IMG/VR virus record: IMGVR_UViG_3300025102_000071
Span: 1-43,423 of that record
Reading direction: 5' to 3' (one strand)
Source: a virus
DNA: 43,423 nucleotides
The notes below the pieces were generated by a model. That model searched no databases. It saw only the letters and a list, made by a program, of their open reading frames with translations, and had not been told where the DNA came from. The first letter of the stretch is position 1. The number at the start of each line of letters is the position of its first letter. Below are positions 1 to 43,423 of the stretch, one piece after another. A program made the translations under genes and the position numbers.

Positions 1-2
1 AG

Positions 3-755
3 ACAAGCTTTACTGGCTCAGATGCTAATGCACTCACATTGAGCTACCCTGACGGTGAGTACGTAGATGTATATCAAAACGGTGTACTACTCAAACCTGC
101 TGCCGACTACACCTCTACATCAGGTACATCAGTTGTGTTGGTCACAGGAGCGTCAGTCAATGATGTTATAGAGATAATAGTGTACGACACCTTCAGCATA
201 GCCAACAGCTACACCAAGGCAGATAGTGACACACGTTTTGTAAACGTAGCAGGTGACACTATGACAGGTAATTTAGCATTTGCATCTGGAAATGGTATAG
301 ATTTTAGTGCTACAAGCGATGGAACAACCATGACTTCAGAATTGCTTGATGACTATGAAGAAGGCAGTTGGACACCTATTGCAGCTGATGCTGAATCTGG
401 AGGTAATACAACTACCACTGGTCAAGGAAGATATACGAAAATAGGTAGAATGGTATTTATTAATGCTGACCTTGTAAACATTAATACATCAGGGCTGACT
501 TCTAGCAATGCCTTTTTTATACAGGGTTTGCCTTTTGCAAACAACTCACTTGTTAGAGCTACTTCCTCATTACAATGTAATAGAATAGCAAATGGAGATG
601 ACCTTTTTGCACATCTATCGGAAAATGGAACTTCATTTACTTTTAAGCATGGTGCTAGTGGCAAGACTAGTTCAGCAACTGGAATAGTTGTTTCTGATAT
701 AGATGATGACCAAGCTGATATGTTTGGAATTAGTTTATCTTATAGCACAAGTTAA
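3..755 (+). CDS. tail fibre protein, C-terminal part (5' end outside window)
   Basis: The reading frame is open from base 3, so the gene starts upstream of the window; the TTG at 39 is only an internal codon. The visible 250 residues begin with a fibre segment of the DVYxNGVLL...DYT type followed by GTSVVL and a VIEIIVYDTF strand, a repeat common near the shaft of phage tail fibres. A VNVAGDTMTGNL motif follows, typical of fibre shaft modules. The last 130 residues (from about EEGSWTP) look like a beta-rich distal domain that could contact the host surface. The next gene, with a good AGGAG site, follows 17 bases later. Fibre assignment is by recognition of these motifs; receptor and fold of the tip are unknown. 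Confidence 0.8.
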   Translation, partial: TSFTGSDANALTLSYPDGEYVDVYQNGVLLKPAADYTSTSGTSVVLVTGASVNDVIEIIVYDTFSIANSYTKADSDTRFVNVAGDTMTGNLAFASGNGIDFSATSDGTTMTSELLDDYEEGSWTPIAADAESGGNTTTTGQGRYTKIGRMVFINADLVNINTSGLTSSNAFFIQGLPFANNSLVRATSSLQCNRIANGDDLFAHLSENGTSFTFKHGASGKTSSATGIVVSDIDDDQADMFGISLSYSTS

Positions 756-772
756 AAATTTAGGAGATTAAA

Positions 773-1021
773 ATGGCAATAACAAAAGAAATAATAGAAG
801 ATAAATGGGAGATAGTGGGTGACTTCAAACAGATACAAGTGCGAACAGCTACAGTGATAAAAGAAGATGGCAAAGAAATATCACGTTCCTATCATCGTCA
901 TGTAGTATCACCAAACAGTAACAGCACAAACGAGAGTGCAGATGTTAAAGCAATGGTGGCACAGTTTCATACAGACGCAGTTAAAAAGGCACACGCTGAC
1001 CATATAGCAAAGGGTATCTAA
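773..1021 (+). CDS. small conserved phage protein between two fibre genes
   Basis: An 82-residue charged protein starting MAITKEIIEDKWEIVG with a clear TTTAGGAG site 8 bases upstream. It ends directly before the ATG of the second fibre gene. It has no membrane segment or cysteine. Small proteins of this style often accompany tail fibre genes in marine phages and could be fibre-assembly or minor tail proteins. That role is inferred from position only. Confidence 0.7.
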   Translation: MAITKEIIEDKWEIVGDFKQIQVRTATVIKEDGKEISRSYHRHVVSPNSNSTNESADVKAMVAQFHTDAVKKAHADHIAKGI

Positions 1022-2134
1022 ATGAGCAAAGCAGCAGAACTAGCAAACCTTATAGGCAACATCAACGCAGGGGGTGGTGGAGTAAACAGGAACTTGATTA
1101 TCAATGGTGCAACGAATGTGGCACAGAGAGGAACTTCAAGCACAGGCATTGGTGCATCTAGTGGGTACTTTACTTGTGATAGATGGAAGATAACAACAGG
1201 CAATACTGCAGGTGAATTAACTATGACACAAGATAGTTCTGCTCCAAGTGGAACAGGTCTTGCTAACAGCATAAAGTTAGATTGCACAAATGCTGACGGT
1301 TCAATAGCAGCAGATGAGATAACAATTATAGGTCAGTCTATAGAGGGACAAAACTTACAGACAATCAAAAAAGGAACATCTAGTGCTACGCCAATAACAG
1401 TAAGTTTTTATGCAAAGGCTAACGCAACTGCAACTTATGTTGCTGAATTATTTGACCATGATAATACAAGGAATAATACACGAGCATTTACTGTAGGTAC
1501 AGATTGGGCAAGAGTAGAATTGACTTTTATTCCAGATACTACAGGAACATTAGACGATGATAATGCAGCAAGTTTAACATTTCAAATATGGTTACACGCA
1601 GGGGCAACTTATTCAGGTGGCACATTTTCTGATAATACTTGGCAAAGTGTTACACAAGCAAACAGATATGCAGGAAGTCGAACATCCTTCTTTAGCAGTG
1701 TAGACAGAGAATTATTTCTTACAGGCTTACAGCTAGAAGTAGGGCAGAACCCAACTGAGTTTGAGCATGAGCCTTTTGAGAGGACGTTGGCTAAGTGTCA
1801 AAGATACTATCAGAGTATTAAAACAAATGATGGTGCACCTAATTATAATGGTCATGTTAATGCTGCAGCAGGTTCTATAATAGTTGTTCCTTTTATACAA
1901 CAGATGAGAACTGCTCCTACTGGAATTACAGTAACCAATGTTGGAAGTTGGGGTCATGTAATTTATGGAGATACAAATATAGCGGCTAATAGTATTACTA
2001 TAGGTAATGCTAGTTCAAAAGAGATTCAACTTGATGTAAATAGTGCAAGTGGTTCATTTTCTGTAGGAGAAGCAATTTCTCTTTATGATAACGGTTCTAA
2101 TGGTGTTATAGAATTTACAGGAGCAGAATTATGA
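1022..2134 (+). CDS. second tail fibre / carbohydrate-binding tail protein
   Basis: A 370-residue protein. The N-terminus has a glycine run (about residues 18-21) followed by NLIINGATNVAQRGTS, a phrase common in phage fibre and appendage proteins. The middle (about 45-230) has alternating beta-strand pattern with SFYAKAN, TFQIWLHAGATYSGG and a strand reading LFLTGLQLEVGQNPTEFE. This is the signature of a CBM-like jelly-roll domain found in phage fibres. The link PFERTLAKCQRYYQS then leads to a variable C-terminal domain (about 270-370), probably the part that meets the host. It starts right after the preceding stop and overlaps the next gene by 4 bases (ATGA). Confidence 0.8.
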   Translation: MSKAAELANLIGNINAGGGGVNRNLIINGATNVAQRGTSSTGIGASSGYFTCDRWKITTGNTAGELTMTQDSSAPSGTGLANSIKLDCTNADGSIAADEITIIGQSIEGQNLQTIKKGTSSATPITVSFYAKANATATYVAELFDHDNTRNNTRAFTVGTDWARVELTFIPDTTGTLDDDNAASLTFQIWLHAGATYSGGTFSDNTWQSVTQANRYAGSRTSFFSSVDRELFLTGLQLEVGQNPTEFEHEPFERTLAKCQRYYQSIKTNDGAPNYNGHVNAAAGSIIVVPFIQQMRTAPTGITVTNVGSWGHVIYGDTNIAANSITIGNASSKEIQLDVNSASGSFSVGEAISLYDNGSNGVIEFTGAEL

Positions 2135-2328
2135 GTTGGGCTATACATAAAACAAACGAAACTACAGGGCAGACTATCTATATAAAAACAGAAGGGAATA
2201 AAATATTTTCTGGTACAAGTGAAGATAGTGCTTTTCAATCTTGGTTAAGTGCTAATAAAGACAATCTGCCAACTGAAATAGACAAGCAAGTAAAGGAAGG
2301 CACACTGACCATACAGGACGCTGAGTAG
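2131..2328 (+). CDS. hypothetical small protein after the tail fibre
   Basis: A 65-residue acidic protein whose start overlaps the fibre stop as ATGA, so its translation is probably coupled. Its stop overlaps the GTG of the next gene by one base. It contains a W near the start and a helical C-terminus (EIDKQVKEGTLTIQDAE). I do not recognise a family. Position suggests a fibre chaperone or minor tail protein. Confidence 0.65.
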   Translation: MSWAIHKTNETTGQTIYIKTEGNKIFSGTSEDSAFQSWLSANKDNLPTEIDKQVKEGTLTIQDAE

Positions 2329-2831
2329 TGTTCGACCCAATCACCATATCTGCTGCAGTCGCAACTGCAAGCACAGCTTTCAATGGAATCAAGAGAGCAT
2401 TTGCAGCAGGACGAGACTTAGAAGCAATGTCACAGGACTTGTCACGGTGGATGGGAGCAGTCAGTGATGTAGACAACGCACACAAGTCAGCCAAGAACCC
2501 ATCAATGGTACGTAAGATGTTTGGTGGTGGCAGTATAGAACAGGAAGCCATAGAAGCGTTTACTGCCAAGAAGAAGCTAGAAGAGCAACGCTATGAGCTA
2601 AAACAGTTTCTGATGTTCACCCACGGAAGTAAGTCATGGGACGATTTACTAGCAATGGAAGGGCAGATACGCAAGAGAAGACAGAAAGAAGTGTATGATA
2701 AACAAGTGTTTAGAGAAAAGGTTATAATGTATGTCGCTGTGGCAGTGGTTCTGGTTGTTGGCTTTAGTATTCTGGGTACTATTATATACGGTCTTATGGG
2801 GATCGACAGAGGATGGTGGGTATCAGACTAG
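2328..2831 (+). CDS. virion-associated protein with C-terminal membrane segment
   Basis: A 167-residue protein with GTG start, overlapping the preceding stop by one base. It begins MFDPITISAAVATAS and has a charged helical middle (about 60-130). One strong transmembrane segment lies at about residues 134-158 (IMYVAVAVVLVVGF followed by ILGTIIYGLMG), with a short tail. Similar small proteins are common after fibres in marine phages; a membrane or entry role is inferred. The last 100 bases also encode the start of the next gene in another frame. Confidence 0.65.
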   Translation: MFDPITISAAVATASTAFNGIKRAFAAGRDLEAMSQDLSRWMGAVSDVDNAHKSAKNPSMVRKMFGGGSIEQEAIEAFTAKKKLEEQRYELKQFLMFTHGSKSWDDLLAMEGQIRKRRQKEVYDKQVFREKVIMYVAVAVVLVVGFSILGTIIYGLMGIDRGWWVSD

Positions 2832-3213
2832 AGATAAATGCATTCGTAAACAAGGTGGGCAAGAAACTTTTGAATGGCTTTGTGTAAACGAACATGGTAT
2901 AATAACTTTAGCACAATCCGATAACATTAAGAACTGCTACACCTGCTTTCTCAAAAGGTTCAGTGACTGGACATGGGAGCAGGAGATACGGAAAGGCAAA
3001 CGTGAAGACCCAAAGTATATCACATGCCGTAGATACAAAAGAGTGCAAGCAAAGAACGGACAGCAGGTCTGTTTGTACAAAGGGGCAAACGATACATATA
3101 CACTCGTAGTTGAAGGGAACTGCCCAAATGAGTATCGTTGCAAGTATGACCCAGACGGTCAGCCACCTAACATAGATAGTGTATTAGATTCAATGAATAA
3201 GAGTTTTAAGTAA
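2731..3213 (+). CDS. cysteine-rich protein with N-terminal hydrophobic anchor
   Basis: A 160-residue protein starting inside the 3' end of the previous gene in a different frame. I see no in-frame ATG between 2731 and the conserved-looking body, so the overlap of about 100 bases is probably real. The first 23 residues (MSLWQWFWLLALVFWVLLYT) form a hydrophobic signal or anchor. The rest is hydrophilic with at least eight cysteines (for example NCYTCF, ITCRRY, QVCLYK, NCPNEYRC). That suggests export and disulfides in the host periplasm. No family recognised. An alternative is a later non-ATG start, which would remove the anchor. Confidence 0.55.
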   Translation: MSLWQWFWLLALVFWVLLYTVLWGSTEDGGYQTRDKCIRKQGGQETFEWLCVNEHGIITLAQSDNIKNCYTCFLKRFSDWTWEQEIRKGKREDPKYITCRRYKRVQAKNGQQVCLYKGANDTYTLVVEGNCPNEYRCKYDPDGQPPNIDSVLDSMNKSFK

Positions 3214-3214
3214 T

Positions 3215-3451
3215 ATGGAAATAGACCCAGTAATGTTTTGGAATTTAATTCTAACCCTTGTGATAGCACCTGCTATATGGACATTTCGTAATGTAATGAT
3301 TGAGTTGAAACGCATAGACATACTTCTAAATAAGACGAGAGAAGAGTATGCATCAAGAGCAGAGGTAAAGCAGGAGATGCATGGAGTGATGGAAGCATTA
3401 CATAGACTAGAAGATAAATTAGATAGAGTTTTAAGTAGAGAGAGCAAATGA
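3215..3451 (+). CDS. small membrane-anchored coiled-coil protein
   Basis: 78 residues. One membrane segment at about residues 8-24 (FWNLILTLVIAPAIW) is followed by a long charged helix with heptad-like leucines (MEALHRLEDKLDRVL). The architecture, a short N-terminal anchor plus cytoplasmic coiled coil, is shared by holin-like and spanin-like proteins, but no lipobox or proven lysis motif is visible. It begins one base after the previous stop and overlaps the next gene by 4 bases. Confidence 0.6.
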   Translation: MEIDPVMFWNLILTLVIAPAIWTFRNVMIELKRIDILLNKTREEYASRAEVKQEMHGVMEALHRLEDKLDRVLSRESK

Positions 3452-5337
3452 TTCAGTTTCAAGGATTTAAACCATCAGGTATGGAAAAGATAGCCAACTC
3501 TATGGGTTATCAAGGCAATATAAACGACTTTCAAAAGTTTTTAAATGATAACCCAGATAAACAAGCAGAGATGATGCGTTATCAAAACATGGCACGTAAG
3601 ATGGTAGAAGGTGGTTATGTAAAGAAGATGGCAGATGGTGGAGACACTAAGTCAAAGAAAGGTACTATCACAGATGTAACAGCTTCACGAGTCACAGATC
3701 CTAAGTTACCTAAAGGTGCTGTGGTAAATCCATATGGTGTACCTACAGATGATGAGCAAGATATAGACCCTGAGGACTCTAAGCTAGGCACTACACCTAC
3801 AGGCACTGCTATGGGTGCAGGAACAGAAGATGCAGTAGCACCTACAAAAACAGATGCTGCTACAGTTGACGCTACTAAAAAAGCAGATGAAGTAGATGCA
3901 GTTAATAAATCAATAGAGACAGCACAATCAGACCCTAATGATCCAAGAGCAAAAGTTACAGCACAAGCAACGACTAAATCTATGGTGGGAGATTTAACAG
4001 CTGCCGAAGGTGTTGCTCACGTAATAGACAGCCCTGCAAAAAGAGAGCTAGACAAAAACGAGATAATAGAGCCAGTAGCTAATGCAGAGAAAGCAGCTAA
4101 GTTTACAGAAGAAGTACAGGCAGCAACTGCCACACCCTCAGAAAAAGCTACTGTAGCAGGACAGATGAAGACCCTTACAGAGGGCTTTGATGCTACCAAT
4201 CCACCACCTTGGGCTGCAGGAGCATTAAGAGGTGTTATGGCTCAAATGCAAGCCAGAGGTATGGGAGCATCTAGCCTAGCAGGACAGGCTATGGTTCAGG
4301 CAGCCCTAGAATCTGCACTGCCTATTGCATCAGCCGATGCAAAAACACAAGCATCCTTTGAAGCACAGAACTTATCTAATAGACAAGCTCGTGCCATGCT
4401 TTCTGCAGAACAACGAGCTGCATTCATAGGCATGGAGTTTGATCAGGCATTTCAAGCCAAGGTTATGAATGCCTCAAAAGTTAGTGACATAGCTAATATG
4501 AACTTTAATGCAGAGCAACAAGTTATACTAGAGAATAGTAGGGCTGTAAATACTATGAACCTAGCTAACCTTAGTAACAGACAAGCTCTAGTAATGGCAG
4601 AAGCAAGTGCATTAGCTAACTTAGATATAGCTAATCTAAGTAATAGACAACAAGCACAAGTTATGAATGCACAAAACTTTTTGCAATTAGAAATGGCTAA
4701 TCTATCCAATCAACAACAAACAGAATTGTTCAAGGCTCAGTCAATGCAGACTGCTCTGTTTAATGATCAAGCTGCAGAAAATGCCGCAAAACAATTCAAC
4801 GCAACTAGCCAGAATCAGGTAGATCAGTTCTTTGCAAATCTTAAAACACAAGTATCACAGTTTAATGCTGCTCAACAAAATGCTCACAATCAGTTTAATG
4901 CAGGTGAAGCAAATTCAATGACTAAGTTTAATAAAGAGATGCAAAATCAACGTGACCAGTTCAACTCAAAGAACAGGCTCATCATAGATCAGAACAATGC
5001 ACAGTGGAGGAGAGAGATAGCCACTGCTGATACCACAGCTATCAATAGAGCTAATGAACTCAATGCTACTTCATTACTCAATATGTCAAACAGTGCGTAC
5101 AATAACTTATGGAACTACTACAATGATGTCATGGAAATGTCATGGGAAAGTTCTGAGAATGAAAGACAGAGAATTGTGCAGATGGCAATAGCACAGTTAC
5201 AGTCTGAAACATCTAAGGAGTTAACAGAGATGAAAGCAGATTATGACAGTGCTGTAGGCTTTGGTAGTTTGATTGGTACGTTCTTGACTGCAGGAACGGA
5301 TAGTATAATAGGAGAGATACTGGAGGGATTAGGATGA
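3448..5337 (+). CDS. large repetitive internal virion / structural protein
   Basis: 629 residues. The N-terminal 60 residues end in MVEGGYVKKMADGG, a phrase shared by many marine phage virion proteins. Residues about 60-250 are low complexity (D, T, A, K). From about 300 to 540 a helical repeat built on NLSNRQ occurs four times (NLSNRQA, NLSNRQA, NLSNRQQ, NLSNQQQ), then QFNA-type repeats. This predicts a long coiled-coil rod. A GSLIGTFLTAG hydrophobic stretch lies near the C-terminus. It lies in the cluster that leads to the 1337-aa protein. I infer a virion or DNA-ejection component; no enzyme motif is seen. Confidence 0.65.
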   Translation: MIQFQGFKPSGMEKIANSMGYQGNINDFQKFLNDNPDKQAEMMRYQNMARKMVEGGYVKKMADGGDTKSKKGTITDVTASRVTDPKLPKGAVVNPYGVPTDDEQDIDPEDSKLGTTPTGTAMGAGTEDAVAPTKTDAATVDATKKADEVDAVNKSIETAQSDPNDPRAKVTAQATTKSMVGDLTAAEGVAHVIDSPAKRELDKNEIIEPVANAEKAAKFTEEVQAATATPSEKATVAGQMKTLTEGFDATNPPPWAAGALRGVMAQMQARGMGASSLAGQAMVQAALESALPIASADAKTQASFEAQNLSNRQARAMLSAEQRAAFIGMEFDQAFQAKVMNASKVSDIANMNFNAEQQVILENSRAVNTMNLANLSNRQALVMAEASALANLDIANLSNRQQAQVMNAQNFLQLEMANLSNQQQTELFKAQSMQTALFNDQAAENAAKQFNATSQNQVDQFFANLKTQVSQFNAAQQNAHNQFNAGEANSMTKFNKEMQNQRDQFNSKNRLIIDQNNAQWRREIATADTTAINRANELNATSLLNMSNSAYNNLWNYYNDVMEMSWESSENERQRIVQMAIAQLQSETSKELTEMKADYDSAVGFGSLIGTFLTAGTDSIIGEILEGLG

Positions 5338-5558
5338 GCAGATACAATCCAACAAACCCTGCTGTAGATGCTGTATTAAATTTAGAAGCAGTTATGAACA
5401 GGCAGAAGCCAATGAAGATAGAGTCAAAAGCTACTAAAGGATTGGTAAGTAGAATGACTCCCACTGCTCCTGAAGCAAAAGATGATGCTATGAGCAGAGT
5501 TGCAGAATATGTGCAACTCATACGAGAACTAAGAGATAAGAATAAACAAGATGGATAA
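5334..5558 (+). CDS. hypothetical small protein in virion gene cluster
   Basis: 74 residues, strongly helical and charged, starting at an ATGA overlap with the 629-aa gene and overlapping the next start by 8 bases. Both junctions suggest translational coupling and fixed stoichiometry with its neighbours. No domain recognised. A minor virion role is inferred from position only. Confidence 0.65.
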   Translation: MSRYNPTNPAVDAVLNLEAVMNRQKPMKIESKATKGLVSRMTPTAPEAKDDAMSRVAEYVQLIRELRDKNKQDG

Positions 5559-6072
5559 CAGACAGATACCTATAGATTCACCTATTCCGGGAATGGGAAT
5601 GACTGCACCTGTTGGTGGTAGACCTTGGCAACAGCCACCTCAGTTAGCCACTGTAGAAGATGCAATAGAATATTATATACCCAAGTTATCAGACAGAGAC
5701 TTTGGACCAGAGTTGTTGACAGTTATAGAGCTAGGTATACCATTAACTACTTTAGCTAACACTATGCAGTTAGCATCTGTGATGGAAGGAAAGCATAGTA
5801 TAGATGTAGGTGTGCTTGTAATGCCTGTACTTGTTGAGTTGATGATTAATTTAGCTGAACAGAATAACATACCATATAAGAGTGGGCTAGATCCAGAAAA
5901 AGAGGATGGCATTAGTAATGCTAGAATAGCTCTGGCTAAGAAGAAGGGTAAGATAGATTTAGGACAAGCACCCAAACCTGTGGCTGAGAAACCTCAGGAG
6001 ACACCTCAAGAAGCACCAGAGCAACCAACAGAACAGCCACCTATGGGCTTGATGGCAAGAAGGGAACAGTAG
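5551..6072 (+). CDS. hypothetical virion-cluster protein with Pro/Glu-rich tail
   Basis: 173 residues. The N-terminus is proline-rich (PIDSPIPGMGMTAPVGGRPW). The middle (about 30-125) is a helical domain, and the last 40 residues are a repetitive P/E/Q tail (ETPQEAPEQPTEQPP). Its start overlaps the upstream stop by 8 bases, and its stop lies one base before the next ATG. A flexible tail of this kind suggests a virion or assembly protein; function is unknown. Confidence 0.65.
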   Translation: MDNRQIPIDSPIPGMGMTAPVGGRPWQQPPQLATVEDAIEYYIPKLSDRDFGPELLTVIELGIPLTTLANTMQLASVMEGKHSIDVGVLVMPVLVELMINLAEQNNIPYKSGLDPEKEDGISNARIALAKKKGKIDLGQAPKPVAEKPQETPQEAPEQPTEQPPMGLMARREQ

Positions 6073-6073
6073 A

Positions 6074-7336
6074 ATGAAGTTAATGACAGCATTTGGACTA
6101 GGTGCAGGTGGTGCTGCTAAGACCATTGGAGAGGGGCTAGACAGAGAAGAGACAAAAAAAGCTAGAATAGCTAGGGCTGCTCAAGCTCAGAACTCTATAA
6201 ATGCACAGTTTAAACTGTACGGTCAAAAGAGAGAAGATGAAATAAATGATCAGCTTCAAGATCTAATTGGTTCATATCGTGGTATGAAATTATCAGATCC
6301 TCAGATAGCAGGTCTTATTCAGGGTGGTAATGCTACACTAGAAGAAGTTCAAAAATATTATAATGCTGCATCTGATGCAGGGCAAAATTTTTCTTCTTTA
6401 TTAAATACTGTTTATGGAGATGGTCTTACTGCCGAATCATTTACTGAAAAAGATTTTAATACTGCTACTCAGGGGTATCTAGGGGCTAGACTTGGTCCTA
6501 ATAGAACACCTTTTTCATCTCCAATAACAGTTGAATATTCTCAGCAACTAAGAGATATTTATAAAGCAAGTAAAATGCCAACAGATTTTGATGAATCAAT
6601 AATGAATACCTTAAATTTAAAACAGATAATTCAAGAGAGAATAGGAACACCAAATGAATTGCCTGATGATAAAAAGAGAATGAAAGAATTAACTGCCCAT
6701 ATGAAGAATACTCACAGAAGTAAAATGGCAGCAGAAGTAGCAACTGCTACACCACCTAAATTTGAAACAAACGATGCTAATGGCATTCGTGCTACCTTCC
6801 TTGCTACAAAAAAAGATGCCTTTATGGATTTTGCTACAACAGATATTACTGGTGCAATAACCACATCATTAGAGGGAAGCTTTGATAAAGCTATGTCTGC
6901 TTTTGAAAATCTTATTGCTTCAGAAACTAATTATTTACAAACATTTAATCCTCTTACTGGGAATATACAATTTAATCAATATAATTTAGACAGATATAAT
7001 GAATCAGCAAGATCACTAGGACGCTTTGTTCACCAAGATTACAAAAGCAGATTAAAATCTAGGCTTACAAACAGAGAAAGTGCAGGAACTTATACAAAAG
7101 CTACCATTAAACAAGCAATACAATCAGGTTCTTTAAAAAGAGGAGATGTTTTTACTTTTACAAAAGACAATGGCACATCAAAAAAAGGAATTTTTAGAGG
7201 ACCAGACAACACAACTACACTTGGATTTAATGCATATGACACACGGTCAATAGAAGCTATACAAGCTCCAATGTTAATAAGAGTAAAGGCAGGAACAGAC
7301 GGTACTACTTATGAAATGTATTCTGCAGGTAACTAG
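6074..7336 (+). CDS. hypothetical virion-associated protein
   Basis: 420 residues. The first 17 residues (MKLMTAFGLGAGGAAKT) are small and hydrophobic; the rest is mainly helical and hydrophilic. A C-terminal region (about 345-415) has beta-strand character: GDVFTFTKDNGTSKKGIFRG. It sits between the 173-aa gene and the 1337-aa gene with 1-2 base gaps, so it is part of the same operon. I do not recognise the family. An internal core or ejection role is likely by position. Confidence 0.65.
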   Translation: MKLMTAFGLGAGGAAKTIGEGLDREETKKARIARAAQAQNSINAQFKLYGQKREDEINDQLQDLIGSYRGMKLSDPQIAGLIQGGNATLEEVQKYYNAASDAGQNFSSLLNTVYGDGLTAESFTEKDFNTATQGYLGARLGPNRTPFSSPITVEYSQQLRDIYKASKMPTDFDESIMNTLNLKQIIQERIGTPNELPDDKKRMKELTAHMKNTHRSKMAAEVATATPPKFETNDANGIRATFLATKKDAFMDFATTDITGAITTSLEGSFDKAMSAFENLIASETNYLQTFNPLTGNIQFNQYNLDRYNESARSLGRFVHQDYKSRLKSRLTNRESAGTYTKATIKQAIQSGSLKRGDVFTFTKDNGTSKKGIFRGPDNTTTLGFNAYDTRSIEAIQAPMLIRVKAGTDGTTYEMYSAGN

Positions 7337-7338
7337 CC

Positions 7339-10300
7339 ATGAGTGATTCTTATGATTTTTTTGCAGAGGACGAACCACCAAAACAAAAACCTGAAACAAC
7401 ATTCGTTGGTTCATCTCCACCTGTAGATAAAATTCCAAGTAACTACGATTTTTTTGCAGAGAGTGAGACAGACGAAAGACCTCCCATAACCCAAGAAGAG
7501 AGTCAAGGTGAAAGCTCTCAAATACCCTCCTATGAAAATAACAGTGTAGAAAAGACAGAGTCCTCGTACCCAGAGTGGGGCATAACCAAGGGTAAATCTA
7601 GGACTGTGGACTATGGTGTTGATATGTTAAAGGGGCTTGCAAGAAGTCCTTTTATAGCTGTATCAGAGGGTCTAAAATTTGCATCTGAGTTTGATGATGC
7701 ATCTAAACCTTACCTAGGCACACTTGCTTGGGAAGATAGAGGTAAGCCGGGATTTGACATCCATGACCTCATACAATTTCCTAACTATATAACTCCGTCA
7801 GAGTACAGGAAATTAAAAGATAAATATACTCCAGAACAATTAAGAGATACCAGTATGTTATTTAATCTATCAAAGAAGATAGATGAAGGAACAACTGCTG
7901 TAACAGGTGAGACAGAAACCCTTGCAGGTGGAATAGTGGAGCTTGGTGGTCAGTTTGCCACTGGTTATGGCATAGTAGGAGCTATAACAAAACTAGGAAG
8001 TTTAGGTAAAGGTTACTATGTAAAAGAAGGTATAACAACTGCTGCGTTTTTTGATCCTGATGAAGGTTTGTTTATGAACTTTATTGAGGATTTGTCAGGC
8101 ACAGACTTTGGACTTGTGTCAGATATTCTTGCTGTGGATGAAGATGATACTCAGTTTGAAAAAAGAGTAAAAGCATTTGCAGAAGGATATGGTATGGCTG
8201 TTGCAGGAACAAAAGCATCTGCCCTGATAGGCACTGTGTTTACTGCTGTGAGAGGTAAGAAGATAGCCATTGAAGATGCCAAAGCAGAGCTAGAAAAGAA
8301 TGGTGAAGTATCAGACGAAACTATAGACAGAATAAATGAGAATGCTCAGATAATAAAAGATAATGGCAAGGAAGTAGAAGAGCTTATTGTAAGTGCAAGG
8401 GCTAATGCTACTACCGTGGACAAAGCTAAAGGTGTAAGCAGAAGAACTCAGACCATCATAGCCAAGCAGGATGCTAGAGAGAGCATAGCCAGAGAAAATA
8501 ATGCAAAAGAAATAGATGCAGACAAGTCAACAAAGAAGATACACAATGAATTAGTAGAAGAGTTTGAAGCTAATTTAAGTATTAACAAGGGACTCACAAG
8601 AAAAGATGCTGACTTCACTCCAATAACAAAGGCTGTGGGTGGCAAGAGAGTGTTGGACACAGACCTGTTAAATCAAGCAAGAGAGAAAGCCCTGACTAAG
8701 AAACAGGGTATGCAAGAACGAGTCACAGAAACTGGTGATATATACATAGAAGAAGGTATTATAGAAGACACAGAAGAAATATTTGACAAGGTCTTGAAGC
8801 TAGAAAACATAGATGCTCTAACCATAGTGGCTAAAGAACTAAAGAAAGCTAGACCTGACAACTGGAAAGAAACTAAGACAGAAACATTTCTGGATGTTGA
8901 TGGCAAAAGAAAATCAAGAAAAGTAAAAAAGACAGTCATGGAGAATATATTTGAAGCTGTGACTAAGAGAGGTACAGAAGATGACCCTCTTACTTTGGCA
9001 GCAGATCATCCCCTATGGAATGCACTAGACAAAGCCAAGTTATCCTTTGAGGATTTTACTCTCATGCATCTAGGATCGGCAAGTCTAGCAGGTAAGATAC
9101 TTAATAAGTATTCTCAGATAGCTAAGAAGGTAAAGCCAAAGAGTGTCAAGGAGCAGGAAGAGCTAGATGAGATGCTAAGAAGGCAGAGCAGAACTGCAGG
9201 TTGGTTTAGAAGAGTGGAGAACATAAGACGTGGACTTCTTGTATCTCAGATAGCAACTGCTGCCAGAAACTTAGAATCAGGACTCATAAGATCACCAGTA
9301 GAAGCTATAAATAATGTAGTAGAGACAGCTACTATGGACTTAGCTGATGGTAAGTTTTTATCAAACAGAGCATTGAAGTGGAAGACATGGCAGGACAGCT
9401 TTACAGGTATGCGTTATGTGCTGTCTACAGGTAGAGAAGCAAAAGAGTTTACAGACTTAGTTCTTGGAGAAGAAAGTACAAGAAAGTTTGCAACTCAGAT
9501 GTTCAACACCATTAACGAGATACAGCTATCTACAGGTAGAGGTACAGGCTCTAGGTTTGATATGATTACAAGTAAGCTAGAGGACTTTACACAATTCTTA
9601 AACAAGCCTAATCAGTGGCAAGACTTTATGTTAAGACGTGCCACATTTATGGGAGAAGCACAGAGACTGTTTAGGTTAAGGTGGGATATGGATTTTATAG
9701 AGGAGTTGCAGAATGGTAGGCTCAAAGATATTCTTAGAGATTCCCAAGATCTAAACCCTACCAAAGGACAGTACACAGCCCATGAACTCATAGCAGAAGC
9801 TACAGAAAGAGCCTTAGATCTTACCTATGCAAACGCACCTGAGACTCCTTTAGGTAAAGCATTTGCAAACTTTATTACACAGAATAATCTAACAGTGATT
9901 ATACCCTTTCCAAGGTTCATGGCAAAAAGCATGGAGCTTATGGCAGAGAACTCAGTAGGGGCATTGTTACCTATGGTAAGAAGAATTTATGGTCCTGCTG
10001 TGGGTGGCAAATCTTTCTTTCCCAAAGATCCTGCGACTGGTAAGAGAAGTTTAGGCAGACCATTAGGTCTAACCCAGAGAGAACACCGTATGATAGCACG
10101 TAATGCTACAGGTGCAATGGGTATAATGGCTGCCACTATGATGTTGGGAGATGAAGATAGGGGAGAGGACTATAAGTTAGTTCCTGTTGGTGATGGAACT
10201 GTTATGGATGTAACTCCTTTGTTTCCTCTAAGACAATTCTTTTTCTTAGGTAAGATAGCCAGAGATTACATGAAGGCAAGTGAAGACGTAGGATGGTTCT

Positions 10301-11352
10301 CAGGGGGCAAGGAAGCTTTCTTCAATGCCTTTGATAGAAAAGAATGGGCTGAGACATTCCTTGGCACTAGCTTTAGAACAGGTGTAGCAGGTAACTTAGT
10401 AGATGAAGCTGCAAATTTATTCTCTCAGACAGACATAGAGAACTCTGAATGGTGGGCAAAGAATGGTGGAGCTACACTAGGTAATTATTTATCTACATTT
10501 CTTGTACCAATGAATCAGGTTATTGATGCTCAAAGAGCTATGGGTATGAGAGGTACAGTATATAAAGAAACAGGTAAAGATCCTGAGATAGTGGACGCAG
10601 GTGGAGCTTTTGTTGAAGGATTAGTCAAGCCATTTAGGAAGTACGATCCCACAGGTGCATTCGTGGATGAGGAATCTATGCCAGTAAGAGAAGATCCTTT
10701 CCAAGAGGGTAAAGAAAAGGTAGCTCCTCTGGCAAAAGTCCTTGCAGGTATAAACCTGTACACTGAAGACAGCCCAGAGGGAATGCAACTAAAAGAACTA
10801 GGATTTACTAAGTGGGAACTCAGCAGTAAGTCAAGCATACCAACTATAAGAAACTTTGAGAACAAGCTTATACGTACTTATCTACCAGAGATAGTCAGGG
10901 CTGCAGAAAGAGAAGCAAGTGTGTTTGAAAGAATGTACGAGCAGGACAGAGTGTCCTTATCAACTGTGGGTGGGGGAAAGCTTTTTGGATTTGATACTGG
11001 TGTAAGCAAAGAAAGATATGTAAAGAATAATGTCAGATCTAGTATCAATAGAATGGTTGACATGCTTAGAAATGATGAACGCAGTTTGTCTGCCATTCCA
11101 GAACGAGAGAAGCAAGCACAGGTAAAAGCAATGCTCTCTTACAGAAGACTGCCTAGCGATGCTAAGAATAAAGCATACTATAGGTTTGTAGAAAGAGAGA
11201 ACAGATCACCCTTTGATTTTACAGATGATCTGATCAATAGATTTCATCCTAACTTTAATGAATACTCAGAAGAACAAAGAAAGGTAGCACTAGACAATCT
11301 TAAACTAAGAGACATGGCTACCCTTGGAGAGCTAGGTAAGGTTTCTAGGTAG
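7339..11352 (+). CDS. very large internal virion / ejection-type protein (1337 aa)
   Basis: The largest protein in the window. The N-terminus is proline- and acid-rich, and a YDFFAE motif occurs twice (about residues 5-10 and 36-41), like a binding tag. Helical regions follow, with an alanine/glycine stretch near 200-230 (GGQFATGYGIVGAIT). A central part around 600-800 (RRVENIRRGLLVSQIATAA) and a C-terminal hydrophobic part (ATGAMGIMAATMMLG near 920; FPLRQFFFLGKIARDYM near 970) could approach membranes. Size, position and composition match podovirus core proteins ejected with DNA. I see no lysozyme or protease motif. Its 3' end overlaps the leftward gene at 11332 by 21 bases. Confidence 0.7.
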   Translation: MSDSYDFFAEDEPPKQKPETTFVGSSPPVDKIPSNYDFFAESETDERPPITQEESQGESSQIPSYENNSVEKTESSYPEWGITKGKSRTVDYGVDMLKGLARSPFIAVSEGLKFASEFDDASKPYLGTLAWEDRGKPGFDIHDLIQFPNYITPSEYRKLKDKYTPEQLRDTSMLFNLSKKIDEGTTAVTGETETLAGGIVELGGQFATGYGIVGAITKLGSLGKGYYVKEGITTAAFFDPDEGLFMNFIEDLSGTDFGLVSDILAVDEDDTQFEKRVKAFAEGYGMAVAGTKASALIGTVFTAVRGKKIAIEDAKAELEKNGEVSDETIDRINENAQIIKDNGKEVEELIVSARANATTVDKAKGVSRRTQTIIAKQDARESIARENNAKEIDADKSTKKIHNELVEEFEANLSINKGLTRKDADFTPITKAVGGKRVLDTDLLNQAREKALTKKQGMQERVTETGDIYIEEGIIEDTEEIFDKVLKLENIDALTIVAKELKKARPDNWKETKTETFLDVDGKRKSRKVKKTVMENIFEAVTKRGTEDDPLTLAADHPLWNALDKAKLSFEDFTLMHLGSASLAGKILNKYSQIAKKVKPKSVKEQEELDEMLRRQSRTAGWFRRVENIRRGLLVSQIATAARNLESGLIRSPVEAINNVVETATMDLADGKFLSNRALKWKTWQDSFTGMRYVLSTGREAKEFTDLVLGEESTRKFATQMFNTINEIQLSTGRGTGSRFDMITSKLEDFTQFLNKPNQWQDFMLRRATFMGEAQRLFRLRWDMDFIEELQNGRLKDILRDSQDLNPTKGQYTAHELIAEATERALDLTYANAPETPLGKAFANFITQNNLTVIIPFPRFMAKSMELMAENSVGALLPMVRRIYGPAVGGKSFFPKDPATGKRSLGRPLGLTQREHRMIARNATGAMGIMAATMMLGDEDRGEDYKLVPVGDGTVMDVTPLFPLRQFFFLGKIARDYMKASEDVGWFSGGKEAFFNAFDRKEWAETFLGTSFRTGVAGNLVDEAANLFSQTDIENSEWWAKNGGATLGNYLSTFLVPMNQVIDAQRAMGMRGTVYKETGKDPEIVDAGGAFVEGLVKPFRKYDPTGAFVDEESMPVREDPFQEGKEKVAPLAKVLAGINLYTEDSPEGMQLKELGFTKWELSSKSSIPTIRNFENKLIRTYLPEIVRAAEREASVFERMYEQDRVSLSTVGGGKLFGFDTGVSKERYVKNNVRSSINRMVDMLRNDERSLSAIPEREKQAQVKAMLSYRRLPSDAKNKAYYRFVERENRSPFDFTDDLINRFHPNFNEYSEEQRKVALDNLKLRDMATLGELGKVSR

Positions 11353-11499
11353 CTTTTTAAGAACCTCTTTGATTTCCTTTAGATTCTTCTCACACTCTCT
11401 TAGTCTGTAGTTCATCTCTGTGAGAAGTTCGAACATTGTCCTTGGCTCTCTGCTTCGTTTGTCCATGAAAGCCTTTGCTTCTTTTTCTAATTCCATCTC
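11332..11499 (-). CDS. small coiled-coil protein, last gene of the leftward block
   Basis: A 55-residue highly charged helix (MELEKEAKAFMDKRSREP ... RECEKNLKEIKEVLKKLP). I chose the ATG at 11499 because AGAGGA lies just before it. A longer version from 11520 or 11610 is possible in the same frame. It overlaps the neighbouring 11390-11689 gene in another frame, and its tail overlaps the convergent 1337-aa gene by 21 bases. The part before 11499 looks like non-coding shadow. A fusion with the upstream gene by frameshift is possible. Confidence 0.5.
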   Translation of the reverse strand, partial: EMELEKEAKAFMDKRSREPRTMFELLTEMNYRLRECEKNLKEIKEVLKKLPRNLT

Positions 11500-11689
11500 T
11501 TCCTCTATGTATGTTATCATAATAGGCTGTGTTAAAGCCACGTTCCCACTCTCTATGTAACATAGTGTCGGAACTATAGGGGTTGCGAATCTTTCCATAA
11601 ACAAATGCATCGTAACCTTTCATCCACTGTATCTTCAGTGGTGCATCATGTTTACCTAATCCTCTTTCTTTTCTAGATAAGTGTCTCAT
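11390..11689 (-). CDS. small RMF-like basic protein, possibly frameshifted
   Basis: The frame runs 99 residues. The first 60 look genuine: the block MKGYDAFVYGKIRNPY and REWERGFNTAYYDN resembles a widespread small phage protein of the ribosome-modulation-factor type. After that the sequence becomes an R/K/H/G-rich string with no clear design, exactly where the coiled-coil frame of 11332-11499 takes over. Either the protein has a junk tail, or the two form one product through a frameshift (natural or a sequencing error). It starts one base after the reductase stop. Confidence 0.5.
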   Translation of the reverse strand: MRHLSRKERGLGKHDAPLKIQWMKGYDAFVYGKIRNPYSSDTMLHREWERGFNTAYYDNIHRGRDGIRKRSKGFHGQTKQRAKDNVRTSHRDELQTKRV

Positions 11690-11690
11690 G

Positions 11691-13577
11691 CTACGCTCCT
11701 ATGTCCACTATCTCACAACTGTCACCTGAACAGGCAAGTGTTTGTGAGGAATGTGTATTATCTTCTTCTTCATAACTTTGAAACTTATCCCAATCAATAT
11801 GAGTGAACTTACTGCTAAAATCATTGTATACAGCTTCTGTACAGTCCTGATATGGTGCTTGTTGATAAGTATGATCGGAGTGTGGTAGGAAAGAAACACC
11901 TGACATCTCGTCAAAGTGTTTGAATACAAATGCTCCTACTTCCATCCACTCATCATCACGGACTGATATAGTAACAGAAGGTTTATGCTCACACCAATGT
12001 CTCTGGTAGAGAAGCCACATCTCTAGCTGTTGAATAGCTGTCATGTCATTTCTCACCACTGACTTCTTTGGTGACTTCATTGGGAAGCTGAACACCATGT
12101 TTGTGTCAGGCTTCATAACGTCAGGCTCACTAGGTATACCACTGTCAATCATGAAGTTAGTAAGAGGATCTTTATTATCCCCCCTAACAGTACGGATATA
12201 ATGACTACTATGACGAGGGTGGATACCACTGCTTGAGTCCACGAGTTGTGAAACTGTTCCACTTGGTTTGACACAGGTGATTGCTGTGCTTTGTGGGATT
12301 CCAAAGATTGTTGACCATTCTTTGTTTGTTTCAACTGCAATTTCTCTGAGTGCTTCAAGTGTTTTGTCGAGTCCATGTTTTCTCCCATTAGTTAATTCAT
12401 TATCCATAATACCTGTAAGGCTGACACCGAGCAGTCTTTCTTCTTCTGTATTATTCTGCCATATCTTTCGCAAGTATGGGAACTTAGTGAGTGTAGCCTG
12501 TGCTGTGCCAAGTATAGTGGCAAGCATAACCTTTCTCTTTAGATCTTCAAACTTATCTTTCTCTCGTATAACTACCTCTGTAAGATTGCAGAACTGGTAA
12601 GGTCTGAGAATGATTTCACTGCAAGGGTTACAGCCAAACTCATGATCGGCATCTCTCCTGCCAAACTTCTTTGCTTGTTCCTTTGCAGATATTCTATTGA
12701 ATATACCACGCTCTCCTGACTTAGACTCTACAAGAGATGTCCACTCACGTAGGAATGTTTCTCCATCAGGCTTGTCTGTATATACAACAGAGTTATTGGA
12801 CAGAGCCATCTGTGGTGCAGTCTCCCACCACTTGCCTGACTTGGCATGTCTCATCCGTTGGTCTGAGAGGTTAGACAAACTAATCATGGCAGATCTACGT
12901 ACACCACCAGACACAACAACTTCCCCAACCTTACACATTAGATTATGGCAGTCGTAGCTAGACAGCTTCTTGCCTTCGTTCTGTCTGAATAGAGCTACAG
13001 TAAAATTAAACAGATCAATGAGAGGGGCAGGTCCACTGGCTCTACCACCGAACACTTTGAGTCTAGCACCTGCAGGTCTTACCTTTGACATGTCCCATAC
13101 AGGAACTTCCCCCATATACAGGTGTCCTATCAGCTTACGTAATGCTCTTGCCCATCCTTCTTTACTATCTTGTACCTGTATGCATGTGTCCACATGATCT
13201 AACTTCTGTGGTATCTCTGGTAGCTGTAGTACGTACTGTCTCTCTACAGAGAAGCCAACACCTGTACCACATAACAGTATATACATAGCTTCATCAAAAG
13301 CTTTTGGATCGTCCACAGGCAGATAGCTACAGTTGTACCCTGCTGTGTTGTCTCTCTCAAGGGCAGGTCCTGCTGTCATCAAGGCTCTCATAGAAGGCAT
13401 AACCTCTAGATTCTTTATAGCTTCAAAGATCTGTTGCTTCGGCAAGTGTCCTTTAACTTTCTCAGTAATGTAGTCTACATACCTCTGTACAGTCTCATCC
13501 CATGTCTCTCTTCTGTTCTCCTCGTCCATCCACCTAGCATACCTAGATATTGCAATAAATTTTTGATAATCATTCAT
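11691..13577 (-). CDS. nrdJ: class II (adenosylcobalamin) ribonucleoside-triphosphate reductase
   Basis: 628 residues. Reduces ribonucleotides to deoxynucleotides for phage DNA synthesis. The class II monomeric pattern is clear. C83 (in NCSY) is the first redox cysteine, followed by the CGTGVGFS loop at 103-110. The NPCSE motif gives the N-x-C-x-E catalytic triad, with FCNLTEV just after it carrying the partner cysteine. Near the C-terminus the block SSSGIHPRHSSHYIRTVR is also typical. The extreme C-terminus has C616 and C621 as C-x4-C, the spacing of the re-reducing pair in lactobacillus RTPR. At 628 aa it is shorter than that enzyme. GGAGG lies 6 bases before the ATG. No small subunit gene is present, as expected for class II. 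Confidence 0.93.
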   Translation of the reverse strand: MNDYQKFIAISRYARWMDEENRRETWDETVQRYVDYITEKVKGHLPKQQIFEAIKNLEVMPSMRALMTAGPALERDNTAGYNCSYLPVDDPKAFDEAMYILLCGTGVGFSVERQYVLQLPEIPQKLDHVDTCIQVQDSKEGWARALRKLIGHLYMGEVPVWDMSKVRPAGARLKVFGGRASGPAPLIDLFNFTVALFRQNEGKKLSSYDCHNLMCKVGEVVVSGGVRRSAMISLSNLSDQRMRHAKSGKWWETAPQMALSNNSVVYTDKPDGETFLREWTSLVESKSGERGIFNRISAKEQAKKFGRRDADHEFGCNPCSEIILRPYQFCNLTEVVIREKDKFEDLKRKVMLATILGTAQATLTKFPYLRKIWQNNTEEERLLGVSLTGIMDNELTNGRKHGLDKTLEALREIAVETNKEWSTIFGIPQSTAITCVKPSGTVSQLVDSSSGIHPRHSSHYIRTVRGDNKDPLTNFMIDSGIPSEPDVMKPDTNMVFSFPMKSPKKSVVRNDMTAIQQLEMWLLYQRHWCEHKPSVTISVRDDEWMEVGAFVFKHFDEMSGVSFLPHSDHTYQQAPYQDCTEAVYNDFSSKFTHIDWDKFQSYEEEDNTHSSQTLACSGDSCEIVDIGA

Positions 13578-13578
13578 A

Positions 13579-13740
13579 TTAATCCTCCAATGTTACTCGT
13601 ATGTTTTTAACTTTTAGTCCATCAATATCATAGATAAACTCTTCTAATGCTTGTTGTATCTCTTCACTAGGATCACCGTCAGCAGGGACAGGGTAATCTT
13701 CCTTGTCTAGATTAAGAGTAAGATATACTTTAACAACCAT
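13579..13740 (-). CDS. hypothetical acidic 53-aa protein
   Basis: A small complete ORF that fills the gap between the DUF3310 gene and the reductase. It begins MVVKVYLTLNLDKEDYPVPA and ends with a beta-strand KVKNIRVTLED. It overlaps the upstream stop by 11 bases, and its last codons contain the GGAGG site used by the reductase. The beta-alpha-beta style and the exact fit between genes argue that it is real. Function unknown. Confidence 0.65.
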   Translation of the reverse strand: MVVKVYLTLNLDKEDYPVPADGDPSEEIQQALEEFIYDIDGLKVKNIRVTLED

Positions 13741-14035
13741 CACTAAGATCACTCAGTCCTTCAAGCAGATCAAGTTGCCCTGAGTCTGTTTCTTGCTGAC
13801 TCTTTATCTCTACCAGTCTGCTGAGATACCACTGTGCTTTCTCTAAATCTTGCACACCGTTCTTGTATCGGTATCTCCAAAGATACTTAATAATATTACC
13901 CTGCAAATAATATTCGTATCCTTCACCTGTAGCTGACTGAATAGCTTCAATGCACTCGACACCATACTTGTTGTAGTGTGGTGGGCTATTGACCATATCC
14001 TTATCCTTACAATTATTCATTTCCCATTTTGCCAT
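13730..14035 (-). CDS. DUF3310 family protein
   Basis: 101 residues from the ATG at 14035, chosen because GGGAG lies 8 bases before it; an in-frame ATG at 14050 is the alternative. The block VNSPPHYNKYGVECIEAIQ then NIIKYLWRYRYKNG and DLEKAQWYLSRLVE is the DUF3310 signature (one-domain proteins near nucleotide metabolism genes in many phages). Exact activity is not established. The neighbourhood of ribonucleotide reductase fits a role in nucleotide or DNA metabolism. Confidence 0.8.
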   Translation of the reverse strand: MAKWEMNNCKDKDMVNSPPHYNKYGVECIEAIQSATGEGYEYYLQGNIIKYLWRYRYKNGVQDLEKAQWYLSRLVEIKSQQETDSGQLDLLEGLSDLSDGC

Positions 14036-14036
14036 A

Positions 14037-14405
14037 TCATGAACTCCCATTTAGTTTCTCTTTCATTGCTTTAAAGTCTACCGTAATTACATTACCCTGT
14101 CTACCAGTAATTGTAACTTTTGGTTTTTCTTTTCGTTCTTCTGTCTCAGCCCTGACAATCTCGTATACTTTCTTAGTATGCTCCTCATCTGATCTAAGCA
14201 AATCAATACTTACAAGAGCCATATGAGCAAAGAGCATTACCTCACTGAAGTCTCTATCAGATAGAGGGTTTGCTACTGAGTCTATAACTTGTAAGTTTAC
14301 ATCTCCTGTCCAGTTGTTCTGGTGATCTAGCATAGGTTGCATTCTTATTAGAATATCTTGATCATCTAATTTAAAATGTAAATCTTTGAATCCGTCTTGT
14401 GTCAT
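14037..14405 (-). CDS. hypothetical phage protein
   Basis: 122 residues. The N-terminal half is beta-like with a NWTGDVNLQV strand; the middle is helical (FSEVMLFAHMALVSIDLL), and the tail reads TGRQGNVITVDFKAMKEKL. The start codon overlaps the endonuclease stop as TAATG, with AAGGAG just upstream. No known domain recognised. It travels with the recombination/nucleotide genes on both sides. Confidence 0.65.
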   Translation of the reverse strand: MTQDGFKDLHFKLDDQDILIRMQPMLDHQNNWTGDVNLQVIDSVANPLSDRDFSEVMLFAHMALVSIDLLRSDEEHTKKVYEIVRAETEERKEKPKVTITGRQGNVITVDFKAMKEKLNGSS

Positions 14406-14866
14406 TAAAAACTCCTTATAATTCTTTTCCTTGGAAACTCTATGAGTTTAGGAAGTGGTTTCTTTTTACGTTCTTTAAGCCAAGGCTCTGGTATTACTCT
14501 GTCATGGTATAAAAACTTGTTCTTCTCACACCAATCACCATAGCTAGTTTTAGAACCTTTCTTAATTTTTCTTTTGCTACTTGTAAACACAAAACGTATG
14601 TCTAATTTAGGGTGTTGTTTCTTAATACAGATGTGTTTTCTTCTGTCATCTACTGTGAAGAGTCCTTTGGTTTCTATTATGATACCATTAGGTAGCACAA
14701 AGTCAGGTGTGTAATGTCTGTAAGCTAAGTCTTCCCACTCTATCTTGATGCCCTCATAAATATATTTTACTTTTAGTTCATCAAGAAACTCTGAGAGCTT
14801 AACCTCAAGCCCACTACGATAGCCTAACTTACGTGCTACCTGATATTTTTTAGAAGAGTATAACAC
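14405..14866 (-). CDS. T7-type endonuclease I (Holliday junction resolvase)
   Basis: 153 residues from a GTG start. It cleaves branched DNA such as four-way junctions, removing recombination and replication intermediates before packaging. The catalytic residues line up almost by number with T7 endonuclease I: E21 (in RSGLE), D55 (in TPDFVLP), E65 and K67 (in ETKG). Later blocks KQHPKLDIRFVF and SYGDWCEKNKFLYHD are also typical. The length matches T7 gp3 (about 149). It lies next to the Fe-S exonuclease, consistent with a recombination module. Confidence 0.92.
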   Translation of the reverse strand: MLYSSKKYQVARKLGYRSGLEVKLSEFLDELKVKYIYEGIKIEWEDLAYRHYTPDFVLPNGIIIETKGLFTVDDRRKHICIKKQHPKLDIRFVFTSSKRKIKKGSKTSYGDWCEKNKFLYHDRVIPEPWLKERKKKPLPKLIEFPRKRIIRSF

Positions 14867-15112
14867 CTACCATTGCCAGACAGAGTTCATCTGATCTACG
14901 TAAGATGTAAGGTTCTTATAAGGTACACGTTTATACCCTAAAGCTTTTAGCTCTTCTGTCACAGCATCTTCGGCAGACTTACGTGCTTCCATAGCAAGAC
15001 GTAGTCCCTCTAGCTTCCTGTTCTTATAGGCTTTCTTCATGGACGCTAGTTTAGTTTCCATAGTCTTAATCTTCTTTTCCATTTCTTCTAGTGTGGCTGT
15101 TGTCTCTGTCAT
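14867..15112 (-). CDS. small coiled-coil protein
   Basis: 81 residues, with a long lysine/glutamate-rich heptad helix over the first 55 (LEEMEKKIKTMETKLASM) and a short C-terminal domain YKRVPYKNLTSYVDQMN. The start overlaps the exonuclease stop as ATGA, and the stop lies one base before the GTG of endonuclease I, so it is probably co-translated with both nucleases. An accessory role to one of them is an inference. Confidence 0.65.
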   Translation of the reverse strand: MTETTATLEEMEKKIKTMETKLASMKKAYKNRKLEGLRLAMEARKSAEDAVTEELKALGYKRVPYKNLTSYVDQMNSVWQW

Positions 15113-15972
15113 GTTGTAGTCTCCTTTCCTATTTCTACATAAGAAACAATCTTTGGTTCTTTTGCCTGAGACATGATAGACGGTAGCTCTTGCAAGTCAG
15201 TCCAACAGGAATGTTTAAATCTACAGAATGAACATGTCGTTCCTAAGATTTTATTTCCTGTGGGCTTACCTCTGAATGTTTCCTCTACTGGTTCAAAGCA
15301 CCTTTCAAACTCGTTGTTCTGAACAATGCTTATATTATTAGATAGTTTATCTATCTCCTTCGTCAAGTCTAAACCATCGGCAGGTACATATTTAAAGCTA
15401 CCGTTTGCTTTATTTATTACCCACCATCCACCTGCTCTTTTGTTAAGAGCCTGTGCATACCCTGCCAACTGTCCCACGTAACCAAATGGGTCTTCCTTGG
15501 CAAGAGTATCAAATGATTCAAACTTATTTCTATATGACCAATCAGATGCAGATTTAATATCGTCAACAGCATCATCTATAACTATGTCATATGTGCCTTC
15601 TATCTTAGAATCAATAGTTAATTCCATAGATACTTTCTTAGAATCCTCATAGGCAACACCTGCCTGTCTGAGCAAGCCCTTAAACACAGACTCAACTATG
15701 TCCCCCAACATCATGTTCATAACAAATGTTGAGGGAAAGGGCATACCTTCATCTGGTTTGTTCTTCTCAAACCAAAGCTGACAGGTAGGTCTACCTATAT
15801 TGGACATTCTAAGTCTGAACTCCTTTCTAGAATTTTGCGAACCAAACTGACGGTGCAAGGCTTCTTTGACATCTTCACAAATCTTATCAATGTTTGTGTC
15901 AGATAGCACCTGCTTACCGTCAGTGGCTTGCTCTAGAAATCGGTGCAGTTGTAGTTCTGCCCTATGGTTCAT
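15109..15972 (-). CDS. Cas4/RecB-like PD-(D/E)XK exonuclease with Fe-S cluster
   Basis: 287 residues. Likely 5'-3' or single-strand exonuclease for recombination or end processing. PD-(D/E)XK motifs are visible in order: GDIVE at 90-94, GTYDIVID with D129, DIK with D138 and K140, and QLAGY with Q168 and Y172. Four cysteines frame the nuclease core in the Cas4/AddB/Dna2 way: C64 before it, then C247, C250 and C256 (C-x2-C-x5-C) after it, expected to bind a 4Fe-4S cluster. Neighbours are the putative SSB and endonuclease I. Polarity cannot be read from sequence. Confidence 0.85.
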   Translation of the reverse strand: MNHRAELQLHRFLEQATDGKQVLSDTNIDKICEDVKEALHRQFGSQNSRKEFRLRMSNIGRPTCQLWFEKNKPDEGMPFPSTFVMNMMLGDIVESVFKGLLRQAGVAYEDSKKVSMELTIDSKIEGTYDIVIDDAVDDIKSASDWSYRNKFESFDTLAKEDPFGYVGQLAGYAQALNKRAGGWWVINKANGSFKYVPADGLDLTKEIDKLSNNISIVQNNEFERCFEPVEETFRGKPTGNKILGTTCSFCRFKHSCWTDLQELPSIMSQAKEPKIVSYVEIGKETTT

Positions 15973-15975
15973 GGC

Positions 15976-16884
15976 TTACTGAACTTTCTCATCACTGGTG
16001 ATGTCGATGAAAGATTCTACAACAGCAGGATCTATGTCCTCTTTGCTGTGGATGTTCTCATCAAACTGTCCCATGATGTACTGATTATAGTTAGTAACCC
16101 ATGATAGTAAGTTACCAAATAGTTCCTGATCCTCATCAGATGTCTCCACCTTTTTGGTCAGGTCTAGTCTAGTGCTAGGCACATAGTAACTATTACCATT
16201 TGGTAGCTTTCTCTCTTCTGAAGAAGCATACACAGTATGATTAACTGGTAATCTCTTCATCTTAGATAGCTTCACAAAGACATCACCAACAGTCTTGAAT
16301 GCTTCACGATTGTCTACTTCCCATATGAATGGGACATATCCTAAGTCAGCATCGTTGGTGTACTCACCTTCAACCTTGGTTGCTTTATCAAACTTAGCAA
16401 GACCTAATATAACTCTTACTCGTTTGATCTGCCTGATCAGTTCCTTCTGCTTGTCAGGTAGAGAAGCAAAGTCCTGTATATATCCTGCAGGTTTACCACA
16501 GTTGAAGCCCCCATCGTTATCCTTTAGATCAACGTTAAGATTATCAGACATGACAGTCTTGACATAACGATTGGGTGTGTCATCACTGCCCTTGATGAAC
16601 CTCTTATACATATACCTCTGCATAAAAGGTCTGATCTCAATGTCAGACTGAAAGTACTGTCCGTCATCAGGAACGTCAAGCTTGTAAGCACCAGAAGGTA
16701 TCTTCTCAATGTTTACCATCTTGCCTTTAAGTTCTTCAGTACCCATGATAGGTGTGTGACTAAGCTTTAGTCTAGCCAGTGAACTAGCAGACTTCTTTCC
16801 TACCTCAGTACCTACTGGTTCTGAGATGCCCATAGCCTTTGCCATATCGTCATAGTTTCCGTTTATTGTTATTACTTCATTCAT
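15976..16884 (-). CDS. putative single-stranded DNA-binding protein
   Basis: 302 residues, between DNA polymerase and exonuclease. Beta-rich N-terminal half (MVNIEKIPSGAYKLDVPDDG; IEIRPFMQRYMYKRF) with many aromatic and basic residues, then an acidic C-terminal end (ESFIDITSDEKVQ). An OB-like beta core with an acidic tail and this gene position are typical of phage SSB proteins, but I see no defining motif. A recombination mediator is the alternative. AAGGAG precedes the ATG, and a TTGACA-17-TATAAC promoter ends 35 bases upstream, so it can be made from its own transcript, as an abundant SSB would need. Confidence 0.5.
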   Translation of the reverse strand: MNEVITINGNYDDMAKAMGISEPVGTEVGKKSASSLARLKLSHTPIMGTEELKGKMVNIEKIPSGAYKLDVPDDGQYFQSDIEIRPFMQRYMYKRFIKGSDDTPNRYVKTVMSDNLNVDLKDNDGGFNCGKPAGYIQDFASLPDKQKELIRQIKRVRVILGLAKFDKATKVEGEYTNDADLGYVPFIWEVDNREAFKTVGDVFVKLSKMKRLPVNHTVYASSEERKLPNGNSYYVPSTRLDLTKKVETSDEDQELFGNLLSWVTNYNQYIMGQFDENIHSKEDIDPAVVESFIDITSDEKVQ

Positions 16885-16918
16885 GTATTATCTCCTTATA
16901 ATTTCGAAAAGTGTTATA

Positions 16919-16947
16919 GTTATACCATCATACATCTTTGGTGTCAA
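16919..16947 (-). promoter_or_regulatory. sigma70-type leftward promoter for the putative SSB gene
   Basis: On the minus strand TTGACA (16947-16942), a 17-base spacer and TATAAC (16924-16919). The -35 is a perfect match and the -10 is 5/6. It lies at the very end of the polymerase gene, just before the 16884 start. Predicted transcription start near 16912, leaving a short leader with the AAGGAG site. It shares its -10 with two other leftward promoters. Confidence 0.6.
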
Positions 16948-18961
16948 GCCAGTTATCTCCTATTTTTGCATCTAATTTTAATGGAACATTAAAGTCTATA
17001 TTCCAACGTGTATCAATGATCTTCTTCATGTTACTATTTATACTCGTAACTATTTCTAAAACCTGATCAATCTCATCAGGGTGAACATCAATGACTATTG
17101 AATCATGTACCGTGTTTACAATACAACTCTGTAGTGTAAGCAACATGTTATCAAAAGTCATAAGAATTAATGGTACTATGTCTGCAGTAGCAAATGCTTG
17201 CACAGGATAGTTCTTTATCTGTGTAAAGTATGTGACAGTACCATTACCTTTACGTACTACATCTGGAAAAGAAAAGGAACGTCCAGATGGAATACCAACA
17301 CGTCCTGTGTTGATAGCTTCCTTACCTAGTTCTTTGTGCCAAGCTGACACACCTTCATACTTATCTCCAAACTGCTCGTAGTACATAGCTTCTGCTTCAG
17401 ATCTGCCAAAGCCTGTAGCTCCGTACAGGGGAGCAAAGGTATGTGCTTTAGCTTCTTGCCTAGATATAGGCTGTCCTGCATCGGTGATAACCTTTGCAGT
17501 ATAACTATGCACATCAAAGCCTTCACTTATTTCTTGCATAGCAACTCTGTCCTGTGACAAATAGGCAGCAGTCCTAAACTCTAGCTGTGCAAAGTCAGCT
17601 TCAAGTATCTTGCCACCTTCCCAACGAGACACAAAGATCTTCTTCACAGGAAATGTACCACCTCTAGGCATGTTCTGCATGTTAGGGTCTGCACCACTGA
17701 ACCGTCCTGTAGAGGTACGGTGCTGTAGCAACCTAGCGTGTAACTTACCATCAGGCTTAGTGTAAGTAGATATGCCTTCCACAAAACTAGATAGGTATGT
17801 GTCTAGGGCAGACAGCCTACGAACATTCTTTAGAAATACCTCTGCCTTCGTATTACCTGTACGCTTGGCATACTGCTCTAGTACCTCTAGGTTGAGTTTG
17901 TTTGTACTAAATCCATTAGCACTCACCCACTTGGCAGACGGTGCAGTAAATCTAAGACCTGCTACCTGTTCTCGTGGTGTGTACACCCAACCAGATTCTT
18001 CACATCGAACACACTTGTTTGGTTTCTTAAATGGTGAACCGTCCTTCTTAACCTTTGTGATCTTGCCACTTCCTCTACATACAGGGCATGTACTGGCTGT
18101 AACCTTGTACACAATATTCGTATGATCATTGACAGCATCTGTGAATGCATCCTTTCTCATATAAGGCTCAAAGTAATTAGCCCACATAGACTTATCCTTT
18201 GGCTTACGGCTGTAGATTACCCATGACAACTGCTCTGGACTATTAAGATTGATAGGTCTGTCTCCCATAAGATCTCTAACCTGTTGGCTGAGATCATTCC
18301 AGATACTAACCTTCTCCTTCTCAAACTCCTTACGTACTTCATCAAGCTTCTTTAGATCTACACTAAACCCACGTTGATATATCTTACACAAGCAGACAGC
18401 AACCATGTTGGTATGTGTAACTGTATCCATAAGATCAGCGTCACCATTACTTAGCCTTTGATGTATCTTGTCAGCAAGATCATATGTAGCACGTAAGTCA
18501 TACAGTAAATACTCTGACAACTCAGCGTGTGGTATTTCTGATACAGACACACCTCTTTTAAAATAATCTTTCATCGTGTCCTGTTTCTTATTGGGTAAGC
18601 TGTAGCGTTCAGCACACTGCTCTAGTGATAGAGGTTGTTTCTGTCCACGTTGTAACACATACTCACCTAACATTGTGTCAAACACAATGCCCTCATACTT
18701 GAATCCAGATTCCCACAGCCATATAAGATCATGTGCTACATTGTGACACACAAGCACAGTAGTATTGTTTAGTGCCTGTTGTACCATAGCATGTCCATTT
18801 TCTGTGGGTATCTCGTGAGCATGATCAAACGTGATCACTCTCTCCCAATTGTCTGTCTTCATACCAACCATAACAAGACTGTTACTGTCCTCAAAAGGAT
18901 CTAAGTGTAACTTGTCATTACGTTTTGTTACAGTGTTCTCTACGTCTAATACTAATCTCAT
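16928..18961 (-). CDS. polA: family A DNA polymerase with DnaJ-like zinc finger
   Basis: 677 residues, replicative polymerase. Proofreading domain: D6/E8 (Exo I), N74/D78 (Exo II), Y151 and D155 (Exo III). Polymerase domain: motif A D456 (LEADFAQLEFR), motif B K505-F509-Y513 (AKAHTFAPLYGA), motif C H619-D620 (VHDS). The residue equivalent to E. coli 762 is Phe (F509). Between the two domains lies an inserted zinc finger: C292/C295 in CPVCRGSG and C317/C320 in CVRCEESG, like the DnaJ cysteine-rich repeats. This insertion is the trait reported for HMO-2011-type phages. No thioredoxin-binding loop is evident. The start overlaps the upstream gene as ATGA. Confidence 0.95.
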   Translation of the reverse strand: MRLVLDVENTVTKRNDKLHLDPFEDSNSLVMVGMKTDNWERVITFDHAHEIPTENGHAMVQQALNNTTVLVCHNVAHDLIWLWESGFKYEGIVFDTMLGEYVLQRGQKQPLSLEQCAERYSLPNKKQDTMKDYFKRGVSVSEIPHAELSEYLLYDLRATYDLADKIHQRLSNGDADLMDTVTHTNMVAVCLCKIYQRGFSVDLKKLDEVRKEFEKEKVSIWNDLSQQVRDLMGDRPINLNSPEQLSWVIYSRKPKDKSMWANYFEPYMRKDAFTDAVNDHTNIVYKVTASTCPVCRGSGKITKVKKDGSPFKKPNKCVRCEESGWVYTPREQVAGLRFTAPSAKWVSANGFSTNKLNLEVLEQYAKRTGNTKAEVFLKNVRRLSALDTYLSSFVEGISTYTKPDGKLHARLLQHRTSTGRFSGADPNMQNMPRGGTFPVKKIFVSRWEGGKILEADFAQLEFRTAAYLSQDRVAMQEISEGFDVHSYTAKVITDAGQPISRQEAKAHTFAPLYGATGFGRSEAEAMYYEQFGDKYEGVSAWHKELGKEAINTGRVGIPSGRSFSFPDVVRKGNGTVTYFTQIKNYPVQAFATADIVPLILMTFDNMLLTLQSCIVNTVHDSIVIDVHPDEIDQVLEIVTSINSNMKKIIDTRWNIDFNVPLKLDAKIGDNWLDTKDV

Positions 18962-19446
18962 TTGTTTTCCTTTAGTTGTACCAGTTCTGCTTCTACATAG
19001 GGTATGTGAAAGAAGTGTTCGTACCTTCTAGCATTAGATAGGTAAACTTCTTGCACAGTTTCAGGTGTAAACTGATAGTCTTTTATTCTCCATGCACATT
19101 CCATGTCACCTCTTATAACATAGAAGTTAAAATATGCATCTACTTTTTTCATCTCTTTAAACTTATTTAACAATTTAAATTTACGATAGGGAATCCTAAT
19201 CTCAGTCCAAGATGGTAGCCAATCCCCAAACCACTGTCTCTTCATCTCTACCTCTGAGAAGTATAAGTGTCCGTCCTTCTCACTCTTTACATCAAAGGAG
19301 AAGTCTTCCTCTGTGGACAGTATCTTATGCCCATTATTAATTAAATAATTAGACACTGCTTCTTTTGCTACACCATCATTCTTTGCATAGGAATGAGGTC
19401 TAAACTTTCTGGTGTATGCACCACTGATAGGTTTAAATGTATTCAT
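18958..19446 (-). CDS. possible PD-(D/E)XK-fold nuclease-like protein
   Basis: 162 residues between helicase and polymerase, with ATGA overlaps at both ends. After a basic N-terminus a helix (GVAKEAVSNYLINNG) is followed by a strand FSFDVKSEKDGHLYFSEVEMK. This offers a D ... E-x-K arrangement (FDVK then EVEMK) of restriction-endonuclease-like folds. Later strands VDAYFNFYVIRGD also suit such a fold. Activity is unproven; it could be a structural relative without catalysis. Tight linkage to polymerase suggests a replication role. Confidence 0.5.
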   Translation of the reverse strand: MNTFKPISGAYTRKFRPHSYAKNDGVAKEAVSNYLINNGHKILSTEEDFSFDVKSEKDGHLYFSEVEMKRQWFGDWLPSWTEIRIPYRKFKLLNKFKEMKKVDAYFNFYVIRGDMECAWRIKDYQFTPETVQEVYLSNARRYEHFFHIPYVEAELVQLKENK

Positions 19447-20666
19447 GCTGTGTACCTCGCTGTTTTGTAGTCTAGTTCACAGACAATCTTACCATGCCAA
19501 CCAGACAGTTTGTTTTTCACCACGTTGATATGTCTCTGTGGTGACTGTTCTTCTTCACCTTCAACGTCAGGGTTCTTGGCAAGTAATAGCATAAGGTCTG
19601 CTTCGGCAGCCTTACCTGTTCTACTACCTTCCATCATGGCTTGGTTAAGTATAACCTTACCTTCTGCTTCAGCAGATAGCTGTGACATATAGAATATAGC
19701 ACAACCATACTGCTTGGCAATCATTCTTGCATGGACTGCATTTGCTTTGAGTGCTTCATCTTGCCTAGCAAATCCTGATGTCTTGGCAAACTTGTCACCC
19801 ATATCTAATACAACAACATCAGGCTTAAAAGATTTAGCAATGCTCTCAACCCAAGACATGTCACGTCCTGTGGAATCATACAGTTTTATATTCTCCTTGA
19901 CTACACCATACTTCTCATGGGCAAGCTTGGGATTATCTTTGATCTCGTATTGATTCATATTAGAACTGGCAGTCAGGTATCGCATACCCACTCTATGCAC
20001 TGACTCTTCGTTACATAAAACAACACACTTAGCACCCTGCCTAGCAAAGCCCTGCTCTCCTGCAATCATAGATGCATGGAAAGAAGTCTTACCTGTGTTG
20101 GGTCTAGCTCCAACCTCTATCAGGTGTCCTTCGTTTACACCCTCTATCTTACGAGTCAAGCTAGGTATGTTAAATGCCCAACGTGCTTCCATGTCATTCC
20201 TTGCAAGAAGATTCTCAATAGATATGTCAGCCCATTCTATATTCATAGAGGGTATGAAGTCATCTCCATACTGCTCTAACAGATTACGGAGTGGCTCAAG
20301 GCTAGTCTGTGAACCATTCACATAATCAAACCCAAGGTTTGCTACCTCTTCACCTACCACTTGCTGAAATAATTTAGACAGGACTTCCTGTGCTATGTCG
20401 CTACCAAGTGGTGATTCTTTTTTGATACGTGAGAACAGATCCCCATATGCACCCTTCTGTGCTGTGGTAAGGGTAGGGTTGTTTGACATAAACAATACCT
20501 CTACCTCGTCTGGTGTTACTGTCCTGTTGTATGTCTTCATGGCATAATCAACAGAGTTTTTTATCTTTCGCATGTCCTTACTAAATAATTTGTCAGGGCA
20601 ACGAATACCTCTGTGATCATCGTAGAAGTCTTTAGTCATCAGACTACGTATTAATGCTTGTTCCAT
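19443..20666 (-). CDS. DnaB-type replicative DNA helicase
   Basis: 407 residues, hexameric RecA-fold helicase expected to unwind the fork. The N-terminal 150 residues are a helical domain as in DnaB. Walker A is GARPNTGKTS at 186-195 and Walker B VVVLDMGD with D288. The segment CNEES after a strand is the usual catalytic glutamate region, then FYMSQLSAEAEG and the late block VVKNKLSGWHGKI, where K/R finger residues lie. Together with the separate primase it replaces the fused T7 gp4. The start overlaps the primase stop by 23 bases, with a GGAG 9 bases upstream. Confidence 0.9.
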   Translation of the reverse strand: MEQALIRSLMTKDFYDDHRGIRCPDKLFSKDMRKIKNSVDYAMKTYNRTVTPDEVEVLFMSNNPTLTTAQKGAYGDLFSRIKKESPLGSDIAQEVLSKLFQQVVGEEVANLGFDYVNGSQTSLEPLRNLLEQYGDDFIPSMNIEWADISIENLLARNDMEARWAFNIPSLTRKIEGVNEGHLIEVGARPNTGKTSFHASMIAGEQGFARQGAKCVVLCNEESVHRVGMRYLTASSNMNQYEIKDNPKLAHEKYGVVKENIKLYDSTGRDMSWVESIAKSFKPDVVVLDMGDKFAKTSGFARQDEALKANAVHARMIAKQYGCAIFYMSQLSAEAEGKVILNQAMMEGSRTGKAAEADLMLLLAKNPDVEGEEEQSPQRHINVVKNKLSGWHGKIVCELDYKTARYTA

Positions 20667-21435
20667 TTAATTCATCTCCTATTGCTGTTAGTTTTTCAAT
20701 GTCGTTAGGGTGTTGGTATTTAAGATCGTCTTTTAATCTAATCACTCGTACTGTATCCACTACACTCGATAAATCTTTACATATCTGCAATCCTTTTGGT
20801 AGGGCATCAGGATCTAGGGCAACTACTATTGCAGAGAACTGTGACAAGTACCTCTTGTGTATGTCTGATAGTGACGTGCCTAACACAGCAACCCCAACAT
20901 ACACGCCACTACCTACAACTACGGCACTGACACAATCCTCCACAACTACAGCGATCTTACCATGTCCACGAACATAAGGCAAGCCACTATTCCCATATCT
21001 TTTCCACTTAGGTAATTTATTTTTTAAACTCCTACCTATTGCATCTACTATAATACCATCATGCTGTATGGGAAACACAGCACGATTATCCTTTACATCA
21101 TGCCACATCTCAAATGTCTCTGCATTTAAGTTGTACCTACTGGCAAACCTAGCAAGCTCACTGTTGTTTCTGTTTGGTACAATAAACTCTGGCATAACAA
21201 ACTGCTCTGCTTTCTTTTCCTCTTTGTGTATTGTTCTCTTAATATCATCAATGGACAGATGCACAGGCTTCGACCCACTGATACTGCACGATACCTTATA
21301 ACAATTCCACAACAGTCTGCCCATGTTGTTTGATATAGTAAAGGTCTTATACCCACCACACTCAGGACAATTCATTCTCTTTGTTTCATTATTTAATATA
21401 TCTATATCACTTATAATGTTATATATATTATGCAT
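20644..21435 (-). CDS. DNA primase (zinc-binding plus TOPRIM)
   Basis: 263 residues from the ATG at 21435, chosen because AAGGAG lies 8 bases upstream; an in-frame ATG at 21471 would give 12 more residues. N-terminal zinc site C23, C26, C45, C50 (CPEC ... CYKVSC). A TOPRIM-type core has E166 in VVVEDCVSA and D208/D210 in VALDPDA. It makes RNA primers and acts with the helicase that follows. It overlaps the end of the recombinase by 8 bases. Length fits the primase half of a split primase-helicase. Confidence 0.9.
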   Translation of the reverse strand: MHNIYNIISDIDILNNETKRMNCPECGGYKTFTISNNMGRLLWNCYKVSCSISGSKPVHLSIDDIKRTIHKEEKKAEQFVMPEFIVPNRNNSELARFASRYNLNAETFEMWHDVKDNRAVFPIQHDGIIVDAIGRSLKNKLPKWKRYGNSGLPYVRGHGKIAVVVEDCVSAVVVGSGVYVGVAVLGTSLSDIHKRYLSQFSAIVVALDPDALPKGLQICKDLSSVVDTVRVIRLKDDLKYQHPNDIEKLTAIGDELNGTSINT

Positions 21436-22513
21436 TGTATTTACTCCTTGTGTTGAGAGCATTCTTAGCACTCTCGTAAGTGTGTTTCATGTACGGCTTG
21501 ACAGATTGTACATTTGTGTGACCTGTCACTGACATAAGTTGCCCCATTGGGACACCACTGTCAATCATTTCTGTAACTCCTGTCCGTCTGAGATCCATAA
21601 GTCGGAGTTCATCAGGCAGGTTTAAATGCTTCATGACACGCTTGGCAATCTTTGATACACTCTCCAACCCATAGGGCTTGTACTCGCCCTGTATGGGGCT
21701 TACATTGGGAGCTACGTACTGTTGAAAGCCAAAGTCACCCTGTTGTTCATACAGCATGTCATACAGGCTGTCACTGATAGGCAGAAACACCTTTGATCTA
21801 CGCTTGGACTGCTCTAATGTGAGCATACCTTTGTCCATGTCAAGGTCATTCCAAGTGAGCAGTCTCATGTCACCCACTCTCTGACACCATTCGTATGCCA
21901 TCTGCACGATCAAGCCAATGCTTCTGTACTCATAGTTTGCATAGGCATAGTCAAGAAATTGACGGACATGTTCCTTTGCCCACACTACACGTCTAGGTTT
22001 AGTAGATTTACGTCTTATGTTAGAGAAGGGATTGTGATTCCCATACTCCATCTCAGTCGCATAGTTGTAAATCCGTGATGCAATACTGCACACATGGTTT
22101 GCAAGTGACACACCACGTCTGACCCAGAGTTCATAAGTCCTCTTAGCCAACCTACTAGATATAGTATGCCACTTTTTGTCACCTAAACTGTGACATAAGA
22201 TCTTAATAAAGTAGATGTAATCAGCTTTAGTTGAGTCACGTAATACATTGAAATCATTAGACAAAAGATACATGTCACATAATTCTGACAGGCTAGTAGA
22301 TCGTGTGACCACTGACTCTGTCAACATTTCTAGACGATAGTCATCTATCAATTTGTTCAATTCATCTGCAACTTTTTTTGCTTCATTAAAATCTTTACCA
22401 AGTTCCTTGCGAGATACAATACCACTGTCAATAAGTTGACGAGGGGGACTGAACCTGAATGTCCGATCCCCCTTGGGTGTGTACCTCTTGTACATGTAGC
22501 GAGGTAGATTCAT
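21428..22513 (-). CDS. int: tyrosine recombinase / integrase with altered active site
   Basis: 361 residues. An N-terminal arm-type and core-binding SAM-like region (about 1-180) precedes the catalytic domain. Visible catalytic residues: R in CQRVGDMR, K in QSKRRSK, second R in MDLRRTG, H in VTGHTN, and nucleophile Y in KPYMK. The usual first His of the HxxR box is replaced by Met (LMDLRR), read directly from the DNA. It lies inside the replication operon, first before primase, not beside an obvious attachment site. It may integrate the phage or resolve genome multimers; I cannot tell which. Confidence 0.85.
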   Translation of the reverse strand: MNLPRYMYKRYTPKGDRTFRFSPPRQLIDSGIVSRKELGKDFNEAKKVADELNKLIDDYRLEMLTESVVTRSTSLSELCDMYLLSNDFNVLRDSTKADYIYFIKILCHSLGDKKWHTISSRLAKRTYELWVRRGVSLANHVCSIASRIYNYATEMEYGNHNPFSNIRRKSTKPRRVVWAKEHVRQFLDYAYANYEYRSIGLIVQMAYEWCQRVGDMRLLTWNDLDMDKGMLTLEQSKRRSKVFLPISDSLYDMLYEQQGDFGFQQYVAPNVSPIQGEYKPYGLESVSKIAKRVMKHLNLPDELRLMDLRRTGVTEMIDSGVPMGQLMSVTGHTNVQSVKPYMKHTYESAKNALNTRSKYNA

Positions 22514-23367
22514 TAAGCAGCAACCAGTTCTTTGAACTGCTTAGAAGACACCCATTTGGTAACTTCCTGCTCACGTCCCCACATACTCACTGAGTTAGTG
22601 TCGTTGCCTGTGTTACGTAGCTTGAAGCCATTACGCTCATCTGCATAGGATGCATAGTTAGTGAACGCTGAGTACAAAGCAAAGGCATTGTGTCCTCTTG
22701 TCTGTATCTCTTGTCCATACAATCCAAGCATCTTGTCACCTTTCTTCTCCGATCCCATGAGAGAGTGAAGCATATCTCTTACAGAGTTGTACTCCAGAGG
22801 AGTGTTAGCCCATACTTGTAGCTGTTCAGCTTGTGAATAGAAATCACTATTAGCATTCTCTAACTCTCTGATAAAGGTAGACATGTTGAAGTTAGTAGTG
22901 TTCTTTCTTCGCACCTTGTCATGCTCACCTCTGATCATGCCGTTTGTGCAGAAGAAATCTATAGCACCAAAGAATACTTGGTTAGAACACAGACCGTCCA
23001 CACCATGCAGGGCTATCACTCGTTGTGATATCTCTGTCTGTTGCTTGTCGGTTGTGATCACTGCCTTAGTGCTAGGCATAGATGCATCAAGCATAGCGAA
23101 TGCACCATTACGTGCATGATTCCACTTTACATTTGCACCTTCCATTGCTTCATCACCAAGCTGTTCAGACATAGTTCTGCACACATTGTCAAAGAACTCC
23201 TTGTGTGTAACAGAGTTAAACTTACTACCAACAATACCTAACACTTCATCAGTGTCATTGTTGATAACATATTTCTTACCTTGCATACGTGTCTTCTCAG
23301 TACGTGTAGTAAAGTCTAAGTAAATTGGAAGTTCTCCAAGTGCATTGTTTGTAAAATCTAAAGCCAT
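22513..23367 (-). CDS. DUF932-like phage/plasmid protein
   Basis: 284 residues. The pattern YVINNDTDEVLGIVGSKF, then HGVDGLCSNQVFFG with FFCTNGMI, and a C-terminal AFTNYASYADERNG matches the DUF932 / TIGR03299 group of phage and plasmid proteins with unknown function. GGAGAACTAAC precedes the ATG, and its stop overlaps the recombinase start as TAATG. It heads the replication operon that runs through to the reductase, after a 65-base AT-rich gap. Confidence 0.65.
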   Translation of the reverse strand: MALDFTNNALGELPIYLDFTTRTEKTRMQGKKYVINNDTDEVLGIVGSKFNSVTHKEFFDNVCRTMSEQLGDEAMEGANVKWNHARNGAFAMLDASMPSTKAVITTDKQQTEISQRVIALHGVDGLCSNQVFFGAIDFFCTNGMIRGEHDKVRRKNTTNFNMSTFIRELENANSDFYSQAEQLQVWANTPLEYNSVRDMLHSLMGSEKKGDKMLGLYGQEIQTRGHNAFALYSAFTNYASYADERNGFKLRNTGNDTNSVSMWGREQEVTKWVSSKQFKELVAA

Positions 23368-23432
23368 GTTAGTTCTCCTTGTGTTGTTGTGTTATGTGTT
23401 AAAGATATACTATATAAATAATTAATCAAGTA

Positions 23433-23864
23433 CTATTTTTCCCAACGATAAAATATATGTCGGTCAATTCTTGTCGTTCTGGTTTTTGTCTTCGCCCATG
23501 CAGGTCTTACGTAGGTAGCATGGTAATGTGTAGCACCTTCGGTAACATCAAGCATGATTGTGCCTGACAGAACAATGGATGCATACTCTTGTGCATTCCA
23601 CCATTCTTTGCTGTCATATAAAGGCTCGTCCTTTTGTCCGTCACAGTACCAACTGAACTGGCACTTGTGAAGTACAGGTTTGTCTGTGCCTTTGTATGTA
23701 ATAGCTTGTGTGACTACATCACATACATTATCAGGAAACCTAGTGTCCTCTACCCTGTTCATAACAACTTGCCCTACTGCTATCTGCCCAAGCATAGATT
23801 GATTCTTTGCTTCGTGATACATGTTCAGTGCCATGCACATAAATGCTGTTTCTAAGATAGCCAT
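23433..23864 (-). CDS. SleB-like cell-wall hydrolase
   Basis: 143 residues from the ATG at 23864, chosen because GGAG lies 7 bases before it; a GTG at 23906 is an in-frame alternative. Hydrolase_2 (SleB) signature: ALNMYHEAKNQSMLGQIAVG with the catalytic Glu in YHEA, VVMNRVEDTRFPDNVCDVV, CQFSWYCDG, THYHATYVRPAWA and a terminal RIDRHIFYR. It cleaves peptidoglycan. Its place in the leftward block, far from the holin and M15 endolysin on the other strand, is unusual. Short membrane ORFs precede it. Confidence 0.85.
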   Translation of the reverse strand: MAILETAFMCMALNMYHEAKNQSMLGQIAVGQVVMNRVEDTRFPDNVCDVVTQAITYKGTDKPVLHKCQFSWYCDGQKDEPLYDSKEWWNAQEYASIVLSGTIMLDVTEGATHYHATYVRPAWAKTKTRTTRIDRHIFYRWEK

Positions 23865-23944
23865 TTGCCTACTCCATCTCCTATTACTGCCAACATGAAT
23901 ACCCACATGGTTAGCAGTAATGCTAATTTTAAATCCTCATTCAT
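23852..23944 (-). CDS. 30-aa single-span membrane micro-ORF
   Basis: The ATG lies at the upstream gene's stop (TGATG) and the ORF ends 13 bases inside the hydrolase gene. It begins MNEDLKLALLLTMWVFML, with one membrane span of about 18 residues and a short GDGVGKW tail. No separate SD; coupling is the likely route. It resembles the ORF at 24435-24524 (both have E then LLLTM). A tiny holin-like partner of the hydrolase is an idea only; it may also be chance. Confidence 0.35.
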   Translation of the reverse strand: MNEDLKLALLLTMWVFMLAVIGDGVGKWLS

Positions 23945-24438
23945 CAGGCAGCCATCCATTCAGGCATGGATCTGCCCTTGGTATAACGTGCAAACTTGAG
24001 CTTGTCTGCTTTGTAGAACTCACGGTATGCTTTGATGGGCAAGAACTCGTCTGTCTTCAAGTGATCAAGACCACTGAAGCATTGTGGGTGCTGAGTTAAA
24101 TCTCCGATAGGTATAAACTTTATGCCTTTATACAAAGCATCACTATGCTTAGATGCACCATGCACCTTGCCATATCTATGTGTGTACTCTCTCAACATAG
24201 CTGAGTATAGCAAATAGGCAAACAAATAGTTGGCACTTGTTTCCATAGCCCACAGTGTACAAGGGTGCTTCTGGTGTACTGGTTTGTACAGGTCACATTC
24301 CTCTGCATACTCAGGTGCATGATGCCACAGTGTAGTACATAGCATCTGTGCTTCTTCAAGTGGCATCTTTACAATGTGCTGATCACACAGCGACTTTGCA
24401 ATCTCGATTGTAGTTTCTTCTATAATAAATCTATTCAT
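23944..24438 (-). CDS. conserved phage protein of unknown function
   Basis: 164 residues. The block CDQHIVKMPLEEAQMLCTTLWHH, then HPCTLWAMETSANYLFAY and LREYTHRYGKVHGASKH, recalls a family common in marine phages with CDKHVVKM and YTYRYGK motifs. Conserved His, Cys, Tyr and Arg suggest an enzyme, but no activity is established to my knowledge. AGGAG lies 7 bases before the ATG. A promoter (24472-24500) sits just upstream. Confidence 0.6.
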   Translation of the reverse strand: MNRFIIEETTIEIAKSLCDQHIVKMPLEEAQMLCTTLWHHAPEYAEECDLYKPVHQKHPCTLWAMETSANYLFAYLLYSAMLREYTHRYGKVHGASKHSDALYKGIKFIPIGDLTQHPQCFSGLDHLKTDEFLPIKAYREFYKADKLKFARYTKGRSMPEWMAA

Positions 24439-24524
24439 ATAAATACTCCTATGGTTACGTTAGTTATTAATGTTATAAGTATGACAAGCACCATTGTCAA
24501 TAGTAATGCCTGTCCCTCAGTCAT
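24435..24524 (-). CDS. 29-aa single-span membrane micro-ORF
   Basis: It starts within the last codons of the 24517 gene (8-base overlap) and its TGA overlaps the next ATG (ATGA). It begins MTEGQALLLTMVLVILITL, and almost the whole peptide is one hydrophobic span. Overlaps at both ends favour a real gene. However, a TTGACA-17-TATAAC promoter occupies bases 24472-24500 of the same stretch, so the open frame may be a by-product. Confidence 0.35.
   Translation of the reverse strand: MTEGQALLLTMVLVILITLITNVTIGVFI
24472..24500 (-). promoter_or_regulatory. sigma70-type leftward promoter
   Basis: Minus strand TTGACA (24500-24495), 17-base spacer, TATAAC (24477-24472). It has the same -35, spacing and -10 as the promoter at 16919-16947. 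Predicted start near 24465, which would serve the 24438 gene and the hydrolase operon. It lies in a gap of 78 bases between larger genes. Confidence 0.55.
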
Positions 24525-24753
24525 GGCAGAAGTTCCTGAACCATTTGCATTTGTTATCCCCCTTGCACACTCGTTCATGCTTGGCATTCTCCCAACACTC
24601 TGACTGCCAAGGTGAGAAATACTTGGTAGTAAATCTGTCCACCCAATCCTGTCCGTCTACTGCCCACAGTCCTAGTACAGGCAGTGGTATCAACAGTAAG
24701 AACACTACAAAGAATGCCATGCCAAAGCCTTTATTGTGATATGGTTTATTCAT
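24517..24753 (-). CDS. small membrane protein with cysteine-rich exported tail
   Basis: 78 residues from the ATG at 24753, chosen because GAGGAG lies 8 bases before it; an in-frame ATG at 24774 is less likely. One strong span at about residues 11-33 (GMAFFVVFLLLIPLPVLGL) is followed by a hydrophilic tail with four cysteines (SECWEN, RVCKGD, NKCKWF, NFCHD). A membrane-tethered domain is predicted. No family recognised. Confidence 0.6.
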   Translation of the reverse strand: MNKPYHNKGFGMAFFVVFLLLIPLPVLGLWAVDGQDWVDRFTTKYFSPWQSECWENAKHERVCKGDNKCKWFRNFCHD

Positions 24754-25099
24754 TTTCAAATCTCCTCTTATCATTTTGCAAAATATAAATAGATCTATCT
24801 AAACCAGAAACCATTTGATCTCTCCATTGTTGACTTCTGATCTCAGGTTTCTCATCAATGTATACTCTTATATGAGTGCAAGCATCAATTGGTGCACCTT
24901 TATCCCAATAGGTATCAGGGTACTTAACCTTATCTAAGTACTGCCCTTTAACTTTAATATTATAAACGTGTCTATTGAGATATTTTCTCAATGACTTTAC
25001 CAATTGCTTACCCTCTTCATCATTTGGAATCTCACAGAACTGATAACGTGATCTCTTCTGGTAGTGCTTATGCTTTTCTAAATTAGTTTTATTACCCAT
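24746..25099 (-). CDS. hypothetical protein
   Basis: 117 residues from the ATG at 25099 (MGNKTNLEKHKHYQKR), which overlaps the upstream stop by 8 bases. The frame is open back to 25201, but that part is the shadow of the 61-aa gene. The body has helical and strand elements (LVKSLRKYLNRHVYNIKVKG) and an aromatic-rich end. Function unknown. Confidence 0.6.
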   Translation of the reverse strand: MGNKTNLEKHKHYQKRSRYQFCEIPNDEEGKQLVKSLRKYLNRHVYNIKVKGQYLDKVKYPDTYWDKGAPIDACTHIRVYIDEKPEIRSQQWRDQMVSGLDRSIYILQNDKRRFENE

Positions 25100-25277
25100 A
25101 CTGCACCACCTGTCCTGTGTTCCACTTGTCTGCTTCCTTCTGTGCGTCCTCATGGGTGTCGAACAGCTTGATAGGACTCTTGTCATCCCACATAGCTCCA
25201 CACCCTTGCTTCACATACTCTAAGCCGTCTGCTTCAAACGGCTCAAAGACTACTGCATACTGTACAAGTTTAATCAT
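25092..25277 (-). CDS. hypothetical small protein
   Basis: 61 residues starting MIKLVQYAVVFEPFEADGLE with a KLFDTHEDAQKEADKW helix. This beta-beta-alpha layout looks like a compact folded domain. The start overlaps the upstream stop by 8 bases (ATG within the last codons), and the end overlaps the next gene. No family assigned. Confidence 0.6.
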   Translation of the reverse strand: MIKLVQYAVVFEPFEADGLEYVKQGCGAMWDDKSPIKLFDTHEDAQKEADKWNTGQVVQYG

Positions 25278-25557
25278 GTATCACCACCTCTGTTTCATTT
25301 GTTAATCCAACAGGGAAACCTCTGTCAAAATAAAAGTTCATTATGTTTAGGACTTCGTCCCTTGCATCATCATCCTTGAATGCATCTCTCAAGGGTAGCT
25401 CCTGTATTCTACTGGCATGTCTGACTGTATCATACAGCTTGTCATACAGGGACAGCCATGTGTATTTGTTAAGTGTTACCTTTGTTGGTACATGTTCTGA
25501 TAATTTAGTAGGCATATCAGGATCATGCCCAAGTATTTTACTCATCTGTGTACTCAT
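25270..25557 (-). CDS. hypothetical small protein
   Basis: 95 residues, mostly helical (YTWLSLYDKLYDTVRHASRI; FKDDDARDEVLNIMNFYF). It overlaps the methyltransferase stop by 4 bases and the next start by 8, so it is firmly in the operon. No domain recognised. Confidence 0.6.
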   Translation of the reverse strand: MSTQMSKILGHDPDMPTKLSEHVPTKVTLNKYTWLSLYDKLYDTVRHASRIQELPLRDAFKDDDARDEVLNIMNFYFDRGFPVGLTNETEVVIHD

Positions 25558-26570
25558 GAATATACTCCTTCTAATATGTGCGAGATCACTGCACGAGTGA
25601 AGCCATTGCCGATCATCTTGTAGCGTTGGCTGTTTGATATTGGTCTTACCTCTCCAAGGTAGCCATACTTGTGGTCAAACTCACCATACTGTGTCCACAG
25701 ATCTGGTAGTGTTTGTAAGCGTTCACACTCTAGTGGTGTCAATGCTCTCCAACCTAGTTGGTCTGAACCCATTGTGCCTAGTGTAGGTACTTTAGGCATT
25801 CGCCATCCACCTTGCATAGTAGTTAGGGTAGGACTCTTGCCTTGCCTAGAGTAGACACGCTTGATTATGTCATAGCCTTTGAGGTCAGCTTCACCTATCT
25901 GCTTGCATCTATCAAGCCTGTCAGTAGCAAAGACTACTTGTCTGCGAGACTTCTCAAAGTACATCTTCATGCTACCACCTTTGAAGTAGTTGGCATCAAT
26001 GCAGTAGGACTTATCTCTGTCGGTCATACTGTTATCTTCTAGTATGTCCTGTAGTACAATGCCCTGATCGGCAAGATCACCATGAGGTATGTTAGTTATG
26101 TAGACACGCTTTCTAGATTGAGCAGATACCTTGGCACTGTCATGTGTATACATCTCTGCACTACGAATCTTGCTAACATTCTTGTACCAGTCATGCTTGG
26201 CTTTGGACTCTACATTCTCAAAGAGAAAATGTGTAGGATTTAAACCTTCCAATGCATCATACATAACCTGAGATAGATCACGACTGTCTGACGTGCCTTG
26301 CATCCTACCTGCCACGCTGTAAGGCTGACAGGGAAAACCTGCAAGCATAAGAAAGACATCTCTGCCCTTCAGTATGTCCCAACCATTAGCGTCACCATGG
26401 TGGATAGCATGAGGTATCCTGTATCTGGAAACGGCACTAGCATACTTGTCTGTTTCGAATGTGTGGTATTCGTAGTCACCATCAGGTGATACATCAATAC
26501 CTGCATCAAGGCATGATAGGTAAGCACTATCTGTACCACCACATAGACTAACTATTATTTTTTTAGTCAT
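25554..26570 (-). CDS. dcm: C5 cytosine-specific DNA methyltransferase
   Basis: 338 residues. Transfers a methyl group to C5 of cytosine, probably to hide phage DNA from host restriction. Motif IV is GFPCQPYS with catalytic C81; motif VI is ENV at 118-120; motif VIII is QSRKRVYI (151-158); motif X is MIGNGFTRAVISHIL near the end. Motif I (SLCGGTDSAYLSCLDAG) departs from the usual DLFxGxGG. The target-recognition region lies at about 190-290 and its target cannot be read from sequence. No restriction enzyme gene accompanies it, so it is an orphan enzyme. Confidence 0.9.
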   Translation of the reverse strand: MTKKIIVSLCGGTDSAYLSCLDAGIDVSPDGDYEYHTFETDKYASAVSRYRIPHAIHHGDANGWDILKGRDVFLMLAGFPCQPYSVAGRMQGTSDSRDLSQVMYDALEGLNPTHFLFENVESKAKHDWYKNVSKIRSAEMYTHDSAKVSAQSRKRVYITNIPHGDLADQGIVLQDILEDNSMTDRDKSYCIDANYFKGGSMKMYFEKSRRQVVFATDRLDRCKQIGEADLKGYDIIKRVYSRQGKSPTLTTMQGGWRMPKVPTLGTMGSDQLGWRALTPLECERLQTLPDLWTQYGEFDHKYGYLGEVRPISNSQRYKMIGNGFTRAVISHILEGVYS

Positions 26571-26751
26571 TATAGTTCTCCTTATTCATTTTCATAAACT
26601 CCATTGCTCTTTTCTTGGCTCTGTTCTCTAATACCTTAGACCTCTTGTCACCTATTACTTTGTGTATCAAGATGCCCTGTGTCACCATCTCTGCATGAAG
26701 CAGATTACGTGGTCTTTTCGGCATTGGTTTTTTGTTTATAATTTTAGCCAT
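26563..26751 (-). CDS. hypothetical small basic protein
   Basis: 62 residues, lysine- and arginine-rich (MAKIINKKPMPKRPRNLL; RSKVLENRAKKRAMEFMK). It has a GGAGATAGCC leader and overlaps the methyltransferase start by 8 bases. A nucleic-acid or host-protein binder is possible. No family recognised. Confidence 0.6.
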   Translation of the reverse strand: MAKIINKKPMPKRPRNLLHAEMVTQGILIHKVIGDKRSKVLENRAKKRAMEFMKMNKENYND

Positions 26752-26761
26752 TGGCTATCTC

Positions 26762-27004
26762 CTAATGATATGTTTGTACTGATGTTGGTGCTTCATAGAC
26801 ATAGCCTACGTCTGGCTCATCATCAAGTGTATACTCTTTGATAAAATCAAACTCGACTACTGCATCTGGGTAGCACATCTCTGTAAGATGCAAGGCATAC
26901 TCAATAGCAGAAGGTGTACCCTTCCTGACAAGAGGGTGAGAGCTACCAACTCTCACCACACCTCGTTGACCATCTACTGAGATAAATATCTCATAGTGTA
27001 TCAT
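26762..27004 (-). CDS. hypothetical small acidic protein
   Basis: 80 residues, predicted alpha/beta (IHYEIFISVDGQRGVVRVG; DAVVEFDFIKEYTLDDEPD). It lies 2 bases after the stop of the 104-aa gene and 10 bases before the next start. No domain recognised. Confidence 0.6.
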   Translation of the reverse strand: MIHYEIFISVDGQRGVVRVGSSHPLVRKGTPSAIEYALHLTEMCYPDAVVEFDFIKEYTLDDEPDVGYVYEAPTSVQTYH

Positions 27005-27006
27005 GG

Positions 27007-27321
27007 TTAGGCTACCTTCTTCTGTATGAGGAAGGACTTGATTGGCACATAGCTTGCCACTCTTCGTTTGCCTTTTCTATCATAGGCATGGAAGGAAGAG
27101 TAGGACTTGCCAAAGTTCAAGCGAACCAAAGGCTCACCAGACTTGCCACCTTTACCCTTACGGATAAACCATCCTGTTTCTTGGATGTTATCATCCCTGT
27201 AGATTACAGGCTTGTATCCCTGTAGCTTTAGCTTGATAGCTGTAGCAATTAATTTTACAGCAGTAAAACCACCAGAGATTTTTTCTCCCTTAGGAAGATC
27301 GTCAAAGTTAAATGTAAGCAT
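27007..27321 (-). CDS. hypothetical protein
   Basis: 104 residues starting MLTFNFDDLPKGEKISGG, with a basic middle (GWFIRKGKGGKSGEP) and a C-terminal strand YVPIKSFLIQKK. AAAGGAG precedes the start. It is the first gene behind the leftward promoter at 27380-27408, whose transcript would also carry the conserved palindrome in its leader. Function unknown. Confidence 0.6.
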   Translation of the reverse strand: MLTFNFDDLPKGEKISGGFTAVKLIATAIKLKLQGYKPVIYRDDNIQETGWFIRKGKGGKSGEPLVRLNFGKSYSSFHAYDRKGKRRVASYVPIKSFLIQKKVA

Positions 27322-27344
27322 ATGAATGCTCCTTTCATGTTAGT

Positions 27345-27360
27345 GTCCCAATGTTGGGAC
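27345..27360. repeat. 16-bp palindrome, copy 1 (GTCCCAATGTTGGGAC)
   Basis: First of five near-identical palindromes between 27345 and 29891. This copy is non-coding, about 20 bases beyond the -10 box of the leftward promoter 27380-27408. That is a good place for a repressor or activator site at the start of the transcript, or for a leader hairpin. The two central bases vary (AT here, CG in three other copies). Confidence 0.7.
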
Positions 27361-27379
27361 TGTTGGTTTATGTATTACA

Positions 27380-27408
27380 GTTATATAATACTTTCATATT
27401 CATTTCAA
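27380..27408 (-). promoter_or_regulatory. sigma70-type leftward promoter with palindrome downstream
   Basis: Minus strand TTGAAA (27408-27403), 17-base spacer, TATAAC (27385-27380). It lies in a 95-base gap between genes. Expected start near 27373, so the palindrome at 27345-27360 falls in the first 30 bases of the transcript. The -10 is identical to those at 16919 and 24472. Confidence 0.55.
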
Positions 27409-27416
27409 GTATTATA

Positions 27417-27791
27417 TTAACTGTATACTTTAACTGAAGGTTTGCCTTCAGCCGTAGTTGTCAGCCAGATAGACCCTACCTCACTAACTGGTTCACCATT
27501 GTCTACATAGACAAAGGTATCGTTCTTATAAGGGTTATAGGTCACAGACCTACCCTCATCATGGTAGAACTTGGGACTAATCCAGATTTCTGGATACCAT
27601 CCCTCTGCAAATGCATGGACGTTCTTCTTCCCTTCGAGAAGTACACGCTGTCTGCCACCCTGACGGACATTAAAACTGCCCACCAGTAGGAACAGTTCTG
27701 GCTGTCTGCCAACAACCAAGCCTGTCTGTCTATCTTGGATAGACCATTGACCTTTGTGTAAGTTCCAATATGCTCTTGCATTTATGTCCAT
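27417..27791 (-). CDS. hypothetical protein
   Basis: 124 residues, tryptophan- and tyrosine-rich, predicted mostly beta (YWNLHKGQWSIQDRQTGLVV; NVHAFAEGWYPEIWIS). The stop lies just before the promoter at 27380. The start overlaps the upstream stop by one base. Several short perfect inverted repeats lie in the gene (27434-27451, 27499-27514). Function unknown. Confidence 0.6.
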   Translation of the reverse strand: MDINARAYWNLHKGQWSIQDRQTGLVVGRQPELFLLVGSFNVRQGGRQRVLLEGKKNVHAFAEGWYPEIWISPKFYHDEGRSVTYNPYKNDTFVYVDNGEPVSEVGSIWLTTTAEGKPSVKVYS

Positions 27792-27934
27792 TAAGCTACT
27801 CCCTTCTGACGTAGTCTCTGTTTACGGACAAGCCTTCTCTCTCTCAAGAGAGAGTGCTTATCTCTTCTATCTGTCCCAACGTTGGGACTGTTTGGTTTCT
27901 TATTAACTTTTTCAAAGTTACTATTACTTTGCAT
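27791..27934 (-). CDS. hypothetical small very basic protein
   Basis: 47 residues from the ATG at 27934 (MQSNSNFEKVNKKPNSPNVG), which overlaps the upstream stop by 11 bases. The C-terminal half is arginine-rich (LLRERRLVRKQRLRQKG), suggesting nucleic-acid binding. The SPNVGT residues are encoded by copy 2 of the conserved palindrome. Function unknown. Confidence 0.5.
   Translation of the reverse strand: MQSNSNFEKVNKKPNSPNVGTDRRDKHSLLRERRLVRKQRLRQKGVA
27873..27888. repeat. 16-bp palindrome, copy 2 (GTCCCAACGTTGGGAC)
   Basis: Perfect copy inside the 47-aa gene, where it encodes S-P-N-V-G-T on the minus strand. Its retention inside coding DNA shows that the nucleotide sequence itself may be selected. 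Confidence 0.7.
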
Positions 27935-28184
27935 TTGCCTTCTCCTTGATGTGACCCATATGTGTATACATATCTCTGGCATCTTTCTGATACTCATTCA
28001 ATTTCTTGAATGCTCTCAATAGATGGACTACGTCCATATCTCTGACAGGAATATATCTATTCTTTGAATCAGAGTAGTATGCTCCGTCATACTCTCTGTC
28101 TGAATGATAATGACGAATGTCATACATATCCTCTGGTAGTTTCTCAACTACCTCTAATATTTTTAAGATATCTTTTACTCTCAT
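27924..28184 (-). CDS. hypothetical small protein
   Basis: 86 residues (MRVKDILKILEVVEKLPEDM; YIPVRDMDVVHLLRAFKKL). Helical and charged, with no membrane segment. Its ribosome site GGA lies in the loop of a 6-bp hairpin just before the ATG (28187-28201). Several hairpins run through the gene (27995-28012, 28136-28151). No family recognised. Confidence 0.6.
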   Translation of the reverse strand: MRVKDILKILEVVEKLPEDMYDIRHYHSDREYDGAYYSDSKNRYIPVRDMDVVHLLRAFKKLNEYQKDARDMYTHMGHIKEKANAK

Positions 28185-28186
28185 AT

Positions 28187-28201
28187 TTAAACTCCGTTTA
28201 A
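28187..28201 (-). promoter_or_regulatory. ribosome binding site in hairpin loop (for the 28184 gene)
   Basis: On the minus strand TTAAAC GGA GTTTAA forms a 6-bp stem with GGA as the loop. The ATG follows 2 bases after the stem. It has the same design as 28904-28916 and 29069-29085. Confidence 0.5.
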
Positions 28202-28902
28202 TGTTCAGACAGATGTACTATCTGAGTTCTGTTAATAGTCTTCTGTGAAAAGCATCCTGCTTTACACACACTGCAATGTCCAGACAATTTCTTGTGTGTC
28301 TTAGGACACAAGAACATTCTCTGCTTATAGACAGGATCTTCGATCATGTCATCATCACCAAAGAACATGATGTTCCAATTACTGTCAATCAAAGATTGCC
28401 ACTCATCCTTCGTATTAGAAGGATCAAGAGAAGCATTGACAGCTACGTTAGGCAATGGCATTAGCTCAATCTCTATAAGAGATTTCAGTAATGTATTTCT
28501 CCAAGCTCTAGTAGGTAGCCAGATAATACTATCTGGAGCTTCAAGAGCCATCTCTTTGATACGATAGATATCAGAGATATCTTTGATACCTTCACCTCTG
28601 GTGCAAGCTCTGACTCTCTTGGTCTGCTTCTTTCTTTTAGAAAGCCAAGAGTAGAAGCTAGATCTGATCTCCTCTGGAGTCATCTTCTGCCAGACTGTTT
28701 CACATCTGTCATCTCTGACAGACATATTAGGATACATTCTGTACAACTTTACGTTGTAACAAGTTGTATCACAGTAGTCAGTTCTATGATCACAAGTTCC
28801 CTTGTGATTCTCTGTGTCATTGATAGGTCTGTCCCAAGCAAACATATCAATGTCATCACAATATCTGAATAGGTCAGAATATTCTTTGGTAGTAACTGTC
28901 AT
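28198..28902 (-). CDS. GP88-like phage protein with two cysteine clusters
   Basis: 234 residues from the ATG at 28902, 5 bases after GGAG; a TTG at 28926 is an unlikely alternative. N-terminal cysteines in KGTCDHRTDYCDTTCYNVK and C-terminal ones in MFLCPKTHKKLSGHCSVCKAGC bracket a helical domain with IIWLPTRAWRNTL and VAVNASLDPSN. This layout recalls the phage GP88 family (PF17338-type), whose role is unknown. The cysteine groups could bind metal or an Fe-S cluster. The gene is dense in short inverted repeats. Confidence 0.55.
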   Translation of the reverse strand: MTVTTKEYSDLFRYCDDIDMFAWDRPINDTENHKGTCDHRTDYCDTTCYNVKLYRMYPNMSVRDDRCETVWQKMTPEEIRSSFYSWLSKRKKQTKRVRACTRGEGIKDISDIYRIKEMALEAPDSIIWLPTRAWRNTLLKSLIEIELMPLPNVAVNASLDPSNTKDEWQSLIDSNWNIMFFGDDDMIEDPVYKQRMFLCPKTHKKLSGHCSVCKAGCFSQKTINRTQIVHLSEH

Positions 28903-28903
28903 T

Positions 28904-28916
28904 TTAACTCCGTTAA
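28904..28916 (-). promoter_or_regulatory. ribosome binding site in hairpin loop (for the 28902 gene)
   Basis: Minus strand TTAAC GGA GTTAA: a 5-bp stem with the Shine-Dalgarno core in the triloop, one base before the ATG at 28902. The conserved palindrome copy 3 lies 4 bases further upstream. Confidence 0.5.
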
Positions 28917-28919
28917 TTT

Positions 28920-28935
28920 GTCCCAACGTTGGGAC
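28920..28935. repeat. 16-bp palindrome, copy 3 (GTCCCAACGTTGGGAC)
   Basis: Perfect copy in the gap before the GP88-like gene, directly upstream of its hairpin ribosome site on the leftward transcript. It could be an operator or a leader structure. Confidence 0.7.
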
Positions 28936-28949
28936 TGCTTCAGTTCAAG

Positions 28950-28995
28950 TAATATATTTATTTACTTCACTCATACTGAGTGAATAAATATATTA
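28950..28995. repeat. long AT-rich inverted repeat
   Basis: Outer arms TAATATATTTATT (28950-28962) and AATAAATATATTA (28983-28995) are perfectly complementary. Inner arms CACTCA (28968-28973) and TGAGTG (28977-28982) close on a TAC loop. Only a 5-base bulge (28963-28967) breaks the 19-bp stem. It lies between a micro-ORF stop and the GP88-like gene. It could be a processing site, terminator-like structure or replication element; it has no U-tract. Confidence 0.65.
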
Positions 28996-29067
28996 GGTTA
29001 CATATAATAAGATTGTCAAGCCAATAAATATGGCAAGACATCCAAAGATGTCTTCAAATGATATCAT
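28993..29067 (-). CDS. 24-aa single-span membrane micro-ORF
   Basis: Starts MISFEDIFGCLAIFIGL and is nearly all one hydrophobic span. It has a strong GGAG 7 bases before the ATG, presented in a hairpin loop (29069-29085), which argues for real translation. It follows the 27-aa micro-ORF by 13 bases. No homologue recognised. Confidence 0.45.
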   Translation of the reverse strand: MISFEDIFGCLAIFIGLTILLYVT

Positions 29068-29068
29068 G

Positions 29069-29085
29069 TTTAATCTCCGATTAAA
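29069..29085 (-). promoter_or_regulatory. ribosome binding site in hairpin loop (for the 29067 micro-ORF)
   Basis: Minus strand TTTAATC GGA GATTAAA: a perfect 7-bp stem with GGA as triloop, one base before the ATG. It is the strongest of three such arrangements in this region. Confidence 0.5.
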
Positions 29086-29164
29086 GTTTAAAACCACCAC
29101 TCAACCAGTAGCAATAAGCTACTGGAAGAGCAACTAAAATTATTATGGATAATAATTCAATCAT
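29081..29164 (-). CDS. 27-aa single-span membrane micro-ORF
   Basis: Its ATG overlaps the stop of the 214-aa gene (ATGA), so it can be translated by re-initiation. It begins MIELLSIIILVALPVAYCYW, one hydrophobic span, then SGGFKL. The DNA consists almost wholly of two strong inverted repeats (29105-29125 and 29138-29157), so structure and peptide are both constrained. Function unknown. Confidence 0.45.
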   Translation of the reverse strand: MIELLSIIILVALPVAYCYWLSGGFKL

Positions 29165-29805
29165 CCATCTGTTCCAGTTTTACTGGAAGAAGCATCATCA
29201 AACATATTGAAAATATGTTCAAGCACTTCATCTTTATCAAACCCAAGTTTGATAGAGAGCTTGTAAACATACTCAGCAAACTCTAAAGAGTTCTGAGGAA
29301 CTTTAACCTTCTGAACCTTCTTAGGTTCATCTGTAGTCCCAACGTTGGGCTTCTCATCAACCTTAGTTGATGGTTTAGCAGATGATTTATCATCTGTCTT
29401 CTCAACCTTGGGTTGAGTTTCAAACTTGAATGCTTTCAGCATTGCTGTTAGGGAAGTGAAAGCAATCTGTTGCTTTCTCTTTTTGACAACTCTACCTTTG
29501 AGCCATTCTTGAATGGCATCAAAGTTTCTGTAAAGCTGTAAGCTTTCACTTCTTCTCTGAGAAGCAACTTTGTTCATCGAGGTTGCTTGCAACCTTTCTG
29601 ATGATATTCTGCCATTCTCACTCTCTAGAGTGAGTTCATTTATCAACTTACCAAGTTGGTAAGCTAAACCATTAAAGACAACGTCTTTAGTGTTAGCCTT
29701 CTCAAGGCTACCTATTCTGTCTTTCTCTAGCTTGGCTAGAGCAGAACCTCTCTCTTCAAGAGTTCCAGTAAAGTTTTCGAAAGCTGTTGTTGTTTGATTT
29801 GGCAT
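29161..29805 (-). CDS. first gene of the leftward block; unknown protein encoded by hairpin-dense DNA
   Basis: 214 residues. The N-terminal 150 are helical and polar (GSALAKLEKDRIGSLEKA; NEWLKGR-type basic patch near 100-115 with VVKKRKQQIAF). A low-complexity K/T/S/D/P linker (about 135-170) leads to a C-terminal helical domain (EYVYKLSIKLGFDKDEVLEH). AGGAG lies 8 bases before the ATG. In 645 bases I count about 20 perfect inverted repeats with 5-8 bp stems, plus palindrome copy 4, which encodes PNVGT. As first early gene it may act on the host. I do not recognise the family. Confidence 0.65.
   Translation of the reverse strand: MPNQTTTAFENFTGTLEERGSALAKLEKDRIGSLEKANTKDVVFNGLAYQLGKLINELTLESENGRISSERLQATSMNKVASQRRSESLQLYRNFDAIQEWLKGRVVKKRKQQIAFTSLTAMLKAFKFETQPKVEKTDDKSSAKPSTKVDEKPNVGTTDEPKKVQKVKVPQNSLEFAEYVYKLSIKLGFDKDEVLEHIFNMFDDASSSKTGTDG
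29336..29351. repeat. 16-bp palindrome, copy 4 (one mismatch at the end)
   Basis: GTCCCAACGTTGGGCT, inside the 214-aa gene. The inner 14 bases keep the palindrome except for the last outer pair. It encodes P-N-V-G-T on the minus strand, as copy 2 does. Confidence 0.65.
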
Positions 29806-29875
29806 TATATTAACTCCTATTTTATATACCCTTTTACCTAAAGGACAAGGGTTATAAAATGGGAGTATATAAGTA

Positions 29876-29891
29876 GTCCCAATGTTGGGAT
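29876..29891. repeat. 16-bp palindrome, copy 5 (GTCCCAATGTTGGGAT)
   Basis: One mismatch in the outermost pair. Non-coding, in the leader about 70 bases before the first leftward gene. Confidence 0.65.
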
Positions 29892-29908
29892 ACGTTAGTT
29901 GTTTACAA

Positions 29909-29932
29909 CTAAACTATGCATCGGCTCTTCAT
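29909..29932 (-). CDS. possible 7-codon leader peptide
   Basis: ATG at 29932 with a strong GAGGAG site 4 bases upstream, encoding M-K-S-R-C-I-V then TAG. It overlaps hairpin 29895-29912 and precedes the 214-aa gene. Such a short ORF with a strong ribosome site can act as a leader peptide, but chance is quite possible. Confidence 0.25.
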   Translation of the reverse strand: MKSRCIV

Positions 29933-30253
29933 TTTCTCCTCAATTCTTTAGAATTGCAGACTTTTACAAGCTCCAGTTGCTTGCAACTGATGTGATAACA
30001 GTTGTTTACTAGAAATATATGCTTATATTTCAGTAACTTACACTACCTATGGTAGTGATTTGCTTGTTTCTGATCTTGACCAAGTCTTCGAATCATAAGA
30101 CTGCATGACTGCCCTATAGGGGCAGGGGGCAGAGCAGGGGTAGGCGTTATATGCATGTACAAATACACAGATCAGGAATTTTGAGTGTTAACCACTTTTA
30201 CATATATGCAGAGACTGCTGCCAAATATTTGACTAAAGCGGCTAAGATTACAT

Positions 30254-30282
30254 TTGACATGAAACACAATACATGGTATAAT
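30254..30282 (+). promoter_or_regulatory. perfect sigma70 promoter for the rightward block
   Basis: TTGACA (30254-30259), a 17-base spacer, TATAAT (30277-30282): full consensus. Predicted start near 30289, giving a leader of about 130 bases before the first rightward gene. It implies host RNA polymerase reads these genes without a phage factor. Confidence 0.75.
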
Positions 30283-30421
30283 TATATATAACTAGTTTTA
30301 AGAGAACATATAAAGTGATACACTTAAATGTTTATTCATTAAAAATAAATTTACACTTATATGATACATTCTAAATGTACGTAGATAGATATTTCTCCGT
30401 ATAATAAAAAAATTATTGACA

Positions 30422-30649
30422 ATGAGCAAAAAATCCGTAAAACTATACACAGATAATGTCATAGAAGCATTCTATGATGCTGTTGCAAATAACAACCTTG
30501 ATAAACTTCACATACCTCACAGTGATGTATTCTACGTAAGAGCTGCAGTGGAAGCCCACTATGGCAGATCCTTTACTTTAAAAGAAGTTGAAGATGCTAT
30601 GATAGCTGAAGGTTGGTCAGAGAATAAGGATCTACAGGAGGAAGTATAA
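30422..30649 (+). CDS. hypothetical small protein, first rightward gene
   Basis: 75 residues from the ATG at 30422 (MSKKSVKLYTDNVIEAFYDA). A TTG at 30416 is the alternative. No purine-rich ribosome site is visible just before it, so initiation may be weak. The helical, charged sequence includes EVEDAMIAEGW. The stop is adjacent to the next ATG. Function unknown. Confidence 0.6.
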   Translation: MSKKSVKLYTDNVIEAFYDAVANNNLDKLHIPHSDVFYVRAAVEAHYGRSFTLKEVEDAMIAEGWSENKDLQEEV

Positions 30650-31747
30650 ATGGCATTTGGTAAAGTTGTAAAAGCAGCACTAAAGAAGAAAAAACCTAAG
30701 AAGAAAACAGTTAAGGTAGACGCAGCAGAAAAAAAGCCTATTCAAAAAAGACAATTTAAAAAAGATTATGAAGTAGATATAGGTAAGCCTAATCCTACAG
30801 ATAGTAAGATACGTGATATGCCCCAAAGAAAAGTCCGGGGTACTTCAGGTAGAGCTGCAGACGCAGGATCTGACCCTATCGTAGTAGGATCAAAGTCTAT
30901 GCCAAGCTTTGCTGATGTTAATGCTGCATCAGGTGCTAAAAAATCTAAACAAAAACTTAAGCTTCAAAAACTTGCTGATGATGGAAACAAAGTTGCTGCG
31001 GCTACATTAAAAAAAATAAAGAAGGCAGAAGCCCAAGCTGAAGATGATAGGAATAGAAAAAGTGCTATAGGCAGAGCAGGAACAAAGAAAGTTCCAGATG
31101 GTACTTATGTGCATAAAGAGAATGGTTTAACCTATGACATAGATTCTTCTGATGTAAGAGTAAAGAAACTTCCAGAAGATATAGAAAACTACTATAGAAA
31201 TCCTACACCTAATCAATTAAACCAAGTTGCTAGAAATATAGCAGCTAGGCGAAACATTAAGAAACAAGGGGAAGATCAAAAGGCGGCTATCAAAAGATTG
31301 GAGATTCAACTTACAAATAAAATAAATAGAGAGAAAGGAAGAGATGTAGGAATAGACATCAAAAAAGGACTCACAGATGCTGAGAAGAAAAAATTAGGGC
31401 TAAAACAAGGAGGAATGGCTATGAAGAAAAAAGGTTACGCTAAAGGTGGAATGACTAAGAAGAAAAAAGGTATGGCACGAGGGGGTGCTATGAAGAAAAA
31501 AGGTATGGCAATGGGGGGACTCAAGAAACCTGCTGCAGGACAAGCAGGACTTAAGAAGTTACCTACTACTGTACGCAATAAAATGGGTTATGCCAAGAAC
31601 GGTGGCATGATGAAAAAGAAGGGCATGGCTAAAGGTGGCATGAAGAAGAAGGGCTACGCAATGGGTGGTATGAAAACTACTTATAGAGTTGGTGGCATGG
31701 TCAAAGGAAAAATGTACGGAAGTGTTGACAATAAAAAGAAGAAGTAG
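30650..31747 (+). CDS. lysine-rich protein with C-terminal KKKG(M/Y)A.GG repeats
   Basis: 365 residues, extremely basic. The N-terminus is AALKKKKPKKKTVK; the middle is helical and charged. The last 110 residues carry at least six repeats of the form M-K-K-K-G-(M/Y)-A-(K/M/R)-G-G (31400-31720). Similar repeats are common in marine phage proteins. They suggest DNA or RNA binding, perhaps a DNA-condensing virion or packaging protein. GGAGG lies 6 bases before the ATG. The last codons contain a perfect promoter for the next gene. Confidence 0.65.
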   Translation: MAFGKVVKAALKKKKPKKKTVKVDAAEKKPIQKRQFKKDYEVDIGKPNPTDSKIRDMPQRKVRGTSGRAADAGSDPIVVGSKSMPSFADVNAASGAKKSKQKLKLQKLADDGNKVAAATLKKIKKAEAQAEDDRNRKSAIGRAGTKKVPDGTYVHKENGLTYDIDSSDVRVKKLPEDIENYYRNPTPNQLNQVARNIAARRNIKKQGEDQKAAIKRLEIQLTNKINREKGRDVGIDIKKGLTDAEKKKLGLKQGGMAMKKKGYAKGGMTKKKKGMARGGAMKKKGMAMGGLKKPAAGQAGLKKLPTTVRNKMGYAKNGGMMKKKGMAKGGMKKKGYAMGGMKTTYRVGGMVKGKMYGSVDNKKKK

Positions 31748-31753
31748 TATAAT
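31725..31753 (+). promoter_or_regulatory. perfect sigma70 promoter inside the end of the repeat-protein gene
   Basis: TTGACA (31725-31730), 17-base spacer, TATAAT (31748-31753). It lies 27 bases before the next ATG at 31780. A hairpin CTCCAT/ATGGAG (31756-31772) covers the transcription start and the SD (TGGAG), so transcripts from upstream could hide the site while this promoter's own transcript, starting near 31760, would not. Confidence 0.7.
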
Positions 31754-31755
31754 AG

Positions 31756-31772
31756 CTCCATAAACAATGGAG
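31756..31772 (+). promoter_or_regulatory. hairpin overlapping start site and Shine-Dalgarno
   Basis: A 6-bp stem CTCCAT/ATGGAG with AAACA loop. Its right arm is the GGAG ribosome site of the 31780 gene. In readthrough RNA the site is paired; in RNA started at the 31725-31753 promoter the left arm is mostly missing. Confidence 0.45.
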
Positions 31773-31779
31773 TATATAT

Positions 31780-32511
31780 ATGGCATTTTTACAAAGCAAC
31801 ATTCCCTATTTTAAAGCTTGGGTAAGACGAGAGTACACCTGTAACTTTGATCAGTATCATGGTGAGTTCTTACACTGCATGGTTGTAGCAGTAACTACAA
31901 TGCCTAACAGATCACTCAGCTTTCAAGTAATATTTACTGGCTGTGAATCTGATGACACTGACGAGCCAAATGTACACGGTGGTGCTATGTGGGCGAGAAT
32001 GCCCATCACAGCCCTAGTAGGAGACACTCCTTACGAACAGTGGGCTGAAGAGATGCCACCGTACATTGCTCAACCTTGGGACTGTATGTCGCATGATCAC
32101 AGTGTATATGTATTAGACAGAGCCACACCTGCACCTTGGATAGCTAAAGTTGACGGTGAGTTCTACCCTGCTAAGTATTACTTTACTGTAGACTACACTA
32201 ACCACGAAATAGCTGACGATCCTGCCCAACACAAGCAGTCTCATGTACTAGAACTGATGGATGCAGGTAAGTATACAGGCAATATAGTAGCATTACCAAA
32301 CAACAGAGTCAGAGTGACCCATCCTGCATGGTTTGAAACAGGAGAAGGACCACCAGACTTTAGACCTTCTCAAAGAATTTTCCATTCAAAACAAGAAACG
32401 GAATATGTGTGGGATACCCAAAGGGTGTTTAACAACCTATATGAGGACAATCATGGTAGCAAAGGCAAAGGCAACAATAAAAAAGGTAACAACAGGGCTA
32501 AAAAAAGCTAG
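31780..32511 (+). CDS. conserved marine phage protein of unknown function
   Basis: 243 residues (MAFLQSNIPYFKAWVRREYT). Rich in W, Y, H and acidic residues, with cysteines in LHCMVV and TGCESDD. The C-terminal 25 residues are a low-complexity K/G/N tail (KGNNKKGNNRAKK). The style recalls a family found in many marine phages next to small basic proteins. It has its own promoter. No activity can be assigned. Confidence 0.6.
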   Translation: MAFLQSNIPYFKAWVRREYTCNFDQYHGEFLHCMVVAVTTMPNRSLSFQVIFTGCESDDTDEPNVHGGAMWARMPITALVGDTPYEQWAEEMPPYIAQPWDCMSHDHSVYVLDRATPAPWIAKVDGEFYPAKYYFTVDYTNHEIADDPAQHKQSHVLELMDAGKYTGNIVALPNNRVRVTHPAWFETGEGPPDFRPSQRIFHSKQETEYVWDTQRVFNNLYEDNHGSKGKGNNKKGNNRAKKS

Positions 32512-32734
32512 TAAGCTCCACGCAGGTCAGGCAAAAGCTCTATCAGCTATAAAACTAAGCAAGGGTGGTAGCACTGTTAATAAAGCAGGTAACTATACCA
32601 AGCCCGGAATGAGAAAAAGAATGTTCTCAGCCATAAAAGCAGGGTCAAAGGGTGGTAATCCCGGACAGTGGTCTGCAAGAAAGGCACAATTACTAGCATC
32701 ACGGTACAAAAAAGGTGGTGGGGGCTACAAGTAA
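32453..32734 (+). CDS. small basic protein, DUF5872-like
   Basis: 93 residues from the ATG at 32453, after GAGGACAATC; the frame is open further upstream, but that part shadows the 243-aa gene. The C-terminal block KAGNYTKPGMRKRMFSAIKA then GNPGQWSARKAQLLASRYKK is the DUF5872-type motif. Very basic, so DNA binding is likely, but the function is not established. It ends overlapping the next start (TAATG). Confidence 0.7.
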   Translation: MVAKAKATIKKVTTGLKKASKLHAGQAKALSAIKLSKGGSTVNKAGNYTKPGMRKRMFSAIKAGSKGGNPGQWSARKAQLLASRYKKGGGGYK

Positions 32735-33033
32735 TGGCTGACCCTAAGGTTGGCACAGGCAAAAAGCCTAAAGGAAGTGGGCGAAGACTCTACACGGATG
32801 AAAATCCTAAGGATACAGTAAGTATTAAGTTTGCTACGGTAGAAGATGCAAAGAAAACTATTACAAAAGTTAAAAAGATTAACAAACCCTATGCGAGGAA
32901 GATACAAATCCTCACCGTTCTTGAACAACGAGCTAGGTTTGCAGGAAAAACTGAGCAAGCTGCCCTTGCAAAGAAGACAAAAGAACAATTAAGGAGACAA
33001 CATGGCACTAGCAAAAAGTCAAAGAAGTCTTAA
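32734..33033 (+). CDS. small basic protein of conserved marine phage type
   Basis: 99 residues from the ATG at 32734 (MADPKVGTGKKPKGSGRRLY). The block YTDENPKDTVSIKFAT then ARKIQILTVLEQRA looks conserved. A strongly basic C-terminus (TSKKSKKS) is encoded over the next gene's start. Function unknown. Part of a set of three overlapping basic genes. Confidence 0.65.
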   Translation: MADPKVGTGKKPKGSGRRLYTDENPKDTVSIKFATVEDAKKTITKVKKINKPYARKIQILTVLEQRARFAGKTEQAALAKKTKEQLRRQHGTSKKSKKS

Positions 33034-33250
33034 GTCGTGGTCAAAGCAAAAATGGAGAACAAAAAGTGGTAAGCCAAGTAAACAAACTGGAGAACGCTAT
33101 CTTCCAACAGCTGCAATCAAGGCTCTATCACCCCAAGAGTACGCAGCAACAACTAAAGCTAAAAGAAAAGGCAAGGCAGCAGGAAAACAATTCGTTAAAC
33201 AACCTAAAGGCATCGCTAAAAAAACGAGAAGTTATAGAAAAGTTACATAA
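33002..33250 (+). CDS. small basic protein of conserved marine phage type
   Basis: 82 residues (MALAKSQRSLKSWSKQKWRT; GERYLPTAAIKALSPQEYAA; KQFVKQPKGIAKKTRSYRK). I recognise this pattern from many marine phages, where it sits beside DUF5872-like genes. AAGGAG lies 5 bases before the ATG. Very basic; DNA-binding or virion role is inferred. Confidence 0.7.
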   Translation: MALAKSQRSLKSWSKQKWRTKSGKPSKQTGERYLPTAAIKALSPQEYAATTKAKRKGKAAGKQFVKQPKGIAKKTRSYRKVT

Positions 33251-33268
33251 TGTAGGATACTTTGAATA

Positions 33269-33634
33269 ATGGCTACTACGGATACAGCTAAATATTTTAC
33301 AAATGCAAAAGACCTTTCAGCAACATCTGGTGGGGCTAGTGGTGATGTAATATATACATGTCCTGCTAATTTTATTTCGCTTATAAAGTTTTTACACGTA
33401 TCTAGTGGTGCAAGTGGTGCAAAAAAATACAGTCTTCAATGGTATGAAGCTGCAACAACTACTTATCATTTTATTATAGATGAACATAGTGTAGCAGGTA
33501 ATGGTATTGAAGAAGTCGTAGAAGGTGGTGCATATCTTGCATTAGCTGCAGGTGATAAAATTGTAGGGTTTGAAGAGTCTGGCTCAGACTTTCACGTAAT
33601 TGTGTCTGGCGAAGAACATTTTCAGACTGCATAA
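33269..33634 (+). CDS. putative small structural protein
   Basis: 121 residues, acidic and beta-rich (DVIYTCPANFISLIKFLHV; YSLQWYEAATTTYHFIID). The compact beta fold suggests a head-decoration or tail protein. It lies 18 bases after the basic gene trio. No family assigned. Confidence 0.55.
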   Translation: MATTDTAKYFTNAKDLSATSGGASGDVIYTCPANFISLIKFLHVSSGASGAKKYSLQWYEAATTTYHFIIDEHSVAGNGIEEVVEGGAYLALAAGDKIVGFEESGSDFHVIVSGEEHFQTA

Positions 33635-33651
33635 CATAGGATAATTTAAAA

Positions 33652-33924
33652 ATGATAGTTAAAGCATGGTTTATAGTAGCAATAATGTCTGGTGTATATA
33701 CAGACGGAACTAAAGACATCTTTATATTTAAGCACCCATTAGACCACGGACACTTTCACAATGCGGCTATGTGTCAAAGATTTATAGGAGAGCATCCTTT
33801 TAAACTTGCGAAAGCACTAATCAACCAGTATGGCAAAAGACCACCAGAACAACTTATGTGTGTACCAGAAGATACTGTAAGATTGTTTATGGAACAGGGT
33901 GGTAAACGTGGAGAACCTACCTAG
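33652..33924 (+). CDS. hypothetical protein with N-terminal hydrophobic segment
   Basis: 90 residues. The first 14 (MIVKAWFIVAIMSG) could be a signal or membrane segment. Two cysteines follow (AAMCQRF, QLMCVPED), which suits an exported protein. Its stop overlaps the next GTG by one base. Function unknown. Confidence 0.55.
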   Translation: MIVKAWFIVAIMSGVYTDGTKDIFIFKHPLDHGHFHNAAMCQRFIGEHPFKLAKALINQYGKRPPEQLMCVPEDTVRLFMEQGGKRGEPT

Positions 33925-34067
33925 TGTTATATGAACCTACCTGTGAAGTTTGTGGGCATCACATTGAAGATGATAAATGTGAGTATTGTAAACAAACAGG
34001 AGAAAATGGCGATTGGGTAAAGGAAGTTATAAAGGATAAAGATAAAGATGACTCCAGAGACACTTGA
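33924..34067 (+). CDS. 47-aa zinc-ribbon protein
   Basis: Starts at GTG overlapping the upstream TAG (TAGTG). Four cysteines at positions 7, 10, 19 and 22 (CEVCGHH ... CEYC) form a clear C-x2-C / C-x2-C zinc site, followed by an acidic-lysine tail (KDKDKDDSRDT). It overlaps the next gene by 20 bases. It probably binds zinc and a protein or nucleic acid; its partner is unknown. Confidence 0.6.
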   Translation: MLYEPTCEVCGHHIEDDKCEYCKQTGENGDWVKEVIKDKDKDDSRDT

Positions 34068-34278
34068 CAAATGGCGAATACTTCCAAGACTGATGATGCT
34101 AGTTATGACAGGCGTTTACATTCGTTGTATAGAATGGGCTTTGAGTCTTGGACCAGAGATGACTACACAACAAGCAGGACTAGTATCCGTGATTACTGGG
34201 GCGATGACAGGGTCTTTCGCCATATGGATGGGAGCAGAGAAGTCCGAACCCAAAAGAATGGAGAGGGAAGAACGATGA
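34048..34278 (+). CDS. small membrane protein of the lysis region
   Basis: 76 residues with two hydrophobic segments (about 12-32, PRLMMLVMTGVYIRC; 42-62, AGLVSVITGAMTGSFAIWMG) and a charged C-terminus (KSEPKRMEREER). Two-span topology and its place just before the 3TM holin and endolysin suggest a second holin or antiholin. That is inference. The start lies within the zinc-ribbon gene, the stop overlaps the next ATG (ATGA). Confidence 0.6.
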   Translation: MTPETLDKWRILPRLMMLVMTGVYIRCIEWALSLGPEMTTQQAGLVSVITGAMTGSFAIWMGAEKSEPKRMEREER

Positions 34279-34349
34279 GAAAGTATTTAAAAAGACTATG
34301 GTGTGCATTGTTAAATAAGAAGTGTCATGACGATTGTGACTGCGTATAA
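34275..34349 (+). CDS. 24-aa cysteine-rich micro-protein
   Basis: Coupled at both ends: ATGA with the upstream gene and TAATG with the holin, and GAGGGAAG upstream. It reads MRKYLKRLWCALLNKK, then C-H-D-D-C-D-C. An amphipathic basic N-terminus plus a cysteine cluster could sit on the membrane. The perfect fit between two lysis-region genes supports a real ORF. Confidence 0.5.
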   Translation: MRKYLKRLWCALLNKKCHDDCDCV

Positions 34350-34708
34350 TGATAGGAACTATACTTAGCTCCGTATCTACTTTAGCGTCATCCTATATAG
34401 AAGGCAAGACAGCCATACAAAAGGCTGAAGCTACTATAAGGATGAAAGAAGCAACAGGTGAGATTGATTGGGACTTAGCTGCTATGAGGGCATCTCAAGG
34501 CTCGTGGAAAGACGAATGGCTGACTTTACTTTTCAGTATTCCTCTAGTACTGAGCTTCATGGGTGAGTGGGGCAGGGGCATAGTAGCAGATGGCTTTACT
34601 GCACTCGCAGGTATGCCACAGTGGTATCAGATAGCCTTAGGAGCTATCGTAAGTGCAAGCTTTGCCACACGGTCTGCAAGTAAATTATTTAATATGAGGA
34701 AGAAGTAA
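34349..34708 (+). CDS. holin, GTA 3TM-holin type
   Basis: 119 residues. The block MRASQGSWKDEWLTLLFSIP then VLSFMGEWG and MPQWYQIALGAIVSASFA matches the three-span GTA-type holin family (GTA_holin_3TM). It opens the inner membrane at the end of infection so the endolysin can reach peptidoglycan. It ends one base before the endolysin start, the classic holin-endolysin order. Confidence 0.8.
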   Translation: MIGTILSSVSTLASSYIEGKTAIQKAEATIRMKEATGEIDWDLAAMRASQGSWKDEWLTLLFSIPLVLSFMGEWGRGIVADGFTALAGMPQWYQIALGAIVSASFATRSASKLFNMRKK

Positions 34709-35175
34709 TGGCATTTAAGTTATCAGGAAGAAGTTTAAGTAAGTTGGACGGTGTAAATCCCATACTAGTAGACACAGTAAAACGAGCCATAGAGGTGAGT
34801 TCTGTGGACTTTGGTGTGATCTATGGGGTTCGTTCCTTGGCAGAACAGAAGAAATTATACAAGGCAGGACGATCACAGACGATGAAGTCTCGTCACTTAC
34901 TACAGCAAGATGGTACGTCACATGCTGTCGATTTAATGGCATACGATGGTAGCGACCCAAGTTGGGACATTGTGATGTACGATAATATAGCAGACGCAAT
35001 GAAAGAAGCAGCAATAGAAACTGGTGCAAAAATTTGTTGGGGAGCCGCATGGCATATAAATGATATAGCTGAATGGAGTGGCACTATGGAACAAGCTATG
35101 AACGCTTATGTAGATTTACGTAGGAGTTCTGGGCGTAGACCATTTATTGACGGTCCACATTTTCAACTTAGTTAG
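34708..35175 (+). CDS. M15-type peptidase endolysin
   Basis: 155 residues. Metallopeptidase of the L-alanyl-D-glutamate/VanY type that cuts peptide cross-links of peptidoglycan. Blocks: VIYGVRSLAEQKKLYKAG, SRHLLQQDGTSHAVDL, CWGAAWHINDIAEW and the terminal GPHFQLS. Likely zinc ligands are H63, D75 and H151. No signal peptide, so it depends on the holin just upstream. A second wall hydrolase of another family lies at 23433 on the other strand. Confidence 0.88.
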   Translation: MAFKLSGRSLSKLDGVNPILVDTVKRAIEVSSVDFGVIYGVRSLAEQKKLYKAGRSQTMKSRHLLQQDGTSHAVDLMAYDGSDPSWDIVMYDNIADAMKEAAIETGAKICWGAAWHINDIAEWSGTMEQAMNAYVDLRRSSGRRPFIDGPHFQLS

Positions 35176-35184
35176 GAACATATA

Positions 35185-35484
35185 GTGGCAGGGGTAAAAA
35201 GAAAACATCCAGATGCTATGAAGGGTATCACGATTAAGAGTGGTCTTAAACGCCCTACTAACAAAGGAGCAGGATTATCTCAAGAAGCTGTAAAAAAAAT
35301 TAACAGAAAAACTGGGGGTAATTTACAAACAGCCGTTACAGGAAAAGTAAAACCCGGAAGTAAAGCAGCTAAAAGAAGAAAGTCCTATTGTGCAAGAAGT
35401 GCAGGACAAATGAAGCAGTTTCCTAAAGCAGCAAATAATCCTAACAGCAGACTGCGACAAGCTAGAAAAAGGTGGAAGTGTTAA
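35185..35484 (+). CDS. small basic protein, DUF6321-like
   Basis: 99 residues from a GTG after AGGA; an in-frame ATG lies at 35218. The C-terminal block GNLQTAVTGKVKPGSKAAKR, RRKSYCARSAGQMKQFPKAA and NPNSRLRQARKRWKC is the DUF6321-type signature seen in phages and some large viruses. Very basic with two conserved cysteines. Role unknown; location before terminase suggests DNA packaging or virion. Confidence 0.7.
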   Translation: MAGVKRKHPDAMKGITIKSGLKRPTNKGAGLSQEAVKKINRKTGGNLQTAVTGKVKPGSKAAKRRKSYCARSAGQMKQFPKAANNPNSRLRQARKRWKC

Positions 35485-35485
35485 T

Positions 35486-35719
35486 ATGAGTGATAATGGA
35501 AAAAAGTATGGGTACTCCTCTGTTGATAATTTAACAGGAAAAAGATTTAATACAGCATCTTTATTTAATTTTAATTCAGATAAAGTTAAATCTAAGTTTA
35601 AAAGATTTGAAGGTGATATTAGAGATCCTCGTGTAAATATAGGAGGTGGACAACTAAGACCTGATATAAGAAAAAATTATATTGGAGTGAAGTTTACAAA
35701 AGAGTTTAAGAAAAGATGA
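35486..35719 (+). CDS. hypothetical small basic protein
   Basis: 77 residues (MSDNGKKYGYSSVDNLTGKR; IGVKFTKEFKKR). It has no known domain. It lies one base after the DUF6321-like gene and overlaps the terminase small subunit by 4 bases (ATGA). Confidence 0.55.
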   Translation: MSDNGKKYGYSSVDNLTGKRFNTASLFNFNSDKVKSKFKRFEGDIRDPRVNIGGGQLRPDIRKNYIGVKFTKEFKKR

Positions 35720-36084
35720 CACGACAACTTACAGAAAAACAACAAAAGCTTATAGGTGTTTTATTCTCTGAAGCAGGTGGCGATATATCTAAAGCTATTA
35801 AGCTTGCAGGATACGCAGAACATACTACCCCCTCACAAATTGTAAAAGCATTGAAAGAAGAAATACTAGAAGCTACTCAGGAGTTTATGGCAAGTAATGC
35901 ACCAAAGGCTGCAATGGCTATAGCAAGTGGTATTGACGATCCTATTCAGCTAGGGCTAAGAGACAAAATGTCTGCAGCAAAAGAAATGTTAGATAGAACA
36001 GGATTAGTTAAAACAGAGAAGATGCAGGTAGAAGCTACAGGTGGTGTGATGTTGATGCCACCAAAGAATGCAGAAGAGAGCTAA
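35716..36084 (+). CDS. terS: terminase small subunit
   Basis: 122 residues. N-terminal helix-turn-helix-like region (LTEKQQKLIGVLFSEAGGDI then AIKLAGYAEHTTPSQIVKAL) of Terminase_2 style, and a C-terminal oligomerisation helix (RDKMSAAKEMLDRTGLVKTE). It recognises phage DNA to start packaging with the large subunit two genes downstream. The start overlaps the upstream gene as ATGA, the stop overlaps the next ATG. Confidence 0.8.
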   Translation: MTRQLTEKQQKLIGVLFSEAGGDISKAIKLAGYAEHTTPSQIVKALKEEILEATQEFMASNAPKAAMAIASGIDDPIQLGLRDKMSAAKEMLDRTGLVKTEKMQVEATGGVMLMPPKNAEES

Positions 36085-36506
36085 TGCGTAACAGAGCATT
36101 GGGTAAGTGGAAGCTACCACAGCCTACTGACTTGAAGAGTGAGAACGAGTGGATGCCCATACCACGTATTGCACGAACAATACCATTTGGGTATCAGGTA
36201 GATCCTGAAGATAACAATATGCTTCTACCAGTTTCTGTAGAGCTAGACCTGTTAGAAAAGGCTAGAGATTATACAAAACAGTTCTCATACAGAGAAGTAG
36301 CAAACTGGTTGACTAAAAATAGTGGACGTACCATATCTCACGTAGGGCTAGTAAAAAGATTAAAGAATGAAAGACAACGAAAGAACAAGGCTACAAGCCT
36401 ACGCAGATGGGCAGACTATGCCCAAAAGGCGATCCAAAAAGCAGAGGACTACGAAGAAAAAAGAACAGGTGCAAAAGAAGACACAGCCCAAGACACCTCT
36501 GATTGA
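36084..36506 (+). CDS. helix-turn-helix protein beside terminase
   Basis: 140 residues. A resolvase-type helix-turn-helix lies at about 66-96 (FSYREVANWLTKNSGRTISH), followed by a long basic helix. The N-terminal part (MPIPRIARTIPFGYQVDP) is an extended region seen next to terminases in other marine phages. It may assist packaging or DNA recognition. It overlaps the large terminase gene by about 90 bases in another frame. Confidence 0.6.
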   Translation: MRNRALGKWKLPQPTDLKSENEWMPIPRIARTIPFGYQVDPEDNNMLLPVSVELDLLEKARDYTKQFSYREVANWLTKNSGRTISHVGLVKRLKNERQRKNKATSLRRWADYAQKAIQKAEDYEEKRTGAKEDTAQDTSD

Positions 36507-37929
36507 AGAAGAACTACTGCCACTAGAAGAAACTCGCAACATAATCTTTCAACCAAACGAAGGACCACAGACAGAGTTTCTTGCAGCAAGCGAAAGAGAA
36601 GTTCTTTATGGTGGATCAGCAGGAGGTGGTAAGTCTTATGCAATGTTGGCAGACCCCTTGCGTTATATGGGACATCCTGAATTTAGTGGCTTACTACTGC
36701 GTCATACCACAGAAGAGTTAAGAGAACTTATATTTAAAAGTCAAGAACTCTACCCAAAAATATGGAAGGGTATCAAGTGGTCAGAGAGAAAGATGCAGTG
36801 GGTAGCACCATCAGGTGCAAGACTTTGGATGTCTTACCTCGACAGGGATGATGATGTTCTACGATATCAGGGACTAGCATTTAGTTGGATAGGATTTGAT
36901 GAACTTACACAGTGGGCTTCACCGTTTGCTTGGAACTACATGAGATCACGACTGAGATCTACGTCACCAGATCTGCCAGTATATATGAGAGCAACGACTA
37001 ACCCCGGAGGTAGGGGACATCACTGGGTCAAGAAGATGTTTATTGATCCTTCAGCATATAACAAGGCATTTAATGCAACAGACATTGAAAGTGGAGAAGA
37101 ACTCAAATATCCTGCAGGACACAGCAAAGCAGGACAGGCACTATTCAAACGTAGGTTTATACCTGCTCGACTTACAGATAACCCTTATCTCTCATCTCAG
37201 GGTGATTATGAAGCAATGCTTCTATCCCTTCCTGAACAGCAGAGAAGACAATTACTGGAAGGCGATTGGGATATTAAAGAAGGAGCAGCTTTCACCGAGT
37301 TTGATCGCAACATACATGTGGTTGACCCTTTTCGTATACCTAGCAATTGGGTTAAGTTTAGGGCATGTGACTATGGGTATGGAAGTTATTCTGCCGTTGT
37401 CTGGTTTGCTGTTAGCCCATCTGAACAACTCGTAGTATATAGAGAGTTATATGTATCAAAAGTATTAGCTACAGACTTAGCTGATATGATACTAGATGAA
37501 GAAGCAGAAGACGGTAACATAAGATATGGAGTGTTGGACAGTTCTCTCTGGCACAAACGAGGAGACACAGGACCAAGCCTAGCAGAACAAATGATTATGA
37601 AAGGCTGTAGGTTTAGACCCTCTGATAGAAGTCGAGGAAGTAGAGTATCAGGTAAAAATGAAATACACAGAAGATTACAGATGGATGAATTTACAGAAGA
37701 GCCACGTTTGGTTTTTTTTAGCACATGTACTAACATCATCTCGCAACTACCTGCTATACCATTGGATAAAAAAAATCCAGAAGATATAGATACTCACTCA
37801 GAAGATCACTTGTATGATGCTTTGAGATATGGTATAATGTCAAGACCAAGGTTTAGTATATTTGACTACGATGCTGCAAACAGGCAAACAAACTCAATGC
37901 CCATAGCAGACGCAACATTTGGATATTAA
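36418..37929 (+). CDS. terL: terminase large subunit
   Basis: 503 residues from the ATG at 36418, the shorter of two possible overlaps; an ATG at 36367 is in frame. ATPase: Walker A GGSAGGGKS at 65-73, Walker B WIGFDE with D161/E162, coupling motif TTNPGG at 193-198. RNase-H-like nuclease: D318 in RACDYGYG, D374 in VLDSS and D467 in YDALRYG. It powers DNA translocation into the head and cuts the concatemer. A lysine-rich N-terminal leader (1-22) precedes the ATPase. Confidence 0.93.
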   Translation: MPKRRSKKQRTTKKKEQVQKKTQPKTPLIEEELLPLEETRNIIFQPNEGPQTEFLAASEREVLYGGSAGGGKSYAMLADPLRYMGHPEFSGLLLRHTTEELRELIFKSQELYPKIWKGIKWSERKMQWVAPSGARLWMSYLDRDDDVLRYQGLAFSWIGFDELTQWASPFAWNYMRSRLRSTSPDLPVYMRATTNPGGRGHHWVKKMFIDPSAYNKAFNATDIESGEELKYPAGHSKAGQALFKRRFIPARLTDNPYLSSQGDYEAMLLSLPEQQRRQLLEGDWDIKEGAAFTEFDRNIHVVDPFRIPSNWVKFRACDYGYGSYSAVVWFAVSPSEQLVVYRELYVSKVLATDLADMILDEEAEDGNIRYGVLDSSLWHKRGDTGPSLAEQMIMKGCRFRPSDRSRGSRVSGKNEIHRRLQMDEFTEEPRLVFFSTCTNIISQLPAIPLDKKNPEDIDTHSEDHLYDALRYGIMSRPRFSIFDYDAANRQTNSMPIADATFGY

Positions 37930-37930
37930 T

Positions 37931-40096
37931 ATGGCAGAAGAAGAAGAAATAATGATGGATGACACGTCTATAGCTATTGATGATGTAGCTGAAGAAGGTG
38001 GACAGGATGAAACTAAAAGTTATAATATCATACCATTTATTATGGACAGATATAAAAAAGCCGATGATTACAGAGAACAAGACGAACAGAGATGGTTAAG
38101 AGCCTATAGAAACTATAGAGGTTTATATGGTTCTGATGTGCAGTTTACAGAAGCTGAGAAGTCACGAGTATTTATTAAAGTAACAAAAACAAAAACACTT
38201 GCAGCTTATGGTCAGATAATAGACGTACTGTTTGCTAACAATAAGTTTCCACTTACGGTAGAGCCTACAACCCTACCAGAGGGGGTAGTATCAGACGTAA
38301 GCTTTGATCCCAAAGAACCTGAGAACATTAGAAGTAGATTAGATGAAATGGAAAGCCCATATGGTTTTTCAGGGGACGGTCAAGACTTACCTGCAGGAGC
38401 TACACAAAAGACTCTAATGGAAAAGCTAGGACCATTACAGGGTAAGTTTGATGATGTAGATAATTTAAGAGAAGGTGTAGGTAAGACACCAACAGCAGTA
38501 ACATTTAGTCCTGCTATGATTGCTGCAAAAAATATGCAGAAACAAATACACGATCAGCTAGAAGAGTCCAATGCCAATAAACATCTACGAAGCACAGCCT
38601 TTGAGATGGCTCTGTTTGGTACAGGTGTAATGAAAGGACCGTTTGCTGTAGATAAAGAATATCCAAACTGGGACGATGATGGAGAGTATTCTCCTGTATT
38701 TAAAACTGTGCCACAAGTTTCACATGTGTCAGTATGGAACTTCTTTCCTGATCCTGATGCAAACAATATGGATGAGGCACAGTATGTAATAGAACGACAC
38801 AAGCTATCACGTACACAACTACGTGCATTAAAGAAAAGACCACACTTTAGATCTCAAGTTATAGAAGATGCTATAGCTATGGGAGAAAACTATAATAAAG
38901 AATATTGGGAAGATGATCTATCTGATTACTCACCAGAACATGCAATAGCACGATTTGAAGTGTTAGAGTATTGGGGTACAGCAGATGTAAGTATGCTACG
39001 AGAGCAACAGATAGAGATAGCCGATGAGCTAGATGACTTTGATGAAGTGCAGATAAATGCATGGGTATGTAATAATAAAGTAATACGAATGGTACTCAAT
39101 CCATTCAAACCTGCAAAGATACCCTACATGGCAGCACCCTACGAGCTTAACCCATACAGTTTCTTTGGTGTGGGCATAGCAGAGAACATGGATGATACAC
39201 AGACATTGATGAATGGTTTTATGCGTATGGCTGTGGACAATGCTGTAATGTCAGGTAATCTGCTTATAGAGATAGATGAAACCAACCTAGTTCCCGGACA
39301 AGACCTGAGTGTATATCCCGGAAAAATATTTAGAAGACAAGGGGGTGCTCCCGGACAGGCAATCTTTGGTACAAAGTTTCCAAATGTAGCCAACGAGAAT
39401 ATGCAACTGTTTGATAAAGCACGAGTGCTTGCAGATGAAAGCACAGGACTGCCTAGCTTCTCTCATGGACAGACTGGTGTATCTGGTATAGGACGAACTG
39501 CATCAGGTATATCTATGTTGATGAATGCTGCAAGTGGTGGTGTAAAGAATGTTATAAAGAATGTAGATGACTATTTACTCAGACCTCTAGGAGAGGGACT
39601 GTTTAGATTTAATATGCAGTTTAATTATGATAAGAATACAAAAGGTGATCTAGAAGTAAAAGCTCGTGGCACAGAAAGTCTTATGGCTAATGAGGTACGT
39701 AGTCAGAGACTTATGCAGTTTCTACAGATAGCAAGTAACCAAGCACTTGCACCCTTTGCAAAGTTTCAGTATGTAATACGAGAGATAGCTAAATCACTAG
39801 ACCTAGACCCAGACAAAGTAACCAACAACATGGACGAAGCTGCATTGCAAGCAGAGATCATGAAAAAATTTCAGCAACCCCCTGAAGCACCCACACCTCC
39901 TGCAGGAGCAGACGCACAAGATCCAACAGGAGCAGGTGGTGCAACGATAGGTACAGGACAAGTTCCTTTACCACAAGAACAAGGATTCTCAGGAAATGAA
40001 CAACAACAACAGCCAAGTCAACAACCTACAGGACAAGCTACTCAGCAAGCTCAAGCCCCTAGTCAACAACAAGGACCAGTGGGACAGCTTCAGTGA
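37931..40096 (+). CDS. portal protein
   Basis: 721 residues from the ATG at 37931 (a TTG at 37919 is less likely). It forms the dodecameric DNA gate at the head vertex. Key blocks: KADDYREQDEQRWLRAYRNY and GLYG near the start, TAFEMALFGTGVMKGPF, VWNFFPDPDANNMDEAQYV, YELNPYSFFGVGIAENMDDT and GQTGVSGIGRTASGISMLM, all typical of podovirus-type portals of marine phages. An acidic N-terminus precedes the core. The last 75 residues are P/Q/G-rich and disordered; their DNA also encodes the next gene. Position after TerL agrees. Confidence 0.85.
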   Translation: MAEEEEIMMDDTSIAIDDVAEEGGQDETKSYNIIPFIMDRYKKADDYREQDEQRWLRAYRNYRGLYGSDVQFTEAEKSRVFIKVTKTKTLAAYGQIIDVLFANNKFPLTVEPTTLPEGVVSDVSFDPKEPENIRSRLDEMESPYGFSGDGQDLPAGATQKTLMEKLGPLQGKFDDVDNLREGVGKTPTAVTFSPAMIAAKNMQKQIHDQLEESNANKHLRSTAFEMALFGTGVMKGPFAVDKEYPNWDDDGEYSPVFKTVPQVSHVSVWNFFPDPDANNMDEAQYVIERHKLSRTQLRALKKRPHFRSQVIEDAIAMGENYNKEYWEDDLSDYSPEHAIARFEVLEYWGTADVSMLREQQIEIADELDDFDEVQINAWVCNNKVIRMVLNPFKPAKIPYMAAPYELNPYSFFGVGIAENMDDTQTLMNGFMRMAVDNAVMSGNLLIEIDETNLVPGQDLSVYPGKIFRRQGGAPGQAIFGTKFPNVANENMQLFDKARVLADESTGLPSFSHGQTGVSGIGRTASGISMLMNAASGGVKNVIKNVDDYLLRPLGEGLFRFNMQFNYDKNTKGDLEVKARGTESLMANEVRSQRLMQFLQIASNQALAPFAKFQYVIREIAKSLDLDPDKVTNNMDEAALQAEIMKKFQQPPEAPTPPAGADAQDPTGAGGATIGTGQVPLPQEQGFSGNEQQQQPSQQPTGQATQQAQAPSQQQGPVGQLQ

Positions 40097-40244
40097 TTAT
40101 ATAAATTATCTTATAGCACAGAATCACGCAGTTATGGAGCAGACAAATGATCTTGTAATGCTTCACAGATCTCAAGGTGCTATCATGATGCTCAAGAGAC
40201 TACGTCAATTAAGGGATGCCGTAAACAATGGGACTATTAAGTAA
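39996..40244 (+). CDS. small protein overlapping the portal tail
   Basis: 82 residues. The body (WDSFSDYINYLIAQNHAVME; RSQGAIMMLKRLRQLRDAVN) resembles small helical proteins that follow portal genes in marine podoviruses. The first 34 residues are encoded in a second frame over the Q-rich end of portal, where CAA repeats read as AAC. An in-frame later start would remove the overlap, but no ATG lies before the conserved-looking body. It overlaps the next gene by 17 bases. Confidence 0.55.
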   Translation: MNNNNSQVNNLQDKLLSKLKPLVNNKDQWDSFSDYINYLIAQNHAVMEQTNDLVMLHRSQGAIMMLKRLRQLRDAVNNGTIK

Positions 40245-42630
40245 GTTAATAAAAAAGACAGGAGAAGCTGTCGTTGATTCTAAACCTGTTGAGAAACCTT
40301 TTCAACAGAAAAAGATAACTAATCCTTTAGTTAGAAAAAAAGTACCAAACTTACAAACGTCTGATTATCAAAAAGAGTTAGACAGTATGGCAGGTAAATA
40401 TACTGTACCTAAAGTATTAGAACGTTCTACTCCACCAAGTATACTTGGTCAGCTATATAGTCCAGTTAGATCAACTATAGAACAAATTCAATTTGGTAAA
40501 GAAGGAGTGAAGGGAGAAAATTTAGCAAAGCGAGTAAAAGAGTTTGCACCTAATGTTTCAGGATCTGAAAAAAACTTTGCTAATGTTCAGCTAGAGCCAA
40601 AGAAAAGATACACACAAACAGAATTATTGGATTTATTAGAGGGTAAAGCAGATAACTATGACGTAAGAGTTAGAAAATCTGAATCTGGAAAGAACAGATA
40701 TAAAGATCCGAAAAAAAGAAGAAGTAATGCAAAATATGAAGGAATGCAACGACAAAGAATAGAAGATAAAGAGTTAGACTATTTTGAACTTACTGTGCAT
40801 ACACCTAAAATAAATCCAGAAATAGAAAAAATAACTGAACAACATTTTGCAGGAGGAGTTACTGCCCATGCTAGAGTATCTTTAAGAGAAGATAGACAAG
40901 GTAAAAGATATATATTATTAGAAGAAAGTCAAAGTGATGCCGCCAGAATGGCAGGAGAACCAGTTCCTGATTTTCAAGAAGAAGATTTTGATATGGGTGC
41001 ATTTGATGAAGATCGTGAATTAGTAGATAGGGCAGACGCAGTGGGTTTAGATCAAGCATTTGAACTTAGTGTATTTAGTAAGGAGTCTGCAGTACCATTC
41101 TCTGATAAGATGGTAGTCGCAACTAGAATTATTGAAGATCCTATTTTAAGTAAAGCAACAACAAGATATGGTGGCAAACATGATGAGAACCAACTTCAAA
41201 TAACTTTTCAAGAAATAGAAAATGCTTATAAAAATAAAGAAACTAATATTATAAAAGACTTAGAAGCTTATTATAAAGATTTAGCAAACAATATTGATAA
41301 TGATGTGAGGAGTCGTATAGATGTTTCAGATCTTGAAAATACTCTTGGAGATTTAGAAGGAACTGGACTTGAGGGTTTAAAAAAAATAGATTCATCTAAA
41401 TTTAGTAATAAACAATTCTATGAACACTATAAAGATATGGTATTAGGAAATAAAAAATATCTTGGTGAAGAGTTTGAAAGTGGGCTATCTGATCTTGAGT
41501 TTGCTAAGTATGATGCTAAAGGTGCAAAGAAAAATGCAGAAGAGTTAATTGAAAAACTAAAAAATAAATACCCCTCTTTAAAAGATGATAAACTTTTTAC
41601 ATACAAATTTTTAACTAGCCAAGATGCAACTACTCTTTTTAAATTTGATGATGTAGTGAAAGAAAGAAGTTTTGAAGCAGACAAATTTTTTTCAAATGAC
41701 TTTATTATAAAGATGTCAGAAAATGCACAAAACGCAACAGACACCACAAAGTTAGATGAGTTGTATGCAAAAGAACATCTTGATCCTATTAACAGAATAT
41801 TTACATATGCTTTTAGCAAAGACTTTCAAAATCATGTTAAAGAAACAAGTCCTAAGTATGTTGAAACAAAAGTTGAGTCTGATGATATTCTTGCCTTACC
41901 TAGTCCGTTTGACTTAGAAGAAGGTGGTGATAAAATTATAAATCGTTTATCTGAAAAAATAGTAACTGGACAAAGAGTGTCTGCAAATTTATATGATATA
42001 TCTGATGCTGTATTTAGAAGAGATATAGATAGAAGAGCAGCAGGTGTTGAATTAGAAATGTCAGATAGACAAAGAGAAATTGATATTGAAAATCGTAGAA
42101 CAGAACAAAAAGGATACAAAGTATTGTATGATAAGAGTGACGTTCCTGTAAATACTAGAATGGAAATTATGTTATCTAGTTTAAAGAGTGCAATTATTTT
42201 AGCAAAGAAACAAGGTATTGATGAAATTGTTGTACCCTCTGCACGAGAAATTTCAAGACTTAGAGGGTCAAGCACTAAATACGATGATGCATTTGAAAAG
42301 TTATACACAGATGGACTTAGAAAGGCACTAAACCAATTACAACAAGATACCAAAGGTAATATAAAAGTTGGCACTAGAGTTTTAAAACACGATCCTGATG
42401 GAGCAGGAGATGCTGACTTTATGTTAGATGATAAGCCAATGTATGATAAAGATAAGTACAGAGAAAGTTTTGCTACATCTATAAACATACGTGAATTATT
42501 ATTTGATCCAGAAACAGAAGCACTACGATTTAACATGGGAGGTTCTGTACCTCCTAGAGCTTTGATATCAGATGATGCAAAGCGTGAAGCTTTATTAGCA
42601 GGTATAAACATAAATAGGATGATGTCATGA
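40228..42630 (+). CDS. large polyvalent-type protein with EEsQSD domain
   Basis: 800 residues. After a basic N-terminus, the block HFAGGVTAHARVSLRED (about 212-228), then LLEESQSD, resembles the HaHvR-D-R ... EIQSDWHQ motif of domains found in phage and mobile-element polyvalent proteins. A matching late element, SSLKSAIILAKKQGIDEIVV (about 650-670), fits the partner motif of that domain. The middle is variable and helical. Such proteins are often carried into the host. Enzymatic role is unknown. The start overlaps the upstream gene by 17 bases, the stop overlaps the next ATG. Confidence 0.55.
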   Translation: MGLLSKLIKKTGEAVVDSKPVEKPFQQKKITNPLVRKKVPNLQTSDYQKELDSMAGKYTVPKVLERSTPPSILGQLYSPVRSTIEQIQFGKEGVKGENLAKRVKEFAPNVSGSEKNFANVQLEPKKRYTQTELLDLLEGKADNYDVRVRKSESGKNRYKDPKKRRSNAKYEGMQRQRIEDKELDYFELTVHTPKINPEIEKITEQHFAGGVTAHARVSLREDRQGKRYILLEESQSDAARMAGEPVPDFQEEDFDMGAFDEDRELVDRADAVGLDQAFELSVFSKESAVPFSDKMVVATRIIEDPILSKATTRYGGKHDENQLQITFQEIENAYKNKETNIIKDLEAYYKDLANNIDNDVRSRIDVSDLENTLGDLEGTGLEGLKKIDSSKFSNKQFYEHYKDMVLGNKKYLGEEFESGLSDLEFAKYDAKGAKKNAEELIEKLKNKYPSLKDDKLFTYKFLTSQDATTLFKFDDVVKERSFEADKFFSNDFIIKMSENAQNATDTTKLDELYAKEHLDPINRIFTYAFSKDFQNHVKETSPKYVETKVESDDILALPSPFDLEEGGDKIINRLSEKIVTGQRVSANLYDISDAVFRRDIDRRAAGVELEMSDRQREIDIENRRTEQKGYKVLYDKSDVPVNTRMEIMLSSLKSAIILAKKQGIDEIVVPSAREISRLRGSSTKYDDAFEKLYTDGLRKALNQLQQDTKGNIKVGTRVLKHDPDGAGDADFMLDDKPMYDKDKYRESFATSINIRELLFDPETEALRFNMGGSVPPRALISDDAKREALLAGININRMMS

Positions 42631-43423
42631 TAGAAGAAAAAATAAGTCTATTTAACGAGGGTGGGCTACGTGATGATGGTGGTGAGACAGAACCAACGTC
42701 AGGCAACAAAGTGCCATCAGGTTCTCTAAAAGAAGAAGTAGCTGATGATATACCTGTAATGATGAGTGAGGGTGAGTTTGTTTTTCCTGCTGATGTAGTA
42801 CGGTACATTGGACTTGAAACACTTATGAAGATGCGACAGAGTGCCAAGCAAGGTCTAAAGACGATGGAGAAGATGGGACAGATGGGTAACTCAGAGGAAG
42901 CTACTATACCTGATGACATGCCATTTGAGATGGCAGACCTTATTGTAGTATCTGGTGACGGACCAAAGAAGATGCAAAGTGGTGGACTCTTAGATGATCC
43001 ACGTTTTAAAAGATCTGAAGACAGTGGTGGTACACCCACTATAACAGATGAAGATAAAAAAGAAATGGAAGACGCATTACTAAGAACTGGTTATGGTAAT
43101 GTTGTCATGAAGAGATATGTAAATGCAGATGGGGAAGTAAAATATATACCATTTGTTAATGGTGAACCTCAGATGGAGATACCAGAGGGTTATGAGTTAG
43201 ATGAGTCTGCACCTAAAACTGAAAGCAATATAGGTGGTAGTGGAGACTCTGGTGGTGGTGGAGATAGTGGTGGACCTGCATCAGTTGCACCTGCTTTTGG
43301 TGATGGAATGACATTTGAAAAGCCCAAGTTAATGGTAGACGGTAAAGAGTACACGAGCATTGACGCACAATCTATGGATACAGATACGTTAATAAAATAC
43401 TATAAACAATTTGATAGCCCTAT
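42627..43423 (+). CDS. virion-associated protein, 3' end beyond window
   Basis: Open from ATG at 42627 (overlap ATGA) to the last base, at least 265 codons. The N-terminal phrase MSEGEFVFPADVVRYIGLET and MKMRQSAKQGLKTMEKMGQM then EATIPDDMPF is typical of a protein next to portal in many marine phages. A glycine/serine-rich linker at about 205-225 follows. Function unknown; likely head or ejection protein. Capsid genes would be expected next. Confidence 0.7.
   Translation, partial: MIEEKISLFNEGGLRDDGGETEPTSGNKVPSGSLKEEVADDIPVMMSEGEFVFPADVVRYIGLETLMKMRQSAKQGLKTMEKMGQMGNSEEATIPDDMPFEMADLIVVSGDGPKKMQSGGLLDDPRFKRSEDSGGTPTITDEDKKEMEDALLRTGYGNVVMKRYVNADGEVKYIPFVNGEPQMEIPEGYELDESAPKTESNIGGSGDSGGGGDSGGPASVAPAFGDGMTFEKPKLMVDGKEYTSIDAQSMDTDTLIKYYKQFDSP

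Follow-up and report, generated by a model that had tools for sequence, protein, structure and literature searches.

The window, the whole stretch of 43,423 nucleotides analyzed here (positions 1 to 43,423 of IMG/VR record IMGVR_UViG_3300025102_000071), belongs to an HMO-2011-type marine podophage; phages of this type are one of the dominant groups of ocean viruses (PMC9038755). Its DNA polymerase shares 65% amino acid (aa) identity over the full length with that of Puniceispirillum phage HMO-2011, and 63–64% identity with those of roseophages CRP-345 and CRP-1. The HMO-2011 gene order and the HMO-2011-type core genes were found in the window, and proteins matching the helicase, integrase, ribonucleotide reductase, terminase and portal/head-tail families of phages were detected. 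The replication genes are located on a leftward unit (~30.1 to 11.4 kb), and the structural genes are directed rightward. The leftward unit is headed by a rigid two-block element, a candidate promoter, which is followed by F0, the first long gene, and by several further genes. A long series of small hairpins runs through these genes and their non-coding leader. No hairpin excess was found on the side served by the neighboring sigma-70 promoter. The features are listed in Table 1.

Table 1. Features of the hairpin-rich part of the leftward unit and its surroundings
Feature	Position	Strand	Remarks
Consensus sigma-70 promoter, TTGACA-17-TATAAT	30254..30282	+	fires rightward, with the array behind it
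Rigid promoter-like element, GTGGTTAACA-N12-ATCTGTGTATTT	30161..30195	-	head of the leftward unit
Hairpin array	27434..30125	-	>50 perfect short hairpins, coding and non-coding; weak tail to ~26835
F0, first long gene (214 aa) of the leftward unit	29161..29805	-	array peak, 18 hairpins
Hairpin with Shine-Dalgarno GGA triloop, stem 7	29069..29085	-	precedes the 24-aa ORF starting at 29067
24-aa ORF	28993..29067	-	Shine-Dalgarno in hairpin loop
Hairpin with Shine-Dalgarno GGA triloop, stem 5	28904..28916	-	precedes the 234-aa gene
234-aa gene	28198..28902	-	Pfam GP88 match (PF17338); 10 hairpins (codon shuffle, 1.24)
Hairpin with Shine-Dalgarno GGA triloop, stem 6	28187..28201	-	precedes the 86-aa gene
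86-aa gene	27924..28184	-	no assigned function; 5 hairpins (codon shuffle, 1.29)
124-aa gene	27417..27791	-	Pfam Phage_L5_gp82 (PF25735); 5 hairpins (codon shuffle, 0.79)

Hairpins were counted as maximal perfect inverted repeats and compared with two types of shuffle. Counts per kb (stem of at least 6 bp, loop of 2–8 nt) were compared with dinucleotide shuffles; for genes, synonymous codons were permuted within the gene, which leaves the protein and the codon usage unchanged. For the F0 count given below, inverted repeats were called with a stem of at least 6 bp and a loop of 2–6 nt. The bins 27001–28000, 28001–29000 and 29001–30000 contained 13, 16 and 26 hairpins per kb versus 1.5–2.2 expected (z = 10, 9 and 20 against dinucleotide shuffles), and the remaining 1-kb bins of the window gave z values of about -1.6 to 4.1. 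Under the codon-preserving shuffle, which the preliminary description had proposed as a check, F0 had 18 hairpins observed versus 2.06±1.25 expected (maximum 6 in 300 shuffles), and most genes outside the array had z values of -1.1 to 2.4. The array claimed in that description is therefore real, lying far above both types of shuffle. Its coordinates were also good: the first hairpin is located at 30109–30125, and the density declines leftward from there. When the leftward RNA was folded locally, 46 of the 56 array hairpins were present in the minimum-energy structure; among chance hairpins at 14001–26000, 16 of 38 were. The folding energy of the array was below that of sequence-matched shuffles on either strand (z of about -3 to -7 in most 200-nt steps). 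A search of positions 26500–31000 with Rfam covariance models gave zero matches up to E=1.

The excess was limited to stems of 6–8 (9) bp and loops of 2–5 nt, 3 nt being the commonest loop length; loops of 0–1 nt and stems of at least 10 bp were not enriched. One hairpin occurred per ~30–40 nt, leaving only short single-stranded gaps, and stems and loops were diverse in sequence, with GTCCCAACGTTGGGAC as the sole recurring one. The loop-closing pair was C-G in 190 cases versus G-C in 52. Triloops of the form G..A on the coding strand numbered 65 versus 21.7 expected (p=2e-16), and their reverse-complement class 26 versus 18.5 (non-significant); such p-values are nominal, because the contigs are related and redundancy among hairpins was removed on the basis of sequence rather than phylogeny. 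For tetraloops, the corresponding counts were 29 versus 9.7 and 8 versus 9.7. The G..A bias pointed in one direction in all five clades, and this asymmetry between strands indicates that the folding strand is the leftward-coding one. The G-N-A loop and C-G closure had no joint effect beyond their separate ones. The four GNRA loops named in the preliminary description are correct. GNRA was not generally preferred over GNYA (25/2028 versus 22/1958), although it was more frequent where the closing pair was C-G (C(GNRA)G, 10/46; C(GNYA)G, 5/67). A preference for UNCG loops was not seen.

The loops coincided with ribosome-binding sites. Of 107 Shine-Dalgarno GGAGs of array genes, 39 were placed so that GGA formed the triloop and the last G closed it (C-GGA-G; stem of at least 4 bp, the stem sequences differing among cases). 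This arrangement was found in 0 of 301 control genes and in 0 of 46 genes in the equivalent zone of array-less phages. Shine-Dalgarno GGAs were in a triloop in 31 of 80 cases versus 23 of 666 for other GGAs, an 11-fold difference, and a Shine-Dalgarno sequence lay inside a stem only once in 139, against a stem cover of ~20%. The hairpins are thus positioned in a way that respects and exploits ribosome sites, the strongest argument for RNA as the relevant molecule. Together with the G..A loop bias, this positioning also upholds the earlier choice of the leftward strand as the relevant one. A sponge built on GGA loops is not seen, a low proportion of the remaining GGAs being found in triloops.

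Hairpin peaks were present at the equivalent position in HMO-2011, CRP-1, CRP-345 and many viral contigs, the arrays of these three cultured relatives being weaker. CRP-9 showed a weak rise at most, and the array was absent in CRP-603, CRP-3, HTVC033P, CRP-2, CRP-207 and a freshwater relative. When the profiles of 80 contigs were averaged, anchored on a conserved 77-aa rightward neighbor, the rightward side was flat; leftward, the mean rose within a few hundred bases, peaked at 1–1.5 kb and returned to background by ~4.5 kb. The array is accordingly a recurrent trait of the HMO-2011-type group, found only along the leftward early transcript. The 234-aa gene was hairpin-rich where ~1 kb separates it from the unit's start (the window, L004 and L012) and of ordinary density where it lies ~3 kb away (L013 and L016-L024), indicating that density is set by distance and not by gene identity. 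The two blocks of the promoter-like element were identically spaced in all 78 loci in which both were found. In the window the first hairpin begins ~36 nt downstream of this element, and across the group the onset of the array was sharp, ~40–100 nt past it. The element also occurs in phages without an array.

The density peak lay inside F0 in most clades. The F0 family has distant relatives in HMO-2011 (gp74), CRP-1 and CRP-345; apart from its own family, searches of Pfam, NCBIfam and PHROGs, a PDB profile search, and Foldseek against PDB and viral libraries returned nothing useful. An AlphaFold model of moderate confidence was all-helical and matched no solved structure. All 20 loci lacking F0 also lacked the array (at most 4.1 hairpins per kb), and for this reason we regard F0 as a candidate partner of the array. 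The 38 loci bearing F0 had 2.6–18.8 hairpins per kb outside F0, clearly raised in ~30 of them, an association that ignores phylogeny. Little or no array accompanied the F0 variants of L097, L103, L104, L137, L143 and L153.

Comparison of related stems bore out the view that self-complementarity is kept rather than sequence. The proposed search for compensatory changes gave 49 compensated cases among the 149 comparisons with exactly two stem differences (chance estimated at ~3%), and two-sided changes had a Watson-Crick outcome in 61% versus 31–41% for slid pairings. Mismatches avoided the stem interior; stems were perfect, and their turnover was high. One-sided changes did not favor G-U (318) over A-C (340), the interior counts being 25 and 17, which differs from the usual conservation of RNA structure; standing hairpins with one internal G-U versus A-C stood at 38:26 in arrays and 8:21 in background. 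This absence of G-U favoring in evolution weighs against pure RNA selection; as a discriminator between RNA and DNA, the G-U strand asymmetry is ambiguous. Changes confined to one arm numbered 42 versus 77 expected from the binomial in arrays, and 783 versus 537 in control segments. A few multi-base one-arm gains were observed, for example between L101 and L102.

The explanation we prefer, with confidence a little short of even, is that the array is the 5′-proximal part of a leftward early messenger that selection would maintain as a string of short hairpins, each complete in itself. The hairpins likely form in RNA, or possibly in single-stranded DNA of the coding strand. Leftward early transcription would start at the promoter-like element, hairpin density falling along the message. 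The shortness of the gaps between hairpins would impede single-strand endoribonucleases, Rho, and pairing with DNA or RNA; local folding may thereby deny long single strands to host endoribonucleases, Rho and antisense or R-loop pairing, and we suggest with less certainty that it shields the early message from RNases, Rho or RNA-binding factors. Ribosomes would find the loop-displayed GGAG and then open the 6–8 bp stems while translating, and the ceiling on stem length would keep the stems ribosome-openable and below the usual cutting length of RNase III. The positional gradient over ~80 loci, the sharp start and the size window favor this explanation, as do the coding-strand loop bias, the Shine-Dalgarno placement, the compensatory changes, the G-U share of standing hairpins relative to background, the GNRA frequency under C-G closure and the link to F0. 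Weighing against it are G-U pairs no commoner than A-C, UNCG loops that are not favored and GNRA loops favored only with C-G closure; the six F0-bearing phages with little or no array also count against this explanation. Among the functions suggested in the preliminary description, a structured early RNA fits best, the RNA folding itself being what we infer, and a packaging role found no support. A more speculative extension, which we consider conceivable rather than probable, is a sequence-independent "hairpin code" for the earliest messages: a 6–8 bp hairpin every 30–40 nt of mRNA, in coding and non-coding parts alike, loop-displayed ribosome-binding sites and F0 as a dedicated early companion. 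In the initial minutes of infection, such a code would act against the host's surveillance of RNA as a shield or handle made of RNA.

The chief rival to the folded-messenger explanation, although unlikely in our estimation, is a role of the hairpins in DNA. Near an origin at ~30.2 kb the coding strand would be single-stranded and would fold, either because it is the template for lagging-strand synthesis at a leftward fork or because leading-strand synthesis, or else an R-loop, displaces it. Density would drop from the origin as single-stranded time drops. The one-sided gradient, the loop optimum of 3 nt with frequent 2-nt loops and the lack of preference for G-U over A-C agree with such folding, as does the C-G closing bias with G-N-A triloops, features that the DNA hairpins of N4 virion RNA polymerase promoters need to extrude (PMC4496689). 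However, these last two features lack a joint effect, the origin is hypothetical, and the 11-fold placement of Shine-Dalgarno sequences in loops points to translation.

It is also rather doubtful that the hairpins are sites to which F0, as an RNA- or single-stranded DNA-binding protein, binds by their shape, covering or controlling the early message that encodes it in the manner of an autoregulator or antiterminator. The distribution of arrays, measured outside F0, between loci with and without the gene would suit this role, as would the density peak within F0 in most clades and the G..A loops common to all clades; but the association is uncorrected for phylogeny, the F0 model shows no recognizable nucleic-acid-binding fold, the six variants named above go with little or no array, and in clade A density stays above background ~2–3 kb past F0. 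Mutational template switching at quasi-palindromes, raised in the preliminary description, would, with no selection involved, continually make and perfect hairpins close to a hot spot of replication or transcription. Perfect stems with high turnover, unfavored G-U and the few multi-base one-arm gains are what it would leave, yet changes confined to one arm were rarer than random, and the Shine-Dalgarno placement, the coding-strand loop bias and the stem-length ceiling need selection; we consider it improbable. Chance, base composition or codon usage has a negligible probability: nothing was found in its favor, both types of shuffle rule it out, and the persistence of the trait in divergent phages speaks against it.

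If the folded-messenger explanation is true, a message-wide constraint on structure extends over several genes, is graded by distance from the unit's start and is tied to one early protein, which would be a new phage route to control or protect early expression. The array would also provide a handle on how structured a still-translatable mRNA can be. No description of comparable phage hairpin arrays, and thus no counterpart of a hairpin-array early messenger, was found in the open-access literature, and hairpins are unmentioned in the text of some published descriptions of HMO-2011-type phages. Several known systems nevertheless share single features with the array. In T4, the GGAG of early messages can be a nuclease target, and RNA structure reportedly protects GGAG from RegB (PMC3014915). 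The likeness of this RegB/S1 cleavage to the array is that both concern the GGAG of early phage messages; a RegB-like nuclease was not identified in the present phage. To our knowledge, no hairpin array through coding regions is known in T4. The N4 virion RNA polymerase promoters have short stems, a 3-nt G..A loop and a C-G closing pair (PMC4496689), and resemble the array in these loops and closing pairs and in their location in a podovirus early region. N4, however, has three sequence-specific promoters, whereas the array comprises >50 unrelated hairpins, and its G..A loops belong to the strand coding for the genes that follow them. Promoters of this type are disfavored here, the stems and loops lacking conserved sequence. 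The subset of window proteins that was scanned gave no RNA polymerase match, in a record that may be incomplete (43 kb versus ~54 kb in relatives).

Sponge RNAs of the CsrB/RsmZ type likewise carry many hairpins per RNA, some with GGA loops. In the array, GGA loops are mainly at Shine-Dalgarno sites and make up a minority of loops (17 of 205 distinct triloops), and a CsrA-type sponge was rejected on this proportion and on that of non-Shine-Dalgarno GGAs in triloops. REP/BIME and other palindromic repeats also consist of many consecutive palindromes; the stems of the array, unlike theirs, differ from one another, the single recurring sequence excepted. In genome-scale ordered RNA structure (GORS) of positive-strand RNA viruses, as in the array, pairing is pervasive across coding sequence, independent of any single motif and selected beyond codon choice. 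GORS is diffuse and known from RNA genomes, whereas the array belongs to a double-stranded DNA phage, consists of discrete 6–8 bp hairpins, is confined to ~3–4 kb at the start of a unit, and combines a distance gradient with Shine-Dalgarno sequences displayed in loops.

The window contains five near-identical copies of the palindrome GTCCCAACGTTGGGAC, some with a CA/TG centre instead, which lie mostly 5′ of genes, with one located within F0, the 214-aa first long gene of the leftward unit. The sequence of this palindrome is conserved, unlike that of the other hairpins, and exact copies were observed in close relatives only, where 4–9 matches were listed per locus, counting both strands. The palindrome could function as an operator; alternatively, it could represent a mobile leader. 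In the array region of the relatives L004–L010, a leader block of the window was present in two or three copies, each preceding a different small gene; genes were apparently gained there by leader duplication.

Features in and around the hairpin array
Feature	Position	Remarks
Palindrome GTCCCAACGTTGGGAC (or CA/TG centre)	27345-27360, 27873-27888, 28920-28935, 29337-29350, 29877-29890	five near-identical copies
Leader block	~28899-28996	
Sigma-70 promoter, TTGACA-17-TATAAT	30254-30282	perfect consensus; directed rightward
G/C-rich block	30100-30160	CCCC...GGTGGCCCCTGCC in leftward sense; directly follows the conserved promoter-like element
DNA methyltransferase gene	25554-26570	leftward unit, as the array; just downstream of it

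The hexamers of the sigma-70 promoter were also visible in the aligned relatives, whose alignment ends beyond the G/C-rich block. Two possible roles for this block are an initial transcribed region and a cos/pac site.

In the clade comprising L013 and L016–L024, the array was accompanied by longer repeated hairpins (up to 12 bp) on CGGAATTTCCG-like cores. Six contigs (L097, L103, L104, L137, L143 and L153) carried a divergent F0 together with a slight or absent array, and these phages are useful as natural controls.
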